64,000 nt of DNA, taken from the NCBI GenBank assembly GCA_029882975.1, contig JAOUJW010000001.1:1-64000 (forward strand), written 5' to 3'. Position 1 is the first letter of the stretch. The number at the start of each line of letters is the position of its first letter. This DNA is from Gammaproteobacteria bacterium (GTDB taxonomy: Bacteria; Pseudomonadota; Gammaproteobacteria; SZUA-152). The position numbers and the translations under genes were made by a program. The notes beneath the pieces were generated by a model. It ran no database searches. It had not been told where the DNA came from and saw nothing but the letters and a program-made list of their open reading frames with translations. This document shows, in pieces, positions 1 through 64,000 of this stretch.

Positions 1-54
1 AAAGTCTCTGCTGCCAGTGACCCGCGCTACGAAGGACAGGCGCTTGTGAAGTAA
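1..54 (+). CDS. 3' end of an unidentified gene (partial)
   Basis: An open frame enters from the left edge and stops at TAA 52-54, giving 17 residues ending in ALVK. It is read in frame 1 with no internal stop. Too little is visible to assign a function. It lies upstream of a small membrane peptide gene on the same strand, about 240 bases away, so co-transcription is possible but not shown. Confidence 0.5.
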   Translation, partial: KVSAASDPRYEGQALVK

Positions 55-204
55 ATATTTGATTTACCAGGAATTTCTTCGGGCCAAATAACTTGCACCG
101 CTGAGACTGATTGGTTAGACTAGCGCTTCGAATTCTGTGATCCCGGGGGGGATAGGTTGAATTTGATACTGTGTCACTCCTTGTCCACCAAGTGAATGAC
201 GCAA

Positions 205-233
205 CTGATTGAAAACCGCGGATTTTTAATCAG
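205..233. other. Imperfect hairpin upstream of the 35-residue peptide gene
   Basis: An 11-bp stem (CTGATTGAAAA with TTTTTAATCAG, one G-T pair) encloses a 7-base CCGCGGA loop. It sits about 65 bases before the start of the small peptide gene and about 150 bases after the preceding stop. There is no T-run after it, so it is not a classical terminator on the + strand. It may be an mRNA-leader structure or a protein-binding palindrome; this is inference from base pairing only. Confidence 0.35.
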
Positions 234-298
234 CAACCGGATAAAAATAACTGGCAAGACCAACTAATTAGCAAAACTAACGAAGGGAGAAATCCATC

Positions 299-406
299 AT
301 GGCAAGTCTTACACCGATCATTCTTTTTGGCGCTTTGGTTATTGGAGCTATCGTTATGGGTGGCGCAGCAATGGACATGGCCGCTGAAAACCGCAAAAAC
401 CAATAA
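299..406 (+). CDS. 35-residue single-pass membrane peptide
   Basis: ATG at 299 is preceded by the ribosome-binding sequence GAAGGGAGAA. The 35-codon frame ends at TAA 404-406. The product is a hydrophobic helix (about residues 4-24) with small residues and Gly pairs, followed by a short charged tail ending in AENRKNQ. A rho-independent terminator follows at 491-520. It is too short for most gene finders. Similar very short membrane peptides (44, 34 and 30 residues) lie within the respiratory region further on, so a role as a small oxidase-associated subunit is plausible but inferred. I do not recognise a named family. Confidence 0.65.
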   Translation: MASLTPIILFGALVIGAIVMGGAAMDMAAENRKNQ

Positions 407-490
407 TCCACTGACCTAACCAAACCTAAACAAGCACTATAAAACAAAAGTTACTGGTTCGGTATTAACGGTTAGAGTATTTCAGTATTG

Positions 491-520
491 AAAAAACCCG
501 GTTAATCCGGGTTTTTTTTT
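491..520 (+). terminator. Rho-independent terminator
   Basis: The stem AACCCGG/CCGGGTT with a short TTAAT-type loop is followed by nine to ten T residues. It lies 85 bases after the 35-residue peptide gene and ends that transcript before the next gene at 554. Confidence 0.85.
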
Positions 521-553
521 AATTTTCATACAAGTTGAAAAAGAGTTATTAGC

Positions 554-1063
554 ATGAGCACCGGGGAAAACCGACATCTGGTCAAATTCATTATCACTTC
601 CGCAACCTGTTTTTTCATAGGCACCGTGCACGGGGTCTTACAAGTCATCCGCCCCATACGCGCCTGGCTGGACTCTATTGGCAGTCCCTACGGCGGTCCC
701 GGCCATATGATCGACCCATTGGCCCATGCCCATATTAACGTCGTGGGTGGGGTGGTGATCTTCATTATGGGTGCTTCATATTACTTGCTCCCAAAAATGC
801 TCAACGCGCCCATTTATTCACGCAAATTGGTGAGCCACACCTATTGGTGGACCACTTTGGGGATAACCGGTTTCTACAGTACACTGATGATATTCGGCAT
901 TTTGGAAGGCCAAGCTTTACTGGCGGACCCTACGGGCACGGAAGCTGCTGCCATACATCAATATTATGGTCGCACCATCGCCATCGTGGCTACCGTGATG
1001 GGTATGGGTTTTTGGATATTCTTTACCAACCTGTTCCTGACCATGAAACACAATCGCGCATGA
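554..1063 (+). CDS. Small haem-copper-oxidase subunit-I-like membrane protein
   Basis: 169 residues with about four membrane helices. The segment AHAHINVVGG near residues 57-66, followed by YYLLPK and a PIYSRK turn, matches the helix 2 to helix 3 region of cbb3/NorB-type catalytic subunits, where the His binds low-spin haem. The rest of subunit I (CuB and active-site histidines) is absent, so this is a stand-alone mini-version rather than a full oxidase. It may bind haem b. A paralogue is encoded at 22985-23506 within the respiratory region. The stop overlaps the ATG of the next gene (ATGA at 1060-1063), indicating translational coupling. Family resemblance is fairly clear; the function is inferred. 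Confidence 0.65.
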   Translation: MSTGENRHLVKFIITSATCFFIGTVHGVLQVIRPIRAWLDSIGSPYGGPGHMIDPLAHAHINVVGGVVIFIMGASYYLLPKMLNAPIYSRKLVSHTYWWTTLGITGFYSTLMIFGILEGQALLADPTGTEAAAIHQYYGRTIAIVATVMGMGFWIFFTNLFLTMKHNRA

Positions 1064-1566
1064 GTCAGTGCTTTTGTCCGGAAACGACGCCTGATTGGCA
1101 TGAACAGGATGTAGATCTGAGCGGACATGCGGCGCATATTCTGCCCATTGCTGCTTTTTTGAAAATGCCCTTGTCGTACGGTACTTATTTGCAAAAACAG
1201 CAATATCAAATAGAGGAGCTGGAGTTGCAGGAGCCCTGGCCCGGTCTGGTACTGACTCAAACCGGCATGTGGGGCGGCAAAATCGTCCGCCTGCTCACGT
1301 CGTCTCAATCCCCTTCCCGCTTTGTCAGCAACCTGGAAAACAACTTTACCGTGCGCGGTTTTCTACACCCCGGCGGTATCGGCACCATTCGTGACAGCAT
1401 GCGCAAATTGCAAAACAGCTTGTTTGACATGGGGCGGATGCCCGGCGACATTTACCTTTGTCATCTCACCTGCCCGGAATGCGAGCAACGCAAAGGGGGC
1501 GACAAAATTCTATTGCTGCGCCGCTGGAAAAGCAGCTCTACGCTGGAGAAGCGCTTAAAAAAATAG
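1060..1566 (+). CDS. Hypothetical cysteine-containing protein coupled to the preceding gene
   Basis: 168 residues beginning at the ATG that overlaps the previous stop (ATGA), so the longer upstream frame is not needed. There is no signal peptide and no membrane helix. Cysteines occur at the N-terminus (CFCPE) and near residues 133-139 (CHLTCPEC), the latter followed by a basic C-terminus; these could bind a metal or form disulfides. I do not recognise the family. Tight coupling to the small subunit-I-like gene suggests a shared role, perhaps in assembly or regulation, but this is inference. Confidence 0.6.
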   Translation: MSQCFCPETTPDWHEQDVDLSGHAAHILPIAAFLKMPLSYGTYLQKQQYQIEELELQEPWPGLVLTQTGMWGGKIVRLLTSSQSPSRFVSNLENNFTVRGFLHPGGIGTIRDSMRKLQNSLFDMGRMPGDIYLCHLTCPECEQRKGGDKILLLRRWKSSSTLEKRLKK

Positions 1567-1669
1567 CCTAAACACCGTATTGTTTTACCGTTGGGGTGTT
1601 GCCCAGCGTTCATTTTGACTATCCTTTTGTGCTATCTATCATTCCCGAATTCGGACGATTAAAAGCACT

Positions 1670-2224
1670 ATGAAAACACTGATCCGCTTTTTTCTCATGA
1701 GCAGTTTGCTGCACGGCTTTACTGCCACCGCCATGACCTTTACATTCTCCGAAGCGCAATTGCAAAATCACCTGGCGGCACAAATGCCCATCCAGCGCCA
1801 GGAAATGATGCTTACTCTGGTGGTGAGCCGACCTCAATTAAAACTGTTGGCGGAAACCAACCGGATTCAGGTGGATAGCGAGCTGCAGGCCCAAATGTTG
1901 GGTTTAAGCGCAACCGGTACAGTTCGGGTGAACGGATCAGTAAGCTACAACCCTACTCAAGGTACGTTTTATTTCAACAATCCTAAAGTCGTTGAAATAC
2001 AGATCGATCAGCTACCCCATAATCTGCAATCCACGGTAAAAAAACTGACCGAACAAATCATCATAACCAATCTGCGGGAGCAAGCCTTGTTCAAGCTTGA
2101 TAAGAAAAACACACGGCACAAATTACTGCAATCGACCTTAAAATCCATCCAAATCAAAGACCGGCAATTGGTGATCGTTTTCGACACGGATACAGCCGGG
2201 AAAAAAGAATTCGTCAAAAAATAA
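1670..2224 (+). CDS. Exported DUF1439-like protein
   Basis: 184 residues with an N-terminal signal peptide (hydrophobic stretch about residues 5-20, cleavage near TATAM). The remainder is an alpha/beta domain that opens with FTFSEAQLQNHLAAQMP and continues through a long beta-rich part, as in YceB-like DUF1439 proteins. It has no lipobox, unlike E. coli YceB. A paralogue at 4939-5463 shares the same layout (FKFTEAELQ...MMPL). Function is unknown; the family fold suggests lipid or hydrophobic ligand binding in the periplasm. Confidence 0.7.
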   Translation: MKTLIRFFLMSSLLHGFTATAMTFTFSEAQLQNHLAAQMPIQRQEMMLTLVVSRPQLKLLAETNRIQVDSELQAQMLGLSATGTVRVNGSVSYNPTQGTFYFNNPKVVEIQIDQLPHNLQSTVKKLTEQIIITNLREQALFKLDKKNTRHKLLQSTLKSIQIKDRQLVIVFDTDTAGKKEFVKK

Positions 2225-2282
2225 TCCCACAACCCCATCACCTTGAACCCTTGCCCGATTACCCCCATACTTTTACTAAATT

Positions 2283-3254
2283 ATGCAAGCTATCAATCTG
2301 GATACCTGGGAACAACATGCCGGTTTAAACCGATTACAAACCCTGTTGTTGTTCGCTTTCATGGCGGGCTTTCTCGGCCTGTTGGGCTGGATATTGTGGG
2401 GCTTCAGCGGCATTATCATACTGGGACTATTGGCCCTGCTGTTTTTTAGTCTAAATCCTGCACTACCACCGCAATTGATTATGCGCCTGTACCAGGCAAC
2501 CCCTATCCGGCCGCAACAAGCCCCAACACTGTATGGCATTACCCGCGAACTGGCACAACGCGCCCAACTACCCGTCTCACCCACGCTGTATTATATTCCC
2601 AGCCAAACGGTAAACGCGTTTACCGTGGGCAACCGCAATCAATCCGTGATCGCCATCACGGACGGTTTACTGCGCACCCTGAATACCCGTGAGCAAACCG
2701 GTGTACTGGCCCATGAAATCAGCCACATTCGCAATAACGACTTGCGCGTCATGAGCCTGGCGGACACTTTCAGTCGCCTGACGGCATTAATGTCCTTATT
2801 AGGGCAGTTCCTACTGTTGATTAACCTGCCCCTGATTCTATTCGGCATGGTCAGTATTAACTGGTTAGCCATAATGGTACTGATCTTCGCTCCCTCCGTC
2901 AGCGCTCTGGCGCAACTGGGGCTGTCGCGGGTGCGGGAATACGATGCCGACCTAAATGCTGCCCGACTCAGCGGCGACCCCGAAGGCCTGGCCCGCGCCC
3001 TGGAAAAAATCGAAACGACACAGCGTCACTGGCTGCAACGCCTATTCTTACCCAGTCACCAACAAACAGAACCATCCCTGCTGCGCACGCACCCGCCCAC
3101 CGAAGAACGCATTCGCCGCCTTCTGGCCCTGCAACGCGACCGTTACCGCCCGATTCAACTGGACCCGGAAATCAGCCGGCTCATGGAATTGCTCAATCGT
3201 GAGGCTATACGCAGACGGCCGCGACGGCATCCGTTTAGTGGTTTGTGGCATTAA
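2283..3254 (+). CDS. M48-family zinc metalloprotease (HtpX-like)
   Basis: 323 residues. Two membrane helices near residues 20-60 precede an M48 peptidase domain. The zinc site is visible: HEISH (about residues 144-148) supplies two His and the catalytic Glu, and REYDAD (about 218-223) supplies the third ligand. Two more hydrophobic segments lie between them (about 165-210). This layout matches HtpX, a membrane protease for damaged membrane proteins, though the C-terminal part is longer than in E. coli HtpX and contains HPPTEERIRRL, a conserved M48B feature. The start follows the upstream gene by 58 bases. Confidence 0.88.
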   Translation: MQAINLDTWEQHAGLNRLQTLLLFAFMAGFLGLLGWILWGFSGIIILGLLALLFFSLNPALPPQLIMRLYQATPIRPQQAPTLYGITRELAQRAQLPVSPTLYYIPSQTVNAFTVGNRNQSVIAITDGLLRTLNTREQTGVLAHEISHIRNNDLRVMSLADTFSRLTALMSLLGQFLLLINLPLILFGMVSINWLAIMVLIFAPSVSALAQLGLSRVREYDADLNAARLSGDPEGLARALEKIETTQRHWLQRLFLPSHQQTEPSLLRTHPPTEERIRRLLALQRDRYRPIQLDPEISRLMELLNREAIRRRPRRHPFSGLWH

Positions 3255-3383
3255 GCAGTTCCATACCCCTGTTTTTGTGTTTTTCCCTTTGGCAATATAA
3301 AATGAGGCAAAACTTTGTCTTACAAAGGTCTTGCAAAGAGACTCGCAACGAGTCATCCATAAATATAAAAACGGTAGGTTTTC

Positions 3384-4844
3384 ATGAAGTTAACAGCCTT
3401 TCCCATACTCAGCGAATTCGTTTGCTCGGTGATACTTTGCACCACACTAGCCAGCGGTGCAGCATTCAGTGAACCTTTAGAAACCACGACAGCGACAGAA
3501 ACCGTCAGCCTGCAACAGCTATTCGAGCACTATCAAAAAACGCATCCGGCGTTTACGTCGACGGAACACCGAAACCGCTTAGCCGAAAACTCTCTAAGCT
3601 CTATCAAAAGTGGGAACGATTGGAATTTTTCTATAAACAGCCGTTACTTCAAGCGCGAATCCAGCAGGGAGATTTCCAACAGCGCTGGGACGCTTTTAGA
3701 AGTGAGCGACTATGAAAACAGTTCACATTCCATAAGACTGCGAAAACGTTTATGGGATCTAGGGGCATCCGTTTCAATTTCCCAATCTTACCGGCGCTAT
3801 CCAAACAATCTAAGTGAACACGATAATGATCTGAGCATCAATTTTGACATGCCGTTGTGGAGAGGTAGAGGAGGTTTAAATTACAAATCTTCCTACGACT
3901 CAATGGAGCTATCCGCTAAATCCACGTCGCTTTCTGTTGAAGACCAACGCGAGTCCTTGCTTGGCTCTCTTGGGGCGCGCTTTGTCCGATGGTCCCACGC
4001 TGAAGAACTTCATCAAATCCGAAAACAACATTTAGAACAACTTAACCAGTTAAAATCGCGAGCCAATCGAGAGATTTCACAAAGAGAGCAATTGTATTTT
4101 AAACATGCTATTCAAACCAACAATCAAGAATTAGCATTAACCCACACCAGACTAAACTCCATAAAAGAGGCATTATCCCAATACGCACAAATGCCAAACA
4201 TAAGCTCAGCAAGCCCCAGCTATGATTTGTATGAAATAAAAACTCTTCCTGATGTTGCGAATAAAAACGCTATTCATAACACTAGAATCGTACAAATTGT
4301 AGATATACAAGGCAAGATTCTGCAAAACAGAATTAAAGTAGCAACTGATGATTTGAATCCTTTTTTAAGCTTATCCCTAAGTCAAACCTACTCTGGTTCT
4401 GATTCTGAGTTTGATCAGTCCTACGACTTCGATAGTGAGTCATATAGCCTTATGCTCAGACTAAATAGACCCATAGAAAACAATTCCGCCAAAACTCGAC
4501 TGGAAAGTGTAAAAATACAACAACAAATGCAAAAAGATGGGGAACAAAACTTAGAATTAAACCTTACTGCTGGGTTACTCGATTTGACCGGACAACTAAA
4601 AGGCCTTTCCACTGCAATGTCTTCCAAAAACCAAGAACTGAATACGGCTAGCGAGTTAATGGAAAATGAAATTTCACTATTTATCAAAAACAAACTTGAT
4701 ATAAGTATTGTCTTAAGCACCTTGAACCGTTTCATCGAAAGTAAACTGGAATATGCCGATATGGCCACTGAATACCAAACTCGCTATCTGAGTTACCAAA
4801 CACTTACAGATCAACTGTGGCAACCAAACAAGAAACCCGAGTAA
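3384..4844 (+). CDS. TolC-family outer-membrane protein, divergent
   Basis: 486 residues with an N-terminal signal sequence (cleavage near residue 29, GAAFS). The sequence then follows the outer-membrane-factor pattern: VSLQQLFEHYQKTHPAF at the start of the first repeat, an antiparallel coiled coil, beta segments with alternating residues such as FDMPLWRGRGG, and a second half with the same logic (LNPFLSLSLSQTYSGS). TolC-like proteins form trimeric outer-membrane channels for efflux or secretion. No inner-membrane transporter or adaptor gene is adjacent, which is unusual. By eye the second half of the gene is more A/T-rich than its neighbours, which may reflect transfer. Confidence 0.68.
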   Translation: MKLTAFPILSEFVCSVILCTTLASGAAFSEPLETTTATETVSLQQLFEHYQKTHPAFTSTEHRNRLAENSLSSIKSGNDWNFSINSRYFKRESSREISNSAGTLLEVSDYENSSHSIRLRKRLWDLGASVSISQSYRRYPNNLSEHDNDLSINFDMPLWRGRGGLNYKSSYDSMELSAKSTSLSVEDQRESLLGSLGARFVRWSHAEELHQIRKQHLEQLNQLKSRANREISQREQLYFKHAIQTNNQELALTHTRLNSIKEALSQYAQMPNISSASPSYDLYEIKTLPDVANKNAIHNTRIVQIVDIQGKILQNRIKVATDDLNPFLSLSLSQTYSGSDSEFDQSYDFDSESYSLMLRLNRPIENNSAKTRLESVKIQQQMQKDGEQNLELNLTAGLLDLTGQLKGLSTAMSSKNQELNTASELMENEISLFIKNKLDISIVLSTLNRFIESKLEYADMATEYQTRYLSYQTLTDQLWQPNKKPE

Positions 4845-4938
4845 AATCGAGTTTCGTTCGAGTGGGTACAGCGCTCTTTTAAAGAACCGTGCCTACCCTG
4901 CCACTCTCTCCAACAACGAACCCTGCAAAGGAGATGTC

Positions 4939-5463
4939 ATGGTAAAAGTGTTAATATTGCTTCTACTGGCCAATCTTGCCTTGGCTTCCAATGCGCTGGC
5001 TTATACGTTCAAATTTACCGAAGCCGAATTGCAAGAGAAAGTGAGCGCCATGATGCCGCTGACGCGGAAGAAATTCATGGTGACGGTGGTGGTTAGCAAT
5101 CCTAAATTGCAATTACCCACAACCGGTAATCTCATACAAGTCACCGTTGATTTACAAGCCACCATTCCCGGCGGCTTAAAAGCCAATGGCACGGCGCAAG
5201 TGAGTGGTACCATCAATTACAATCGAGAGAAAGGGTCGTTTCACCTGAAAAACCCCGAAATCCAACAACTGGACATACATGGGCTACCGCAAAAGATGCA
5301 CGGCACCGTGAAGAATCTGGCACAAAACGGCCTGATTCGCACCATGCATAAAAAACCCCTATACACCCTCAAAGACGATAAGCTCAAACACAAAATGGCC
5401 AAAGCTACCTTGAAGTCGGTCTCTGTTAAAGACGGCGTCTTGCATGTGGAAATGGGTTGGTAA
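4939..5463 (+). CDS. Exported DUF1439-like protein (second copy)
   Basis: 174 residues, with the ribosome-binding sequence AAAGGAG before the ATG. A signal peptide (residues 1-21, cleavage after NALA) is followed by a domain collinear with that of the protein at 1670-2224: FKFTEAELQEKVSAMMPL at the start, a GxxxxNGTAQVSGTINYN strand region, and a C-terminal KATLKSVSVKDG segment matching STLKSIQIKDR. The two are clear paralogues separated by the M48 protease and TolC-like genes. Periplasmic, function unknown. Confidence 0.7.
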   Translation: MVKVLILLLLANLALASNALAYTFKFTEAELQEKVSAMMPLTRKKFMVTVVVSNPKLQLPTTGNLIQVTVDLQATIPGGLKANGTAQVSGTINYNREKGSFHLKNPEIQQLDIHGLPQKMHGTVKNLAQNGLIRTMHKKPLYTLKDDKLKHKMAKATLKSVSVKDGVLHVEMGW

Positions 5464-5477
5464 CTCGTTTGTGGCTT

Positions 5478-5553
5478 GTAGATACCATCTTCCTCACTCA
5501 ATCACAAACCCTCTAGCGGGGGCTTGTGATTGAGTGAGGAAGATGGTATCTAC
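5478..5553. repeat. Perfect 30-bp inverted repeat
   Basis: The arms 5478-5507 and 5524-5553 are exact reverse complements over 30 bases (starting GTAGATACCATCTTCC). After one mismatched pair the inner bases can pair further (CCCTC with GGGGG, one G-T), leaving a TAGC loop. It begins 15 bases after the stop of the DUF1439-like gene. The downstream side is C-rich rather than T-rich, so it is not a standard intrinsic terminator. It could be a transcript-stabilising hairpin, a cruciform, or a miniature mobile element. Confidence 0.9.
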
Positions 5554-5696
5554 CCCCCGAACGGCATGATTGCCATTTTTCATCATAATCTATCCTCACA
5601 CTATCAGCTTGTACACGCCTTGCCTCCATGTTTCTTGTGTTTAATTAGAATCAAGCAACACGCTAACCCATTTTATTTAACTCAGGAGATAGGACC

Positions 5697-6440
5697 ATGA
5701 ACTTACGAACTGTAAAAATTTTGAAAGCCGCCGGTTTTACGATTTTACCTTTGGCTTTGGCCGTGGGCTGTACCAGCAATGGTGTTAAAACTACTTCGAT
5801 TGAAACCGTGGAAAAGGAAGTCGTCGTTGAAAAATCCCTGGACGATATGTTCAAGGACATTAGCGACAATTTGATCAGCGAATCCATGAACAGCGAAAGT
5901 GTTACTGTGGAAAACCAAATCAAAGCTGAAGAAATCGCTTCCAGTGAAGCAGCTATGGAGCCTTCTGCCTTAGAAGATACATTGACCCATACAGACACCA
6001 ATACGGCGGCGGTGGAGACCGAATCCGACGGTTTTATGCAGGTCAATCTGTCAGAACCGGATACCGGTCTGATGAGTCTGCCTGAAAAAACGCTGTTTAA
6101 CTTTGGCGCCAATCAGTCTCAAATCTCCGAAACGGATATTGAGATCCTGCAACAGCATGCAGCATATTTGATGACCAATCCCGGTAAGCGTCTGGTAGTT
6201 GAAGCTCATTCCGACGCTCAAGGTTCTGCTGCTTACAACTACAAGCTCAGTGGCAAACGTGCCGAGTACATCGTCAATATTTTGGTAACCCATGGTGTGC
6301 CTAGTGATTTAATCAAGGTGAACAACTATGGTGAATCTTTCCCGCTGCACGATGAGAAAAACTGGGATGAGAACCGCCGTGTAGAGATCAAATACGAAAA
6401 CACGGACAGTGCTGACGACTTACTGGTCAGCGCTGAATAA
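5697..6440 (+). CDS. OmpA-family peptidoglycan-binding lipoprotein
   Basis: 247 residues. The signal peptide ends in a lipobox (LAVGC, Cys about residue 24). An acidic, low-complexity linker (about 30-120) precedes a C-terminal OmpA domain. That domain starts at KTLFNFGANQSQIS and has the family hallmarks: EAHSDAQGSAAYNYKLSGKR (about 167-186), then GVPSDLI, NNYGES and NRRVEIKY near the end. Such proteins tether the outer membrane to peptidoglycan, as Pal and YiaD do. An AGGAGAT ribosome site precedes the ATG, and a terminator follows at 6466-6501, so it is probably monocistronic. Confidence 0.88.
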   Translation: MNLRTVKILKAAGFTILPLALAVGCTSNGVKTTSIETVEKEVVVEKSLDDMFKDISDNLISESMNSESVTVENQIKAEEIASSEAAMEPSALEDTLTHTDTNTAAVETESDGFMQVNLSEPDTGLMSLPEKTLFNFGANQSQISETDIEILQQHAAYLMTNPGKRLVVEAHSDAQGSAAYNYKLSGKRAEYIVNILVTHGVPSDLIKVNNYGESFPLHDEKNWDENRRVEIKYENTDSADDLLVSAE

Positions 6441-6465
6441 TCCCCCTCTTGCTTGCCCTCCTGTT

Positions 6466-6501
6466 ATGCCTGCTCCCGGTCCCGGTTGCAGGCATTTTTT
6501 T
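6466..6501 (+). terminator. Rho-independent terminator of the OmpA-type lipoprotein gene
   Basis: The 8-bp stem ATGCCTGC/GCAGGCAT with a 14-base loop is followed directly by seven T residues. It lies 26 bases after the lipoprotein stop. Confidence 0.85.
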
Positions 6502-6543
6502 AACACCCAATCTCCACTACATGGCAGCACGAGTATATACAAC

Positions 6544-6578
6544 GTAAAACGGGTGACTTGCACAGTACAAGCCACCCG
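6544..6578 (-). terminator. Rho-independent terminator of the trypsin-like protease gene
   Basis: Read on the - strand, an 11-bp stem (CGGGTGGCTTG with CAAGTCACCCG, one G-T pair) and a 7-base loop are followed by TTTTAC. It begins 24 bases past the stop of the protease gene. Together with the + strand terminator at 6466-6501 it separates the two convergent genes. Confidence 0.75.
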
Positions 6579-6601
6579 CCCACAAAAATCCCAAGCGTCA
6601 G

Positions 6602-8590
6602 CTATCGATCGCTTATGGTCAGCCGCTTCATAAAGGACTGCAATTTTTCTTCCGCTGCCTGTTGTTCGATTTTGCCGTCTATGGAATAGGAAACGGAGAA
6701 CAAGGCCGGTTGGTTCACACGCTCATCACTCGGCACCTTACGCGCATACAAAGCACTGATGCTGGTGGAGCGGTTTTTGAAAAAGGATTCCCCATTATAG
6801 GGAAATTCCTCATTCGCCAGTTTCTTCCAACGGCTTTTATCCGAATCATTCATCTGGTCGCTGGGTTTGATATTCATGGTAACATCAAAATAGCGACCAC
6901 TATTAATCTCCTCACCAACTGCCACTCGGGTGATCCCCCAGTCCACCTTATCGCCCTGTTTTAAATAAGACATATTGAGGAAAATGTCACTCTTATCCGT
7001 AATATTCATAAGTTCGGCATCATAGCTGAACGACACACTGTCGGATTTAAACTCCACTACTTGCCCTGCCTTATATTTCAAAACTACAGTATTGAATGCT
7101 TCCGGTAACAGATCTTTGCGTGCCAGGAACTGATCCCATTCAGACAAGCTACCGTAATAAGACAAATACAGAAAATCCGACAACACTTTCATATCATCCG
7201 CATGAGCTAAAATCTGTGAAGTAGCGGAACGCCGTAACATGGAAACATTGCCGTTAGGAGTTGGCAGGGACATCATCACAATAGATGAGTCATCGTACGG
7301 AATATCCCACACCCTGTAAAACCATTTGCGCTTGTAACGATCTTGATAAATCTCATCTACCCGAGGTCCGCCCATGGACAGGATACGAATACTTTCGCCA
7401 CCCACATTTCGCGTAAACGGTATGGCCTTGAGAACCAGGTCCAATAAGGTTTTTCCGTCTTTCAAAAATGTGGAGCTTTGCAGATCGTCGGGTTTTCGGA
7501 TTTGCATCATCACGGTACTGCGCAAATTGCCAATTTTCAAGTAACCATTACTACCCAGATCTGACTTGCGTATATCTGTGGGCAAATACGGCGCCCATGT
7601 ACGATCACCCTTTTGCCATACTAAGTGGGGAAACTCAGCCGCATAAGTACGATGCAACAAATCGCGGGACCCCTCACCATTGGGAAAAATATCTTTGGCA
7701 TTTTCTGCCAGCATTTTTTTAGACAAACTCAAGGTAAATTCATTGTTCGCCTTTATCAAACGCTTACTGAGTTCGGCGAAGCTCAGAGGCAACTTGTCCT
7801 TAAAAGTAAATCGCTCAGTATAGGAGTAATCCATATTGTCGATACCATAACGAAAAAGTGCGTTGTCGGTAGCCAGGTTCTTTGGAGCCGCGGACACCAA
7901 CTTAATGGGAAGAGCATAATTCAGGTTTTCGTTTTCGGATTTGCGCAATACAATTCCCACAACTTGACCTTTGCTATCCAACAAGGGGCCACCACTGTTG
8001 CCGGGAGAGGCCGCGGCGGAAAAGCGCATCCAATTCCATTCGCCCGACTCCTGTTCCGGGGTATTGGACGTGTACAAACCGTCTCGAATGACAACCCCTT
8101 CTCCCAATGCATTTCCCACAGAATATACCGCTTCGTTCAAATCCAGCTTCTTGTTTAACTTAAGAAACTTCTTAACCTTGTGAGATTTCAAGGAAAAAAC
8201 AATAAAGTCTTTTTTTCCGGAATATTTGCTTACTGTGCCCACTTCATAGACCTTACCTTTAGTGTCGCGCAGATAGTAGCCTTCATATTGGCTGTCTCGG
8301 CTTAACATGAATACATGAGCGGCAGTTACAAATGTATTTTTACCGATAGCAAACGCTGTACCTATGGACCAGTATTTATCATTGCGAATATGAAAGGGAA
8401 TACGATCCATCGGCAATGGCTTTTCATATTCCAATGCCCCTTCACCCACTTTTTTCACAACCACTTCAAAAGTAGAAGCGTACACCGTATCCAAGATTTT
8501 TTTGGGAAGTGATTTAGCAGCACTGATGGGGGCCCAGAGCAGGAAACTGAGAGTAAGAATAATAGAGGGATGACGCAACATTGTTAACAT
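6602..8590 (-). CDS. Exported trypsin-like serine protease with a large C-terminal region
   Basis: 662 residues. A signal peptide (about 1-25) leads to a chymotrypsin-fold domain to about residue 235. The catalytic triad is visible: His in FVTAAHVF, Asp in KKDFIVF, and Ser in PGNSGGPL, with the following GQVVGIV strand. The remaining 400 residues contain no PDZ domain I can recognise and are of unknown function, unlike DegP/DegS. GGGGAAAG precedes the first ATG at a suitable distance, supporting this start. It is transcribed away from the respiratory region and has its own terminator. Confidence 0.8.
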   Translation of the reverse strand: MLTMLRHPSIILTLSFLLWAPISAAKSLPKKILDTVYASTFEVVVKKVGEGALEYEKPLPMDRIPFHIRNDKYWSIGTAFAIGKNTFVTAAHVFMLSRDSQYEGYYLRDTKGKVYEVGTVSKYSGKKDFIVFSLKSHKVKKFLKLNKKLDLNEAVYSVGNALGEGVVIRDGLYTSNTPEQESGEWNWMRFSAAASPGNSGGPLLDSKGQVVGIVLRKSENENLNYALPIKLVSAAPKNLATDNALFRYGIDNMDYSYTERFTFKDKLPLSFAELSKRLIKANNEFTLSLSKKMLAENAKDIFPNGEGSRDLLHRTYAAEFPHLVWQKGDRTWAPYLPTDIRKSDLGSNGYLKIGNLRSTVMMQIRKPDDLQSSTFLKDGKTLLDLVLKAIPFTRNVGGESIRILSMGGPRVDEIYQDRYKRKWFYRVWDIPYDDSSIVMMSLPTPNGNVSMLRRSATSQILAHADDMKVLSDFLYLSYYGSLSEWDQFLARKDLLPEAFNTVVLKYKAGQVVEFKSDSVSFSYDAELMNITDKSDIFLNMSYLKQGDKVDWGITRVAVGEEINSGRYFDVTMNIKPSDQMNDSDKSRWKKLANEEFPYNGESFFKNRSTSISALYARKVPSDERVNQPALFSVSYSIDGKIEQQAAEEKLQSFMKRLTISDR

Positions 8591-8765
8591 ATACTTTCCC
8601 CGGGTTCGGCCATGCCATTGCCAATCGGCAAGAACACAACATGTTGAAATAGTTAATCTTTTCTTGAGCCGTGAGTCGTTCGGAAAGTTGGCTCTAAATG
8701 TATGTCGGACTTGAAAAGTGAATCTTTAGTAACCCGGTCGAATTACAGGGATTTAGTGGAGGGAG

Positions 8766-9143
8766 CTATTTAGGTACTAGAGGAAAACTCAACACAGTTT
8801 TTTGTTTTCTATCGTCTAACTCAACCAGCAACACGTCTGTTTGAGGATCGTTAACTCGAACGGCACGGCGATACACACCGGAATGTCCATCCTGGATACT
8901 TTGGCGCCATTCGCCAAGACCTTTCATTTTTACAGATACAATATAGTCCTTGGCTGGAATCCGATTTTTCTTAGTGGCCACCACAATAAATTCATTCATA
9001 CCTACACGCGGTGCACCCGGGCGGATTTCCACCAGTACGTCCACATCCTCATGAGTTTGTGGCCCAAGAATATAGGCCTTTTCCCCACTGCAGGCTGATA
9101 GCAGTATTAGAAACAAAATCAATTTGAGATTACGATTTATCAT
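8766..9143 (-). CDS. YtkA/FixH-like lipoprotein
   Basis: 125 residues from the ATG at 9143; the longer frame upstream would overlap the previous gene and bury the signal peptide. The N-terminus has a lipobox (LLSAC, Cys about residue 18). The rest is a small beta-sandwich-like domain with VGMNEFIVVATKK, a KMKGLGEW stretch, DGHSGVYRRAVRV and a terminal beta strand, the general pattern of YtkA/FixH-type domains. FixH (CcoH) helps assemble cbb3 oxidases, and this gene is the last of a run beginning with ccoG, so a periplasmic assembly role is plausible. Family assignment is moderate. Confidence 0.5.
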   Translation of the reverse strand: MINRNLKLILFLILLSACSGEKAYILGPQTHEDVDVLVEIRPGAPRVGMNEFIVVATKKNRIPAKDYIVSVKMKGLGEWRQSIQDGHSGVYRRAVRVNDPQTDVLLVELDDRKQKTVLSFPLVPK

Positions 9144-9171
9144 AAGTCTGGTGCCAATGGTTTGTGGATCG

Positions 9172-9543
9172 TTAATCCTGCTCGGAACGGTGTTTGGATT
9201 GTTTGCCATGTTTTTGCAAATACTCCACTAATAGGGACAACTCTACATTACTCAGTTGTTGCACGCCTTTGCTTTTCATGCGCATTTGCATCCTTTGGAG
9301 TATTGCGGGCCACAACCGAGCGCTGTGTTTACCCGGGGCCGGAGCAGCATGACAAGTAGAACATTTTTCAAGATACAAAAGCGCTGAACTGGATTCAGGT
9401 TCGGGCAGCTCTAGTGATGTTTTCTGATCCCGCGACTCACCACAAGATCCCATGACTATCGCCAGCACCCCTAACAGCAGTCTCCCCTGTATCCCTGATG
9501 TTTTGGGAACCTGAGATTCCCCTTCTTCAAGCCCGTTTGTCAT
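9172..9543 (-). CDS. Mono-haem cytochrome c lipoprotein
   Basis: 123 residues from the ATG at 9543. This start places a signal peptide with a lipobox (IVMGSC) in a normal position; a longer frame extends upstream to 9591. One haem-attachment motif, CSTCH, occurs mid-protein, with Met residues (QRMQMRMK) that could give the sixth ligand and a C-terminal helix typical of class I cytochromes (LSNVELSLLVEYL). It is probably anchored on the periplasmic face. The first 17 bases overlap the end of the preceding membrane-protein gene, indicating a tight operon. Confidence 0.75.
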   Translation of the reverse strand: MTNGLEEGESQVPKTSGIQGRLLLGVLAIVMGSCGESRDQKTSLELPEPESSSALLYLEKCSTCHAAPAPGKHSARLWPAILQRMQMRMKSKGVQQLSNVELSLLVEYLQKHGKQSKHRSEQD

Positions 9544-9976
9544 CCTCATGGGTGCTGTCCGTATTAGTAATGTCATTATGGGGGGAATCATTAGTAGAAG
9601 TCGGCTCTTCTATGCCGTCCACACTAGGGCTGTAATGATTAACCATAAGATAAACAAAACCACCGAATACAGCGATATACAAAATCGCCGCGCCAAAGCC
9701 CCAATCTATCCATTCACGTTCATAACCGGGCCGATCACCCCAGAATGGAAAACTCAAACCCACTGCTACCAACAAAACAGCAACAACCACTGCGAGAAAC
9801 CACTTCGGTACTCCTTTTTGTGATTGCGGAATTTTTTCCACTAGTTCCCAGTCTTCTAATCCGCGCTTGGCCCTGCGTTCTTCATCAGAAGCATAACCAA
9901 AGTTGTCCTTGGGTATTTCACCCCAATTTTTTTCTTTGATGCCCTCAATGGGGGTTTCTGTTTTGTTTGTGCTCAT
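9527..9976 (-). CDS. Two-helix membrane protein related to the oxidase-operon haem-free subunit
   Basis: 149 residues from the ATG at 9976, which lies directly after the ccoG stop; the longer frame would overlap ccoG. A charged N-terminal region of about 75 residues leads to two membrane helices (about 77-97 and 110-130) joined by a short loop containing FWGDRPGYEREWIDWG. The protein at 17850-18479 in the core oxidase operon has the same arrangement and a matching LWGQRP motif, so the two appear to be paralogues. There are no haem motifs. It may be a small subunit or assembly partner of a haem-copper oxidase (inferred). Confidence 0.6.
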   Translation of the reverse strand: MSTNKTETPIEGIKEKNWGEIPKDNFGYASDEERRAKRGLEDWELVEKIPQSQKGVPKWFLAVVVAVLLVAVGLSFPFWGDRPGYEREWIDWGFGAAILYIAVFGGFVYLMVNHYSPSVDGIEEPTSTNDSPHNDITNTDSTHEDDKRA

Positions 9977-9978
9977 AA

Positions 9979-11283
9979 TTACGTTCTGCCTACAAAGTGT
10001 TGCACTCGGTACCGCGCCTGCCAACCATCCGTTGATTGCACCCGTACAAAAAAACTGTGCAAACCCTGAGGCATAGCAGCGGAAATCCGCAATTCCAGAT
10101 CGATACGCCCCGCCGCGGTAAATTCCACGCTGGGTTTGGTAATACTATATGCATCCCTATCCAAGCCTTCTATGCTAACAGATAGACGGGCATTTTCGTA
10201 TCGCTTGTTAAAAACCGCCACCCGATAGTCACGAATGGCACTACCATGATTCTGGTCAGCCCGGTACACGGATAAGTGATAGGGTTCATAGGAGTACAAA
10301 CCCCAAACGAACATCAATAAACCTAAGGTCGTAAAAGGTAATGTCCAACGCACTCGCGTGGATAATCCGGCCAGTCGTGTACTTACATTGGCCATTTTAT
10401 CGGGGTTGGTTTGTCCGATTTTGAAACTTAACAGAGCCGGTTTGGACTTTTTGGCTTGCAATCGTGCACAAGCAGTTATGCACTCACCACAGTTGACACA
10501 GCTGTCATAGACATTGGTTTGCTTGGGGTCCAGTTCCAAAAAACAGGCCGTGGTGCAAAAATTACACTTTTTGCATTCTGTGGAGCGTGTTTCATCGTAG
10601 TGTATATGCAAGGTCTGCTGCGTCTTGAAACCGTGCTGCCAAACTTTGTAAATACACATAAATCGACACCAAAAATGGCGAATAAAAGCCACATCCAACA
10701 ATACCAGCAGCACAAAAATTATATATATATAATGTAGAGATGCGGCCAAACCCGCGTTATCCTGTACAGTGATAAAAGCCCAGATTATTTGAGGCGGATA
10801 AAAATAAAGTAAGGGTATAAGCGCAAAAAACGCGGAAACCAACAACATCATACCGGATAAAACACCCCAGTTTAGCCAACGGTTTTTACGCGAGGCCAGT
10901 GCCATTTTCCGCCCCTCTAAACTGATTTCAGCCCGTTTCCCCAAGAGCTTTTTGGTCATGGCGTTGGCCCATTCCGACAAACTGTTTTGAGGACAGGACC
11001 ACCCACAGAACGCCGTACCTAGGGTGGAATACACCAATACCAAGGCGCTGGCCAATAAAATCCACATACCAAAAATAAGGAAAAAATCGGACCACCAGAT
11101 TTGACGTCCCAAGATCACAAATGCCCCGGCAATAGGGTCGATGCGCAACAATCCCGTGAGAGGCACCAAAACCAGCAGAGTGACGGTCAGTATTTGCACC
11201 GCCCGCCGTTGCCAATGCAGGCGATTGACAGGGCCCGGCACCACCGTAATGGGAATATCTTTTAACGAATCCTGGTTATTCAT
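9979..11283 (-). CDS. ccoG: Cytochrome c oxidase accessory protein CcoG (FixG/RdxA)
   Basis: 434 residues. About five membrane helices carry the CGWSCPQ motif on the first cytoplasmic loop. Two 4Fe-4S ferredoxin clusters follow (CKKCNFCTTACFLE and CVNCGECITACARL, about residues 245-285), then a C-terminal Ig-like periplasmic domain with another helix. CcoG proteins act in copper handling and assembly of cbb3 oxidases. The usual CRYMCPY motif reads CRFMCIYK here, so the Pro is replaced. It heads a run with the two-helix protein, cytochrome c and YtkA-like genes. No CcoI-type copper ATPase is in the window. Confidence 0.9.
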   Translation of the reverse strand: MNNQDSLKDIPITVVPGPVNRLHWQRRAVQILTVTLLVLVPLTGLLRIDPIAGAFVILGRQIWWSDFFLIFGMWILLASALVLVYSTLGTAFCGWSCPQNSLSEWANAMTKKLLGKRAEISLEGRKMALASRKNRWLNWGVLSGMMLLVSAFFALIPLLYFYPPQIIWAFITVQDNAGLAASLHYIYIIFVLLVLLDVAFIRHFWCRFMCIYKVWQHGFKTQQTLHIHYDETRSTECKKCNFCTTACFLELDPKQTNVYDSCVNCGECITACARLQAKKSKPALLSFKIGQTNPDKMANVSTRLAGLSTRVRWTLPFTTLGLLMFVWGLYSYEPYHLSVYRADQNHGSAIRDYRVAVFNKRYENARLSVSIEGLDRDAYSITKPSVEFTAAGRIDLELRISAAMPQGLHSFFVRVQSTDGWQARYRVQHFVGRT

Positions 11284-11355
11284 TGTGCAATCATATCACA
11301 GCAGCCCTAGAAGCCATAAGCCGTGTTTTTGATAAATAGTATTAAAATCCTCACC

Positions 11356-13980
11356 TTAAAATTTGCCCAACTGAGTATCAAATGGATTAATTCGCTTCAA
11401 ATCCAGTAACATTTTATTTGCAACCGGAGTATTACCGGCAGCGTGTTCCAGTTGCCACAATTGTTTCAGGGCTCCAATATGGTCGGGCCGAATTTTTAGC
11501 ACAGACTGCAATAACTGCCGTTTTTCCACTTCCACAACTTGCTGCGCATTGGCCATCACACCATCGGCGATGGCGTAAGCAACCCAACGATCTTTGGGGT
11601 TGGCTTGATAGGCAAATTTCAATAACCGTTGTTGCTCCGCTCCTCCAGTCAACTGAGCCAACCAGCTTCGCTGTGACAGCTCGGTGGCCGCATACGCCCG
11701 TTCAAAAGCTTCAAGTTGTGCCCGAGGTATTTGTAATTGTGCTTGAGCCTGTTGCATATTTGGGCGCACGGACAACAGATAGCGTAACAACTCTGCCAGG
11801 TCCAACTGACCGTTATATCGCGCCTGGGGTAATTTGAATTCGATCTGTGGCGCCCACTCGTCCTGGGTCACCCCCTCAGTCAAAGCCAATGGCCCCCAAT
11901 AACGTCCCAGCCAGGTCCAAACCCCCTCACCGCCACTGACCTGATACTGCTGTTGCTCTGAGAGTCTTGCCATATTGTTCAAGGCCTCTAGTGCATTCAC
12001 AGGCCCGTCCTGCCGTCCCACCAACGCCACCCGGAATCCATCCGCGAACAAAACCGCTTGTGGAAACACTTTCTGAAAACTGCGTAGAACAATCTCCAAT
12101 GACTCTTTGTCAAACTGATTCAGCGCCAACCATTGAACAAACAAACCCTTTTCAGCTAAACGCTGCTTTGCCCTTTGGAACTGCTGCACAGACAGTAGGG
12201 CACTGCGTCCTACTAAGTCGGGATGAAACAAATCACCGATTATGACATCATAATTTTGCCGGCTCCCCATGAGAAAACGTCGTGCGTCATCACGCACCAC
12301 ATTCATGTACACAGAAACATCACCATTAACCGGTGCAAACCAAGAGGCCGCAGCTTCAATAGCACCTTGTGACAGTTCCACCGCAGTACGTTGTAAATCG
12401 GGATAGGCAAGAGAACCGGCAGCAGATATGCCTGTCCCCAAACCCAGAAACAAAACGGATTTAGGATAGTGGTGCAGTAATAGTGGTAAGCGCGTTTGGT
12501 TTTTCTGCACTTCCACTGCAGTCGGGTCTGAGGAAGCATCCATTCGTTGCAAATCCGCCAACAACAGTCTTTCACCACTTTCGCGTTCAACCACGTGGGT
12601 AATGTTCACGGCATCTTCCCGATAAGCCAGATCCCGACTATGAGCGTAAGCCTGCGGTAACAGCATACTGACAGAAGGCATATTCCAAATGGGTATAGCC
12701 AGTAAAACAAACAAAGGCAAAGCCAACCATGCCCGCCGATTCTCACTCCAACGTAAGCCCAAAGCCAACATCATCAGGCTTGCAATAACAACGGCAGCGC
12801 TGCTGCCAACGGTCGGGGTTAGAACAAACGCGGCTAATAACCCTCCCACGGCTCCACCGACTGCATTAGCGCCGTACAGCATGGAACCGGCAGTACTATT
12901 ACTGCGCAATTTCCTTGTCAACCAGGGAAGCCAAGCTCCCAAACACAAGGTCACCGGCAAAGTAAGTAGAACCACTGCCGTACCCTGTTGCAAGATAGCC
13001 AGCGGTAAAGACTCGGCTTCAAGCACTGCCATTTTGTTTAGTAACCAGGGCGTTAACCACAATCCCGCCAAACCGAATGAGCATACCAACAATGGTAAGG
13101 CAGTCCCGATGATATGGTGTTGCAACCGATGAGTAATCAAACTGCCCAATGCCATTCCCAGCAAAAACACAGCTAATATCAACGCCAATACATATTCGGT
13201 TCGTAGCAACAACATTCCGAATAAACGTGTCCACGCCACTTCTAAAATGATGGCTGCCGCCCCAATTCCGGCGTAGGTAATCAAGGAAGCCACATCAAAA
13301 CCAGGTACAGTGGCTTGCTCCACCGGCGCACTCTGGTTAACCGGGGACTTGCTATACAGTAACCACGCACATAAGGCGACGACCGCACCGCAAATGGCCA
13401 CAAACCTCATGGCGTCCACCCAACCCAGGGTTGGTAACAATAGCAAGGGAAGTAGCGCCCCCAGCGCGGCCCCCAGAGTGTTTATCCCATACACCTTTCC
13501 GACGTGATTTACCCCAACCACCCGAAGCACCATAGGGAAACCCGCGCCCATTAAAAACGCCGGGATAAACAATATAACCGCCACGGCCATAAACTGCAGT
13601 GCGTACCAGGTACCCAGATCGGTGACCTGAGCTAACAGAGCCAGCGCCGGTTCCAACTGCTGCAAAAGCCACGGCGTCAGCAAGGCCATAATGGCGACAC
13701 CCAATTCAAATAACGCAAAAAATTTCAACGGGCTGCCCAAGCGACGAAACCACCGTGCCCCGACCAAACTACCCAAACCCAAGCCCAACATAAAAGTGCT
13801 AACGGTGATTGCCACTCCAAAAATGCTCACCCCGAACTGAAGGGACAGCATTCTTGCCCACAATACTTCGTAGGCCAGGCTGGTTAACCCGGAAATAAAA
13901 TAGAGTAAAAAGAGACTACGACGAAAAAATAACGCTGAATGGGAAGAGAAGCTTTCCTGAATCTGTGACACCACCGGCAA
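11356..13980 (-). CDS. Fused membrane transporter-like / spermidine synthase-like protein
   Basis: 874 residues. The first half (about 20-440) holds about 14 hydrophobic helices of the kind fused to spermidine synthase domains (SGLTSLAYEVLWARML at the start is typical). The second half is a spermidine-synthase-like Rossmann domain with LFLGLGTGISAAGSL, AVELSQGAIEAA, VVRDDARRFLM and IIGDLFHPD. A TPR-like helical tail follows (about 780-874). The start is a TTG; a nearby GTG two codons in is an alternative. Fused proteins of this kind are common but of uncertain substrate. It sits between the small membrane genes and ccoG; whether it serves the oxidase is unknown. Confidence 0.8.
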   Translation of the reverse strand: MPVVSQIQESFSSHSALFFRRSLFLLYFISGLTSLAYEVLWARMLSLQFGVSIFGVAITVSTFMLGLGLGSLVGARWFRRLGSPLKFFALFELGVAIMALLTPWLLQQLEPALALLAQVTDLGTWYALQFMAVAVILFIPAFLMGAGFPMVLRVVGVNHVGKVYGINTLGAALGALLPLLLLPTLGWVDAMRFVAICGAVVALCAWLLYSKSPVNQSAPVEQATVPGFDVASLITYAGIGAAAIILEVAWTRLFGMLLLRTEYVLALILAVFLLGMALGSLITHRLQHHIIGTALPLLVCSFGLAGLWLTPWLLNKMAVLEAESLPLAILQQGTAVVLLTLPVTLCLGAWLPWLTRKLRSNSTAGSMLYGANAVGGAVGGLLAAFVLTPTVGSSAAVVIASLMMLALGLRWSENRRAWLALPLFVLLAIPIWNMPSVSMLLPQAYAHSRDLAYREDAVNITHVVERESGERLLLADLQRMDASSDPTAVEVQKNQTRLPLLLHHYPKSVLFLGLGTGISAAGSLAYPDLQRTAVELSQGAIEAAASWFAPVNGDVSVYMNVVRDDARRFLMGSRQNYDVIIGDLFHPDLVGRSALLSVQQFQRAKQRLAEKGLFVQWLALNQFDKESLEIVLRSFQKVFPQAVLFADGFRVALVGRQDGPVNALEALNNMARLSEQQQYQVSGGEGVWTWLGRYWGPLALTEGVTQDEWAPQIEFKLPQARYNGQLDLAELLRYLLSVRPNMQQAQAQLQIPRAQLEAFERAYAATELSQRSWLAQLTGGAEQQRLLKFAYQANPKDRWVAYAIADGVMANAQQVVEVEKRQLLQSVLKIRPDHIGALKQLWQLEHAAGNTPVANKMLLDLKRINPFDTQLGKF

Positions 13981-14053
13981 CGACCAACTCAGAAACCCGG
14001 CCGCAGTAACCAGCCTGAAATTAGATTGTTACGCATCATGAGCCTGTACCTGT

Positions 14054-14413
14054 TCAAAACGGATAAAACCACACCACACCCGCCACAGCATGAGCCAATG
14101 CCAGAGTCATACTGAGTCCGGCGCAGACCATGTGGGCGACGAAAACAGGTTTGCCGTATACTCCCATAGCGATACCCAGGGCGCCGGTCGCTAACAACAG
14201 TAGCAGCAAGGGTACCCCCATAAAAAACATTACCTGACGTTTACGTTGGTCGCTAACCGCTACAATCTCACTGAGTTCATCCTGATTTTCTGTAAACCCT
14301 CGTAACACATGGGCGTTTTCAGATGGAGCGGTAGCCCCCATCCCCGCCTCAGGTTCTGCGAATGTGCACAGCGGGAATATAAGCAAACCAATTAATAATG
14401 TAACTATTTTCAT
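14054..14413 (-). CDS. Small membrane protein with signal peptide
   Basis: 119 residues from the ATG at 14413, six codons inside a longer frame, because this places the hydrophobic signal segment (IVTLLIGLLIFPL) at the N-terminus with cleavage after TFA. Two further helices lie at about 60-80 and 90-115, the second containing three spaced residues (HMVCAGLSMTLALAHAVAG) in which two His could bind haem. No family recognised. It is part of the - strand respiratory run and lies 80 bases from the next gene. Confidence 0.55.
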   Translation of the reverse strand: MKIVTLLIGLLIFPLCTFAEPEAGMGATAPSENAHVLRGFTENQDELSEIVAVSDQRKRQVMFFMGVPLLLLLLATGALGIAMGVYGKPVFVAHMVCAGLSMTLALAHAVAGVVWFYPF

Positions 14414-14493
14414 TACAAAATCATGTTCCAAAAAAGGTTTACGAACTTCGCCTTGGTTCGGTTATGTAAAAGCAAAGTTACTTACTGTTTTTC

Positions 14494-14745
14494 CTATTGA
14501 GGATCCGCATCCACTACGGAGTTGTCATCTGATGGGGGCGTGTTGCCAGGCTTCTTAAAAGCGAAATACCAATACAAAATCGCCATCAGGACAAAGGGGA
14601 ACAATATAATGAGCAACAAAAAGATGAAAATCATCCAAGGCGTATCAATGCTCACATGTAAATAACGATAACTATCGGCCAAACAGGGCGTAGCAAGCAG
14701 CAATGCCCAAGCAAAAAATGCGATTCGAGAATATAGTCTGATCAT
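14494..14745 (-). CDS. Small single-helix exported membrane protein
   Basis: 83 residues. A signal-peptide-like N-terminus (cleavage near LADS, residue 24) is followed by a membrane helix (about 37-60) and a short acidic C-terminal tail (SDDNSVVDADPQ). No motif I recognise. Its position between the SUMF1-like gene and another small membrane protein gene suggests an accessory role in the same respiratory module, by inference only. Confidence 0.55.
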   Translation of the reverse strand: MIRLYSRIAFFAWALLLATPCLADSYRYLHVSIDTPWMIFIFLLLIILFPFVLMAILYWYFAFKKPGNTPPSDDNSVVDADPQ

Positions 14746-14796
14746 AATCTGTACCTGTGTTGTTCTTTGTACTGCGACTTATCCTAGTACGCCCGT

Positions 14797-15882
14797 TTAT
14801 TTCTCACCTATCGTATCACTGTTCTTTGCACATCGAAATCCAAAAAAATCCGATGCGTAATACGGTAGGGAAAAATTTCGATGATAAGCAGCCGTGGCAA
14901 ACGGATCACTTTTCCATGAGCCTCCACGACGCACTTTGTATACACCTTTTTCAACGGGCACCAAATCAGCCACTTTCAGCGCTCGGTCTTGAGCCGTTTG
15001 AGCCACAACCACTTTCGGTTTAAACAAATCACCGGGAGCATCGGAGCCGGAGTAAGGCTTAAAGTCACTGCCGGTCCATTCACTCACATTACCTGCCATA
15101 TCGAATACACCGTATGGGCTGACAGCTTGAGTGTACTTATCCACGACAGTGGTAGCACCCACGTTGTAGTAGGTGTTTAATTTCGTTGGATCCATTTCGT
15201 TGCCCCATGGCCAGCGAACCCCAGTTTCACCGCGCGCGGCTTTTTCCCATTCTGCTTCGGTGGGTAAACGTTTACCCATAAACTCACAATAATTTCTCGC
15301 ATCATACCAGGACACCATAGTTACAGGGTGTAAAACTTTTTGATCCGGAATTCGTCCCTGCTTCCAGTCCGATGGTGGCCGATAGTTGGTTTTTGCCACG
15401 AATCGGGCATATTGTGCGTACGTCACCGGATATTTATCAATATAATAAGCATCCGTCCAAACCTTGTGTTGAGGTTTGTTTTGCGGGTCGGCACGTTCAC
15501 TGTCCGTCCCCATGGAAAAGTAGCCTGCTGGAATTTTGACTTGTGAATCCACATCCTGCCATTTTTCCGATGTTAGCAAGGTGCTAATTTCAGTTTCTGC
15601 GTAAGTAATTTGAGCTTCTTTCTGAAGCTCGTGTTGCTTATGTAACTCTATATCTTCACCTGCGGCACGTATATGTTTGTCTACATCCTTTAAATCGTAG
15701 CCTGCTTTGGAACGCATATCTGCCATGCGGTTAGAACCCAGTTTTACAACATGAATAGTCCCAAATACCATGGCTAAGGCTATACAAGTAATCAGGGTGG
15801 CTCCCAAAAAGAACTTACGTTTTTGTTGTTCTTCCGGTGTTAGTGCAAAACTACGTTGGCCACGCTGGTTCACTGGTTTCAC
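14797..15882 (-). CDS. Membrane-anchored SUMF1/NirV-like protein
   Basis: 361 residues. A membrane helix (about 27-47) is followed by a helical linker and a formylglycine-generating-enzyme-type domain from about residue 118 (IPAGYFSMGTDS, YPVTYAQYARFV, WYDARNYCEFMGKRLPTEAE, AGNVSEW, VRRGGSWK, FGFRCA). The Cys pair expected after RGGS in true formylglycine enzymes is missing (RGGSWKSDPF), so it should not act as an oxidase of sulfatase Cys residues. NirV and similar proteins next to nitrogen-oxide reductases share this fold. The GTG start overlaps the previous stop (GTGA, 15879-15882). Confidence 0.8.
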   Translation of the reverse strand: MKPVNQRGQRSFALTPEEQQKRKFFLGATLITCIALAMVFGTIHVVKLGSNRMADMRSKAGYDLKDVDKHIRAAGEDIELHKQHELQKEAQITYAETEISTLLTSEKWQDVDSQVKIPAGYFSMGTDSERADPQNKPQHKVWTDAYYIDKYPVTYAQYARFVAKTNYRPPSDWKQGRIPDQKVLHPVTMVSWYDARNYCEFMGKRLPTEAEWEKAARGETGVRWPWGNEMDPTKLNTYYNVGATTVVDKYTQAVSPYGVFDMAGNVSEWTGSDFKPYSGSDAPGDLFKPKVVVAQTAQDRALKVADLVPVEKGVYKVRRGGSWKSDPFATAAYHRNFSLPYYASDFFGFRCAKNSDTIGEK

Positions 15883-16385
15883 CCTTTAGCGCCAGAATCG
15901 TGATTCTGTAATTCGTCCACGTTGGATCCCGCTTCCGGTTGATTTTGACCTGGCTGGATTAATTTACGTTTAGCATCTTCTGGGGAAGTTCGCCCATAGA
16001 TACGTTTGATCCAAATTTCTCCCAATACACCACCAATTGCAGCACATTCCACAGCCAAAATCACATAAAACAACCACCAACCCACAGGCATTAACTCTGC
16101 CCCCTGTGGTATTCCTATCAGGTATTGAGTCTCAAAATACGCCACGGACCTAACAATAAATGGAGGGAAATAACACAACCATTTACCACCGAGACCGAAG
16201 ATGGCTGAGACCGAAATCCCCACCACAACAGGCCAAATAAATAATTGCAGGAACCATAAGAAATTAAAGGTTTGCAGCCCCCAAAACAACTCAATACGAA
16301 CCCCAATTACACGGTCTCCCAGGTAGTTCACCAGGCATCCCACGATAATTGCCAAAGTACCGGCCCAAAAACGTTGTCTATTCAT
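15879..16385 (-). CDS. Four-helix membrane protein
   Basis: 168 residues with about four hydrophobic helices (about 6-26, 38-62, 65-85, 100-125) and a hydrophilic C-terminal tail of about 40 residues. No cofactor motif is obvious. The ATG overlaps the stop of the cytochrome c gene before it (ATGA, 16382-16385), and its own stop overlaps the GTG of the SUMF1-like gene, so the three are translationally coupled. I do not recognise the family. A role as membrane partner of the adjacent cytochrome and SUMF1-like protein is likely from context. Confidence 0.6.
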   Translation of the reverse strand: MNRQRFWAGTLAIIVGCLVNYLGDRVIGVRIELFWGLQTFNFLWFLQLFIWPVVVGISVSAIFGLGGKWLCYFPPFIVRSVAYFETQYLIGIPQGAELMPVGWWLFYVILAVECAAIGGVLGEIWIKRIYGRTSPEDAKRKLIQPGQNQPEAGSNVDELQNHDSGAKG

Positions 16386-16870
16386 GGTTGATACGGTGTT
16401 CCTGTGAGTTTTTCATGTTCTGATTTCCTGGCTTGTTCCAGATACCAATCTTCGACCTTAAGGCTATCCATATACATTGCCAGCAAACGACGATCGCTTT
16501 CATCTAGCCCCGCATAGGAAGGCATTTGAAATTCTTTTTTAAGTCGTGACGGGAGTACCGCTTGCGGATTTTCAGCAGAAAAATATTTATAAAACCAGGA
16601 TTCCTCGCGAATGGAGCCGATACCATCCAATGCAGGTGCCGGTACCGATTGCATGATGTTTTTTAAGCCACCGTAAGCATGACAACGTCGACAATCCAGT
16701 TTTCGCATGAGCAATAAAGCTTGCGATTCTTGTTCCTTGGCGGCTGTCGAATAAAATGGTATACCTCTATCCGGTTGCGTATCCTTGGACATGGACAGAG
16801 TTTTTAAGCCTGCCCCAATTAATACCGACACGCCAATCACGGCCAGTATAATAACCTCACCCCTCTTCAT
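16382..16870 (-). CDS. Membrane-anchored mono-haem cytochrome c
   Basis: 162 residues. An uncleaved N-terminal helix (about 5-25) anchors a class I cytochrome domain with CRRCH (about residues 60-64), LDGIGSIREESWFYKYF and a probable Met ligand in FQMPSY. The protein at 23507-24091 has a matching layout, including LDGVGSVR followed by W-x-Y-x-F, so the two are paralogues. Such anchored cytochromes typically deliver electrons to a periplasm-facing oxidase or reductase. It is transcribed upstream of, and coupled to, the four-helix and SUMF1-like genes. Confidence 0.8.
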   Translation of the reverse strand: MKRGEVIILAVIGVSVLIGAGLKTLSMSKDTQPDRGIPFYSTAAKEQESQALLLMRKLDCRRCHAYGGLKNIMQSVPAPALDGIGSIREESWFYKYFSAENPQAVLPSRLKKEFQMPSYAGLDESDRRLLAMYMDSLKVEDWYLEQARKSEHEKLTGTPYQP

Positions 16871-16885
16871 ACCGCTTCACCTTGA

Positions 16886-17161
16886 TTAGGACGCCTTTTT
16901 CTTTTCTTGACGTTCTTTTTCCAGATATTCCTGCCGCAAATCTTCTTGTTCCTTATTTACCTGCATAGCTTTTTCATAATCTTCCTTGGACATTTTGTCT
17001 TTGTCAGATTCATCAAATACGACATATTTAATATCTTCATCAAACTGATCATTTTTTGCAGCCCAACGGATAGCAATGATAGCAGCAACAATTATACCTA
17101 CACCGGCAACCAACCATAAATAAATGGTCCAACCGTCTTCAAGTGAATTCAAGAATTCCAT
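16886..17161 (-). CDS. CcoS-like small membrane protein
   Basis: 91 residues from the ATG at 17161, which has GGGAG at the right distance; a GTG frame extends upstream but lacks such support. One membrane helix (about 13-35) is followed by AAKNDQFDEDIKYVVFDE, which resembles the QFDD...ILxD stretch that follows the helix in CcoS, a cbb3 oxidase assembly protein. The C-terminal half is a charged coiled-coil-like tail (Lys/Glu-rich), longer than in typical CcoS. The assignment is moderate; the position in an oxidase region supports it. Confidence 0.5.
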   Translation of the reverse strand: MEFLNSLEDGWTIYLWLVAGVGIIVAAIIAIRWAAKNDQFDEDIKYVVFDESDKDKMSKEDYEKAMQVNKEQEDLRQEYLEKERQEKKKAS

Positions 17162-17199
17162 ACCTAACTCCCACAATCGCACGTATGTGCGTTAGAAAC

Positions 17200-17514
17200 C
17201 TAAAACAAAAACCCATGCATCATTTGCGCAGCACCAAAGACGATGGCCACCAAAACCCCAAACATAATCCAGGCAAACATCCATTTTTCACCGGTTTTTA
17301 ATTTGGCTCCACCTTCCTTTTTTCCATTGTCCTTGAACATAAACATCAAGGTGATTCCAACAAAAACCAGAATAGCAACAATAAGAAAGTAGAAAATTCC
17401 CACGCTGAACTGCTGTGAGCTCATACTCTCGATACTCATATCGATACCGAACGGCCGGGCTTTCTCTTCTGTACCAAGCAACGGGATTAAAAACTGTGCA
17501 GCCTGCTCCAACAT
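17200..17514 (-). CDS. Small two-helix membrane protein
   Basis: 104 residues with two strongly hydrophobic helices (about 38-60 and 80-102) separated by a Lys/Gly-rich cytoplasmic loop (KDNGKKEGGAKLKTGEK). It is the first gene after the terminator at 17636-17670 and seems to start a new transcript with a -10-like TATAAT about 40 bases upstream. No recognised family. Its downstream neighbours are the CcoS-like protein, the cytochrome c and the SUMF1-like protein, so an accessory role in respiration is inferred. Confidence 0.55.
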   Translation of the reverse strand: MLEQAAQFLIPLLGTEEKARPFGIDMSIESMSSQQFSVGIFYFLIVAILVFVGITLMFMFKDNGKKEGGAKLKTGEKWMFAWIMFGVLVAIVFGAAQMMHGFLF

Positions 17515-17550
17515 AATAAACCTATTAAATTTCCGGTCAAATCACTGCAG

Positions 17551-17556
17551 ATTATA
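17551..17556 (-). promoter_or_regulatory. Possible -10 element for the accessory gene run
   Basis: Read on the - strand this is TATAAT, preceded by an A/T-rich segment and located about 37 bases before the ATG at 17514. No good -35 hexamer stands at the usual spacing. It follows the terminator that ends the core oxidase operon, so a fresh promoter is expected here. Confidence 0.3.
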
Positions 17557-17635
17557 TCATTATTATCCAGAACGGGGACGAAAAAACTCATACCAAAGCG
17601 GTTAGTTCTACAGCAAATATACTTGTGAATAAATA

Positions 17636-17670
17636 GAAAAAGCCATGTTATTCAAACGAATAACATGGCT
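17636..17670 (-). terminator. Rho-independent terminator of the core oxidase operon
   Basis: A 12-bp perfect stem (AGCCATGTTATT with AATAACATGGCT) and a 6-base loop are followed on the - strand by TTTTTC. It starts about 18 bases after the stop of the 44-residue peptide gene. The other side is also T-rich, so it may work in both directions. Confidence 0.85.
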
Positions 17671-17687
17671 TTGTTTTCCCGACAAAA

Positions 17688-17822
17688 TTACTTGGAATAG
17701 GTGTCAATACCTTCTTTGTCTTTGTCGTATTTATCGACGAAAAAGCTGTAGATAAATGGAGCGGTGTATACCGTCAGTACCCAAATTAACATTGCAAATG
17801 GGCCATTATCCAAATCAATCAT
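17688..17822 (-). CDS. 44-residue CcoQ-like membrane peptide
   Basis: The ATG at 17822 follows GGAGAAC, and the frame runs 44 codons to TAA. One membrane helix (about residues 9-28) is followed by a charged tail (VDKYDKDKEGIDTYSK). Size, topology and position (the last gene of the oxidase operon, 27 bases after the subunit gene at 17850 and just before the terminator) match CcoQ-type small subunits of cbb3 oxidases, although there is no strong sequence signature. It is short enough to be missed by automatic annotation. Confidence 0.6.
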   Translation of the reverse strand: MIDLDNGPFAMLIWVLTVYTAPFIYSFFVDKYDKDKEGIDTYSK

Positions 17823-17849
17823 AATAGTTCTCCTCTGATTTGCTCTGTT

Positions 17850-18479
17850 TTAGTGGGACTTGCTATGGTCCGGTACGTAACTGTAGTTAGGCAACCGCTT
17901 AACCGTAATCATTACACTCACACAGAAAATAATGATAAAGAAGATATCAATGGTGTAACCCTTATCCCACCAGGGCTGCACACGTTCACGAGTTCCATCC
18001 TCGCGCCAGTTACCTTCAAAGTTAGCCAGCACCAGGCGGTTACCCAGAACTGTGTACTCTTCCAAATGAGCCTTTTTATTTTGCAGCTCAATGATAGCAT
18101 CTTTGATCAGACGTAAATCATCCATATCGATAGGATGACGGTCCAACAAAGGAACCCACTTAGAACCTTCCGCTCTGGCTTTATTGACCATATGCTCCAT
18201 TTTTTTAGCATCGTCTTTAATCGCCATCACTTCAGCGGAATCCATCCATTTAACGTAATCCGCATAAATCGCAGCGCTGGGGCGTTGGCCCCACAAAGGT
18301 GCTGTAATTAAGAATGCAGTTACGATGGTCAGAATCAACAAACCCACCACAGGCTGTGGCAAACGGTTATTGTTTTCTGCGATACCACCGAGGCTCTCGC
18401 CTTCCCATGTTTTCTTTGCTTCTTCGTTCTGGTCGTCAGTTGTCATACTGAACAAAGGATTATCAAACTTCCACGCCAT
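17850..18479 (-). CDS. Haem-free two-helix oxidase-operon subunit (CcoP-like membrane part)
   Basis: 209 residues, AAGGGAG before the ATG. An N-terminal cytoplasmic segment leads into GIAENNNRLPQPVVG, which resembles the start of CcoP (GI-E-NN-LP), and then a helix (about 43-62). After LWGQRP comes a periplasmic domain of about 105 residues, then a second helix (about 174-193). CcoP normally carries two haem c domains; here there is no CxxCH at all. The WG-x-RP motif and the helix pair recur in the protein at 9527-9976. It may be a structural subunit that replaces CcoP, or may hold an electron-entry domain of unknown type. Confidence 0.6.
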   Translation of the reverse strand: MAWKFDNPLFSMTTDDQNEEAKKTWEGESLGGIAENNNRLPQPVVGLLILTIVTAFLITAPLWGQRPSAAIYADYVKWMDSAEVMAIKDDAKKMEHMVNKARAEGSKWVPLLDRHPIDMDDLRLIKDAIIELQNKKAHLEEYTVLGNRLVLANFEGNWREDGTRERVQPWWDKGYTIDIFFIIIFCVSVMITVKRLPNYSYVPDHSKSH

Positions 18480-18491
18480 GTCTCAGCTCCC

Positions 18492-19442
18492 TTATTTCAG
18501 GTTAAGTACAAAATCGATTAAAGCACGAGCTTCACTATCAGCTGCCGGTACCGGCACCTCAGGTGGATAAACTCGCTCGTTGGATACGTATTTGTTGTAT
18601 TCAGTACGCCAGCCATCGAAATCGATCGTGTTACCTTTCGCGTCCTTCTCACCCCAGAGGTAATCATAGCGAGGCATGATTGAATGGGGTTGAACCAGAC
18701 GAGGATTGAAGAAATGCATAATCATCCACTCTCTGGAAGAGTTACGCGAGCCCACGTGAGTCAAGTCAGGCGCTTTTCGGTCAGATCCAAATGCAGTGGG
18801 TGATTCACCATTAAAGTCACCGAGCATTGGAGGTGCACCAAAATACTGCCAGTCTTGGGTTTGCTCAGGCAGCAATGTGTGACACCACCAGCAACCTTCG
18901 CGAACAAACATGATTTTGCCTTTACCTACCAACATGGTGTTTTCTTCGGTCGCCACTTTCATGGTAGCTTCCGGAGACCAACCGCGGGTAGCCGTGGCAT
19001 TCTCAATGTAAGGAACAGCCTCACCATCACGGTCTTCTGTGCGAATAACAAATACCGCACCTTTGGTGTCGTCAGCCGCCAGGATTTTACCCTTGTTTAC
19101 ACTCAGATCCTGGGGTTTGGCACCCAATATAATGGGGTGACGAATACCGTTAGGGAACGGAGCGTTCGCTGGATAAACAAATGCACGTGTTGGCTCTATA
19201 GGAGCACCGGTTTTCGGGTCTTCTGAAATATGAACCGTAGCAGGCTTGGCTACACCCGTCATAAAGGGGTCTTCATAAGAGAAGCCACCCATTCGACCGA
19301 AGGCCAACTGTCGATCCAAACCAACTTCCGTTACCGATACATTCCTGATGTCAGTCGCCGGCATATACAGCGTAATGAACATCGAGGACCCGAAGGCGAG
19401 ACCAAACATTCTCGCCCCGATTGTATATTCTCTAAATGCCAT
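18492..19442 (-). CDS. CcoO-like mono-haem cytochrome c subunit
   Basis: 316 residues, with GGGAGG before the ATG. A short N-terminal helix (about 10-28) is followed by about 125 residues rich in turns, which lie between the helix and the haem domain and are not usual in CcoO. The cytochrome domain begins at GKIMFVREGCWWCH (about 181-194), close to the CcoO pattern VREGCYNCH. Further CcoO-like features are APDLTHVGSRNSSREW, FFNPRLVQPHSIMPRY (probable Met ligand), and a C-terminal helix. It should take electrons to the catalytic subunit from the periplasm. It lies 31 bases downstream of that gene. Confidence 0.8.
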   Translation of the reverse strand: MAFREYTIGARMFGLAFGSSMFITLYMPATDIRNVSVTEVGLDRQLAFGRMGGFSYEDPFMTGVAKPATVHISEDPKTGAPIEPTRAFVYPANAPFPNGIRHPIILGAKPQDLSVNKGKILAADDTKGAVFVIRTEDRDGEAVPYIENATATRGWSPEATMKVATEENTMLVGKGKIMFVREGCWWCHTLLPEQTQDWQYFGAPPMLGDFNGESPTAFGSDRKAPDLTHVGSRNSSREWMIMHFFNPRLVQPHSIMPRYDYLWGEKDAKGNTIDFDGWRTEYNKYVSNERVYPPEVPVPAADSEARALIDFVLNLK

Positions 19443-19473
19443 GGATTATTTCCTCCCAATACTTTTCTAATTA

Positions 19474-20880
19474 TTAGCGTTCGTAAGCAAGTTCGTGCGG
19501 CAAACGTCCGGCAGGAATCAGAGTTCCTTCACGCATCGTTTTCCACATGTTAACCAGCCATACGCAGTTACCGAGGAATACCATGGTGCCACCCACCCAG
19601 CGTGCAATCATGTATGGGTGTTCAGCGATAACAACGTCAATGTAAGGCACTTCGTAGATCTTCCCTGCACCTTGAATCAACCCGGCAATGGTCATGGATA
19701 CCCAGTAAGTGGAGAATCCGATCAGCAACATCCAGAAGTGGAAGTTAGCCAGAGCCAGAGAGTACAGTTTTCTGCGCAGCAATGTTTGCAGACCGTAGTA
19801 GACAGCAGCCGCTTCCAGGAATGTTGAGAACCCCAACAAAGCCAAGTGAGCATGAGCCACGATCCAACCGGTTCCGTGGATGTACCAGTTAATGGCACGA
19901 GTTTGCTGGAAACCGCCTTGCATGTTCAACGGAATGGCGAGCAATACACCGGTGATGGTGAATTTGATCTCGATATTCTCAACGAACATTTTCCACTTGC
20001 CAGACATGGTCAACAGCAAGTTGGATACGAAAGCGATAGCAGGTACCAGAATCAATACACCCTCTACAGAGGCGAAAGATTTCAACCACTCTGGCAGCGG
20101 AGCAGACATCAAGTGATGTGCAGCCGGTGTAGAGTAGAACACGACAACTGACCAGAAGTGCAAGTGGCCAATGCGGTGAGAGTACAAAGGATTACCAGTT
20201 ACTTTAGGTACGATGTAGTAAGAGATCGCAGCCGCAACCGGAGTAATCCACAAGCCCAATACGTTATGAGCAAACCACCAGGTTAGATAGGCTTCGGTCA
20301 AACCGGTCAACTGGAAAAATTCAGGTGAATTACCCACGGTGAATACAATGATTACCATGAAAGTAGCAGCACCGAAGAACCAGTTGGTGGTGTAGATACC
20401 TTGGGTACGGCGGGTTTTGATAGTCATCCACACGTTGATACCCAGAGGCAGCAGAATACCGAAAATGATAGCCAGATCGATAGGCCAGATCATGTCAGAG
20501 TATTCACGACCGGAGCTAATACCGAACCACAACAGGGTCAGGCCCAGAGCCAAACCAATATTCCAGATCAGGCAGTTCCATACACCCAGTTTTTCAGACC
20601 ATAGTTTGGTGTTACCCAACGCAGGTGTGATGTACATCATTGCCATAGCGAAAGCCATGGAGATCCAGCCTAAAATTACAGCCAGTACATGCACCTGACG
20701 CATGTGTCCGAAAGAAAGCATTTCGATACCGGTAACGAAGTCCGGAAATGCCAGTTTAGCAGCATTGAAGGAACCCAGACCGGTGCCCACAATAAACCAC
20801 AATATTGAAGAAAAACCGAAGAATATCGCAGCAGAACCTGCTGGGATGTCTTCTTCTTTTTTAAATAAATACTTAACCAT
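19474..20880 (-). CDS. Divergent cbb3-like haem-copper oxidase catalytic subunit
   Basis: 468 residues, about 12 membrane helices, GGAGGGG before the ATG. Ligand motifs: RQVHVLAVILGW (low-spin haem His, helix 2), WWFAHNVLGLWITP (CuB His, helix 6), YSTPAAHH (two CuB His, helix 7) and HGTGWIVAHAHLALLG (helix 10 His pair). A Tyr sits six residues before the helix-7 His pair, as in cbb3 oxidases, which favours oxygen reduction. Aligned by eye, the conserved helix-9 Glu of cbb3 (FEGP) reads MQGG here, so Gln replaces Glu. The HGT stretch also resembles NorB. NO reduction cannot be excluded, but the Tyr argues against it. Confidence 0.82.
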   Translation of the reverse strand: MVKYLFKKEEDIPAGSAAIFFGFSSILWFIVGTGLGSFNAAKLAFPDFVTGIEMLSFGHMRQVHVLAVILGWISMAFAMAMMYITPALGNTKLWSEKLGVWNCLIWNIGLALGLTLLWFGISSGREYSDMIWPIDLAIIFGILLPLGINVWMTIKTRRTQGIYTTNWFFGAATFMVIIVFTVGNSPEFFQLTGLTEAYLTWWFAHNVLGLWITPVAAAISYYIVPKVTGNPLYSHRIGHLHFWSVVVFYSTPAAHHLMSAPLPEWLKSFASVEGVLILVPAIAFVSNLLLTMSGKWKMFVENIEIKFTITGVLLAIPLNMQGGFQQTRAINWYIHGTGWIVAHAHLALLGFSTFLEAAAVYYGLQTLLRRKLYSLALANFHFWMLLIGFSTYWVSMTIAGLIQGAGKIYEVPYIDVVIAEHPYMIARWVGGTMVFLGNCVWLVNMWKTMREGTLIPAGRLPHELAYER

Positions 20881-20915
20881 TTTTAATCACCCCTCCCCAA
20901 AAATATTCTTCGCGA

Positions 20916-21020
20916 TCATATCTGATTCTTTAAACTGTCACGCGGCATCAATAAATACCAACCAAACCACATGCTGGAAAACGCCAGCGCTATGCAAAAG
21001 ATAGATGCAAACATTGCCAT
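20916..21020 (-). CDS. 34-residue membrane peptide
   Basis: The ATG at 21020 is preceded by AAGGGGATT and the frame ends at TGA 20916-20918. One hydrophobic helix (about residues 3-25, ending with WFGWYLLMP) is followed by a short polar tail. It lies 35 bases before the catalytic-subunit gene, in the same direction. Its place resembles that of tiny subunits such as CcoM/CcoQ/CydX. No sequence family recognised. Too short for usual gene finders. Confidence 0.6.
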   Translation of the reverse strand: MAMFASIFCIALAFSSMWFGWYLLMPRDSLKNQI

Positions 21021-21079
21021 GGTTACAATCCCCTTTATTTAATTAATTAAAATGATTATTTCCGTTTAGCAAAATCAGC

Positions 21080-21337
21080 TTATGCTTTTGCTTCCAGTTG
21101 ATTATGACGATTCACAGCGATGTGTAATGTCAGATAGAACGCCAGGCCGAAAATGATCATGGCCCAATCAACAAAGCCCGTGAAGGTAGTAGGATCATAG
21201 GCGGTACCGAACCAGCCACCCCAGTCATCGAATTTTCCTCGGCCCAAAAAGCACATCAACGCAGCTCCGAATACGCTGCCGTTGCCCATACCGGTGACCA
21301 CGCCTGATATAAAACATAGTATAAATGGATTTCTCAT
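21080..21337 (-). CDS. Small two-helix membrane protein, first gene of the oxidase operon
   Basis: 85 residues from the ATG at 21337, which has GAGGAGG upstream; a TTG two codons earlier lacks such support. Two hydrophobic helices (about 4-28 and 55-75) flank a loop with GRGKFDDWGGWFGTAYDP, rich in Gly, Trp and acidic residues. I do not recognise the family. It begins the run 21337 -> 17688 that contains the catalytic, CcoO-like and haem-free subunits, so it is likely another structural or assembly component. Confidence 0.6.
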   Translation of the reverse strand: MRNPFILCFISGVVTGMGNGSVFGAALMCFLGRGKFDDWGGWFGTAYDPTTFTGFVDWAMIIFGLAFYLTLHIAVNRHNQLEAKA

Positions 21338-21765
21338 CCCCAAAACCTCCTCACTTTGCCTATATTCTAATTTTATTTAGTTGAAACGTTTCGTTTTTTA
21401 AGGGGCCGATAATGGAAAGCGCTTAGATCCATTCCAAAGACGGTCCAGTTCCCCAACTACACCAAACTTACCCTTATTATTCGCTTAAGGTTTTAATGGC
21501 ACGAAATCGTGTCACATGTGGTACATCAGGTCAAGCATTTTTGCCCGACTTATTGACCACCCTGTTAATACCCAGTTTGTCACTGCGATTATATTGGCTA
21601 TTTCCTAACCTGCCACATTAAGTGTCTGTTTTATATTCTGCAATACAGCGATATAATGCATTTCTTTATTTACAATACTGTTGCAATTTACTGCGTGTCT
21701 ACGCTTGACCCGAACCCGACCACACGTTAGGTGTTCCACGCTCTCTTGATATTGAGACCTAGACT
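21338..21765. other. Divergent intergenic region upstream of the oxidase operon
   Basis: 428 bases with no credible gene, expected to hold promoters for both directions. Palindromes seen: GAAACGTTTC (21383-21392) about 45 bases from the operon start, and CACGAAATCGTG around 21500. A TATAAT occurs on the + strand at 21652-21657, without a convincing -35. I found no FNR/Anr-type TTGAT-N4-ATCAA site. Confidence 0.4.
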
Positions 21766-21969
21766 ATGTCCGGTAAAGAAATCGTTATTTTATTAATCGT
21801 TGGATTCAGCTCCCTGTTTATTTTGGGCTATTCCGTTCACATGTTTATCGGCGGACTGGTGGCCCCGGAAACCGAAAAATGGGCCATTATTATCGCCTGC
21901 AGTATTGGCGCTGTGGTATTAGCCTTTCTAGGCGCTGACATCGTCAAACAGCGTCGCAAGAGCTCGTGA
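21766..21969 (+). CDS. Small two-helix membrane protein, opposite strand
   Basis: 67 residues. Two hydrophobic helices (about 5-30 and 38-58), joined by a turn containing APETEKW, and a basic end (KQRRKSS) that should face the cytoplasm. It is the only + strand gene within the 9-25 kb region and is divergent from the oxidase operon. I do not recognise it. The ribosome-binding site is weak. Confidence 0.5.
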   Translation: MSGKEIVILLIVGFSSLFILGYSVHMFIGGLVAPETEKWAIIIACSIGAVVLAFLGADIVKQRRKSS

Positions 21970-21998
21970 CAGCACTCCTGCCGTAAACCACGCAAAGA

Positions 21999-22451
21999 TC
22001 AGGCAAACACCTTAAGCTGGCCACCGATTTTGTTGAACTCGTTCTGATCGACAAACTGGCCCTTGTGAAACACGAATTGTTTTTTCACGCCCGACAAATC
22101 CAGACCGGTTAAACCAAACGACTTGCCGGCATAATCGGAAAAATAACGCACATTTTTTACCAGCTCGATTTTCTGGTGGTTGCGCAATTCCAGAACCACC
22201 CGTTGTTTGGAGATTTCCACAGCCTTAGGCGTGCCGGGAAGCAGTAACAAACGCCCCATAATACGATTGACCGCCTGGAACAAAAAGAAACAGGACAAAA
22301 ACAACAACAAATAAGTGAGGTTCTGATTTCCGCTATACCACATAATGGAAGCCCCAATACCCAAACCCCCTACGGTAGGTACGTACATCAAAAGATCCCA
22401 CACCATACCCTTCTTGTCAGGAACAAGATTATACCGTTCAAACTTCGCCAT
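21999..22451 (-). CDS. Membrane protein with two N-terminal helices
   Basis: 150 residues. Two helices (about 19-38 and 45-63) precede a C-terminal domain of about 75 residues with beta-strand character (AVEISKQRVVLELRN, FGLTGLDLSG). The layout is like PH-domain-type membrane proteins that keep a small cytoplasmic barrel, but I cannot make the assignment firm. The ATG follows immediately after the stop of the thioredoxin-like gene (TAAATG), with GGAGG inside the end of that gene, so the two are coupled. Confidence 0.55.
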   Translation of the reverse strand: MAKFERYNLVPDKKGMVWDLLMYVPTVGGLGIGASIMWYSGNQNLTYLLLFLSCFFLFQAVNRIMGRLLLLPGTPKAVEISKQRVVLELRNHQKIELVKNVRYFSDYAGKSFGLTGLDLSGVKKQFVFHKGQFVDQNEFNKIGGQLKVFA

Positions 22452-22988
22452 TTAACCGGCCTCCGCTACTTTCTCTAAATCCTGCTTGGAAGCATTGGCT
22501 GCCTGCATGGTACGTAAAATCAAATCCAACTCGCCATACAGCATTCGCCCAGCCTGCTTAAAGCGCACTACTTGATTCGCGTCAATAATATAAGTCCAGG
22601 GGTCGCCGATAACCCCAAAAGCCTTAAACGCCTGCGGATTTTGGTACTGATCCATATGCAAAAAGATCACATCATCTTCATATTTAACCAGTAGGGCCTT
22701 GAGCATTTGCAACTGCTTGTCGCAGACCGTGCAATGGCCGGGGGTAGCAAATTCTAAAACGATAGTCTTGCCTGAATTTAACGCCACATCCAGTGACAAT
22801 TGATACATCCGCTTATCCGGGTAACGGTACGTGGTAATACGGCTGAAATCACCCCCTACATCAGCCAGAGTTTTTGTTGGCAGACTGGGCGCTTTCATGC
22901 CGATTTTCAGGGAACTGTCATCAATGGAACAACCCACCATAGCACTTAGGAATAGCAGACTCAGTACAAGCTTGGGTAGCACGTTCAT
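22452..22988 (-). CDS. Thioredoxin-like lipoprotein (TlpA/SCO-type)
   Basis: 178 residues from the ATG at 22988, chosen because GGAG stands before it and it overlaps the previous stop (ATGA). The signal peptide ends in a lipobox (AMVGC). The thioredoxin-like domain carries CTVC in FATPGHCTVCDKQ, with a cis-Pro-like DPWTYIID strand later and a C-terminal helix. Periplasmic thioredoxin-like lipoproteins reduce or deliver metal to cytochromes and oxidases; SCO and TlpA act in copper-site assembly. It lacks the extra His expected in SCO near the C-terminus as far as I can tell, so TlpA-type is preferred. Confidence 0.7.
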   Translation of the reverse strand: MNVLPKLVLSLLFLSAMVGCSIDDSSLKIGMKAPSLPTKTLADVGGDFSRITTYRYPDKRMYQLSLDVALNSGKTIVLEFATPGHCTVCDKQLQMLKALLVKYEDDVIFLHMDQYQNPQAFKAFGVIGDPWTYIIDANQVVRFKQAGRMLYGELDLILRTMQAANASKQDLEKVAEAG

Positions 22989-23506
22989 AATACTTTTCTC
23001 CATCCGGCACAGGTTTTAAACAGATTGTACGCCCAAATGAAGTTCGCTGTTAATACCAGAGTCCCAAATATTCCCATGGTTGCCAATAAGGGTTTCACCA
23101 TGGCCTCAACCTGCTCCATTGTGTGGGTTTCACCGGCTATACCTCCGGTCACCCCGGCGGTGGTAAAAAATACGACCATACCGATTAACCCAAAATTGTG
23201 TACCCAAAAATGCCATTTAACTAGAGCCATGCTGTAAATTGGTTTGCGCACTAAGCGCGGAATCACATAGTAAACAGCACCAAAAATCGCCATTTCCACC
23301 CAACCTAAAAGGTTAATATGAGTATGGGCACGAACAATCAGATTACCGTGGACTCGATGATCCACAAAATACCTTAACTCGGAGATACCGCCCATCAGGG
23401 CACCCCAGGTAAATCCAATCAAGCTATAGATGATGCAGGCGTAGATAAACCAAAGTGTATACTTGGTGTATTCCGGATCATCCCACCCGTGTTTTTCGGT
23501 AGACAC
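22985..23506 (-). CDS. Small haem-copper-oxidase subunit-I-like membrane protein (second copy)
   Basis: 173 residues, GTG start with AGGAGG eleven bases upstream and directly following the stop of the cytochrome gene. Four hydrophobic helices. RAHTHINLLGWVEMAIFG (about residues 58-75), then YYVIPRLVRKPIYS and a WHFWVHNFG segment, correspond to helices 2-3 of cbb3/NorB catalytic subunits. No CuB-site histidines. It is a paralogue of the protein at 554-1063. A haem-b-binding partner of the anchored cytochrome encoded just upstream is a reasonable inference. Confidence 0.68.
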   Translation of the reverse strand: MSTEKHGWDDPEYTKYTLWFIYACIIYSLIGFTWGALMGGISELRYFVDHRVHGNLIVRAHTHINLLGWVEMAIFGAVYYVIPRLVRKPIYSMALVKWHFWVHNFGLIGMVVFFTTAGVTGGIAGETHTMEQVEAMVKPLLATMGIFGTLVLTANFIWAYNLFKTCAGWRKVL

Positions 23507-24091
23507 TTATTTATCCTCCTTCGGCGGTATGTTTTTCTCGCGCACATCCTCGTACTTATTTTTCCATTCTTTTGGAGCCCAGGTTTTGACCATATCATCA
23601 ATAAACTCAGATCGCCCTTCCGGCGGCATGGCAGCTGAGGAAGACCCCTGCTCTGCTTTCAACTCGGAAATAAACCGAGCTATGGCCTGTAACTGTTCAT
23701 CCGGCATTTTGGCTACATAAGCCCCTTCTTTGGGTGACGGCCCATGATCGAAAGTTTTAGCCCCATAAGTGTTTTCCGGATCTTTTAGAAAACGATAAAG
23801 CCAATCATAGGTGCGTACCGACCCTACCCCGTCCAGAGACAAACCCATATTGGTGCCATTTCTCAACGCGCGATGGCAAGAGGTACAGCGTGCGTGGCGA
23901 AACAGCTCAGAACCCTTGGCACCCTGCTCAGAAAAATCAAAACTGGTCTTGGTTTCAAACATGGGCTTATTGGAACTTAAGCGATAAGTTTCCAAAACCA
24001 CATAGGCTATTGTGGCGACAACAATAAATACGGCCACAATGCTTAATAATACTTTTTCACCGGTTTTTAACGGCTGCTTTTTTGTACTCAT
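23507..24091 (-). CDS. Membrane-anchored mono-haem cytochrome c (second copy)
   Basis: 194 residues. A basic N-terminus and a helix (about 12-35) act as anchor. The haem motif CTSCH (about 69-73) is followed by LDGVGSVRTYDWLYRFL and a probable Met ligand in AKMPDEQ. A hydrophilic, charged C-terminal extension of about 50 residues is absent from the otherwise matching cytochrome at 16382-16870. It is the first gene of a run of four (cytochrome, small subunit-I-like, thioredoxin-like, two-helix protein), coupled by overlaps. Confidence 0.8.
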   Translation of the reverse strand: MSTKKQPLKTGEKVLLSIVAVFIVVATIAYVVLETYRLSSNKPMFETKTSFDFSEQGAKGSELFRHARCTSCHRALRNGTNMGLSLDGVGSVRTYDWLYRFLKDPENTYGAKTFDHGPSPKEGAYVAKMPDEQLQAIARFISELKAEQGSSSAAMPPEGRSEFIDDMVKTWAPKEWKNKYEDVREKNIPPKEDK

Positions 24092-24176
24092 AACTTCACA
24101 TCACACCAAGCTGAATACTGCAATCTCCCGCTCTTGTTATGTGTAGATGGCGGATTTTTTGCAGTAGGTACTGACT

Positions 24177-24206
24177 AAAAAAGGGCGGGAAAACCCGCCC
24201 TTTTTT
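24177..24206 (-). terminator. Rho-independent terminator of the cytochrome c4-like gene
   Basis: A perfect 7-bp GC stem (GGGCGGG/CCCGCCC) with an AAAA loop is flanked by six A and six T residues, so it can act in either direction. On the - strand it follows the c4-like gene by 18 bases and separates it from the next run of genes. Confidence 0.9.
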
Positions 24207-24224
24207 AACTGTAGACACTAAAGA

Positions 24225-24965
24225 TTAGTACTGATCCGGAATCCGGCTGTTGCCCACCGTGGTGTTCTCAGCGGAAGTCAGGAACGTAGCAACATTATAG
24301 ATGTCTTCATCAGTCATTTTGCTGGCTACTTTTCTCATTTGAGCCATGGGATCGTTAGCACGGCTACCATCACGCCATTTTTTCAGCTGATTGACCATGT
24401 AAACGTATTTCTGTCCGCCCAGCATGGGATATACAGGAAATGCGCCGCGGCCATTGTATCCGTGACAGGAATGACAAGCCGGGATGCCGCGCTCCGGAGC
24501 TCCGTGTTGCGCCAGACCTTTACCCAAATAGCGCACACCGACAGGAACGCTGCCCAGGTTCTTTACGGCAGCCATATCAGAACCAGCAATGGGTTGCTTC
24601 ATGCTGGCTGCAAAGGCAGAAACATCACGACGCTCTTGAGAAGTCAAACCCTTGGCATTGGTATTCATGATGAACATGGTTTTGTCTTCGCGCTTATCAG
24701 TAGCGAAATCTTCCAATTGTTTTACCAGGAAGTTATAACCCTGACCCGCCAGACGTGGCGTACCCATATTGTCGTCACCCAGGCCTTCGTTGCCGTGACA
24801 GCCAGTGCAAGCCGGTACAGTATCGCCTTTACCGTTCATGAATATCTTTTTACCATTTTCCAAGTCGCCCAGATCACTGTAGCTCACACTGCCACTAGCG
24901 AGTACTGATGCAGATGACACCATGGTTATCACTGCTAACGCGACTCTTATTTTTGTACGTTGCAT
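24225..24965 (-). CDS. Di-haem cytochrome c4-like protein
   Basis: 246 residues from the ATG at 24965, preceded by GGGAGGG. The signal peptide is cleaved near VLASGS (about residue 24). Two cytochrome domains follow, each with one haem: CTGCHGNEGLGDD with later GxPRLAGQ (about 52-75), and CHSCHGYNGRG with MLGGQK (about 164-185). Met ligands lie in the QR/KMT-type C-terminal helices. Di-haem c4 proteins are periplasmic electron carriers that feed terminal oxidases, which fits the neighbourhood. It is flanked by a terminator and a tiny peptide gene. Confidence 0.88.
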   Translation of the reverse strand: MQRTKIRVALAVITMVSSASVLASGSVSYSDLGDLENGKKIFMNGKGDTVPACTGCHGNEGLGDDNMGTPRLAGQGYNFLVKQLEDFATDKREDKTMFIMNTNAKGLTSQERRDVSAFAASMKQPIAGSDMAAVKNLGSVPVGVRYLGKGLAQHGAPERGIPACHSCHGYNGRGAFPVYPMLGGQKYVYMVNQLKKWRDGSRANDPMAQMRKVASKMTDEDIYNVATFLTSAENTTVGNSRIPDQY

Positions 24966-25150
24966 AAAACACACCCTCCCGTATTATAAATTCTATTCCG
25001 GCCAACTGGATTCGTTTACGTGTTTATTACCCAGATGTACCTCTCCCCGATAACTTAACACCTTATTTCACTACTCTAATACACGTCTCTCATAGCTTCT
25101 CATGATTCTCACTCTTCCAGCATCCAGGCACCTCGCCCTTTGAACAACAA

Positions 25151-25216
25151 ATAACCAGAACAACAAACAACCAGAGCACGCCGGCAATTGCCGGAACTAT
25201 TCTCCAGTCTGGTTAT
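25151..25216. repeat. Nested inverted repeats downstream of a 30-residue peptide gene
   Basis: An outer pair, ATAACCAGA (25151-25159) and TCTGGTTAT (25208-25216), encloses a 14-bp palindrome CCGGCAATTGCCGG (25181-25194). It stands between the c4-like gene and the 30-residue peptide gene. There is no T-run, so a standard terminator is unlikely. It could form an RNA structure at the end of the peptide transcript, or a protein-binding site. Confidence 0.5.
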
Positions 25217-25261
25217 GCATGATACTCACAGAATCGGGGACAGCGATGCTACGAGAATTCT

Positions 25262-25354
25262 TTAGGAATTCTTTTTGAGCATGAAAGCTGCTACACCAAA
25301 CGCGACTATGGATACTACTAAGTAAACGACGCCTATCTCACCTGTTGTTAACAC
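25262..25354 (-). CDS. 30-residue membrane peptide
   Basis: GTG start at 25354 with a strong GGAGGAG nine bases upstream; the frame ends at TAA 25262-25264. The product is one helix (about residues 6-25, EIGVVYLVVSIVAFGVAAF), followed by a basic tail MLKKNS. Its length, helix and strong ribosome site argue for a real small membrane protein, such as an oxidase or cytochrome-associated peptide. It is 297 bases upstream of the c4-like gene, in the same direction. Confidence 0.5.
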   Translation of the reverse strand: MLTTGEIGVVYLVVSIVAFGVAAFMLKKNS

Positions 25355-25788
25355 GACAATTCTCCTCCAATTGATATGCCTTTATTTTAATTGTGCAACT
25401 ATATATCACTCACGGATACTTCTGGCAAGTTTGTGGGGCAAGAATATAACATTCATCCACGTCTAGGCCAAGTTTTAAGTACGCTTTTTGTGACCGGATA
25501 AAATCTTTTTGACTGTGTCTAATAACCTCGTATTCAACTCCTCCTACCTACCTAAATAACCGCATTTTAACCATGAACTTATGGAAAAACCCCTACAATA
25601 GCGCTTATTTGACCTGACACCGCAATTCAAACCATACTATACGCGCCATTAAATGGGGAAACCTTGTGTTGCACTAGGTTAATTAGGCGAAATAATTAAG
25701 CAGAACCGGTGATTAAATCACCGGCGGAAATCCGTTCTTTTCTTATTCTGCAATTCAAATAATAAAGTGGTAATTGTAAGGGATAAAA
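25355..25788. other. Intergenic region before the channel gene
   Basis: 434 bases with no credible gene. Near the 3' end two hairpins lie in tandem: CCGGTGATT/AATCACCGG (25706-25724) and CGGA-AA-TCCG (25725-25734), followed by TTCTTTTCTT. This resembles a terminator or an attenuator about 50 bases upstream of the MotA/ExbB-like gene at 25789. Confidence 0.4.
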
Positions 25789-26775
25789 ATGGTTCAAAGA
25801 GGGTATCGCGCACTGGTATTGTGGATCGCATGGAGCGCAGCGACCATCGTGATTTACACCGGCCTGTATCAAGACACTGACGTGTGGTCTTTTGTGGGAA
25901 GCGACCCATCACGCATCACCTGGGCCATCATAGCGCTATTTGCTGTTGGCGTGGCAAGCAGCTTTGCACTGACCCTATTTCTTACTTTCGAATCTATTAC
26001 GGTAGACAGAATTGAGCACTCCGCTAAAGCACAGGGCTGGCTGGGCATTGACTATCACAGCAAATACCTACGTATCGCCCATTTTTTCAAATCCTTACAG
26101 ACCATTGTCAACAATAATGGTGAAATCAATGTAGAAGCCCTGGTGGATGTGGAATTTTCCGTTTACCGACGTGGTGCTCACGCCTTGGAAGTCATTGGCA
26201 ATCTCTTAATTACTTTAGGCTTGGTGGGCACTGTGGTGGGACTTACACTGACTTTGACGGGTTTAACCAGCTCACTGGAAGCCCTGGGCCAAGACCAGGA
26301 GCAGTTGTTACGCGGACTTCGCGGCGCCATGGGAGGTATGGGCACGGCGTTTTACACCACATTGCTGGGCTCGGTATTGGGCGGCGTTTTGCTGCGGGTC
26401 TTTGCGCATATTGACGACAACGGTATCGACAGCTTGGAAAATACCCTAACGCGCATTTGCCTGGTGTATTGCTCTGCGGATTTCAAACCTTCCGCACAAC
26501 GTGATGTACGCGCTTTAAGTAATGAGATCAACAAAATGGACCAACAAATCCAACATCTAAATACCAGCCTGGAACAAGCCAAAACTATGATCTCCGACTA
26601 CAGGGAAGAGTTGAAAGAATTGGGCTTGACCGAAGTACAAGACAATATACGTCTGCAACAAACCTTACAGCAGCGTGAAAAATACCTAAAATCCCTGCGC
26701 GACGAATTCCAACTCAAACGCATGAATCGCGGTGCCTGGTGGCGTGTGTTCACCCGCAGCTTTCGCAAGGAATAA
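25789..26775 (+). CDS. MotA/TolQ/ExbB-type proton-channel protein
   Basis: 328 residues. Helices lie at about 8-26, 40-66, 133-160 and 180-205. The conserved part of the ExbB/MotA family is visible in the third and fourth helices: LEVIGNLLITLGLVGTVVGLTLTLTGL and LRGAMGGMGTAFYTTLLGSVLGGVLL. A C-terminal coiled coil (about 235-310) extends into the cytoplasm and is not usual in ExbB. Such proteins form proton- or sodium-driven motors with an ExbD/MotB partner. The partner gene follows 30 bases downstream; together they resemble a motor pair but not a Tol or flagellar operon. Confidence 0.85.
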   Translation: MVQRGYRALVLWIAWSAATIVIYTGLYQDTDVWSFVGSDPSRITWAIIALFAVGVASSFALTLFLTFESITVDRIEHSAKAQGWLGIDYHSKYLRIAHFFKSLQTIVNNNGEINVEALVDVEFSVYRRGAHALEVIGNLLITLGLVGTVVGLTLTLTGLTSSLEALGQDQEQLLRGLRGAMGGMGTAFYTTLLGSVLGGVLLRVFAHIDDNGIDSLENTLTRICLVYCSADFKPSAQRDVRALSNEINKMDQQIQHLNTSLEQAKTMISDYREELKELGLTEVQDNIRLQQTLQQREKYLKSLRDEFQLKRMNRGAWWRVFTRSFRKE

Positions 26776-26805
26776 AGGCGCAAGGACTACATTCGGGAAT
26801 CAATC

Positions 26806-27591
26806 ATGGCACGCAAACACAGAAGATCGCCACCCAATATCCATGAAAGCTTTTCTGACATAGCCTTACTCATGTTGGCCACCTTTGTGTTCCTTTTAGT
26901 GACGATTATGATCACCTCCAAAATGGCTGAGCAAAACCAATTGCCCACGCTAAAAAAAGATGTCGCTGACTTACAGAACCAGTTGCAACAGTCCCAAAAA
27001 AAGAACCGCCAGTTGATGGCGAATATGGACAATATAGCCAACATGACCGTAGAGTCACAAATGGAGCAGGCCCTGATGACGGCCGGTTTTGGCAAGCAGG
27101 GCAAAAACCGCAAAGACTTTGATCTTTTCGTCAGCGGCCTGAAAAACTTACCTGGAGACAGCATTCATTTGATGGTGGATGCCACCGGCTCTATGCATGG
27201 GGTCACATCTTTTATAATTCCCATACTGCGTGTGATTGTAATCCGATCCGGCAAACGCTTGGACGCCTTAACTTGGTTTTCTGACAATCGTTCTCAAACC
27301 TACCAGGGCAGTATGGGTGATATGTTCGACCATTTGATGAGCGGCGCTCCTTTTATGGGCAGCGAAGAGACAATTGGCCGGGCATTTCGCGACGCTGCCA
27401 AGGCAGCCCCCGCCCCCGGCGCATATATTTTGATCGGCGACGAACCCAGCTCGGATCGGATTCATTATTTTCGCATTCCCAGCCCGGTTTTTACTATCCC
27501 GCTGGGTCACTCCAATCCCGACACCAATTGGGCATTTCAAAAACTCGCCGATGAAACGGGTGGAAAAATGCTACGCCTGGAACTGAAATAA
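26806..27591 (+). CDS. ExbD-like anchor fused to a von Willebrand A domain
   Basis: 261 residues. The N-terminus has the ExbD/MotB pattern: a basic start, an SFSDIALLMLATFVFLLVTI helix (about 15-36) with an Asp at the start that could carry protons, then a coiled coil (about 45-80). Instead of a peptidoglycan-binding OmpA domain, a vWA domain follows (about 110-261), with the metal-site motif DATGSMHG, a later Thr-bearing loop, and IGDEPSS. vWA domains bind protein ligands through a metal. The pairing with the channel gene upstream suggests a motor with a protein-binding head. This is not a standard Tol, Exb, Mot or Zorya arrangement. Confidence 0.75.
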   Translation: MARKHRRSPPNIHESFSDIALLMLATFVFLLVTIMITSKMAEQNQLPTLKKDVADLQNQLQQSQKKNRQLMANMDNIANMTVESQMEQALMTAGFGKQGKNRKDFDLFVSGLKNLPGDSIHLMVDATGSMHGVTSFIIPILRVIVIRSGKRLDALTWFSDNRSQTYQGSMGDMFDHLMSGAPFMGSEETIGRAFRDAAKAAPAPGAYILIGDEPSSDRIHYFRIPSPVFTIPLGHSNPDTNWAFQKLADETGGKMLRLELK

Positions 27592-27696
27592 ACCGGCAGC
27601 CGATTTCACAAGATCGGGCTGCTTATTGTAGAATTCCGCGCTCACGCTCGCAATGTGCGGCACATCTTATAACAGTACATAAAAAAGGTACGCAGT

Positions 27697-29181
27697 ATGG
27701 CACTTGAAATTCCAGCCAAATACCAAGCATTAGTCGGCTTACTCATCTGGGGCGGCGTGATATTATTCTTTAACGTTATCCGTCTGGATACTTACGGCTT
27801 AGATGAAGGTGCCGCTATGGCACTGCTGTGGGGCTGGTCCATTTCCGACCAAATCGTCAATCCCGTAACGACATACGGCGGCCCCGATTTTCGTGCCCTG
27901 CTGTTTCTGCCCTTAGGTTTGTACTGGTCCGGTAGCATTCTAGCTGCCAAGGTGTTTACGCTAATCATTACTTTCATTGCCGCCATCGGCTTGTATCGCT
28001 GGAGTGAACGCTGCAGCGACCCGGAAACCGCCCTGATCGCCACCGGATTGTTTCTCATTGCGCCAATGACGATTTTGCTGGCTGACAGCATGTCTGCGGC
28101 TCCGTTTCTGTTATTTCTGTTTAGCGTAGGTATTTGGCTGGATGGAAAATATCGCGCATCGGCCCACAGCATCAGTTCCCTGTATTTCATCCAGCTAATA
28201 CTCGTGGCAATCACCCTCACCATACACCCCATGGGACTTGCATACCCGCTGGCTTTGGCCTGGCACTGGCACCAAGACGCCAAATCTGAAAAACAAAAGA
28301 AACAGGTGTTTGTGGGACTGGGCATAACCGCACTGATCATACTGGCTATGCAATCGGGTTGGGTGGCCATTGAATGGTTTGCCAATCCCCTGGTGGCGTT
28401 GGGACAGGCTGTGTTGGGATATAGCGTACTGGATTTACCGGCGACAGCACCGCTGAGTGGGATTTTACTGGCCCTCCTACTGATATTCTTGCTTTACAAG
28501 AACTATAAGCAACTGAGCCAAAACCTTATGGGGACTATGTTGCTCTGCGCCATAGTTCTGGGACTGGTCAGCGCCGACCGTAACTGGGCATTAATGGCGA
28601 CCGTATTGGCTCTTTATCTGGGATTTCCCCTATTGTTAAAACTGAATAAATCTTTGGGTAAAAACAATTTTGCAGGGCAAAGAGGCCTGGTATTCATTGC
28701 CCTCATGGTGGTTGCCGTTGTTTTTATGCAGGTGAACAAAGCTCACAGCTTCGATAACCAGAAAGGTCTGTTATCCCCGGCGGATGAACTCATCAAACGC
28801 CTTGCTGATGAAGCTGCCGACCCGGATAAACCGTTTGTCGCAGCCAGCCAGTGGCCCGCCAAAACGCTAATCGTCTGTCGCCGTGATGTCTTCAAATTAC
28901 CTCCTCAAGTAGAATCAGGACAGCAATTGTTGAACATGACCAAAGGCTTGACTCATGTCATGTTTGACCATAAAACCAAGAATAATGAGTCCTTAATTCG
29001 CAACTTTACCGAAATCACGTCGGAAACCGAAACCCTGGCAGTGCAATCGGCCGGTGTAATTATTAAATTAAAAGCCAATTATGCCTCTCTGACACAAAAA
29101 GCACAGCAGGAAAAACGCGCCAGCCCTGACAAAGTGTTGAAAAATAAAAAGAAAGAACAAGAAACCCCGGGGAATCCGTAA
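27697..29181 (+). CDS. GT-C-like polytopic membrane protein
   Basis: 494 residues with about ten hydrophobic helices. The N-terminal loop after the first helix contains an acidic pair (YGLDEGAA, about 31-38), where GT-C enzymes such as ArnT/PMT place catalytic acids; the C-terminal third is soluble. Helix layout and the PLGLYWSGSILAAKV stretch are typical of dolichyl-phosphate-mannose-type transferases. The likely activity is transfer of a sugar from a lipid carrier, but the substrate cannot be told. It is 105 bases downstream of the vWA gene; co-transcription is possible. Confidence 0.6.
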   Translation: MALEIPAKYQALVGLLIWGGVILFFNVIRLDTYGLDEGAAMALLWGWSISDQIVNPVTTYGGPDFRALLFLPLGLYWSGSILAAKVFTLIITFIAAIGLYRWSERCSDPETALIATGLFLIAPMTILLADSMSAAPFLLFLFSVGIWLDGKYRASAHSISSLYFIQLILVAITLTIHPMGLAYPLALAWHWHQDAKSEKQKKQVFVGLGITALIILAMQSGWVAIEWFANPLVALGQAVLGYSVLDLPATAPLSGILLALLLIFLLYKNYKQLSQNLMGTMLLCAIVLGLVSADRNWALMATVLALYLGFPLLLKLNKSLGKNNFAGQRGLVFIALMVVAVVFMQVNKAHSFDNQKGLLSPADELIKRLADEAADPDKPFVAASQWPAKTLIVCRRDVFKLPPQVESGQQLLNMTKGLTHVMFDHKTKNNESLIRNFTEITSETETLAVQSAGVIIKLKANYASLTQKAQQEKRASPDKVLKNKKKEQETPGNP

Positions 29182-29233
29182 TATTCACGTTTACCACATA
29201 GCACTTGAATACTTCAGCCAGATCGGTTCAAAT

Positions 29234-29623
29234 ATGACCATGGAACCGCACAACGCGCATGATATTCAGGTGAATGTAACCACCACCTACATAGAGGAAC
29301 AGTCCGATCCGGGATTGAATCGCTATGTGTTTGCCTACACCATTACCATCAGCAATCAGGGTAAGGTGGCCGCAAAGTTGCTGACCCGCCATTGGATCAT
29401 TAATGACGCCAATGGCAATGTTCAGGAAGTTCACGGTGAAGGGGTTGTTGGCGAAAAACCTTACTTACAACCCGGCGATACCTTTCAATACACCAGCGGC
29501 ACAGTTATAGAAACGCCGGTAGGCAGCATGGAAGGCACTTATCAAATGTTATCTGATGACGGCACACCCTTCGACGCACAAATTCCGCCGTTTACCCTAT
29601 CCCTGCCCCATACACTGCATTAA
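29234..29623 (+). CDS. apaG: ApaG protein (Co2+/Mg2+ efflux-associated)
   Basis: 129 residues, the usual ApaG length. Visible hallmarks: VNVTTTYIEEQSDPG near the N-terminus, FAYTITISNQG, RHWIINDANG, VVGEKPYLQPGDTFQYTSG and GSMEGTYQM. The fold is an Ig-like beta sandwich. ApaG in E. coli is in the apaH operon and affects metal resistance; the molecular function is unclear. The start could also be the ATG two codons later. It is a single gene ending two bases from the convergent lipoprotein gene. Confidence 0.95.
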   Translation: MTMEPHNAHDIQVNVTTTYIEEQSDPGLNRYVFAYTITISNQGKVAAKLLTRHWIINDANGNVQEVHGEGVVGEKPYLQPGDTFQYTSGTVIETPVGSMEGTYQMLSDDGTPFDAQIPPFTLSLPHTLH

Positions 29624-29624
29624 T

Positions 29625-29798
29625 TTATTCCTGCTGTTGAATTTTCTCACGCAGTTTTTCCGCCTGCTCATCGATGGCAGATTGCACCTCTTTGGATTTT
29701 TCCAAAGCTTTTTCCTGACTGGAGAGAAAGTGTTCTTCCTTGTCCGAAGAACAAGCGAATAGAGATAGCAATACAATAATGCAAAAAAGGTATTTCAT
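29625..29798 (-). CDS. Small lipoprotein
   Basis: 57 residues from the ATG at 29798, chosen because it places the signal peptide (KYLFCIIVLLSLFAC) at the start; a longer frame would add 20 residues of non-signal sequence. The lipobox ends at Cys 16. The mature part is a charged amphipathic helix (EKALEKSKEVQSAIDEQAEKL), suggesting a coiled coil in the periplasm. No known family. Confidence 0.55.
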   Translation of the reverse strand: MKYLFCIIVLLSLFACSSDKEEHFLSSQEKALEKSKEVQSAIDEQAEKLREKIQQQE

Positions 29799-29868
29799 AA
29801 GTGGCTCCACCAAGTCATTCGATCTACGGGGAAAACTCCGACTGCGAGAAAATACCAAGTATAGACCA

Positions 29869-31017
29869 TCAAGGGGATAGCGCTGTCACACTCAATTTAC
29901 CCTGTCGAACACAAACCTGAAACTCGCCTTGCAAAATAGCACTGAGTTCATCACCCAGCAAAGCTTTACGCCAACCGCATAGCAGCGGCGTTTCATGACC
30001 GCAAACCAGCGACTCCAAGTCTTTTCGGGTAGCCAACATTGAGGGCGTTACCTGGTTTTCCAAGGCCCGTAAACGGACCACACACATGAGCAAATCCACT
30101 AAGGCATCCTGTTCCAAGGTCAGCTTCAAGTAACGAATCTTTTTAGGCCAGGTGTTGGGGTCGCTTGCTTTTGCTTCTTGGATAAGCTGCAGAACAGTTG
30201 CATTGAATCGATGCAGGCCATTTTCCCAGCCATGAATGCGATTCAATGCTTCTTCATCCACAGGCATTCGACGGGCCACTTCTAAAAGCACATCATCACG
30301 AACCAGCCAGCGGCGGGGCCGGTTTTGTTCGCGGGCAAGGTTTTCACGCCAACGGGTTAAATTCTGCAGTACGACCAACTGTACCCCTTTTAGATTCTTG
30401 GCACCTCGCACCTTTTGCCATAAATCCGATTCTTGTGGCGCATAGGTATTAACATCAGTGAGCTGAGCAAAATCCGCTGCCAGCCACGCTAAACGCCCTG
30501 CTGCCTGCAACCGTCGCTGCTGCTCATCGTAGATCGCCAACAAATGGCGTACATCATCCATGGCATAATCAATTTGCCCCGGATCCAAAGGACGCCGACT
30601 CCAGTCGGTACGAGTATGGGATTTGTCCAGTTTAACACCCAATATTTTCTCCACCAATGCGGCATAACCCACTTGATCTCCATCGCCCAGCAAGGTGGCT
30701 GCCAACTGCGTATCAAATAAAGGTTGGGGCAAGCGCCCGGTGAGGTCAAAAAATATTTCCAGATCCTGACGGCCCGAATGCATGACTTTGATTACGGCCG
30801 GATCATAAATTATGTCTATAAAAGGACTCAAATCACCAATAGAAAGGGGATCAACACACGCGATCACATCTGCGGCGGCCACCTGGATCAGGCACAATTG
30901 TGCATAATAGGTTTTTTCGCGCAAAAACTCGGTATCCAGCGCTATGACTTCAGCTCCCTGCAGGCTTTTGCAAAAAGCCGCCAGCTCGTGGTCAGTATCG
31001 ATAAAACGATGATTCAT
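29869..31017 (-). CDS. rnd: Ribonuclease D
   Basis: 382 residues, close to the usual length. The DEDDy exonuclease motifs are visible: ALDTEFLREKTY (Exo I, about 26-37), the HSGRQDLEIFF region (Exo II), and YAMDDVRHLL (Exo III, about 152-161). Two HRDC domains follow (about 205-290 and beyond). RNase D trims the 3' ends of tRNA and other stable RNAs. A single gene in a compact housekeeping neighbourhood. Confidence 0.95.
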   Translation of the reverse strand: MNHRFIDTDHELAAFCKSLQGAEVIALDTEFLREKTYYAQLCLIQVAAADVIACVDPLSIGDLSPFIDIIYDPAVIKVMHSGRQDLEIFFDLTGRLPQPLFDTQLAATLLGDGDQVGYAALVEKILGVKLDKSHTRTDWSRRPLDPGQIDYAMDDVRHLLAIYDEQQRRLQAAGRLAWLAADFAQLTDVNTYAPQESDLWQKVRGAKNLKGVQLVVLQNLTRWRENLAREQNRPRRWLVRDDVLLEVARRMPVDEEALNRIHGWENGLHRFNATVLQLIQEAKASDPNTWPKKIRYLKLTLEQDALVDLLMCVVRLRALENQVTPSMLATRKDLESLVCGHETPLLCGWRKALLGDELSAILQGEFQVCVRQGKLSVTALSP

Positions 31018-31120
31018 TAATTAATTTATTTCCTTTGCTTTTATCTGGACAGGATTACAGGTTAAGATACCGCGCGCAAGGACTGACAAAATAATAAAGG
31101 CTTCAACCGGGGAACGGCAT

Positions 31121-31642
31121 ATGCTGCAACTTTTCAAACACTTTTTCGATTTGTGCCGTTTTAAGTCCCCTCCGGAACAAACCCCTTACTCCCTGCAACT
31201 CATGAGCTGGTCCATTATAACGTATATGGCCATGGCATATCTGGTCTTTAGCCCCAATATGGCCAGAAACATCGTAATTTTGTTGGTTTGCGTGGATATG
31301 GCCATGTTATTGGGCTTTGTTTATGCGGGATTGTGGGTCTGCGGTTATGTTAACCGTATGGTAAAAGTGGTTACCGCCGTGGCTGCCAGTGGCTCCATTC
31401 TCTATGTGGCCGGATCCCCCATTTTGTATGTCCTGCACCAATATGCAGAGCTTTCCGTCATCCCCACCGGCTTGTTTGCCGTTTGGACCTTGTGGAAGGT
31501 TGCCGTCACGGCTTACATCATTCGCCATGGTCTCAGCATTCCTATTTGGCTGAGCGTGGGCGTATCTGTACTTTATGTGTACACATATCTTCGCGTGTTG
31601 GCCGCCATCATAATCAGCGGTTTGCCCACTGTGGCCAATTAA
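31121..31642 (+). CDS. Five-helix membrane protein
   Basis: 173 residues, about five membrane helices (about 28-45, 50-75, 85-100, 110-132, 143-165), with no charged motif of note. The ribosome site is GGGGAACGG. I do not recognise the family with confidence; some small YIP1-like proteins have similar layout. It lies between rnd and mpl, 84 bases before the latter, and may be co-transcribed with mpl, ubiX and the LON-domain gene. Confidence 0.6.
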   Translation: MLQLFKHFFDLCRFKSPPEQTPYSLQLMSWSIITYMAMAYLVFSPNMARNIVILLVCVDMAMLLGFVYAGLWVCGYVNRMVKVVTAVAASGSILYVAGSPILYVLHQYAELSVIPTGLFAVWTLWKVAVTAYIIRHGLSIPIWLSVGVSVLYVYTYLRVLAAIIISGLPTVAN

Positions 31643-31726
31643 CCCGGCACTTCAGTGAGATAAACTGGTAAAATCAAGCCATTAGGCTAATCTTCTATTT
31701 ACTTTGTTAACAAAACATAAAAGCCG

Positions 31727-33106
31727 ATGCACATTCATATTCTTGGTATTTGTGGTACTTTCATGGGCGGTATCGCCTTACTGGCCAAAGAACTGGGCTA
31801 TGAGGTCAGCGGTTCTGACACCAATGTCTACCCACCCATGAGCACACAGCTGGAACAGGCGGGTATCAGTCTGAGCTCTTTGGACGACATGGCTCAGTTT
31901 CAACCTAAACCCGACTTGGTTGTGATTGGCAATGCCATGTCCAGAGGCAAGACTGTAGTCGAGCATGTTTTAAACAATAATCTCCCCTACACCTCCGGAC
32001 CGGAATTTCTCGCCGATTATTTACTGAAAAACCGCTGGGTGCTTGCGGTTTCCGGAACCCATGGGAAAACCACCACCAGCAGTATGTTGGCCTGGATACT
32101 GGAATACGCCGGACTCAAACCCGGATTTCTTATTGGCGGGGTACCGGAAAACTTTGGACTATCCGCCCGCAGCGGCAGCGAACCTTTTTTTGTGGTGGAG
32201 GCCGATGAATATGACACGGCTTTTTTTGATAAGCGATCAAAATTTGTTCACTACAAACCCCGTACCTTAATTATGAATAATCTGGAATTTGATCACGCCG
32301 ACATTTTTCCTGATCTGGATGCGATTAAAAAACAATTTCACCACTTGGTCAGAACGGTTCCCGGAAATGGTTTGATCGTTTATCCGGAAGCCGAAACTCA
32401 TTTGCAGGAGGTGATCGACATGGGCTGCTGGACCCCCTGTGAAACCTATGCACAATCCCACTCAGCCACAGCTCAATGGACTTTGAACAATATTAAGGAA
32501 GATGGCAGTCAATTTGATGTGCTGGTCAATGGCCAGTGCCAAGGCACTGTCGCCTGGCCTTTAATCGGAATGCATAATGTCAACAATGCAATTATGGCTA
32601 TCGCAGCGGCGCGACATGCCGGCGTCCCCTGCGGTAGTGCAATAGAAGCTCTCAGCCATTTTCAAAACGTTAAACGACGCATGGAGGTGATTGGCGAAGC
32701 TCATGGCATAACTGTGTACGATGATTTTGCGCACCATCCAACTGCCATTCAAAGCACTTTAGACGGTCTGAGAAACAAAGTGGGTAATCGTAGGATTATT
32801 GCCGTATTGGAACCTCGCTCCAACACCATGCGCATGGGCGTGCACAAAGACACTCTGGCGGGCTCCCTAGAGCTGGCCGACGAGATCTTATTGTATCAAC
32901 CCCCCGAGCTGGATTGGAACCTCACTGAGGTCGTAGCCCGTCTGTCGGGTAAAGCCCGGCTTTTCAATAGCATCGAATCTATCATCGAACACATAGTCGA
33001 GTCAGCCAAAAGTGGCGACCAAGTACTAATCATGAGTAACGGTGGCTTCGGTGGATTACACAAGAAGTTGTTACAACGTTTGGAACAGCTGGAACCCCAA
33101 TCCTGA
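31727..33106 (+). CDS. mpl: UDP-MurNAc:L-Ala-gamma-D-Glu-meso-DAP ligase Mpl
   Basis: 459 residues, the usual length. Starts MHIHILGICGTFMGGIA, the characteristic Mpl N-terminus. The Mur-ligase ATP site is SGTHGKTTT (about 107-115), with VVEADEYDTAF, NLEFDHADIF and HNVNNAIMAIAA further on, and DDFAHHPTA near 332. Mpl recycles tripeptide released during cell-wall turnover by joining it to UDP-MurNAc. It is followed by ubiX 17 bases downstream. Confidence 0.95.
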   Translation: MHIHILGICGTFMGGIALLAKELGYEVSGSDTNVYPPMSTQLEQAGISLSSLDDMAQFQPKPDLVVIGNAMSRGKTVVEHVLNNNLPYTSGPEFLADYLLKNRWVLAVSGTHGKTTTSSMLAWILEYAGLKPGFLIGGVPENFGLSARSGSEPFFVVEADEYDTAFFDKRSKFVHYKPRTLIMNNLEFDHADIFPDLDAIKKQFHHLVRTVPGNGLIVYPEAETHLQEVIDMGCWTPCETYAQSHSATAQWTLNNIKEDGSQFDVLVNGQCQGTVAWPLIGMHNVNNAIMAIAAARHAGVPCGSAIEALSHFQNVKRRMEVIGEAHGITVYDDFAHHPTAIQSTLDGLRNKVGNRRIIAVLEPRSNTMRMGVHKDTLAGSLELADEILLYQPPELDWNLTEVVARLSGKARLFNSIESIIEHIVESAKSGDQVLIMSNGGFGGLHKKLLQRLEQLEPQS

Positions 33107-33123
33107 AATGAAACGGTCCTGAG

Positions 33124-33735
33124 ATGAAACCCAGCTCTGTCACTTTAGCCATCACAGGCGCGTCCGGGGTTCAATATGGTCTACGCTTATTGGAGTGTTT
33201 GTTACAATCTCCAGTGCAGGTAAACCTGATGATATCAAGTGCGGCCCAGGTGGTCATCGCCACGGAAACCGACATACAATTGTCTTCCAAACCACGAGAG
33301 ATACAACAGCAAATCAGCGACTTATTTGGCACCCCACAAAATTTGCTGCGCGTTTTCTCCAAAGAACAGTGGATGGCTCCCGTCGCCAGCGGTAGTGGCT
33401 GCGCTGATGCTATGGTGGTTTGCCCCTGCTCTTCAGCGACTCTATCCGCCATTGCTCAGGGAACCAGTTCCGATCTTATGGAACGGGCTGCTGACGTCTG
33501 CATAAAGGAAAAGCGACCTTTAATTTTGGTGACGCGAGAAATGCCCCTGTCGATCATCCATTTGGAGAACATGCTGCGATTGGCACGTGTGGGTGCTGTC
33601 ATTATGCCGGCCAGTCCCGGGCTATATCACAAACCCACTCAAATCAGCGAACTCATCGACTTTGTCGTCGCCCGGGTTTTAGATCACTTACGCGTGGGGC
33701 ATCAGTTGGTTCCGCGCTGGGGCGAACCGGACTGA
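33124..33735 (+). CDS. ubiX: Flavin prenyltransferase UbiX
   Basis: 203 residues. Begins with the Rossmann-like ITGASGVQYGLRLL and has CPCSSATLSAIAQG, RPLILVTREMPLS and MPASPGLYHKP, all typical of UbiX/Pad1. It makes prenylated FMN used by UbiD in ubiquinone synthesis. The spacing to mpl (17 bases) and to the LON-domain gene (3 bases) suggests one transcript. Confidence 0.95.
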   Translation: MKPSSVTLAITGASGVQYGLRLLECLLQSPVQVNLMISSAAQVVIATETDIQLSSKPREIQQQISDLFGTPQNLLRVFSKEQWMAPVASGSGCADAMVVCPCSSATLSAIAQGTSSDLMERAADVCIKEKRPLILVTREMPLSIIHLENMLRLARVGAVIMPASPGLYHKPTQISELIDFVVARVLDHLRVGHQLVPRWGEPD

Positions 33736-33738
33736 GCT

Positions 33739-34335
33739 ATGGACCAGGAAATCGATAAGCAAATTCCCCTGTTTCCATTACACACCGTACTATGCCCCTC
33801 GGGGGTATTAGCCCTGAAAATTTTCGAGCCCCGCTACTTGGAAATGATCAGCAAAAGCATGAAAAACGAATCGGGATTTGGTATTTGTTTAATCCGTCAT
33901 GGCTCCGAAACAGGCAAGGCGGCAGATTGCTTCGATGCCGGCACTCTGAGCCAAATCAGTTATTTCGATATGTTGCCCGGTGGTTTGCTGCATATCACGG
34001 CAACGGGCAAGCAACGTTTTGAAATTCTGTCCAAGCAAGTGCTGCCCAATCAGCTGACCATGGCGGATGTGCGCCTAATTGCCAATGATCCGGAAGTTGA
34101 ACTTCCCAAATCCCACTCCCCCGCAGCCGCTCTACTTAAAAAACTACTGGAGCAATTGAGCCATCCCTACATCAAAATGGAAAAGAAATATAATGATTGC
34201 GGCTGGGTCAGTAATCGCTTGACCGAACTTTTACCCATCAAACTAAATGTAAAACAGACTCTTTTGCAGGAAAACGATCCTATAGAACGTATCAACAAGG
34301 TATGGCAGCAAATTCAAAATTTGGGTATTCGCTAA
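33739..34335 (+). CDS. LON N-terminal-domain protein
   Basis: 198 residues. The first 120 residues match the Lon substrate-binding domain: IPLFPLHTVLCPSGVLALKIFEPRYLEM at the start, then a GTLSQISYFDMLPGGLLHITATG strand and loop region. There is no ATPase or protease domain. Proteins of this kind are common in proteobacteria; their role is unclear. It is three bases after ubiX and probably in the same operon. Confidence 0.85.
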   Translation: MDQEIDKQIPLFPLHTVLCPSGVLALKIFEPRYLEMISKSMKNESGFGICLIRHGSETGKAADCFDAGTLSQISYFDMLPGGLLHITATGKQRFEILSKQVLPNQLTMADVRLIANDPEVELPKSHSPAAALLKKLLEQLSHPYIKMEKKYNDCGWVSNRLTELLPIKLNVKQTLLQENDPIERINKVWQQIQNLGIR

Positions 34336-34372
34336 ACGGTAAATCTAGGAACGGCATTTAAGAACTCCGGTA

Positions 34373-35221
34373 CTACCAGCCATAGACGACGCCTTCCAAC
34401 AATAAATTATATAAGGAATAATCTTCTTTTCTGGCGGCAACAAACGACTTGTCACCGGCAAATCGACTGGAGATTTTCCGAGCGGCCACCTTGCCTTCAC
34501 CTACTGTCAAAGAACGAATTATACGTTTCTTGTTTTCGTTACTGACCTTAGTGCTCACAGAAATCCCTTGATTAGGCAACGGACTGCTTTTGTACAACAC
34601 CCGCATTTTCTCTCGCTTGTGTTTTGGCAACTTCATATAAAAGTTTGTCCGAAACACTGCTGCTCGACATTGTTTTGCCTCGAAAGCAAGCAAAACTTTT
34701 TTGAACCCCCCGGGAACACCCCAGATCACAGGTTGACGTACGGGATTCTTAAACAAATCGATCACTGTTAAGGTTGCCAAGTTAGGAGGCGGGATACCAC
34801 AAACCTTTTTACCCACCAACTCTTTGACAGACTGGATGGTGTCGCCATTGTCCACAGCAACCACAAACTCCAAAGCACCGGGCAACTTCACTAAAACCTC
34901 ATGTTTAAGATGCTCTTGGCGCCAGGAAATAAAGTGGGGTCCGTCAAATACGATATCATACCGACCGCGACGCAAATCCCTTTGATATTGCAGCCAGTTT
35001 TTGGGATGTTCATAGGAAACTTTCTCTCCCAGCAATTGACTGAGATGGGTCGCTAACGGCCCATATAGTTTCACTCCAGCCTGCTCCGCTTCTCTAGGAG
35101 GCGCCGACAAAACCAACTCTGCGCTCACCGGGTTTGAAAAACCAAAACACAGGAACCACAACATCAACTTTATGTGATAACGAAAAAATACGAATATATC
35201 GATTCGGGTTAAAAAACGCAT
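34373..35221 (-). CDS. PhnD-like periplasmic substrate-binding protein
   Basis: 282 residues from the ATG at 35221, a second start inside a longer frame; this gives a signal-anchor segment (MLWFLCFGFSNPVSA about 20-34). The mature part matches the PhnD/phosphate-phosphonate binding fold: LVLSAPPREAEQAG, YEHPKNWLQYQRDL, YDIVFDGPHFISW and GVPGGFKKVLLAFEAKQC (a motif where the Cys replaces the usual Gly/Ala). No ABC permease or ATPase is next to it, so it may serve a sensor or an unlinked transporter. Ligand unknown. Confidence 0.75.
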   Translation of the reverse strand: MRFLTRIDIFVFFRYHIKLMLWFLCFGFSNPVSAELVLSAPPREAEQAGVKLYGPLATHLSQLLGEKVSYEHPKNWLQYQRDLRRGRYDIVFDGPHFISWRQEHLKHEVLVKLPGALEFVVAVDNGDTIQSVKELVGKKVCGIPPPNLATLTVIDLFKNPVRQPVIWGVPGGFKKVLLAFEAKQCRAAVFRTNFYMKLPKHKREKMRVLYKSSPLPNQGISVSTKVSNENKKRIIRSLTVGEGKVAARKISSRFAGDKSFVAARKEDYSLYNLLLEGVVYGW

Positions 35222-35638
35222 GCAACTTCCCCAAAGAATCCAGCCACTGTTACTCGCCCAAACTTCCTGCGGAAATCGGGATTTCACCGGATTGAAACTA
35301 CCCGGTATTCACATCCTGACAAGTAAATAATTAATCAAACAGGACGCCTGGTTCCTGAGAACCAAACCCTGCAGACCACAGCCGGATAAACCTAAGGTTT
35401 TTCATTTCCATGGTTTATACCAAAGCTGTGTGAATCGAAGCTGAACCGGAAGCCGCTGTTTTTAATTAATTTTACCCGGAATCAGTGTGTGGCTGCTGAA
35501 ATCAAAGTAACGCTCGTCGCTGCAGTACAGCGACACACTCCACTTTAGCAAACAGATTTTCTATTTTGAAGCGAAAAATGGTATTTCGTTTAATAGATAG
35601 GAATTATCCTACAATTCCCTTCCCGATTGAGCCAATCT
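35222..35638. other. Intergenic region without a credible gene
   Basis: 417 bases. A perfect 7-bp hairpin (GTCGCTG/CAGCGAC, 35516-35534) and a GGTTC/GAACC hairpin near 35350-35363 are visible, neither followed by a T-run. I see no frame that looks coding and no tRNA. Confidence 0.4.
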
Positions 35639-36952
35639 TTAGCTAGGGTCAAAACGAATCAACAATATGGGAAGGATACGCCCGTGCACAATCGCCGATT
35701 CCATTTTCCATTGCCACGAGGGATTGGATATCAACAGGTCTTGTTCCTTTTTGGAATTCCACTCGTAATTCAAAGGTAATCTAAAACCATAAAAGGATTT
35801 GAGTTTCATAGGACTTATGGTGGCCAACCACAGACCTGCAACCTCCGGGGGGCGCTCGACAATCGGCCACAGCCGCAATACCCACAAGACCTCGCCTATT
35901 TGCCGCACTTTCATTAACCTGGGGATTTGTGTGGAGAAATGTTGATTGAATACAGGCAGACGTTCCGGTTGCAAAGAAGGCGACAACCACAATAGTGCAT
36001 TTTTATAGGACAAACGTTCACCCTCACGCCAATCCGTCTGAGTTAATGCCTGCTGGATTTGAACTTCGCTGCCCCACAACTGAATGGTAAAAGGATCTGG
36101 TTCGTTTTGACTCCGGTTTACAAGATAAGAACGCCATTGGCCGTCCCACCATTGTTCAGGTTCGACTATGGGTAATTGCAAGGACAATTCCTGTCGAACG
36201 CCGACAGCTAACATAACGCCCACCACAAGGGTCAGCACAAATACCCCGAAGGTGGATTCAAGCAAGTACTTCAACAAAAGACCCGGCATGTGTTTGTAAT
36301 CCACCCCGCCAAAACGCCGGGCTAACCAGGGCGCAATCAGCCTTTTGTCAATAGTTCGCAGTAGAACAAACAGCCCCCAAAACAACAACATGACTAGCAA
36401 AAATAACAACATCAAGCGCCCCGCCAGTTCTGACGCTAAATGCATAGAAGCCCCCACCGCAACCCCCGGCAAAACCACCACCGGCGCCCAGGCTATGGCG
36501 GAAATGACATTAACAAGCGTAAATACCCAGGGATTCATGTGCATGATACCGGCAATCGCGGGAATAACCGGACGCACTGGCCCCACAAATCGACCGATAA
36601 AAATACTCAATGCACCATGCTTGTGGAAAAAACGCTCGCCGCGGGGTAACAGCTCGGGGTGACGAGTGAAAGGCCAAACGGACCTCAGTTGCCGATCAAA
36701 ATGACGCCCTACCCAATAACTGATACCGTCACCGGTTATGGCACCGGCCATTGCCCAGAGCAAGGTGGGCCACAAATCCAGGGCACCCAGCCCTACCAAT
36801 GCCCCAACCCCCAGCATGAGCGCCACACCAGGCACCACAATACCCACTATGATCAACGATTCGGTGCACGCAATAAGAAAGATTGCGAAACCGGCTAAGC
36901 CTGGATGCGCTTGCATCCAGGCCAAAAGCACTTGGATTGCGTCGAAGTTCAT
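35639..36952 (-). CDS. DedA-family membrane protein with LssY-like C-terminus
   Basis: 437 residues. The first 210 residues are a DedA/SNARE-associated domain: ESLIIVGIVVPGVALMLGVG, GAITGDGISYWVGRHF, then FIGRFVGPVRPVIPAIAGIMHM. These proteins move undecaprenyl phosphate or other lipids across the membrane. A second membrane helix region (about 215-255) leads to a soluble C-terminal domain of about 180 residues resembling LssY_C. Two-part proteins of this kind are known, with the C-terminal role not established. It is a single gene on the - strand. Confidence 0.8.
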   Translation of the reverse strand: MNFDAIQVLLAWMQAHPGLAGFAIFLIACTESLIIVGIVVPGVALMLGVGALVGLGALDLWPTLLWAMAGAITGDGISYWVGRHFDRQLRSVWPFTRHPELLPRGERFFHKHGALSIFIGRFVGPVRPVIPAIAGIMHMNPWVFTLVNVISAIAWAPVVVLPGVAVGASMHLASELAGRLMLLFLLVMLLFWGLFVLLRTIDKRLIAPWLARRFGGVDYKHMPGLLLKYLLESTFGVFVLTLVVGVMLAVGVRQELSLQLPIVEPEQWWDGQWRSYLVNRSQNEPDPFTIQLWGSEVQIQQALTQTDWREGERLSYKNALLWLSPSLQPERLPVFNQHFSTQIPRLMKVRQIGEVLWVLRLWPIVERPPEVAGLWLATISPMKLKSFYGFRLPLNYEWNSKKEQDLLISNPSWQWKMESAIVHGRILPILLIRFDPS

Positions 36953-36979
36953 TGAGATCGGCGCGAACTCCCGACGCTA

Positions 36980-38260
36980 CTACAAAGTCGCAAAAACTTT
37001 GTCGGCAGCAGCCACGGTCGCCTCGATATGCTCATTTTCATGGGCTCCGGAGACAAAACCGGCTTCGTACGCGGAAGGTGCCATATACACACCTTGAGTT
37101 AACATGCCATGGTAAAATTTCTGAAAACGATCAATATCACATTGGGTAACTTGAGCAAACTCCGTTACCGTTTCCTGTTCGGTAAAGAAAAAGCCAAACA
37201 TACCGCCAACCTGGTTAGTACACAGTGGAATATTGTGTTTTGCGGCACATTGCTTCAGACCTTCACACAGTTGTTGGGCCTTATGGCTTAAATTGTCATG
37301 AAAACCCGCTTGAGATACCAATTTTAATGTGGTCAAACCGGCCGCCATGGATACTGGATTACCCGACAAGGTACCTGCCTGATACACCGGCCCCAAGGGA
37401 GCGATTTGCTCCATAATCGCCCGTTTACCGCCAAAGGCACCTACGGGCAAACCACCGCCAATCACTTTACCTAAGGTGGTTAAGTCAGGCATGACATCAT
37501 AGTGACTTTGCGCACCTCCCAGTGCTACACGGAATCCCGTCATCACTTCGTCAAAAATCAGCACGCTTTTATACTGATCGCAAAGCTGACGCAAACCCTG
37601 CAAAAATCCCGGAACGGGGGGAATACAGTTCATATTTCCGGCCACTGGTTCCACAATCACGCAGGCAATTTCTTCACCTACTTGTTCAAATACTTGTTGT
37701 ACCTGCTCTATTTTGTTGTACGCCACAGTAATGGTCTGCTCGGCCAGTGCTTTGGGTACTCCTGGTGAAGTGGGCACGCCCAAAGTCAAGGCTCCTGAAC
37801 CCGCTTTTACCAAAAGCGAATCTGAATGGCCGTGGTAACAGCCTTCGAATTTTATAATTTTTTCCCTGCCGGTAAATCCTCGCGCCAAGCGTATGGCACT
37901 CATGGTCGCCTCGGTACCGGAGTTCACCATTCGCACCATATCCACCGAAGGTACAATATCACACACCAATTGCGCCATTTCCGTTTCTATGGCTGTAGGT
38001 GCGCCGTATCCCAAACCCTGTTCAACCACGGCTTGCACGGCTTGTATCACCTCAGGGTGTTGGTGACCCACTATCATAGGCCCCCAGGAACCCACATAAT
38101 CGATATAACGCCGGTCATCCTCATCAAATAAGTAAGGACCTTGGCTTTTCTTAAAAAAAACCGGATCCCCCCCTACTCCTTTAAAGGCCCGTACGGGTGA
38201 GTTTACCCCGCCGGGAATGACTTTTTGTGCTTGTAAAAACAAATCATGAGAACGAGACAT
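36980..38260 (-). CDS. hemL: Glutamate-1-semialdehyde 2,1-aminomutase
   Basis: 426 residues, the usual length. Hallmarks: [20 protein letters not shown] at the N-terminus, [50 protein letters not shown] and the PLP Lys in [17 protein letters not shown]. It makes 5-aminolevulinate for haem synthesis. It lies next to thiE and thiD in the same direction; hemL-thiE-thiD clustering is common in gammaproteobacteria. Confidence 0.97.
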
Positions 38261-38311
38261 ACAAAATCCTTACTTAGTAGGAACCTGTGATTCCACGGCT
38301 CCGTTGTGAAT

Positions 38312-38962
38312 TTAACTTTTTCCCCGGATAAAACAGGCACTCAACCGGCGAGCCGCCACATCAATCCGCTCTTGTCCGAACACACCATCAATAACCGCCA
38401 ACATATCCGCGGCCGCCTGTACCAACGGAAGTGCATTTTGCGCCGTAATACCGCCTATGGCGGCCACTGGAATACCGAGAACCTGTTTTGCCCCGCGCAA
38501 CAAATCAAGATCGGCTCCCACCGCATCGGGCTTGGTCCGGGATGGAAAAAAACGACCGAAAGCCACATAATCCGCCCCTTGCCTCTCAGCCTCCAGGGCC
38601 AATTCCAGGCGATTGTAACAAGAAATTCCGATGATGGCTTGTGTACCTAAAACCTGGCGGGCTTGCGCCAATGCGGTATCACTTTGTCCCAAATGAACCC
38701 CGTGTGCACCGACTTCCTGGGCCAGCTCAACTTGATCGTTGATAATAAACCGAGCATCGTAGCTCTCACAAAGATTACGCAATCGCAGCGCCAGGGTAAC
38801 TTTTTCCGCTGCCGTAGAGTGTTTATCGCGAAACTGCATCACGGCTGCACCACCTTGTAAAGCCGCTTCCACTTGGCGTAACAGTAAATCCGGGTCGTAA
38901 AGGGGGGGATTGATAATATATAGACCCTTGAGCCTTGACTGGTGCGCATGAGAGTAAGACAT
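38312..38962 (-). CDS. thiE: Thiamine-phosphate synthase
   Basis: 216 residues from the ATG at 38962; a longer frame would overlap the thiD gene. Signature motifs: LKGLYIINPPLYDPD, VMQFRDKHS, LCESYDARFIINDQVELA, GVHLGQSD, GISCYNRLE, YVAFGRFFPSRTKPDA and IPVAAIGGITAQNA. It joins HMP-PP and thiazole phosphate to give thiamine phosphate. It is downstream of thiD with a gap of 38 bases and upstream of hemL. No TPP riboswitch is visible ahead of it. Confidence 0.95.
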   Translation of the reverse strand: MSYSHAHQSRLKGLYIINPPLYDPDLLLRQVEAALQGGAAVMQFRDKHSTAAEKVTLALRLRNLCESYDARFIINDQVELAQEVGAHGVHLGQSDTALAQARQVLGTQAIIGISCYNRLELALEAERQGADYVAFGRFFPSRTKPDAVGADLDLLRGAKQVLGIPVAAIGGITAQNALPLVQAAADMLAVIDGVFGQERIDVAARRLSACFIRGKS

Positions 38963-39000
38963 GTGTGTAAAACCTGTTTGCGGTGACTTTCTTACGTTGT

Positions 39001-39798
39001 TCAGGTCTCGCTCAAAGCCCAAAACAGGCGATTAGGTAAACTTTGCCCCATCCCTAACCGGTAGCCGTGCTTTAAAGCTCCCCATACGTACTCCTGCGCC
39101 TCACGCACCGCCGTTAAAGGGTCCAGTCCTTGTGACATCAATCCGGCAATAGCAACCGCCAAGGTACAACCGGAACCGTGGTAACTCCCCGGCAGGCGCT
39201 CCCAACGATAGCTTTCAATGCACTGGTGCTCAGTGTACAAGGAATTAATCACTGAAGGGGTATTTTCATGGGTACCTGTAATCAACACGTATTCGCAACC
39301 ATGCTCCAACAACTCCTGGGCGCAAGCGTCTAAAGTATCCGCTTCCGGTGCAAAAGCACGAGCCTCCTGGCTATTGGGGGTTATGATAGTCGCCAAAGGA
39401 AATAACAATTCCACCATGGCGTCGAGTATGTCGTCATCCGCCAACATACCGCCACCTCCCGCTGCGACTACCGGATCCAGCACCACCGGCAGCTCCGGAT
39501 AATCTCTCAGAATCGTGTGAATGGCTTCCACAATGTCCACACTGCCCAACATACCGATTTTAACTGCAGCAACAGGAATATCCTCCAGCACCGCGCGAGC
39601 CTGCTCAATTACCAAACTGGCCCGCAGCGATTCAAAACGCATAATGTTGACGGTATCCTGCACGGTCACTGCGGTAATCACCGGGGTTGCGTGGCAACCC
39701 ATGCTCAGCAGCGTCTCAATATCCGCTTGCACACCTGCACCACCGCTGGGGTCAGTTCCAGAAAACACCATCACCGCCGCCACGGTCTGCTCTACCAT
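39001..39798 (-). CDS. thiD: HMP/HMP-P kinase ThiD
   Basis: 265 residues, usual length. The ribokinase-fold hallmarks are present: SGTDPSGGAGVQADIET (about 13-29), VKIGMLGS, LDPVVAAGGGGML, TPNSQEARAF, and the anion-hole GSYHGSGCTLAVAIA with Cys/Asp region near the C-terminus. It phosphorylates hydroxymethylpyrimidine twice. First gene of the thiD-thiE-hemL run on the - strand. The intergenic region upstream (39799-40066) does not contain a TPP-riboswitch core that I can see. Confidence 0.95.
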   Translation of the reverse strand: MVEQTVAAVMVFSGTDPSGGAGVQADIETLLSMGCHATPVITAVTVQDTVNIMRFESLRASLVIEQARAVLEDIPVAAVKIGMLGSVDIVEAIHTILRDYPELPVVLDPVVAAGGGGMLADDDILDAMVELLFPLATIITPNSQEARAFAPEADTLDACAQELLEHGCEYVLITGTHENTPSVINSLYTEHQCIESYRWERLPGSYHGSGCTLAVAIAGLMSQGLDPLTAVREAQEYVWGALKHGYRLGMGQSLPNRLFWALSET

Positions 39799-40066
39799 AG
39801 TTGCTCCTTACTCTTGATCCGTCTAACCCATGATGTGAAATTTAACAGCATGAATTATCAGTATTTTTGCTAAATGCTAACACTACCACGGAGGTTCACC
39901 TAATATGATAGCGTATTTCTCTGCCCCCAACGACTGCTGTCAATACCCGTACTTATCAACCCTGTTTATAACAGCAACAACAGTCTGAATAGTAATTTGA
40001 CATTTCACAGAGAATTTTGAGCTAAACTTATTCTTTAGTATCCAACTCAGTTTACCTGTGGTCATC

Positions 40067-40585
40067 ATGAAAAACTCCATACCCAATACCGCTATGGCTG
40101 CGGCGGTACGTGACTACTGCAGCCTGATTGACGATTGTAACAAGGAGGACGGCAAGTCATATTGGCTACGTCGCATGGCGAAACTGTTGCCCCGTCTACA
40201 CCTTGCTGTTGTGTCATTGGAAGGAGCCAATCTCATTCAAACTTATGACCTACCCAATGATGACCTACGCTGTGAATTATTCATGAGCTTGAACCAACGC
40301 TTGCACCAAGACACTTTGCTCTGGTCAAACCTGGACCGAGCCGACGCCAGGCAATCCATGTGTGAACAACTGGCCGATGATTTTACGGACATTTACTTCG
40401 ACTTAAAATCCGGATTGGAACTGCACGATCACCAAAACACCACTCTGGCCATGGACAACTGGTATTCCAGTTTTTACAACCATTGGGGTCAACACTTAGT
40501 TGATGCTGAAAGTTGGTTACATGCGGTAGAAACCCGGAACTACAACACATGTAAGGTCGCCGTAGAAATATTTAGAACGGCTTAA
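40067..40585 (+). CDS. DUF5063-like protein
   Basis: 172 residues from the ATG at 40067; a GTG three codons earlier lies in the same frame. It is all-helical, with AVRDYCSLIDDCN at the start, LRRMAKLLPRLHLAVVSLEG, an acidic LADDFTDIYFDLKSGLEL segment and FYNHWGQHLVDAESWLHAV, a pattern I associate with DUF5063 proteins. Function unknown. Its last 14 bases overlap the end of hemJ on the other strand. Confidence 0.5.
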   Translation: MKNSIPNTAMAAAVRDYCSLIDDCNKEDGKSYWLRRMAKLLPRLHLAVVSLEGANLIQTYDLPNDDLRCELFMSLNQRLHQDTLLWSNLDRADARQSMCEQLADDFTDIYFDLKSGLELHDHQNTTLAMDNWYSSFYNHWGQHLVDAESWLHAVETRNYNTCKVAVEIFRTA

Positions 40586-40994
40586 CCACGACCAAAATAA
40601 CGATCACTAACAAAGGAATAACCGGGAGTTCGTTTATCACCCGGTAAAACTTATGAGATCGAACATTGCGGCCCAATTTGAAATCTTTGACTAATTTCCC
40701 ACAATAAACATGATAAGCAATCAGTAATGCGGCGAAAACCAGTTTTACGGTAAGCCAATAGCTATCGGCATAGCTGGTCCAGGCATAGCCAAACAACAGC
40801 CATAAACCAAAAACGGTGGCCCCGACAGCGCCAATATGGGTCATGATGTACAATTTTCGCTCCATCACCTTGAAGCGTTCATCCCCAGGCTGATCATTAC
40901 ACATGGCATGATACACAAATAATCGAGGCAAATAGAACAGCCCGGAAAACCACACAATCACAAAAATGATATGAAACGCCACCACCCAAAGCAT
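40572..40994 (-). CDS. hemJ: Protoporphyrinogen IX oxidase HemJ
   Basis: 140 residues, about four helices. It has the HemJ pattern: a His in the first helix (FHIIFVIVWFSGLFYLPRLFVYHA), MTHIGAVGATVFGLWLLF, WLTVKLVFAALLIAYHVYCGKL and RVINELPVIPLLVIVILVV. HemJ oxidises protoporphyrinogen to protoporphyrin in bacteria without HemG or HemY. The gene ends 14 bases inside the convergent DUF5063-like gene. It follows the ClC gene in the same direction. Confidence 0.92.
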   Translation of the reverse strand: MLWVVAFHIIFVIVWFSGLFYLPRLFVYHAMCNDQPGDERFKVMERKLYIMTHIGAVGATVFGLWLLFGYAWTSYADSYWLTVKLVFAALLIAYHVYCGKLVKDFKLGRNVRSHKFYRVINELPVIPLLVIVILVVVKPF

Positions 40995-41011
40995 AGGGGG
41001 CTCCTTCTCAA

Positions 41012-42718
41012 TTATTTATATCGATAGTGGGATTCTATATCCCCCCTGGTTAAAATACCATGTACTTCCGTTTGTCCCCCTGTTGTACTGCGTCCCACGT
41101 ACACGGACGTGACAGCGCGCTGCTCCATCAGCTCTAAAGCCTGCTGTAATGTCGCACGTATACTCACCTGGACCGCATCAAAACGATCCGCAGGTATTTC
41201 CAATAAGTCCAATTCCTGGGTTTGTTGACTCAAGAAGCGCAGCAAATCTGCAGCGGGCAATAGTGCCACAGGGGTTTTATCGTCCATAACCACCACCCAT
41301 TGCGGTTCTTTGAGCAAAAGTTGTTGTGCGGTTTCACGCTGAATTAATTGTGGCGACAACACAAAAGAACGACTCATTTTACTGGCCACGCCTACGCGAC
41401 GTAAAGATTGGGCAACGGGATCATTGCGATAATCCATTCCCTTCGCTTTAAGCAGCATCACAAAAACACCTTCCTTCGCAAACATGTGGCTACTGGTCAA
41501 ACCGGCAATAACAATCACCAACATACCGGGTAATATGATATGGGTATTAACTGTCATTTCCAACAGAGCCATTAAGGCTGCCAAAGGCGCTTGTAGAGTA
41601 GCGCCCATCATAGCCCCCATGCCCAGCATGGCGTAAAACCCTGCCGATGCCATATCACCATCGTATAAACTATTGCCCAACACCCCCACCAAACCGCCTG
41701 CCGTTGCGCCAATAACCAGGGTTGGTCCGATCAATCCCCCCGGCAAACCCAGTCCCAGCCCCACACAACTTGCCAGCAATTTAGCCACAACTACCGTCAA
41801 CAACAACATCATGCTGTACTGACCCAGCATGGCACTGTTTACCGTATCGTAACCAACCCCCATGACTTGCGGCACAAACACGGCAATCGCCCCCACAATT
41901 ACGCCTGCCAGAGTACTCTTGTGCCAAAACTGCATGTTGGTGGATTTCACCACACAAAATTTCATAATGCTGATAAAAGCCGCAGCCACAGCGCCTATAA
42001 AAACCCCCATGACGACCAGTAGCGGCAACTCTGCCATGGACGCTAATTGCAATGCCGGAACGGAAAATGCGGGTTGATCGCCAAACACCATGCGAGTTAA
42101 AACCGTTGCGCTGACCGCAGCCAATATGACGGGTGTAAAGCCGGCGATGGTGTATTCCATCACTATCACTTCCATCGCAAAAATAACCCCGGCAATGGGT
42201 GTGTTAAAAGAAGCAGCAATGGATGCTGCCGCACCGCAGGCCACCAGCACCCGCAGACAGTTATGTGGTAATTTGAGAAACTGACCCAGTAAACTGCTGC
42301 TACTGGCTCCAAGATGTATGACCGGCCCTTCCCTGCCGACAGAATGACCACTGATAATACTGATGGCTGCGCCAACAAATTGCATCAACATATTACCCGC
42401 TGACATCTGACCTTGATGATAAGAAAGACGTTCCAACACTTGAGCCACACCAACCGCCCGGTATTCTTTGCGTACCCATTGAAACAATAAACCAATAAGT
42501 AAACCGCCGGCTGCGGGAAGCAGAAAACGCGCAGCGACGCCGAGTGACTCATAATTCTCCGGATCTGCATCCGGCAAAAAACTGGCTTGAGTGCTTTCCA
42601 CCACTAAGCGAAACCCAATAATGACCAACGCAGAAAAAATACCACTAATGATACCCAACACTGAAAGCAATGGTAACGCATCGACACCGGCAAGCTTTAA
42701 TCGGATGTTTTCCAACAT
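41012..42718 (-). CDS. ClC-family chloride/proton transporter with CBS domains
   Basis: 568 residues. The ClC selectivity and gating motifs are visible: GREGPVIHLGAS (gating Glu, about 123-134), GLGLPGGLIGPTLVIGA (about 310-326), and QAPLAALMALLEM. The gating Glu is conserved, which favours an exchanger over a channel. Two CBS domains occupy about 430-565 (TAQQLLLKEPQWVVVMDD; ATLQQALELMEQRAVTSVYVG) and could regulate it through nucleotide binding. It is 17 bases from hemJ, in the same direction, and co-transcription is likely. Confidence 0.92.
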   Translation of the reverse strand: MLENIRLKLAGVDALPLLSVLGIISGIFSALVIIGFRLVVESTQASFLPDADPENYESLGVAARFLLPAAGGLLIGLLFQWVRKEYRAVGVAQVLERLSYHQGQMSAGNMLMQFVGAAISIISGHSVGREGPVIHLGASSSSLLGQFLKLPHNCLRVLVACGAAASIAASFNTPIAGVIFAMEVIVMEYTIAGFTPVILAAVSATVLTRMVFGDQPAFSVPALQLASMAELPLLVVMGVFIGAVAAAFISIMKFCVVKSTNMQFWHKSTLAGVIVGAIAVFVPQVMGVGYDTVNSAMLGQYSMMLLLTVVVAKLLASCVGLGLGLPGGLIGPTLVIGATAGGLVGVLGNSLYDGDMASAGFYAMLGMGAMMGATLQAPLAALMALLEMTVNTHIILPGMLVIVIAGLTSSHMFAKEGVFVMLLKAKGMDYRNDPVAQSLRRVGVASKMSRSFVLSPQLIQRETAQQLLLKEPQWVVVMDDKTPVALLPAADLLRFLSQQTQELDLLEIPADRFDAVQVSIRATLQQALELMEQRAVTSVYVGRSTTGGQTEVHGILTRGDIESHYRYK

Positions 42719-43140
42719 GTGTGTATTTTCCTAGATATCGAAGCCAACAATTCGTCCAGCGTTGCTTATGTTGATATCTCTGTTAATGGAATAGTTTGGT
42801 CTTATGTTCACTATACTGGATTTTGCCCGGTTTCCCGAAAAAATAGATAAAAATTCCAATAGCTGGGCCATCCACCTACGTAAACTACGTAGGCGAAATC
42901 AAATTCTACAGCAATTAAAGAATCTTAATTGTGAATTATCAGGCAATTAACAGTCTTCCCCAAAAACTGAAACAAAATGAATTATAGGCCAATTGTTCTT
43001 AAGGGATCAAAGTAGGAGGCAAACGACTTACTCATAAGCACATAAAACTCTTGACCAAAGGAATAACTCGGAGTAGATTTTACTCGTCCTGCGGGAGGAG
43101 AACTTCAGGATTAATAAAAATAATATTGATAAAACCACTG
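42719..43140 (+). ncRNA. Possible small RNA upstream of an orphan terminator
   Basis: The 493-base region 42719-43211 has no credible coding frame, yet a strong + strand terminator stands at 43141-43167. A transcript that ends there is therefore expected. Local hairpins include CCTACGTA/TACGTAGG (42875-42893) and GAGTA/TACTC around 43070-43090. The 5' end is not defined; the range given is only the outer limit. I found no known riboswitch core. Confidence 0.35.
42875..42893. repeat. Perfect 8-bp hairpin
   Basis: CCTACGTA and TACGTAGG are separated by AAC. It lies within the gene-free region before the orphan terminator and could be a regulatory palindrome or part of a structured RNA. Confidence 0.45.
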
Positions 43141-43167
43141 ATAGCGACCTCGGTCGCTATTTTTTTT
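43141..43167 (+). terminator. Orphan rho-independent terminator
   Basis: A perfect 9-bp stem (ATAGCGACC/GGTCGCTAT) with a 2-base loop is followed by seven T residues. No + strand gene ends near it, and on the - strand there is no T-run after the stem, so it does not fit the neighbouring - strand gene. Confidence 0.85.
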
Positions 43168-43211
43168 GCGTGGCATTTTCCAGTCATATTGACCTACCTG
43201 ATTATTTGAAA

Positions 43212-45362
43212 CTATAAAAAGTCCCAACTGTAACCAATATAGTAGTTAACCGACCTGGAGCTGCTTCCCGGCGTATTCCCAGACTGGGATTCCAGACTAA
43301 ATTCCATATAGTAACGCAAATTCTGTTGTGCCCTATATTGAACCTTCAAACCGGGAACACGTTTGATTAAGCGACTACCATTGGAGCTCTTGCGATCCTT
43401 AAATGCGATTTTCGGTTCTACACGATATAAGGACTGGTAAAAATAGCGATAGCTTCCGGAGTAAACCGTAGTAACAAAATCACTACCATCGGTTCGGCGC
43501 GTGTTTAACAATAGGGTATCTTTAGGTTCCAACCAGTCCTCTACAATAAGCAAAGCGGATACATCCACTTGCTTTGATTTATCTGTGACAGCCTTGTCTG
43601 TCACTACCAAAGGAGCAATTTTGCTCAAGCTGTCGGAACGGGAAATATCCGCCACAAAGTGTACCTTGTCTGAAAAATCGTGACTCACACCCAAGGTAAC
43701 AATGCGCGAACGACCGGTGCGGTCTTCGGCAATGTTTTGAATTTCTTCTTCGTTAAACTGTCGGACCAACTGTTCTGTGGTTATGCCGGCATTCAGCAAA
43801 GCATTGGTCATCTGCAGATTGGGTGATTTACGATAATCCATATACAGATTTATACTGGTCGGTTTAAACGCCGTGTACTGTCCTTGAAACAAGGCTAAGT
43901 TCCAATCACCGAAATTAATATCGTAGTCCAACAGACTGAAAAAATTACCCCGATTTTTGTCAAAGTAGCTAAACTCTCCACCGACTGCCCGCCTATCCAT
44001 CAAGGGACCCGTTTCCTGTTGAATATAGAACGGTGTAATATCCCAACCTCGAATCACGTCATTAAATTCAACATTAAACCCTGCCATAGGTTGGTCGGTC
44101 TGAATACTGGTTTTATCACCGATGTCTACAGGATATCCCAGGACCATATTGGTACGGATCTGCGGGTGGAGTCGATAACCCAACAATAAACCATCAAACC
44201 GTCCCAACACGCCTGTCGTAGATCCACTTTGACGTCCAACTGTCAATGACAGACCCTGATGAGAATTGCGGATTTTAGAGTACATCGTACCCACTTCAAA
44301 ACCATCAGTGTCTCCGGAAACGGTCTCGTATTCAAAATTACCAAAGAAATAGTTACGAATATCCCAATCACCCTTGCGTATGCGCCAATTGACGTTAAGG
44401 TGGTTATCCAAACCGGTATGGTGTACTTGGCGTGAGGCTCCGGCCAGTAGCACTTTGGAATCGCGATAATCCAAATACTGGGATAAGGTTGCATTGATTC
44501 TTGAAGAATCCTTCCTGCTCACCCGCTTGGAACGACTGTCTTCCAGTTTGGCTCGTGGTTTCATCTGTTCCTGAATTAAATCTGCCAACCTCTGTTTTAC
44601 CCTGACCGCATCATCCCCCAGTGGGTACTGTTTTAAGTAACGTTGATATATAGCCTTAGCATGAGCCGCTTGATTATTACGTTCTCGAGACACACCTAAC
44701 AGCTCTAAAGAAGCTTTGCTCAACTCATGTTTGGGAAGGCTCAACAATGCGCTGAATATGCCAATCGCTTTTTTATACTGCCGTTTACGTAAGGCGGTAC
44801 GACCGCTGCGAAACTGCTGTTTGAGTTTAATGACATCTGCGCTGCCGCTTATACCCGGATCCGGAATAGCCGCATCCAAATTACTGTCTGATTTTTCCAA
44901 GGGACTTGATTCAAAAGGACTGGGCTCCACCACACTGAGCTTCTCATCAGGCATGAATATCACCAGGCTTTTTATCCCCATTACCTGGGACACATTGAAA
45001 TTGACATCGTGTTTGAAACGGATTTTTAACACAGGGCGTTGATGTTTATCCGTCATGTAGGTAACTTCATGAACCGGACTGCGGTCTGAATCCGGCGCAT
45101 TAATCGATTCCAGCAATGGAAGCTCGGAAATATCTTTTACTTCGTTCTTATCAAAGCGAAGCACGATGGACAACTCTTCGCCGTGCCTGGCTGGAAAATG
45201 AGCGACATAGTGCACCGGAATGGTAAAATCTACTCTTAAAGCATCTACACCACCTTTTTGCACATAGCTCACATCCGACAACAACGTCCAAGGTGAGGCC
45301 AAGGAAACAGATCCAAAGACAAAACTGGCTGTCGCCGCAATAGCTAAAACAATTTTTTTCAC
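43212..45362 (-). CDS. Exported protein with helical-repeat region and probable outer-membrane beta-barrel
   Basis: 716 residues from the GTG at 45362, which gives a normal signal peptide (KKIVLAIAATASFVFGSVSLA); the longer frame starts with TTG and adds six residues. An N-terminal domain (about 25-150) has FTIPVHYVAHFPARHGEELSIVL-type strands. A TPR-like region follows (about 175-265). The rest, about 430 residues, alternates polar and hydrophobic residues with many aromatic ends (NYFFGNFEYE, LFQGQYTAF, YRYFYQSLYRV) and finishes in GYSWDFL, as expected of an outer-membrane barrel. It stands downstream of the multihaem cytochromes, so a role as their outer-membrane partner is inferred. Confidence 0.6.
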   Translation of the reverse strand: MKKIVLAIAATASFVFGSVSLASPWTLLSDVSYVQKGGVDALRVDFTIPVHYVAHFPARHGEELSIVLRFDKNEVKDISELPLLESINAPDSDRSPVHEVTYMTDKHQRPVLKIRFKHDVNFNVSQVMGIKSLVIFMPDEKLSVVEPSPFESSPLEKSDSNLDAAIPDPGISGSADVIKLKQQFRSGRTALRKRQYKKAIGIFSALLSLPKHELSKASLELLGVSRERNNQAAHAKAIYQRYLKQYPLGDDAVRVKQRLADLIQEQMKPRAKLEDSRSKRVSRKDSSRINATLSQYLDYRDSKVLLAGASRQVHHTGLDNHLNVNWRIRKGDWDIRNYFFGNFEYETVSGDTDGFEVGTMYSKIRNSHQGLSLTVGRQSGSTTGVLGRFDGLLLGYRLHPQIRTNMVLGYPVDIGDKTSIQTDQPMAGFNVEFNDVIRGWDITPFYIQQETGPLMDRRAVGGEFSYFDKNRGNFFSLLDYDINFGDWNLALFQGQYTAFKPTSINLYMDYRKSPNLQMTNALLNAGITTEQLVRQFNEEEIQNIAEDRTGRSRIVTLGVSHDFSDKVHFVADISRSDSLSKIAPLVVTDKAVTDKSKQVDVSALLIVEDWLEPKDTLLLNTRRTDGSDFVTTVYSGSYRYFYQSLYRVEPKIAFKDRKSSNGSRLIKRVPGLKVQYRAQQNLRYYMEFSLESQSGNTPGSSSRSVNYYIGYSWDFL

Positions 45363-45437
45363 GAGCAAACTTTTAACCAAAAAATTCTACGAATAACCGG
45401 GCCAACCACCAATGCGACAGCCGATGACTATATAACA

Positions 45438-45467
45438 AAGTGGCGCACCGAAACCAGTACGCCACTT
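45438..45467 (-). terminator. Weak hairpin between the 23-haem cytochrome and barrel genes
   Basis: An 8-bp stem (AAGTGGCG/CGCCACTT) with a 14-base loop lies just after the cytochrome stop. The following bases (TGTTATATAG on the - strand) are only partly T-rich, so it may be an attenuator or an mRNA-stabilising hairpin rather than a full terminator. Confidence 0.45.
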
Positions 45468-45479
45468 AGTGTAAACAGA

Positions 45480-47246
45480 CTAAAACTCGCCACGGGTATT
45501 GTGTTCACCACTACGCCGCTCAGTGATCACCGAACTGCATTGATCACTGCTGGTCGGATTAGTGCCTGCGGGAACCTGGTACACATGACAGGAGCCGGAA
45601 CAGTCACGCATCTCGGTGACGGTATACTTGGCGTCTCCACAAGCAGTATGCGGACCAGGACGATAGTCATTGGCGTGACACCCGGCACAAAATGGCTGAT
45701 GACTGGGGGCACGCCACGTAACGGTCTCCGTGTTTCCGGTATGACAGTGAATACAGCGAACACTGCTGCGGTGGTCCCCTGGATATTGGGCAGAAACATG
45801 ATCATATCGGGCGGGAACCCAGGCCGTCGTTCGATGGCATTCATTACATTGTTTGGACGTCGCAAAATGCTGGGTTGGTTTATTATGACAACTGCTGCAG
45901 GGTTGGGTCACACTGGTATGATCAAAGCGAACATTGAGCCAACTGGTGCTAACATGACAATCCTCGCAGGTATTGGATGACTGTACATGGCCGTTGGGTT
46001 TGCTGTGACAAGTACTGCAGGCTGCCGTTGTACTGGAATGATCAAAGTTAACCGAAACCCAACTACGGGTATTATGGCAGTCTTCGCAACGGTTGGTTGA
46101 TTGCACATGGCCATTGGGTTTACCCGTGGCATTAGTCCCGTTGTGGCAATTGTAGCAATTAGCGACAATATTGCTGTGATCTACCGAAGCAGAGTTCCAA
46201 GCCGTGGTATTGTGGCAATCGTCACACGTATTTGATGATTGCATATGCCCTGCCGGCTTGGTATGGCAATTACTGCAGGGGCCGGTCACAGTGCTGTGAT
46301 CAAACACAACGGACTGCCAGCCTCGAGTATTATGGCAGGCATCGCATTCCTGCGAGGTCATTAGATGACCGCTGGGTTTGTCATTACCGTGACATTGACT
46401 GCAAGTGCCTGCGCGTACACTGCTGTGATCAAACCGTGACGCCTCCCAACTGCGAGTACTATGGCAATCCTCACATTGATTGGAAGAAGATACATGTCCA
46501 TTGGGTTTGTTATGACAGCTGCTGCATCCACTAGTGATGTTAGTGTGATCAAACCCCGCACCATTCCAGCCACGAGTGCTGTGACAGGCATTACACTCCT
46601 GCTGAGTTTGGACATGGTTGGACGGTTTCGTATGACAACTGCTGCATGGTGCCGTGATATTGCTGTGATCAAAGTTTGCCGAACTCCAGTTACGAGTATC
46701 ATGACAATCCTCACACCGCTCAGACGAGGCAATATGTCCCGCCGGTTTGCGGTGACAACTGGCACAAGCACCCGTCACCTTGGAATGATCGAAAAACACG
46801 GGCGACCACGCTATGGTCCCATGACATTGATCGCATTCTGCGCTGGTGTTCACATGCCCTGAGGACACTTTATGGCAGTTACGGCAACTGCCTTTAACCG
46901 CCGAGTGATCTACCGTAGCCGTATCCCAGGTAAAAGTGGTGTGACAGTCATCACAGGAATTGTTCGTGATGATATGCCCGGAATTCTTCCCCGGAGCGCG
47001 CCTGTTGTCGTGACAACCACTGCAGGTTTTTGGTGTACCTTTAAATACACCGCGCTTGTGGCACGAATCGCAACTGACTCGAATATGTTCACCACTCAAG
47101 GGAAACCCGGTTGTAAAATGGTCAAAATCACCGTCTTTTTTTGCAAAAGCCAATTCGCTGAATCCAATAGAACTCAGCAAAACAAATATTATAGTTATTA
47201 TGGAAGATCTCATTGTCGTACCTAAGGCAGCACTAAAAGGTTTCAT
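45480..47246 (-). CDS. Multihaem cytochrome c with 23 CxxCH motifs
   Basis: 588 residues, GAGG upstream of the ATG. A signal peptide ends near FAKKDG. I counted 23 canonical CxxCH motifs plus one CSGSCH (CX3CH) near the C-terminus. After a first unit resembling the tri-haem module of the neighbouring cytochrome come nine di-haem modules of mostly 40 residues: FDHS..., CxxCH, KP-GH, then CxxCH-TR-W. The extra FDH and GH histidines could serve as second axial ligands, giving bis-His haems. Such chains conduct electrons in the periplasm or across the outer membrane. It is between the 21-haem gene and the barrel gene. Confidence 0.9.
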   Translation of the reverse strand: MKPFSAALGTTMRSSIITIIFVLLSSIGFSELAFAKKDGDFDHFTTGFPLSGEHIRVSCDSCHKRGVFKGTPKTCSGCHDNRRAPGKNSGHIITNNSCDDCHTTFTWDTATVDHSAVKGSCRNCHKVSSGHVNTSAECDQCHGTIAWSPVFFDHSKVTGACASCHRKPAGHIASSERCEDCHDTRNWSSANFDHSNITAPCSSCHTKPSNHVQTQQECNACHSTRGWNGAGFDHTNITSGCSSCHNKPNGHVSSSNQCEDCHSTRSWEASRFDHSSVRAGTCSQCHGNDKPSGHLMTSQECDACHNTRGWQSVVFDHSTVTGPCSNCHTKPAGHMQSSNTCDDCHNTTAWNSASVDHSNIVANCYNCHNGTNATGKPNGHVQSTNRCEDCHNTRSWVSVNFDHSSTTAACSTCHSKPNGHVQSSNTCEDCHVSTSWLNVRFDHTSVTQPCSSCHNKPTQHFATSKQCNECHRTTAWVPARYDHVSAQYPGDHRSSVRCIHCHTGNTETVTWRAPSHQPFCAGCHANDYRPGPHTACGDAKYTVTEMRDCSGSCHVYQVPAGTNPTSSDQCSSVITERRSGEHNTRGEF

Positions 47247-47291
47247 ATCGCAGATCCTCTGGTTAAGGCGTCACTGGTCCAACCAGGATTC

Positions 47292-48899
47292 CTAAAACGA
47301 GCCCATTCGGACTTCCTCAAATTTGGTCTGATTATGACAACGATCACAAACCCGACCAAACCCCCCATCATGCGCATCGTCTGCCGCATGACACCCTACA
47401 CAAGAATTTGGTAAGCGTAATTCTGAGTGTTTGCTTACCGGATAACGGTGGCATATCAGGCAATCAATGCCTTTATGCGCACCTTTCAATGGAAACTCGG
47501 TTCTTTTGTCGTGATTAAAATCCCAAGCCTTGAAATCATTTGACACGTGACACAAACCGCAGCGCGGACCCAATTTGGACTTATGGACATCATCCGCCTT
47601 GTGGCAGGCCACACAGCGAAACTCTGCCTCTCGAAAATTGGAAGAACTGTGGCATTCTTCGCACGCCAATGCCGCATGTGACCCCAACAACGGAAAGCGG
47701 GCAAGATTATGATCAAACTCCACATCTGCTACCCAGCCCTTTTCCGTGTGGCAATCGTTGCAAGCTTTACCGTGCTCACCACGGTGTACATCGTGGGGCC
47801 GGTGGCAAGCGTAGCATTGGGTTTTAACCTTGTCTTTGTACAAATGTCCCGGATGGCAATCGCGACATGTGACTTTCTTATGTTTGTGTTTTAACGGAAA
47901 GTCCGTTTTATCGTGATCAAATGTCGTCTTTGACCAGGAGCGTGCACTGTGACAATCCTGGCATTTCTTACCGTATTGTCCTTTGTGCTGATCAGAAAAC
48001 CGGTGGCAGGAATAGCAATCGGTTTTGAGTTTTTTCTTAAACGGGTTTTCACCTTTTTTATGACACTGCTCGCAAGTCACTTTTTTGTGACGCCCAATGA
48101 GTTTAAAGTCCGTTTTGTCGTGATCAAATTTTTCCTCTGTCCAGCCAAAAGGGTTATGACATTCCTTACATTTGTTGCCATATCGTCCTTCGTGCTTATC
48201 ATCGCTTTTGTGGCAGGAAAAACATTTTGTAGGCACCGACACATATCGCTCTTGCGGATGACAATCTCGACACTCCACGCCTTTATGCTTACCAGTTAAA
48301 GCAAACTTGGTTTTGGAGTGGTCAAATTGAAAGTCATTCCAACTGGTTTCACGATGGCAACTGTTGCAAACTTTTCCCAATTTACCTTTATGGGGTTCCT
48401 GTTTCTCATGGCAGTCGATACACTGACTTTTCGCCTGATAATATTTCTTGTCCTTTTTGTGACAGGCCTGACATTGGGTCTCCCTGTGCGTTCCGCGCAA
48501 AGGAAAATCTGTCTGACCGTGATCGAATGTCTGCTTATCAAATAAAACAATATCCGCTTTTCGACCCAAATGTTCTCTGTGGCAGACTTTACAATCCTTT
48601 TTATTGATACCGGGAATTCGTCCGTGGTAACCCCGCTTGGACTGAATGTCTTTCTTAATATTCTTATGATCGTGGCAATTCAAACACAGGGCATTCTGGC
48701 TGGACTGGCTGAACATTTTATGACACTCGGTACATTTATCTTCAAATTTCGCATGCGCTTCACTCAGTTCTCCAGGCATCAAGGCTTTTTCCATGGAGTC
48801 CAGCACATCCGCGGAAGATACCTTTAACAATGATGCAAATAGAGAAACAGCCATAATCAGCAGCAGCCCAACTTGATTGGGCTTACGACCCCCTAACAT
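47292..48899 (-). CDS. Multihaem cytochrome c with 21 CxxCH motifs
   Basis: 535 residues. A signal peptide (about 1-29, VSSADV) leads to 21 CxxCH motifs. Three lie in an N-terminal part, then six tri-haem modules of about 65 residues: FDHDKTDF-L-x-H, CxxCH, CxxCH-x-D-H-G, then CxxCH-x-W. Each haem has an extra His available (in FDH, KH and D-H), consistent with bis-His ligation. It is strongly basic (Lys-rich), unlike the neutral neighbouring cytochrome. Probably a periplasmic electron wire; the module is like cytochrome c3/c7 repeats. Located between the membrane protein and 23-haem genes, 46 bases before the latter. Confidence 0.92.
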   Translation of the reverse strand: MLGGRKPNQVGLLLIMAVSLFASLLKVSSADVLDSMEKALMPGELSEAHAKFEDKCTECHKMFSQSSQNALCLNCHDHKNIKKDIQSKRGYHGRIPGINKKDCKVCHREHLGRKADIVLFDKQTFDHGQTDFPLRGTHRETQCQACHKKDKKYYQAKSQCIDCHEKQEPHKGKLGKVCNSCHRETSWNDFQFDHSKTKFALTGKHKGVECRDCHPQERYVSVPTKCFSCHKSDDKHEGRYGNKCKECHNPFGWTEEKFDHDKTDFKLIGRHKKVTCEQCHKKGENPFKKKLKTDCYSCHRFSDQHKGQYGKKCQDCHSARSWSKTTFDHDKTDFPLKHKHKKVTCRDCHPGHLYKDKVKTQCYACHRPHDVHRGEHGKACNDCHTEKGWVADVEFDHNLARFPLLGSHAALACEECHSSSNFREAEFRCVACHKADDVHKSKLGPRCGLCHVSNDFKAWDFNHDKRTEFPLKGAHKGIDCLICHRYPVSKHSELRLPNSCVGCHAADDAHDGGFGRVCDRCHNQTKFEEVRMGSF

Positions 48900-48910
48900 T
48901 TATCATTCCG

Positions 48911-49876
48911 TCAATACATGTGGACTGCAATCACGTGAACCACCCCGCTCATAAGCAGTAAATACAAGAGGGGTACGTGGGCGTTGCGCCAGAAGGCAAA
49001 AAAACGTTCATACACATGGAACAGGGCCACTTTTTCCAAGGTATCCATATAATCACTCAACTGTTTCTTGAACTCTCGGCGCCTGTATCTCAATTCCTGA
49101 TTTTTCCAACCGTTGTCGCTGGCCATCATGTTTAAATGTAATCGCATATTTTCTGTCAGCTGAAAAACCAACCAGCGCCGACGCCAACCAAAAGTGGTCA
49201 ATTCCCAAATCGCATGAGGCAAGGACTCGCGATGACTCAACACCGTGTCTGTAAAATCTTCCAGGCGTGAGGATTTTATCTTACGCCCTGCCAACTTTAA
49301 TGTTTCCTGCAAATCCTTGACTCGGGCTTTTTGCCCACCCAAACCAAAATGAGTCTTGGAGTATAAAAACCGACCCATGATTCCGCTCATCAAAACCAGC
49401 ATCATGCTGATTAAGGCAATACCGCCATTGAGGGAGCCAATGGTAAAAGTAGAATGAATCATTACCAAGATAGGGCCGGTAATACCAAAGAAAATATGTA
49501 TGCCTAGCCAGTGTTTCATGATGGAACGCGTACGCAACATGGGAACATACTTAAATGCTGTGTAGAAAAACGCGGCCAGCATCATCACCCCACCGGTGAG
49601 GCCCAGAAAATAGCCCAGACCTTCTTCGGGGGTATAATAGCGCTCGTCATAGAATATACGACCCAATATAAACAGTGCTGCCACAAACAACATCAGACCC
49701 ACAGCAAAAAATAACTCCGAGCGTCGAGCCAGGCGTTTGAGTTTCTCTTGGGGAATTAGCTTTGCACTCAGCGGCACCGCTGGGGCAGATCGTTCCATGC
49801 GAATCAGTCCTTGTGAGTTTTCCGCTGCGGTGGAAATCTCTGACTTATTTAAATTCTTAGCTAAAGCTGGTTGCAT
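48911..49876 (-). CDS. Membrane protein with spaced histidines (probable b-type cytochrome)
   Basis: 321 residues. Helices lie at about 55-75, 90-108, 122-140, 147-165 and 297-318. Histidines sit in or at the ends of helices: KHWLGIHIFFGITGPILVMIHS (three His within 21 residues) and PLLYLLLMSGVVHVIAVHMY (two His), which could bind two haems b. A hydrophilic helical domain of about 110 residues separates them (RRREFKKQLSDYMDTL). Such a protein could pass electrons between quinone and the multihaem cytochromes encoded immediately downstream. Haem binding is inferred from His positions. Confidence 0.7.
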   Translation of the reverse strand: MQPALAKNLNKSEISTAAENSQGLIRMERSAPAVPLSAKLIPQEKLKRLARRSELFFAVGLMLFVAALFILGRIFYDERYYTPEEGLGYFLGLTGGVMMLAAFFYTAFKYVPMLRTRSIMKHWLGIHIFFGITGPILVMIHSTFTIGSLNGGIALISMMLVLMSGIMGRFLYSKTHFGLGGQKARVKDLQETLKLAGRKIKSSRLEDFTDTVLSHRESLPHAIWELTTFGWRRRWLVFQLTENMRLHLNMMASDNGWKNQELRYRRREFKKQLSDYMDTLEKVALFHVYERFFAFWRNAHVPLLYLLLMSGVVHVIAVHMY

Positions 49877-50397
49877 AATATCTCACTCGTTTACAAAACA
49901 ACACTTACTATCCTGTCGACCACTGCGTAAGTGGCAATAGCATACACCAATAGCTGATATTTGGGAATATATTCACAATTTTGAATACCCCTTGCTCAAC
50001 TACGGATGAACTGAGGTGAACTGAAAAACAGCTATGAATTCAACACAGTTGGGAACTAATAAAACACGGTACACATAAAAACTCAGTAGTGAACCGTTAT
50101 GAACTGATAAAAGTAGTCCTTACTGACATTGAAAACTGTGAATAGCGTAGAGTTTTTATAATTCTGAGCATCACACTTTTTTTATTCTTCAAACTACATC
50201 GCACAAACCGCGCCAAGTATATTTCACAAGCTAATCAATAAGTTACACTCACGCTGCTGAATCGGCTTGTCGTGACTGAGCGACAGAACCTTACAGCATT
50301 GTATAAGTCACTAAATTTACTAAACTATTCTTGTCGCTGTGCAGCAACAGACGAAAATCATGAAAACCGCCCGCGTTTTGTTTACAATGATCGCCAA
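49877..50397. other. Divergent intergenic region of the electron-transfer locus
   Basis: About 520 bases between the membrane cytochrome gene and the FeS/FAD reductase gene, expected to hold both promoters. The octamer TGAACTGA occurs three times (50007, 50017 and 50100), with a related TGAACCG nearby. This could be a regulator-binding array, but no consensus family was recognised. Confidence 0.4.
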
Positions 50398-51756
50398 ATG
50401 GATTTCATCTGGGATGACATGAACTTACACATTGCTACCTCCTTTTCTTCCGGCCAGTACGTACTTCTCTTCATTTATTTACTACCCGTAGCCCTTATTT
50501 GGTTTGGCCGCATTTATTTTCGACGTCGATCCAGCGCTAAACACGCCGAAGCCCTACGCCAATCACAGCAGGCAGGACTCACAGAACCGGCTTCCTTGCA
50601 TCCCCTGATCGACCGGGATTTATGCATCGCCTGCAATGCCTGCGCTAAAGCCTGCCCCGAAGGGGATGTATTGGCAATTATCGGCGATAAAGTAGAACTG
50701 ATTAACCCCACCCATTGCATTGGCCACGGCGCCTGCGAAGCCGCCTGCCCCGTAAAAGCGATTACCCTGGTATTTGGCACAGAAAAGCGCGGCATCGATA
50801 TCCCTCATGTGGATAAAACCTTTGAAACCAACATCAAAGGCATTTACATTGCCGGTGAGTTGGGTGGAATGGGATTAATTCGCAATGCTATTACCCAGGG
50901 ACGTCAGGCCATGGAGGCCATCGCCTCCAGGAATGATATGGGAAAAGAAGCCGAGCACGATGTAGTGATCATCGGCGCAGGCCCTGCGGGGTTTTCCGCC
51001 ACCTTGTGTGCGGCACAGCACAAATTACGTTATGTCACCATTGAACAGGATTCCTTCGGCGGTACCGTTTCCCACTACCCCAGAGGCAAAATTGTCATGA
51101 CCGCACCGGTCATACTGCCCATGGTCGGGAAAATGCGTTTTCGAGAAACAACCAAAGAAAAACTTATGGAGTTTTGGACCAAGGTAGTGCAGGAAACGGC
51201 TATCAAAATCAACTATGGCGAGCGCATGGAAGCCGTCACCCCCATCGGTAAAAAAGGTTTTATTGTCAAAACTACAAAAGGCAGTTACAAAACCAATACC
51301 GTACTTTTGTCCGTGGGACGGCGTGGCACCCCCCGCAGATTGGACGTCCCCGGCGAAGAACAAAACAAAGTGGTATACCGATTGGTGGATCCGGAACAAT
51401 ATCGCAACCAACATGTGTTAGTTGTGGGTGGTGGCGACAGTGCTCTGGAAGCTGCCACCAGCATTGCGGCGGAGGCGGGTACCACGGTGACTCTTTCTTA
51501 CCGCAGTGGCGCTTTCAGTCGTGCCAAGGAAAAAAACCGCGTTAAGGTGGATCAAGCCCGTGAAGCTGGGCGATTACAAGTTTTGCTAAAATCTACGGTA
51601 AAGGAAATTTTCACCGATAAAGTCACTTTGGAGCATGACGGTGAAACTGTCACCATCGACAACGACGCAGTGATTGTCAGCGCCGGGGGTATTGTACCCA
51701 CCGGCATGCTCAAAGATATGGGAATCCATGTAGAAACCAAGCATGGAACGGCCTAA
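50398..51756 (+). CDS. Membrane-anchored 2[4Fe-4S]/FAD reductase
   Basis: 452 residues from the ATG at 50398; a second ATG at 50419 and a longer GTG frame from 50272 are alternatives, none with a clear ribosome site. A helix (about 17-36) anchors the protein. Two 4Fe-4S clusters follow (CIACNACAKACPEGD and CIGHGACEAACPVKA). Then a thioredoxin-reductase-like flavoprotein with GAGPAGFSATLCA for FAD and VVGGGDSALEAA for NAD(P)H; the CxxC of true thioredoxin reductases is missing. It likely moves electrons between NAD(P)H, FeS centres and the membrane. It is divergent from the multihaem genes, possibly part of the same pathway. Confidence 0.85.
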   Translation: MDFIWDDMNLHIATSFSSGQYVLLFIYLLPVALIWFGRIYFRRRSSAKHAEALRQSQQAGLTEPASLHPLIDRDLCIACNACAKACPEGDVLAIIGDKVELINPTHCIGHGACEAACPVKAITLVFGTEKRGIDIPHVDKTFETNIKGIYIAGELGGMGLIRNAITQGRQAMEAIASRNDMGKEAEHDVVIIGAGPAGFSATLCAAQHKLRYVTIEQDSFGGTVSHYPRGKIVMTAPVILPMVGKMRFRETTKEKLMEFWTKVVQETAIKINYGERMEAVTPIGKKGFIVKTTKGSYKTNTVLLSVGRRGTPRRLDVPGEEQNKVVYRLVDPEQYRNQHVLVVGGGDSALEAATSIAAEAGTTVTLSYRSGAFSRAKEKNRVKVDQAREAGRLQVLLKSTVKEIFTDKVTLEHDGETVTIDNDAVIVSAGGIVPTGMLKDMGIHVETKHGTA

Positions 51757-51822
51757 GAACGACCGGGGAAACAAATCGCGAAGGTCACCTATAACAGGAA
51801 CCCCCAAAAACCTGGGCACCAA

Positions 51823-52863
51823 TTACGTTGATACAATTTGTGGGGTTTGCGAAAGTACGCGGTTCAGTTTTTCCAATACAACTTCCGGCTGAATCAAAGC
51901 CATACACTGATTGTCTGTACATTGCTCGTAACGACTGCTGTGATAACACGGACTGCATTCCAAATTGCTGCTAATGATATGCACCGAATTGTTTCGCGTT
52001 TTGTAGGGCGCTGTTCGTCTCGGGTTGGTAGGACCAATTAAAGTTAACACGGGAGCGGCCACAGCGCCGGCAATGTGGGCCGGCCCCGTATCCGTACTGA
52101 CAACGGCGGCAGCATGCTGTAATAAACCGACCAATTCCGGAAAATCCGTACGACCCACCAAATCCTGTACATTTTCAGGATACGGTTGCAACCGGGTAAA
52201 ATACTCTTGCTCGTTTTTCCCCCCAACAATCACCACCGTGGTCTCTTTTTCGCTCAGTCGTTTAATGAGTTCCCGCCAATGCGGCACAGGCCAAGCGCGG
52301 TAATTCTTTTCAGCCGCCCCGTGGTGACTATTACTAGGCACTAAAACAACATATTTTCCGTGGATAGAGAATTTTTGGCGAATAGTTACCTCGGGGCTGC
52401 CTATGAGTGACGGCTCGGCAATTTCCAGGGCTGACTCGGGTAAAAAACTACGATATATAAGTTGTAGATTTTCCACCGCATGGGTTTGCTCAGGCTCTTC
52501 GAACAATCGAAATGGCATACCGACCTTTTGTTTTGCCCGGAGTAGCCGCATCATGGAGTTAAACATACTACCCAGCTCCAGATTCACCACCAGATCATAA
52601 GGCTGTCGCATGGATTCCAATACCACGGCAAATTTTCCCGGGTTTAGCAGTAACGGGCTCCGACGGCTCTTCAGCTCAAAAATACGGTCAATCCTGGGAT
52701 CTGCAGCAAAAATCCTCCCCATGCCTCGCTTTGCCACCCAATGGATTTGCACATCCTCACCGTAGATAGCTCGCAGTGGCTCTATAATACTGGAGGCGCA
52801 GACCGTATCCCCTAACTGCCCGGCCCTAATCAGCAATATTCTTTTACTTGTTTCCATTTTCAT
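51823..52863 (-). CDS. Glycosyltransferase family 9 (heptosyltransferase-like)
   Basis: 346 residues. The N-terminal ILLIRAGQLGDTVCASSIIEPL and C-terminal STDTGPAHIAGAVAAPVLTLIGPTNPRRTAPY are typical of the ADP-heptose:LPS heptosyltransferase family. A Cys cluster near the end (CSPCYHSSRYEQC, about 308-320) occurs in many family members. It probably adds a sugar to lipopolysaccharide core; the acceptor cannot be told. It is 6 bases downstream of the ankyrin gene on the same strand. Confidence 0.9.
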   Translation of the reverse strand: MKMETSKRILLIRAGQLGDTVCASSIIEPLRAIYGEDVQIHWVAKRGMGRIFAADPRIDRIFELKSRRSPLLLNPGKFAVVLESMRQPYDLVVNLELGSMFNSMMRLLRAKQKVGMPFRLFEEPEQTHAVENLQLIYRSFLPESALEIAEPSLIGSPEVTIRQKFSIHGKYVVLVPSNSHHGAAEKNYRAWPVPHWRELIKRLSEKETTVVIVGGKNEQEYFTRLQPYPENVQDLVGRTDFPELVGLLQHAAAVVSTDTGPAHIAGAVAAPVLTLIGPTNPRRTAPYKTRNNSVHIISSNLECSPCYHSSRYEQCTDNQCMALIQPEVVLEKLNRVLSQTPQIVST

Positions 52864-52869
52864 TAAAAA

Positions 52870-55689
52870 TTAAAAAATTGAGAAAAAACTCTTTTTATTT
52901 TGTTCCTTAATCACACTCACCACTTTTTGGTGCTTATGAGCTTTGGCTAATGATAACGCGGTTTCTTTTCGTTTGTTTTTTACTGATGCGTCCGCACCTT
53001 TTTGTAACAGCAATTCCACCAGCGCATGATGCCCCGAGGCTGCTGCCATAATCAAGGGAGTGTTTCGCACAGTATTTTCCGCATTCACATCGGCGCCGTT
53101 AGCCAGTAGGATCTCAGCCACTTTAAGTTGTCCCATATCCGCCGCCAAGTGCAATGCCGTATTACCCAAGCGAGACTTATCATTTATGGCTATTTTCCTC
53201 GCCAGAAAATAGTGGACCAAACGTACATGGCCTTCCTTCACCGCAGCCAACCATGCGCTGAACATGGCTTCTTCGCCATCCTGATCTTTTGCTCTGGTGT
53301 TAATTCCTTTTTTGACCAGCTCATCCACTACCTTGACCAAACCAAAACGCGAGGCTTGCCACAGCAAGCCCCGTTTTTTTGCATCGACCCAGTTGAGATC
53401 TGCACCCTTGTGAATCAAACGTCGAGCAATGTCTTGCTGTTGCCTTTCAATAGCCAGATTGAGCGCTGAGCTACCATCTCCCGCTTTTACGTTAATGTTA
53501 GCGCCAAGATCCAACAAAGTGGCCACCGCTTTCTCCTTTGAATCCAATATGGCAAACATCAGGGCAGTACGTCCGTTTTTGTTCTTCGCATTTAATTTGG
53601 CACCGTTCGCCCCTAACAGTTGCAACACTTTTACATGCCCCTCTCGGGCGGCTAACATAAGTGCTGTTAATCCTTGGTTTTGCTGCAGATTAATATCAGC
53701 GTGGTTTGCTATCAACAGCTTAACAACGGCACCATGCCCCTTCCACGCCGCAAGCATTAGGGCGCTGTAACCATCGCGCTCCTGTGCATTAATTCGATCC
53801 AGCCGAATACGCTTTTGCACAGCTTTGATTCTACCTTCCCAGGCGGCGATCATTAATTCGCTCCACCCCTCATACAGAGACTTGGCCGACAAAGCCCCTT
53901 TGGACTGTTTTTTGGTTTTTAGCTTAGGCGCAACAGGCAGCTTGTGTTTTACTGCACCACGCGACTCCAGCAATGAGGCCACTTTCTGGTGTTTGTTTGT
54001 TTGAGCCAGACTTAAGGCGCTGTGACCACTGCGATTTTTCAGATTGAGCGCAGCCCCTGAACCCGCCAGATCTGAAACCACGCCATAATGACCTTTTTCA
54101 GCGGCAAACATTAAAGCGGATTCTTTCATATTGTTTTTTGCATTGATATCCGCGCCGTGTTTTAGCATCAGCTTGACCGCTTCTCGTTTACCGTTTATGG
54201 CGGCAAACATCAACGGCGTCCAACCCTGTTTGTTTTGCATGCGCAAATCCGCTTTGTAAGAGAGCAAGCTTTCAATCACTGCAACTGTCCCCTCAGCTGC
54301 TGCGATCATAAGGGCTGTGTCGCCATACTCGTTTTGCTTATCCACCCGAACTTTGGATTTCAATAAATAGCTGACAGTATTCCGGTGGCCGTTCTTGGCT
54401 GCTAACATTAAAGGTGTCCAACCCCGTTCGTTTTCGAATTGCAGTGGATTACCTGCCGCCACCAAGGCCTGCAAACTGCCCAAAGAACCGTATGCTGCGG
54501 CCAAAGTCAGCGCATTCTCCCCGTCCTTGTTTTGTTGCAAGGCATCCGCCCCCTGCGACAACAAAGTTTCACTGATTTCTGTTTTATTGTTAATAACTGC
54601 ATACATAAGTGCCGTCAGTCCGTTCTTGTCCTGGGTGTTGGCATTGCCGCCGGCTCGAAGTAACAGGCGCATCACACCGGCATCCCCCTGCTTGGCGGCC
54701 AGCATGACAGCCGACAAACCGTCTTTATCCTTGCGATTGGGGTCTGCCCCAGCTGCCAATAAGCTTTTCACCGCCTCCGGACTGGGTTTCTTCACTGCCT
54801 CCATCAGGGGAGTACGCAAAAATTTATCGCTCGATTGAACTGGCGCCCCCGCCTTGATAAGTAACTGCAACACGCGTTCATGACCATCTCGGGCGGCGAG
54901 AATAAGTGCCGAATCCCCTTGGTTGTCTTTTGTGTCCACATGAGCGCCGGATTGCAGTAAAAACTGTACTACGGGTACTTGGTTCTTGGCGGCCGCCTCC
55001 ATCAGAGGGGTTCGTCCGCGGGAATCCGCCGCGTTATTGGGACTGACACCTCGAGTCACCAGCCGCTGCACCGCTTCCAACTGGCCGCTGCGGGCCGACA
55101 AGCGCAACTTTTCACTTGCAGGAATATTGGCCTGTTCCACCGAACTGGTTACCGTTTGACCTAAGCTGGCCAGGCGTTTACGTGAATCTTTGTTGCCTTG
55201 AGCTGCGGACTTTTTATACCAATACGCCGCTTTTTTCAGATCCTGTTCCATCCCCCAGCCTTGTTCGTACATGACGGCCACGCTGAACTGGGCCTTTTCA
55301 TACCCCTGCTGGGCAGCCTTTAAAAACCAATGCCCTGCCTTTTTGGCATCTTTTTTGGCATTCTTGCCCGTGCGGTACAATCGTCCCAGGTTATACTGGG
55401 CTTGGGCCAGACCATTGGCAGCACTTTTTTCAAACCAAAACCTGGCCTTTTTATAGTTTCGTTTTACGCCCCGACCTTTTCGATACATTTCCCCCAAGCG
55501 GTTTTGTGCCTGAGCATTGTCTTGCTTGGCCAAACGCTTCCAGATTGTGATGGCCTGGGCATACTGACCGTCAGAATAGGCCTTATCGGCATCCTCCAGG
55601 GGACCGGCAAGCGCTGTGCTAAACCACAGCAACAATAAGATTAAGATGCCGCTTAGAAAACCATTAAATCTGAATATTGAGAATTTCAT
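52870..55689 (-). CDS. Exported Sel1-repeat and ankyrin-repeat protein
   Basis: 939 residues. A signal peptide (about 1-28, STALAG) is followed by about three to four Sel1-like repeats (about 35-175: AQNRLGEMYRKGRGV, AQYNLGRLYRTGKNA, AQFSVAVMYEQGWGM). A run of about twenty ankyrin repeats fills the rest, most with GxTALMxAA and VVxLLL-x-GADxN patterns. A linker near 590-620 (KLKTKKQSKG) divides the array in two. Both repeat types bind other proteins. The signal peptide suggests a periplasmic or envelope role. It is 6 bases from the GT9 gene and may be co-transcribed. Confidence 0.9.
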   Translation of the reverse strand: MKFSIFRFNGFLSGILILLLLWFSTALAGPLEDADKAYSDGQYAQAITIWKRLAKQDNAQAQNRLGEMYRKGRGVKRNYKKARFWFEKSAANGLAQAQYNLGRLYRTGKNAKKDAKKAGHWFLKAAQQGYEKAQFSVAVMYEQGWGMEQDLKKAAYWYKKSAAQGNKDSRKRLASLGQTVTSSVEQANIPASEKLRLSARSGQLEAVQRLVTRGVSPNNAADSRGRTPLMEAAAKNQVPVVQFLLQSGAHVDTKDNQGDSALILAARDGHERVLQLLIKAGAPVQSSDKFLRTPLMEAVKKPSPEAVKSLLAAGADPNRKDKDGLSAVMLAAKQGDAGVMRLLLRAGGNANTQDKNGLTALMYAVINNKTEISETLLSQGADALQQNKDGENALTLAAAYGSLGSLQALVAAGNPLQFENERGWTPLMLAAKNGHRNTVSYLLKSKVRVDKQNEYGDTALMIAAAEGTVAVIESLLSYKADLRMQNKQGWTPLMFAAINGKREAVKLMLKHGADINAKNNMKESALMFAAEKGHYGVVSDLAGSGAALNLKNRSGHSALSLAQTNKHQKVASLLESRGAVKHKLPVAPKLKTKKQSKGALSAKSLYEGWSELMIAAWEGRIKAVQKRIRLDRINAQERDGYSALMLAAWKGHGAVVKLLIANHADINLQQNQGLTALMLAAREGHVKVLQLLGANGAKLNAKNKNGRTALMFAILDSKEKAVATLLDLGANINVKAGDGSSALNLAIERQQQDIARRLIHKGADLNWVDAKKRGLLWQASRFGLVKVVDELVKKGINTRAKDQDGEEAMFSAWLAAVKEGHVRLVHYFLARKIAINDKSRLGNTALHLAADMGQLKVAEILLANGADVNAENTVRNTPLIMAAASGHHALVELLLQKGADASVKNKRKETALSLAKAHKHQKVVSVIKEQNKKSFFSIF

Positions 55690-55951
55690 GCATGCCCTGT
55701 GAGTTTTAGGGATTATGGCCAGTATAGAGTGGAAATTCCGTGTCTGATGTGAACCTTGCCCTATTCTACAACGAAAACCAGGGAATAAAAACGCCGGCAG
55801 CTTTTTGCAACCCGCCGATGGCGCTTATGCCGCTGATGGCTCCGAATCCCGCAAATCCCTATTATTAAACCAACCCAAGCTCCTGTATAATTCGCCAACA
55901 CTCCTACACATTTTGAGTTAAAATCATGCCATTGCGGCCCAAAACAGCTCT

Positions 55952-58900
55952 ATGATCAATCAACAACGCATACGCGAAATACCGTATAACTACACATCCT
56001 TCTCCGATAAAGAAATCGTTACCCGATTTCTCAACGAGGAAATGTGGGATGTGCTCAACACCTTGCGCAATTCCCGCAAAACGGGGCGTTCGGCCAGAAT
56101 GCTGTTTGAGGTCTTAGGGGATATGTGGGTGGTTTCTCGCAACCCTTATATCCAGGATGACTTGTTGGAAAACAAGTCTCGGCGTGACTCCCTCATCCAT
56201 GCACTAAACCACCGATTGGAACAAATTCTTGCCCGTGCGAATAACAACACTCAAGCCCTGCAACTGGTCCAACACACCCGAGAAGCCGTGGACAATTTCG
56301 CTGCCTGGTTTTCTCAGGAATACGATCTGCGCAAGCAAGCTTCAAAACGCTTTGCCCGTCATACGCGCAAGGACAACATTCATTTTAGCGGTTATGCAAA
56401 AGTGGCCCATGTTACTGACGCCTCTGACTGGCGCGTTGAATTCCCCTTTGCCGTCATTTGCCCTGATCATGAAAAAGAAATCGTAAAAATTGTTAAAGAC
56501 TGTATCGCCTTGGATCTGTACATCATACCCCGAGGCGGAGGCACCGGTTACACCGGCAGCGCCGTACCGTTGAATAACCGCTGCGTTATCATTAATACCG
56601 AAAAATTAGACCGCATTAAACCCATCGAACATCGAACTCTGGAAGGATTGGAGCAAAGCACCGCGGTGGTGGAAGTGGGTGCAGGTGTGGTGACCCGCCG
56701 AGTGGCGGAACACGCAGAAGCGCATGATTATGTGTTTGCGGTAGATCCTACCTCGCAGGACGCCTCCTGTATTGGAGGCAATATCTCCATGAACGCTGGT
56801 GGTAAAAAAGCAGTACTATGGGGCACAACCTTGGACAATCTGGTTTCCTGGTCTATGGTAACCCCCGATGCCAAATGGATTGTAGTGGAGCGGATCAACC
56901 ACAATTTAGGAAAAATTCACGAACAAGAAACGGTAACCTTTCGCATCAATCGCTATAAAGACTACAAGAAAACCCTGGACGGAGAACCGCAACTGCTGCG
57001 ACTGCCGGGTAAAGAACTCCGCAAACTGGGTTTGGGTAAAGATGTCACTAATAAGTTTCTGGGGGGTATTCCCGGGGTTCAAAAAGAAGGCTGTGACGGA
57101 CTCATCACCTCAGCAACGTTCGTCCTACATCGCATGCCCAGGTATATTCGCACTGTGTGTCTGGAGTTCTTTGATCCAGACATGCGTCTGGCGGTTCCCG
57201 CCATTGTGGAAACCAAAGAATTTCTGGACCAGTCTGAAGGAGTCAAACTGGCGGGCATGGAACATTTGGATGAACGTTACATCCGCGCCGTGCGTTACAC
57301 CACTAAAGCGACCCGCCGCGACTGCCCTAAGATGATCTTGCTGGTGGATATTATCGGGGACCAGGATGATGTGGTGGCTGATGCCGCATCCCAAGTAGTT
57401 CGTATGGCCAACAGCCGTAACGCCGAAGGATTTGTTGCCGTCAGCCCTGAGGCCAGAGCCCGTTTCTGGCTGGATAGAAGCCGCACCGCAGCTATCGCCG
57501 CCCACACCAACGCTTTTAAGATCAATGAGGACGTGGTAATACCGCTGGAGCGACTGGCCGACTACAGCGAATACATAGAACGCATCAACATTGAGTTATC
57601 CACGAAAAACAAATTATCCATGATAGATGCGGTATTGGACTATTTGGACCAAGATCTGAGCGGTAATGCGCGTATACCCGGCTATGAATCCAGCATGGAA
57701 CACGATGTTATTATCAGCAGCAAAATAGAATCTGCAAGGGAACATCTCAACCACATCAAAGCCCTGTGGCTGGAGCTACTGGACAATATGAACGCTGCGG
57801 CCGCATCTCATGCGCATTTACTCAATAAAGACTTGGTGACAGACAACGAATATTTAAATTCACAAACGCCGGCATCCGAAGAATCTCTGTTTCGCTTGCT
57901 GCAACGACGCATACTTCGAGTATCCTATCGCCACAGCGTGGAACGACCCTTAAAAGAAATTTTTGCCGGTCGCGAACTGGAAACTGTTCGCCATGAATTG
58001 GATGCGATTCACCAGCGAATACGCAGCAGCCGGTTGTTTGTTGCCACACATATGCACGCAGGTGATGGTAATGTCCACACCAATATCCCGGTACACTCCA
58101 ACGACTATAATATGTTGCACGAAGCCGAACGAGTGGTAGACCGTATCATGGAAATCGCAGAATCTTTAGGCGGTGTAATATCCGGGGAGCACGGCATCGG
58201 CATTACAAAAATTCAATACCTGGAAGACAGCGCTATCGAAGCATTCCGGGCTTACAAGGATCGTGTTGATCCTAAGCACAGATTCAATCCCGGAAAACTG
58301 CTGCAAAAAGATCAATTGGATTCTGCTTACACCCCTTCTTTACGATTGGTGCAACAGGAAGCTTTGATTCTTGAGGCCAGCGAGTTGGGTGCCCTCAACG
58401 ATGAAATAAAAGACTGTCTGCGTTGCGGCAAATGTAAGCCCGTATGCAATACTCATGTACCGCGAGCAAACTTGCTGTATTCGCCACGCAACAAAATTCT
58501 GGCGAGCGGACTGATCATCGAAGCCTTTTTATATGAGGAACAAACCCGTCGCGGAATCTCTCTGCGTCACTTTGACGAAATGAACGATGTCGCAGACCAC
58601 TGCACGGTATGCCATAAATGCCTGTCGCCTTGCCCGGTAAACATCGATTTTGGTGACGTTTCCATCCATATGCGTCAGTTACTGCGTCAGCACAGGCAGA
58701 AACATACAAATCTCGGTACCAGCATGTCCATGCTGTTCTTGAATATTACCGATCCCACAGCGATTAAACTCATGCGCAAGCTTCTAATTCAGTGGGGTTA
58801 TAAGGCTCAGCGCCTGGCCTATAAGTGGTTTCGCTATTTCAAACTGTTAGAACACAACAAACCCCCTGCCGCCACTACCGGAAAAATGACCTTGCAAACT

Positions 58901-59821
58901 CAAGTTGTGAATCTGGTAAAAAAACCTATGCCGGGACGCATACCCTCACAAACCGCCAGAGCCTTGTTACAGCTGGAAGATGATAAGTACGTCAGCATAA
59001 TTCGCGATCCAAAAAAAGTCGACGACGACTCTGATGCTGTGTTCTATTTTCCCGGATGTGGTTCGGAACGCTTGTTCAGCCAGATTGGTCTGGCAACTCT
59101 GGCCATGTTGTATGAAACAGGAGCTCAAACCGTACTACCTCCCGGTTATCTGTGTTGTGGATATCCACAAACATCCAATGGGGACAGCCTCAAAGGTAAA
59201 CAAATATCCACAAATAACCAGGTATTATTTCATCGTGTTGCCAACACGCTCAACTATATGGACATCAAAACCGTTATCGTGTCCTGTGGCACTTGCATGG
59301 ACCAACTGCAAAAATATCAATTCCAACAGATTTTCCCCGGTTGCCGTCTGCTGGACATTCACGAATACTTATTGGAAAAAGGCGTCTCAGCACCACAAAC
59401 GGACACACGTTATCTTTACCATGATCCTTGCCACAGTCCCATGAAAACTTATACGCCAACACAGGTTACGCTGGGACTCATGAATCAGGACGTTCCTCTC
59501 TCTGACCGATGCTGCGGAGAAGCGGGAACTTTAGCCGTGTCCCGTCCAGACGTTTCCACCCAAGTACGTCATCGTAAACTGGAGGAATTGCAAATCAATC
59601 TCAATACCATGATCGGCACCAGCGTTAACACAGACAACAAAGTAAAACTGTTAACATCCTGCCCGGCATGTCAGCAAGGCTTGTCCCGTTACCGTCATGA
59701 CACTCGCCTGGAAACTACCTATATTGTCGTGGAATTGGCCCAGTTGCTACTGGGCAAGGATTGGCAAAAGGATTTTCTTGTTAAAACCCGCAATGGCGGC
59801 ATTGAACGCGTGCTATTGTAA
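55952..59821 (+). CDS. DUF3683 FAD/FeS oxidoreductase (GlcD/Dld-type fusion)
   Basis: 1289 residues. The N-terminus matches DUF3683 ([20 protein letters not shown]). An FAD-binding oxidase domain follows (about 175-420, with [15 protein letters not shown] and [16 protein letters not shown]), then an FAD-oxidase C domain ending in [11 protein letters not shown]. Two 4Fe-4S motifs lie at about 829 ([11 protein letters not shown]) and 885 ([11 protein letters not shown]). Two CCG modules, [10 protein letters not shown] and CCGEAGTLA, close the protein, as in glycolate- or lactate-oxidising GlcDF and LldEF. It probably oxidises a 2-hydroxyacid and passes electrons to quinone. The substrate is not certain. 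Confidence 0.92.
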
Positions 59822-59832
59822 TTAAACGGTCT

Positions 59833-60372
59833 ATGAGGTCTATTGTGTCACGACATGACGATGAAGAAGATGAATTGGAATACGTCAGTAAATCCGAATT
59901 AAAGCGGGAAATGCACCGGCGTCAGAGTCTGGGCGAAGAATTGATTAAGCTCAATAATGATCAGCTCAATCAATTCGACTTACCCGATGCCCTGGTCGAC
60001 GCCATACATTTGGCTAAAACCATACACCAACGCGGCGCCATCAAACGCCAATTGCAATACATCGGTCGACTCATGCGTGATTTGGACCCCGGCCCGATAC
60101 AGGAAAAACTGGAAACACTCAAAGGCCATTCTAAACAAGCCCACGCCCAATTACACGCAATCGAGCGCTGGCGCGACCGATTATTGGCCGAAGGGGACCA
60201 CGCACTGGAGCAACTCATTGAAGAACACCCGGAAACCGACCGTCAACGGGTGCGTCAGCTGCTTCGTAGCGCTCACAAAGAGCATAAGGAAAACAAACCA
60301 CCCAAATCGTTCCGAGCACTATTTAAATACTTACGGGATATTATCAGTCAAGCAGACGATAATAGTGAGTAA
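59833..60372 (+). CDS. darP: Ribosome-associated protein DarP (YjgA)
   Basis: 179 residues. The family core is visible: SKSELKREMHRRQSLGEELIKL, LDPGPIQEKLE-type linker and the long C-terminal helix region ERWRDRLLAEGD, HPETDRQRVRQLLRSA and SFRALFKYLR. DarP helps late assembly of the 50S ribosome subunit. Its start is the ATG 11 bases after the preceding stop; a GTG four codons on is an alternative. It overlaps the next - strand gene by 29 bases at the 3' end. Confidence 0.92.
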   Translation: MRSIVSRHDDEEDELEYVSKSELKREMHRRQSLGEELIKLNNDQLNQFDLPDALVDAIHLAKTIHQRGAIKRQLQYIGRLMRDLDPGPIQEKLETLKGHSKQAHAQLHAIERWRDRLLAEGDHALEQLIEEHPETDRQRVRQLLRSAHKEHKENKPPKSFRALFKYLRDIISQADDNSE

Positions 60373-61351
60373 GCAACAATCGATTATCAAACTTTTTCAA
60401 GACCATTTGAAACTTCCCAGCTTCCAATCGGGGCCGATTATTATGCCCCGAAATGGATAACTTCAAATTCCCGCTGATCTTGGCATGCGTTTCGAATATC
60501 TCCCAGCGAACATTGCTCAACTCCAGCTTTCTACTGCGACTTGTGGAAAACAGCTCTAAAAACTCCTGTCGCACTTTGTCTTTGCTGACACCTGAGTTTG
60601 AAATTACATGATCGGCGAATAATGCATCAACTAAAATCATTTTTCCCCGTTCGTATGCCCGTGTTAGTTGCTCCAGACTTGCTTGCAACTCCGCTACAGA
60701 GACTTGATTGGAATAGGCGCCGACCACTCCCAGAGTTCTTGCAAAAATAACCAAGGGATCTGATGTTTTCCCTGCTCCGAGCAAAACAGCCACCTCCCGC
60801 TTAAGCTTAAATTCCAAATACTGATACCAAACGGACTGACGCACAGCTGCTCTGGTTTGGTCGTCTGAATTAGTCCATAATTCCGTAAACTCGCTCATAT
60901 CACTTACCAGCCAATGGTTCAGCCGAATTGCCCTATAGGCAATTTGTTCGAATTCGGAAACCACACGGGTTCGGCTTGTATGCGTAAAATCTGATTGCAG
61001 CTTTTGTGAGTCACCCCCTTCGTCATTGCCTGCTTTTCCATTGATAGTTTGTAGCAGAACTGCAAAAGGCTTTATTCCATACTCCCAAGGAATTGGCATG
61101 TACCCCTTACCGAATGCCACTCCAAGCGCCAACAATAAAACAATAAGCGCATATTTTCCCACAAGTCTTGTCGCTGAAATTGCTGCAATATACGCTTTTT
61201 CCACGGAATCAAATCCGTAGTGATCCATATTTACATATATCACCGGATCGTTCGCCGCCGCATTTTGCAGCGGAAAGTGAAAGATCTCGGCTGTTTGCAG
61301 ATTGTAAAGCCCCTTAAGATACAAAATCGGCATTCTGTCAGGTGTTACCAT
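60344..61351 (-). CDS. Hypothetical membrane-anchored protein
   Basis: 335 residues, ribosome site GGGGGT before the ATG. One membrane helix lies at about 65-85 (YALIVLLLALGVAFGKG). The rest is soluble and mostly helical, with VVSEFEQIAYRAIRLNHWLVSDMSE and a C-terminal beta-rich end. No motif recognised. It is the last of three - strand hypothetical genes; its 3' end overlaps darP by 29 bases, so the two are convergent. Base composition looks less G+C-rich than darP. Confidence 0.55.
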   Translation of the reverse strand: MVTPDRMPILYLKGLYNLQTAEIFHFPLQNAAANDPVIYVNMDHYGFDSVEKAYIAAISATRLVGKYALIVLLLALGVAFGKGYMPIPWEYGIKPFAVLLQTINGKAGNDEGGDSQKLQSDFTHTSRTRVVSEFEQIAYRAIRLNHWLVSDMSEFTELWTNSDDQTRAAVRQSVWYQYLEFKLKREVAVLLGAGKTSDPLVIFARTLGVVGAYSNQVSVAELQASLEQLTRAYERGKMILVDALFADHVISNSGVSKDKVRQEFLELFSTSRSRKLELSNVRWEIFETHAKISGNLKLSISGHNNRPRLEAGKFQMVLKKFDNRLLLTHYYRLLD

Positions 61352-61405
61352 AAGTACCCCCTATAAACCTACAGTTACTTCACAGCAGCTGTTACAGACC
61401 ATGGA

Positions 61406-61858
61406 TTAAAGCCCTCTTTGCTCTTTGAATTGATGAACTTTTTGAACCTTTCTAAGTAACTCTACCACGCTGTACATCTCTTCGAGCTCGAAAGACACTT
61501 TCATGAGCTCGCCACGCCTTTGCGCCGCTTGCAATTCCAAACCCCGCATCTCTTTTTCCAACTCCAAAATTTTCTGCTTCACAACTGTTACTTTTCGCTC
61601 ACCCTCTTGAACCACATTCGATACGCTGATATTTGCCGACTCTAAAGTTTTCTTTACGACGGATGCTGTCGTATACGGATTAGTGCCCGGCAACCCGCGC
61701 ATTAATGTCACAACATCTTCAATACCATAAGTTACTGTATCGATAATTTTTTCAGTCTTTTCGGAAACAGCAGCCACCACCCGGACCGTCGCCGGTTTTA
61801 ACTTGGAATCCTCAGCATCATTTAAGAATTTATTTTCCACAACATCACCCCCACTCAC
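61406..61858 (-). CDS. Hypothetical coiled-coil protein
   Basis: 150 residues from a GTG at 61858; an in-frame GTG at 61840 has GGGGGT at a good distance and is an alternative. The second half is a long coiled coil (about 70-145: VVQEGERKVTVVKQKILELEKEMRGLEL). The first half is helical too (VSEKTEKIIDTVTYG). No membrane helix and no known family. The gene lies between two other hypothetical genes in the same direction. Confidence 0.5.
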   Translation of the reverse strand: MSGGDVVENKFLNDAEDSKLKPATVRVVAAVSEKTEKIIDTVTYGIEDVVTLMRGLPGTNPYTTASVVKKTLESANISVSNVVQEGERKVTVVKQKILELEKEMRGLELQAAQRRGELMKVSFELEEMYSVVELLRKVQKVHQFKEQRGL

Positions 61859-61888
61859 CTATACTTGCACCATAACCTTCGCTCTTGC

Positions 61889-62419
61889 CTACGCCAATCG
61901 AAATCCTTGCTGTACACGATTCATTCCCGTAATAGCCTTCTCCTTGTACCGCTGTAACGGCAACCATTGATAGTGTTCTATTCCCAGCAATTGCGCGAAT
62001 CGAAAGGCCGGGTTAACTTCAAAAATATCTTCAAATTCATCCAATGTAAAAATCATCCGAAACTCGGTTTGAGCTTCCTGCGTCATCAAATATGGATAGA
62101 ATGCTGTAATATCCAACAAATCATCTTTTACATAATATTCCGGAGACCATACACTCACATAGCTGCTTTTCAGTTTACCATTGGAGAATAAGTTCACCAT
62201 CCAGGCGTTATCTTCATCGTAGAGGTAGTGCAACACCACTCCCTTACAATTGGCAGACACCGCCGCCACCAAAGAGCTGGACTCACCTAAGGGTAAAAAC
62301 GTGACCCAACCATTGGTTTCATGATAGACCACCCCATGCCCACCTATTTTTTGCAATAGTCTGTCAATTTCTCCATTAGCACATCTCCTGAAATGAAAAC
62401 TTTCTACATGATCGTTCAT
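61889..62419 (-). CDS. Hypothetical soluble protein
   Basis: 176 residues with AGGT before the ATG. Mixed alpha/beta sequence with several aromatic strands (GWVTFLPLGESSSLVAAVSA, VSVWSPEYYVKDDL) and no membrane helix or signal peptide. No family recognised. It is the first of three hypothetical genes, 30 bases upstream of the next, so an operon is likely. Confidence 0.55.
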   Translation of the reverse strand: MNDHVESFHFRRCANGEIDRLLQKIGGHGVVYHETNGWVTFLPLGESSSLVAAVSANCKGVVLHYLYDEDNAWMVNLFSNGKLKSSYVSVWSPEYYVKDDLLDITAFYPYLMTQEAQTEFRMIFTLDEFEDIFEVNPAFRFAQLLGIEHYQWLPLQRYKEKAITGMNRVQQGFRLA

Positions 62420-62549
62420 ATGACTTACCTCTTATTTTTGTGAAACTTGTGGGTAACCACATCCATGTGACTTGAACGCTCCATATTCCTTAACCTCCCT
62501 ACACTCCGTACACTGAATCCTCCCAATACCATCTATCTATCTTTCTTTG

Positions 62550-64000
62550 CTATACAATGGGTGCGAATGCTATCAAAGCGTCCAAATCCGACGCCGTGGA
62601 ACCCAAACCATGATTCGGCAGCACAAAAGCAAATCGCCCGGCTTCTCCGTGTAGAGCCATATAGTTAAGCACCACCGCTTCCGCCAGTTGATCAACATTG
62701 TTGCTGATAACCGTAGCTGCAGTCTCTATGGAGCCGGAATCCCGGAAATAACCGATTTGCTGATTGTTATTGACTATCTGAGGGATTCCATTTGGGTTAT
62801 AGACCAGCATCAACGAAGCAGAAGTGGACGAATTATCCCCTTTCCAAATACCTTTACCGGTACTATCAACCGTACCATCGCTGGCAACCGAACCGTCGCT
62901 AAACACATATACCATCACCGGTCGACCCAAAAGGCCGGCATATTCCAATATCACACCAATCTCCCTGCCGGCTCTACGATCCCTGGCGTCGCCGGTTGTC
63001 CTGGTACTATCGTGATAATCATACCCTCCGAACTGAACCGTACCCGCACCGGCCAGTCCGTTTACCACCAGCTTAGAGACCGCTGCCGTTTTCTCAAAAT
63101 CGTCTATATCCAAACCTCTGTTGGAAAACACTGAATTCAACAGCGGATCTGCGTCGATATCGGTCCTGCCGGCATCCCCTGACGCGGTAATCGTGCTTTC
63201 AAAATAACCACATTCCACCAGCCGTTCAAGAACTGTATCTTCCTGCAATTTGCTGAGCTTTTTCTCACTGATTCTTTCCATAGCCAACATGACATTGCGC
63301 GCATCGTTGCCATTGGGAAGGACTTGTGCCAGTTTTCCCGTATCCACCAAACCCCTGGCGTCGTCACCGCTGGAAATCTTGGTGGGTCTCACACTGAGGT
63401 CAATCATGGAATCGGGGGCCCTGGAACGTCCGCCGGACTCTGAGCTTCGAGACCCAATCAAAGTGACAACATCCCCATCCGCGCCTGCTTTGTAAATCCC
63501 GTACATAGGATTGTGGGGATTGTCTCCTGTATCGTTGGCTGAACGAGCACAGAGGATTGCACCGTTAACATTGTTCAGAGTCGCCTGACTTGCCACGTCC
63601 CTAATCCCCCGCAACATGGCACTGTCGGCATGCCACAACAAACCTTGGCCGCCGGCATCCAAGGTGTCGGTTTGTCCCGCCAAACTTGGTAATCGATTAG
63701 CCGGCAATCCCAACTTGCTATAACCGGCAGCAGACAAAAACTGAGTCTGCCCGGATGCACCACCCACCAAAACGTTGGATCCGGCAATATTGGCACCACC
63801 GGACAAATCCACGGCAATAAACGGAATTTTTCCGTTTGTCGCCGCACCGACGCTGACGCCACAATCTGCCTCGGTCACCGCTGCGTACGCATTGGGGCCT
63901 AACAGCCCAAGCAATGACGGCCCTATCGCGCACGCCCCACCGGCTATCAGTCCTCGCCCCAAAAATTGCCGACGACTTACAGGGCGCCCGTGATTTTCAA
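62550..64000 (-). CDS. Tat-exported protein, 5'-truncated by the window edge
   Basis: At least 482 residues; the frame is open to the right edge, so the true start lies outside. Just inside the edge is a twin-arginine signal (SRRQFLGRG), then a hydrophobic stretch and a cleavage site near AYA. The mature part has Gly-rich segments (VDLSGGANIAGSNVLVGGASG) and a repeated asparagine pattern near IVNNNQQIG. No cofactor motif is obvious. Some Tat-exported DUF1501-type proteins begin in a similar way (GG-N-SN), but I could not make the match firm. It is preceded on this strand by the hypothetical operon at 62419. Confidence 0.6.
   Translation of the reverse strand, partial: ENHGRPVSRRQFLGRGLIAGGACAIGPSLLGLLGPNAYAAVTEADCGVSVGAATNGKIPFIAVDLSGGANIAGSNVLVGGASGQTQFLSAAGYSKLGLPANRLPSLAGQTDTLDAGGQGLLWHADSAMLRGIRDVASQATLNNVNGAILCARSANDTGDNPHNPMYGIYKAGADGDVVTLIGSRSSESGGRSRAPDSMIDLSVRPTKISSGDDARGLVDTGKLAQVLPNGNDARNVMLAMERISEKKLSKLQEDTVLERLVECGYFESTITASGDAGRTDIDADPLLNSVFSNRGLDIDDFEKTAAVSKLVVNGLAGAGTVQFGGYDYHDSTRTTGDARDRRAGREIGVILEYAGLLGRPVMVYVFSDGSVASDGTVDSTGKGIWKGDNSSTSASLMLVYNPNGIPQIVNNNQQIGYFRDSGSIETAATVISNNVDQLAEAVVLNYMALHGEAGRFAFVLPNHGLGSTASDLDALIAFAPIV

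Follow-up and report, generated by a model that had tools for sequence, protein, structure and literature searches.

The window analysed here is a 64,000-nucleotide stretch of a gammaproteobacterial genome, and it carries a cassette of sixteen recurring genes between positions 14054 and 24974 (Table 1). The core consists of an 87-aa gene, ccoN, ccoO and a 209-aa gene encoding a CcoP homologue. These four genes and those for the 104-aa membrane protein, the CcoS-like protein, the 162-aa cytochrome and the short COX1-like protein are present in all of the full-length loci compared (40/40).

Table 1. Features of the oxidase cassette, with positions in the window.
Feature	Position	Strand	Basis and conservation
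Membrane-anchored FGE-sulfatase-fold protein	14797..15882	-	PF03781 1.8e-55; 37/40 loci
Membrane-anchored mono-haem cytochrome c, 162 aa, candidate electron donor	16382..16870	-	Pfam Cytochrom_C; 40/40 loci
CcoS/FixS-like small protein, 98 aa	16886..17182	-	FixS 23.0 bits against cut-off of 23.1, borderline; 40/40 loci
104-aa membrane protein	17200..17514	-	40/40 full-length loci
CcoP homologue without haems, 209 aa (helix 1 as in CcoP, periplasmic domain lacking haem, helix 2)	17850..18479	-	FixP_N; L124 homologue; AlphaFold
Glu35 codon, opposite second Glu of canonical GIEEYDNPLP	18375..18377	-	77/77 readable family members
Mono-haem CcoO-like subunit of 316 aa with a single CWWCH and the Met of SIMPRY	18492..19442	-	Pfam FixO; PDB CcoO chains
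CcoO insert, about residues 64-167, missing in canonical CcoO and sister locus L124	18942..19253	-	alignment
CcoN-like catalytic subunit, 468 aa, C-family haem-copper oxidase	19474..20880	-	Pfam COX1; TIGR00780; 3mk7_A; tree
Gln321 codon (Glu323 in P. stutzeri numbering)	19918..19920	-	3mk7_A alignment; invariant 81/81
His255-His256 codons (His257/258, CuB ligands)	20113..20118	-	family alignments
Tyr249 codon (Tyr251, active-site tyrosine)	20134..20136	-	family alignments
Conserved 87-aa two-helix membrane protein upstream of ccoN	21080..21343	-	invariant GMGNGSVF motif; AlphaFold; 40/40 loci
Thioredoxin-like lipoprotein with CxxC, possibly assembly	22452..23003	-	Thioredoxin/AhpC-TSA just below cut-off; 32/40 loci
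173-aa protein like the last four CcoN helices, HxH pair kept	22985..23506	-	COX1 61 bits, profile 305-429; 40/40 loci
Membrane-anchored mono-haem cytochrome c, 194 aa	23507..24091	-	Cytochrom_C 2.3e-9; 39/40 loci
Di-haem cytochrome (c4/Cyc1-like), candidate periplasmic electron carrier	24225..24974	-	two Cytochrom_C stretches; 32/40 loci

Judged from its sequence, the 468-aa protein is a CcoN homologue. It matches the Pfam COX1 profile with 257 bits, and a phmmer search identified CcoN of Pseudomonas stutzeri (3mk7_A, E=2.1e-60) as its best solved relative. The ccoN profile TIGR00780 also recognises it (1.2e-64), with a score of 219 bits that falls far below the equivalog cut-off of 583. All six haem/CuB histidines (His64, 205, 255, 256, 343 and 345) are present, and Tyr249 lies six residues ahead of His255-His256 on helix 7 in 81/81 family members, in agreement with the preliminary description of this DNA, which had recognised the cbb3 tyrosine and the expected His ligands. 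Gln321, Tyr249, every His ligand, Glu126 and Asp129 are invariant among the same 81 CcoN-like proteins. The helix-7 Tyr, the placement in the tree and a mono-haem CcoO partner are those of the C family; the CcoN equivalog score, Glu323 and the di-haem CcoP of canonical CcoNOQP are all missing.

The preliminary description had also proposed, from an alignment by eye, that the conserved helix-9 Glu (FEGP) is replaced by Gln (MQGG), and this proved correct. In the phmmer alignment, NMQGGFQQ stands opposite TFEGPMMA of P. stutzeri CcoN, and as the closest gap is about 48 residues away, it is Gln321, not a Glu, that occupies the position of Glu323. Gln is found in 81/81 aligned family members and in every clade sequence added later (L129, L132-L135 and L155-L175, a few of which duplicate earlier records); this constancy means that it is neither a sequencing error nor a chance substitution. 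Glu occupies position 323 in all canonical CcoN proteins, 20/20 in one sample and 38/38 in a second, giving 57 in total with the one sequence (L182) common to both. In a wider alignment of haem-copper oxidases, drawn from whole genomes of Pseudomonadota only, Gln is shared by the window clade, its sister L124 and a third C-type group (L125, L127, L181 and L185-L188; 7/7 proteins), and NO reductases (NORs) have Trp or Phe at this position. The L125-type group has Gln without the other replacements of the window clade, so that Gln alone does not track iron oxidation. This group is rare and scattered over gamma- and other proteobacterial genomes, and its partner subunits are a mono-haem CcoO and a cytochrome c CcoP-like protein. 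When 399 Pseudomonadota genomes were searched with the L125 protein (E<=1e-75), 6 gave a match, including the window's own genome, which was matched through the 468-aa gene.

Several further positions are fixed in both groups with different residues, including Tyr237/His235, Ser240/Gly238, Tyr317/Ala315, Glu125/Asp129 and Thr321/Asn319 (canonical CcoN/window clade), and Glu273, Glu304 and Glu356 are kept solely or nearly solely in the window clade. Arg57, Glu122, His207, Tyr251, His257/258, Asn289, Thr293 and Asn333 are common to both. We take Glu323 to lie close to haem b3, and Tyr237, Ser240 and Tyr317 presumably contribute to the one K-like proton route of cbb3 enzymes or are arranged along it. 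The replacement of these three residues could signify a different or weaker proton route. The periplasmic cavity of cbb3 is made by Arg57, Glu122 and Glu125 (PMC3431322).

Regarding the partner subunits, the 316-aa protein is matched by FixO (1.4e-18, residues 167-266, the match beginning at profile position 45) and by PDB CcoO chains (2e-14). The single haem of this subunit had been listed as an oddity, which it is not, for one haem is the normal state of CcoO; the roughly 125 extra residues noted at the same time were confirmed, the start of the haem domain being shifted by about 122 residues towards the C-terminus relative to the FixO profile. The third subunit had been described as a haem-free two-helix protein that replaces the di-haem CcoP. 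The 209-aa protein indeed contains no CxxCH, but "replaced" does not apply, since FixP_N, the L124 homologue and Glu35 mark it as a CcoP homologue. FixP_N is the sole recurring match in the family (22/31 members), although the window copy itself scores 18.4 bits against a Pfam cut-off of 24.9. The sister locus L124 encodes a compact 114-aa homologue (EEYDGIKEGNGKIPWW) that exceeds this cut-off (26.2) next to a CcoO of 173 aa without the insert, and L124 thus bridges the canonical and window forms. The Glu opposite which Glu35 is aligned is, we assume, the proton entrance in the cbb3 oxidases of R. sphaeroides and V. cholerae. An AlphaFold model of the 209-aa protein shows two long helices (42-62 and 175-195) around a small helical domain; compared with PDB folds it gave no meaningful match, leaving the periplasmic domain without a known fold relative. 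By these profile and residue matches, the protein is CcoP without its haems and not an unrelated replacement.

The 87-aa protein is modelled by AlphaFold as two long helices (pLDDT 87), and it matched no known family in profile searches and no fold in the PDB. CcoQ gave no match; the cassette includes two small unassigned membrane proteins, one of 87 and one of 104 aa. The cassette cytochromes are likely electron donors standing in for the missing haems of CcoP. In Sideroxydans ES-1, a cyc1 homologue adjoins a cbb3 cluster (PMC8788666). The FGE-sulfatase-fold protein, too, is retained in most of the cassette loci (37/40). A second short protein resembling the end of CcoN (169 aa, 554-1063, plus strand) comprises the last four helices only and keeps the HxH haem-ligand pair. 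Two short proteins of the 173-aa/169-aa type were found in nearly every clade genome checked, and they may be haem-binding half-size relatives of CcoN. The window also encodes a CcoG-like ferredoxin membrane protein with Fer4_5 and Fer4_18 domains (9979-11283, minus strand), perhaps an assembly factor of the oxidase; a profile search of the genome for FixG_C found no match. Elsewhere, two neighbouring multihaem cytochromes of MtrC/c7-like type (45480-48899, minus strand; 23 and 21 CxxCH) suggest extracellular electron transfer, and a 939-aa protein contains many ankyrin repeats and Sel1 repeats (52870-55689, minus strand).

A scan of genome contigs recovered 80 relatives whose CcoN is 81-96% identical to that of the window, from gammaproteobacterial metagenome-assembled genomes and from Gallionella, Sideroxydans, Ferrovum, Nitrotoga and Mariprofundaceae records. 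The four-gene order (87-aa gene, ccoN, ccoO, 209-aa gene) is found again in iron oxidisers of the beta-, gamma- and zetaproteobacteria and in Nitrotoga, and the four genes are together in nearly all relatives, the exceptions being contigs that end inside the cluster and locus L069. In L069, the 87-aa gene (18063-18302) lies about 9 kb from ccoN instead of directly upstream, the sole core rearrangement seen. A phylum-wide protein search gave a bimodal result, with clade members at 77-100% identity, other CcoN proteins at 27-33% and none between. Gamma- and zetaproteobacterial members share 77-81% identity, which indicates tight sequence constraint. The Nitrotoga fabula record (L058) has the Gln form. 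In the sampled genomes of family f73 there are two C-type forms in all, the window clade and canonical CcoN; one f73 sequence (L155) is identical to a Mariprofundaceae sequence (L077).

Phylogenetic analysis (IQ-TREE, LG+C20+F+G4, rooted on NORs) indicated that the window clade is monophyletic (100/99) with L124 as its sister (98/95). The other half of the C family unites canonical CcoN with the L125-type proteins (98/90), and the whole C family is separated from cNOR and qNOR with 100/100 support. The 468-aa protein also stands apart from the A- and B-like sequences. The window clade, as placed by this tree, is inside the C (cbb3) family, outside canonical CcoN and not with the NO reductases; it forms a separate Gln clade with 27-33% identity to canonical CcoN.

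This topology bears on the direction of the Gln/Glu change. With the NOR root, the Gln clade is sister to a group containing both L125-type Gln and canonical Glu (98/95 and 98/90), so that a single change accounts for the data, and Gln in 7/7 proteins of the L125/L181 type agrees with Gln as the ancestral state of C-type oxidases and Glu as derived in canonical cbb3. We give this reading, which is compatible with a working oxidase, not quite an even chance. When the Gln column and long sequences were dropped, support for canonical plus L125-type decreased to 87/83, and a tree joining all Gln sequences in one clade was not rejected (AU p=0.32). Moreover, the NOR outgroup is very distant, with Trp or Phe at the site, and the sampling covers Pseudomonadota only.

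The window's genome is 99.4% complete and contains one full-length haem-copper oxidase and one CcoO. No bd oxidase was found in it, and a search for alternative oxidase, run without a positive control, also found none. The window clade likewise provides the only full-length haem-copper oxidase, with no bd oxidase, in three genomes of the same class (G021, G022 and G052) and in three elsewhere in the phylum (G132, G136 and G167). This sole-oxidase status together with the 77-81% identity between gamma- and zetaproteobacterial members is the main argument that the complex is a working O2 reductase. Most likely, the window encodes a functional O2-reducing C-type terminal oxidase of a lithotrophic, probably iron-oxidising chain, belonging to a deep, Gln-fixed sister clade of canonical CcoNOQP. 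Published work on other organisms supports this reading: Sideroxydans ES-1 expresses the cbb3 genes of both forms at a high level (PMC8788666), expression of cbb3 genes has been recorded in iron mats of Zetaproteobacteria (PMC7029218), and Nitrotoga fabula is predicted to use cbb3 as its oxidase (PMC6050957).

The same evidence weighs on three other interpretations. That the protein reduces or otherwise handles NO would be conceivable from its divergence, from the ability of some cbb3 enzymes to reduce NO as well (PMC8780969) and from a NirK-like copper protein in the genome, the score of which is below the curated cut-off. However, NORs carry a helix-6 Glu (HLWVE, four residues after the His) and have no helix-7 Tyr, whereas the 468-aa protein has Gly209 and Tyr249, and on these residues together with the tree the NOR reading was rejected; several near-complete genomes moreover have no recognised respiratory oxidase but that of the clade. 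That the protein reduces or handles NO and is not an oxidase is therefore highly improbable. NirS-like matches in the genome are short, scattered fragments of propeller type and were judged not to be NirS. An inactive, degenerate or accessory pseudo-oxidase, to which the loss of haems from CcoP might point, is the least probable of all, in view of the strong sequence constraint, the invariant ligands, the several genomes without another recognised oxidase and the high expression of the relatives' cbb3 genes (PMC8788666). Somewhat less remote, yet improbable, is neutral drift to Gln, without functional meaning, in an otherwise ordinary cbb3 oxidase. The intact Tyr and metal ligands would accord with such drift, but Gln is fixed in every sampled clade member and in another C-type lineage, Glu is found in 57/57 canonical proteins, and three further canonical invariants are changed alongside Gln in the window clade.

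For the O2-reducing oxidase favoured here, electrons from the cassette-encoded periplasmic c-type cytochromes would pass straight to the single haem c of CcoO, and from there through haem b to the haem b3-CuB centre with its cross-linkable Tyr249. Proton entry from the cytoplasm would begin at Glu35 of the haem-free CcoP homologue and follow a K-like route remodelled by the exchange of Tyr237, Ser240 and Tyr317 for His, Gly and Ala. More speculatively, a neutral Gln in place of a buried carboxylate is predicted to raise the potential of the active site, which would suit high-potential donors such as Fe(II) or nitrite. A broader proposal combines these points: deep Gln lineages would have been overlooked, Gln would be original and Glu a later acquisition, and the Gln clade, whose CcoP lacks haems and whose K-route is remodelled, would be a high-potential version for Fe(II)/nitrite oxidation. 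We regard this proposal as tentative and rather unlikely.

Compared with the canonical CcoNOQP enzymes of known structure (P. stutzeri 3mk7/5djq and R. capsulatus 6xkw), the complex shares the CcoN fold and ligands, Tyr251, the Arg57/Glu122 region, a mono-haem CcoO and a CcoP helix 1 with a conserved Glu. It differs in a CcoN of 27-33% identity with Glu323 changed to Gln, Glu125 to Asp, Tyr237 to His, Ser240 to Gly and Tyr317 to Ala, in a CcoO insert of about 120 residues, in a haemless CcoP and in additional cassette genes. The earlier statement that the gene set does not match canonical ccoNOQP is accordingly upheld by the separate Gln clade, the CcoO insert, the haem-free CcoP and the TIGR00780 score (219 against 583). 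As Ahn et al. are said to have reported in 2015, V. cholerae cbb3 with CcoP cut to its membrane part still assembles. That engineered enzyme resembles the window form as an assembled C-type oxidase with haem-free CcoP and probable proton entry via the CcoP Glu; the window form is natural, unlike it, and has a different periplasmic domain. cNOR and qNOR belong to the same superfamily, but the window protein lacks the helix-6 Glu ligand, has the Tyr and lies on a separate branch.

The lineage itself is not new, as annotations of cbb3 oxidases in Sideroxydans, Gallionella, Mariprofundus and Nitrotoga go back years (PMC8788666, PMC7029218, PMC10734462). Two reports describe two cbb3 forms in Zetaproteobacteria and Sideroxydans, assigned to the proximal and distal subtrees of Ducluzeau 2008 and unlike in subunit composition (PMC7029218, PMC8788666), and Gallionellaceae mostly have one or other of the two (PMC10734462). 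The organisms (Sideroxydans, Gallionella and Zetaproteobacteria) and the existence of two forms differing in subunits are the same as here. Since the two C-type forms in f73 genomes are the window clade and canonical CcoN, the window clade is most likely the distal form, and the shared organisms also point to this assignment. The accessible literature on iron-oxidiser cbb3 oxidases contained no mention of Gln at the Glu323 position and no description of a haem-free CcoP, nor was a description of the active-site and subunit differences of the Gln clade found in the accessible literature. The Gln clade is a real, deep and widespread cbb3 variant of an already known lineage, not a new kind of enzyme.

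Energy conservation in iron and nitrite oxidisers takes place chiefly at the terminal oxidase. To our knowledge, arguments about what the helix-9 Glu and the K-route residues do in cbb3 oxidases draw almost wholly on the Pseudomonas, Rhodobacter and Vibrio enzymes. The Gln clade is a natural, whole clade without the helix-9 Glu and the K-route residues that appears to sustain aerobic life alone, and because it has culturable members (Sideroxydans, Mariprofundus and Nitrotoga), the question of the Gln is directly testable.
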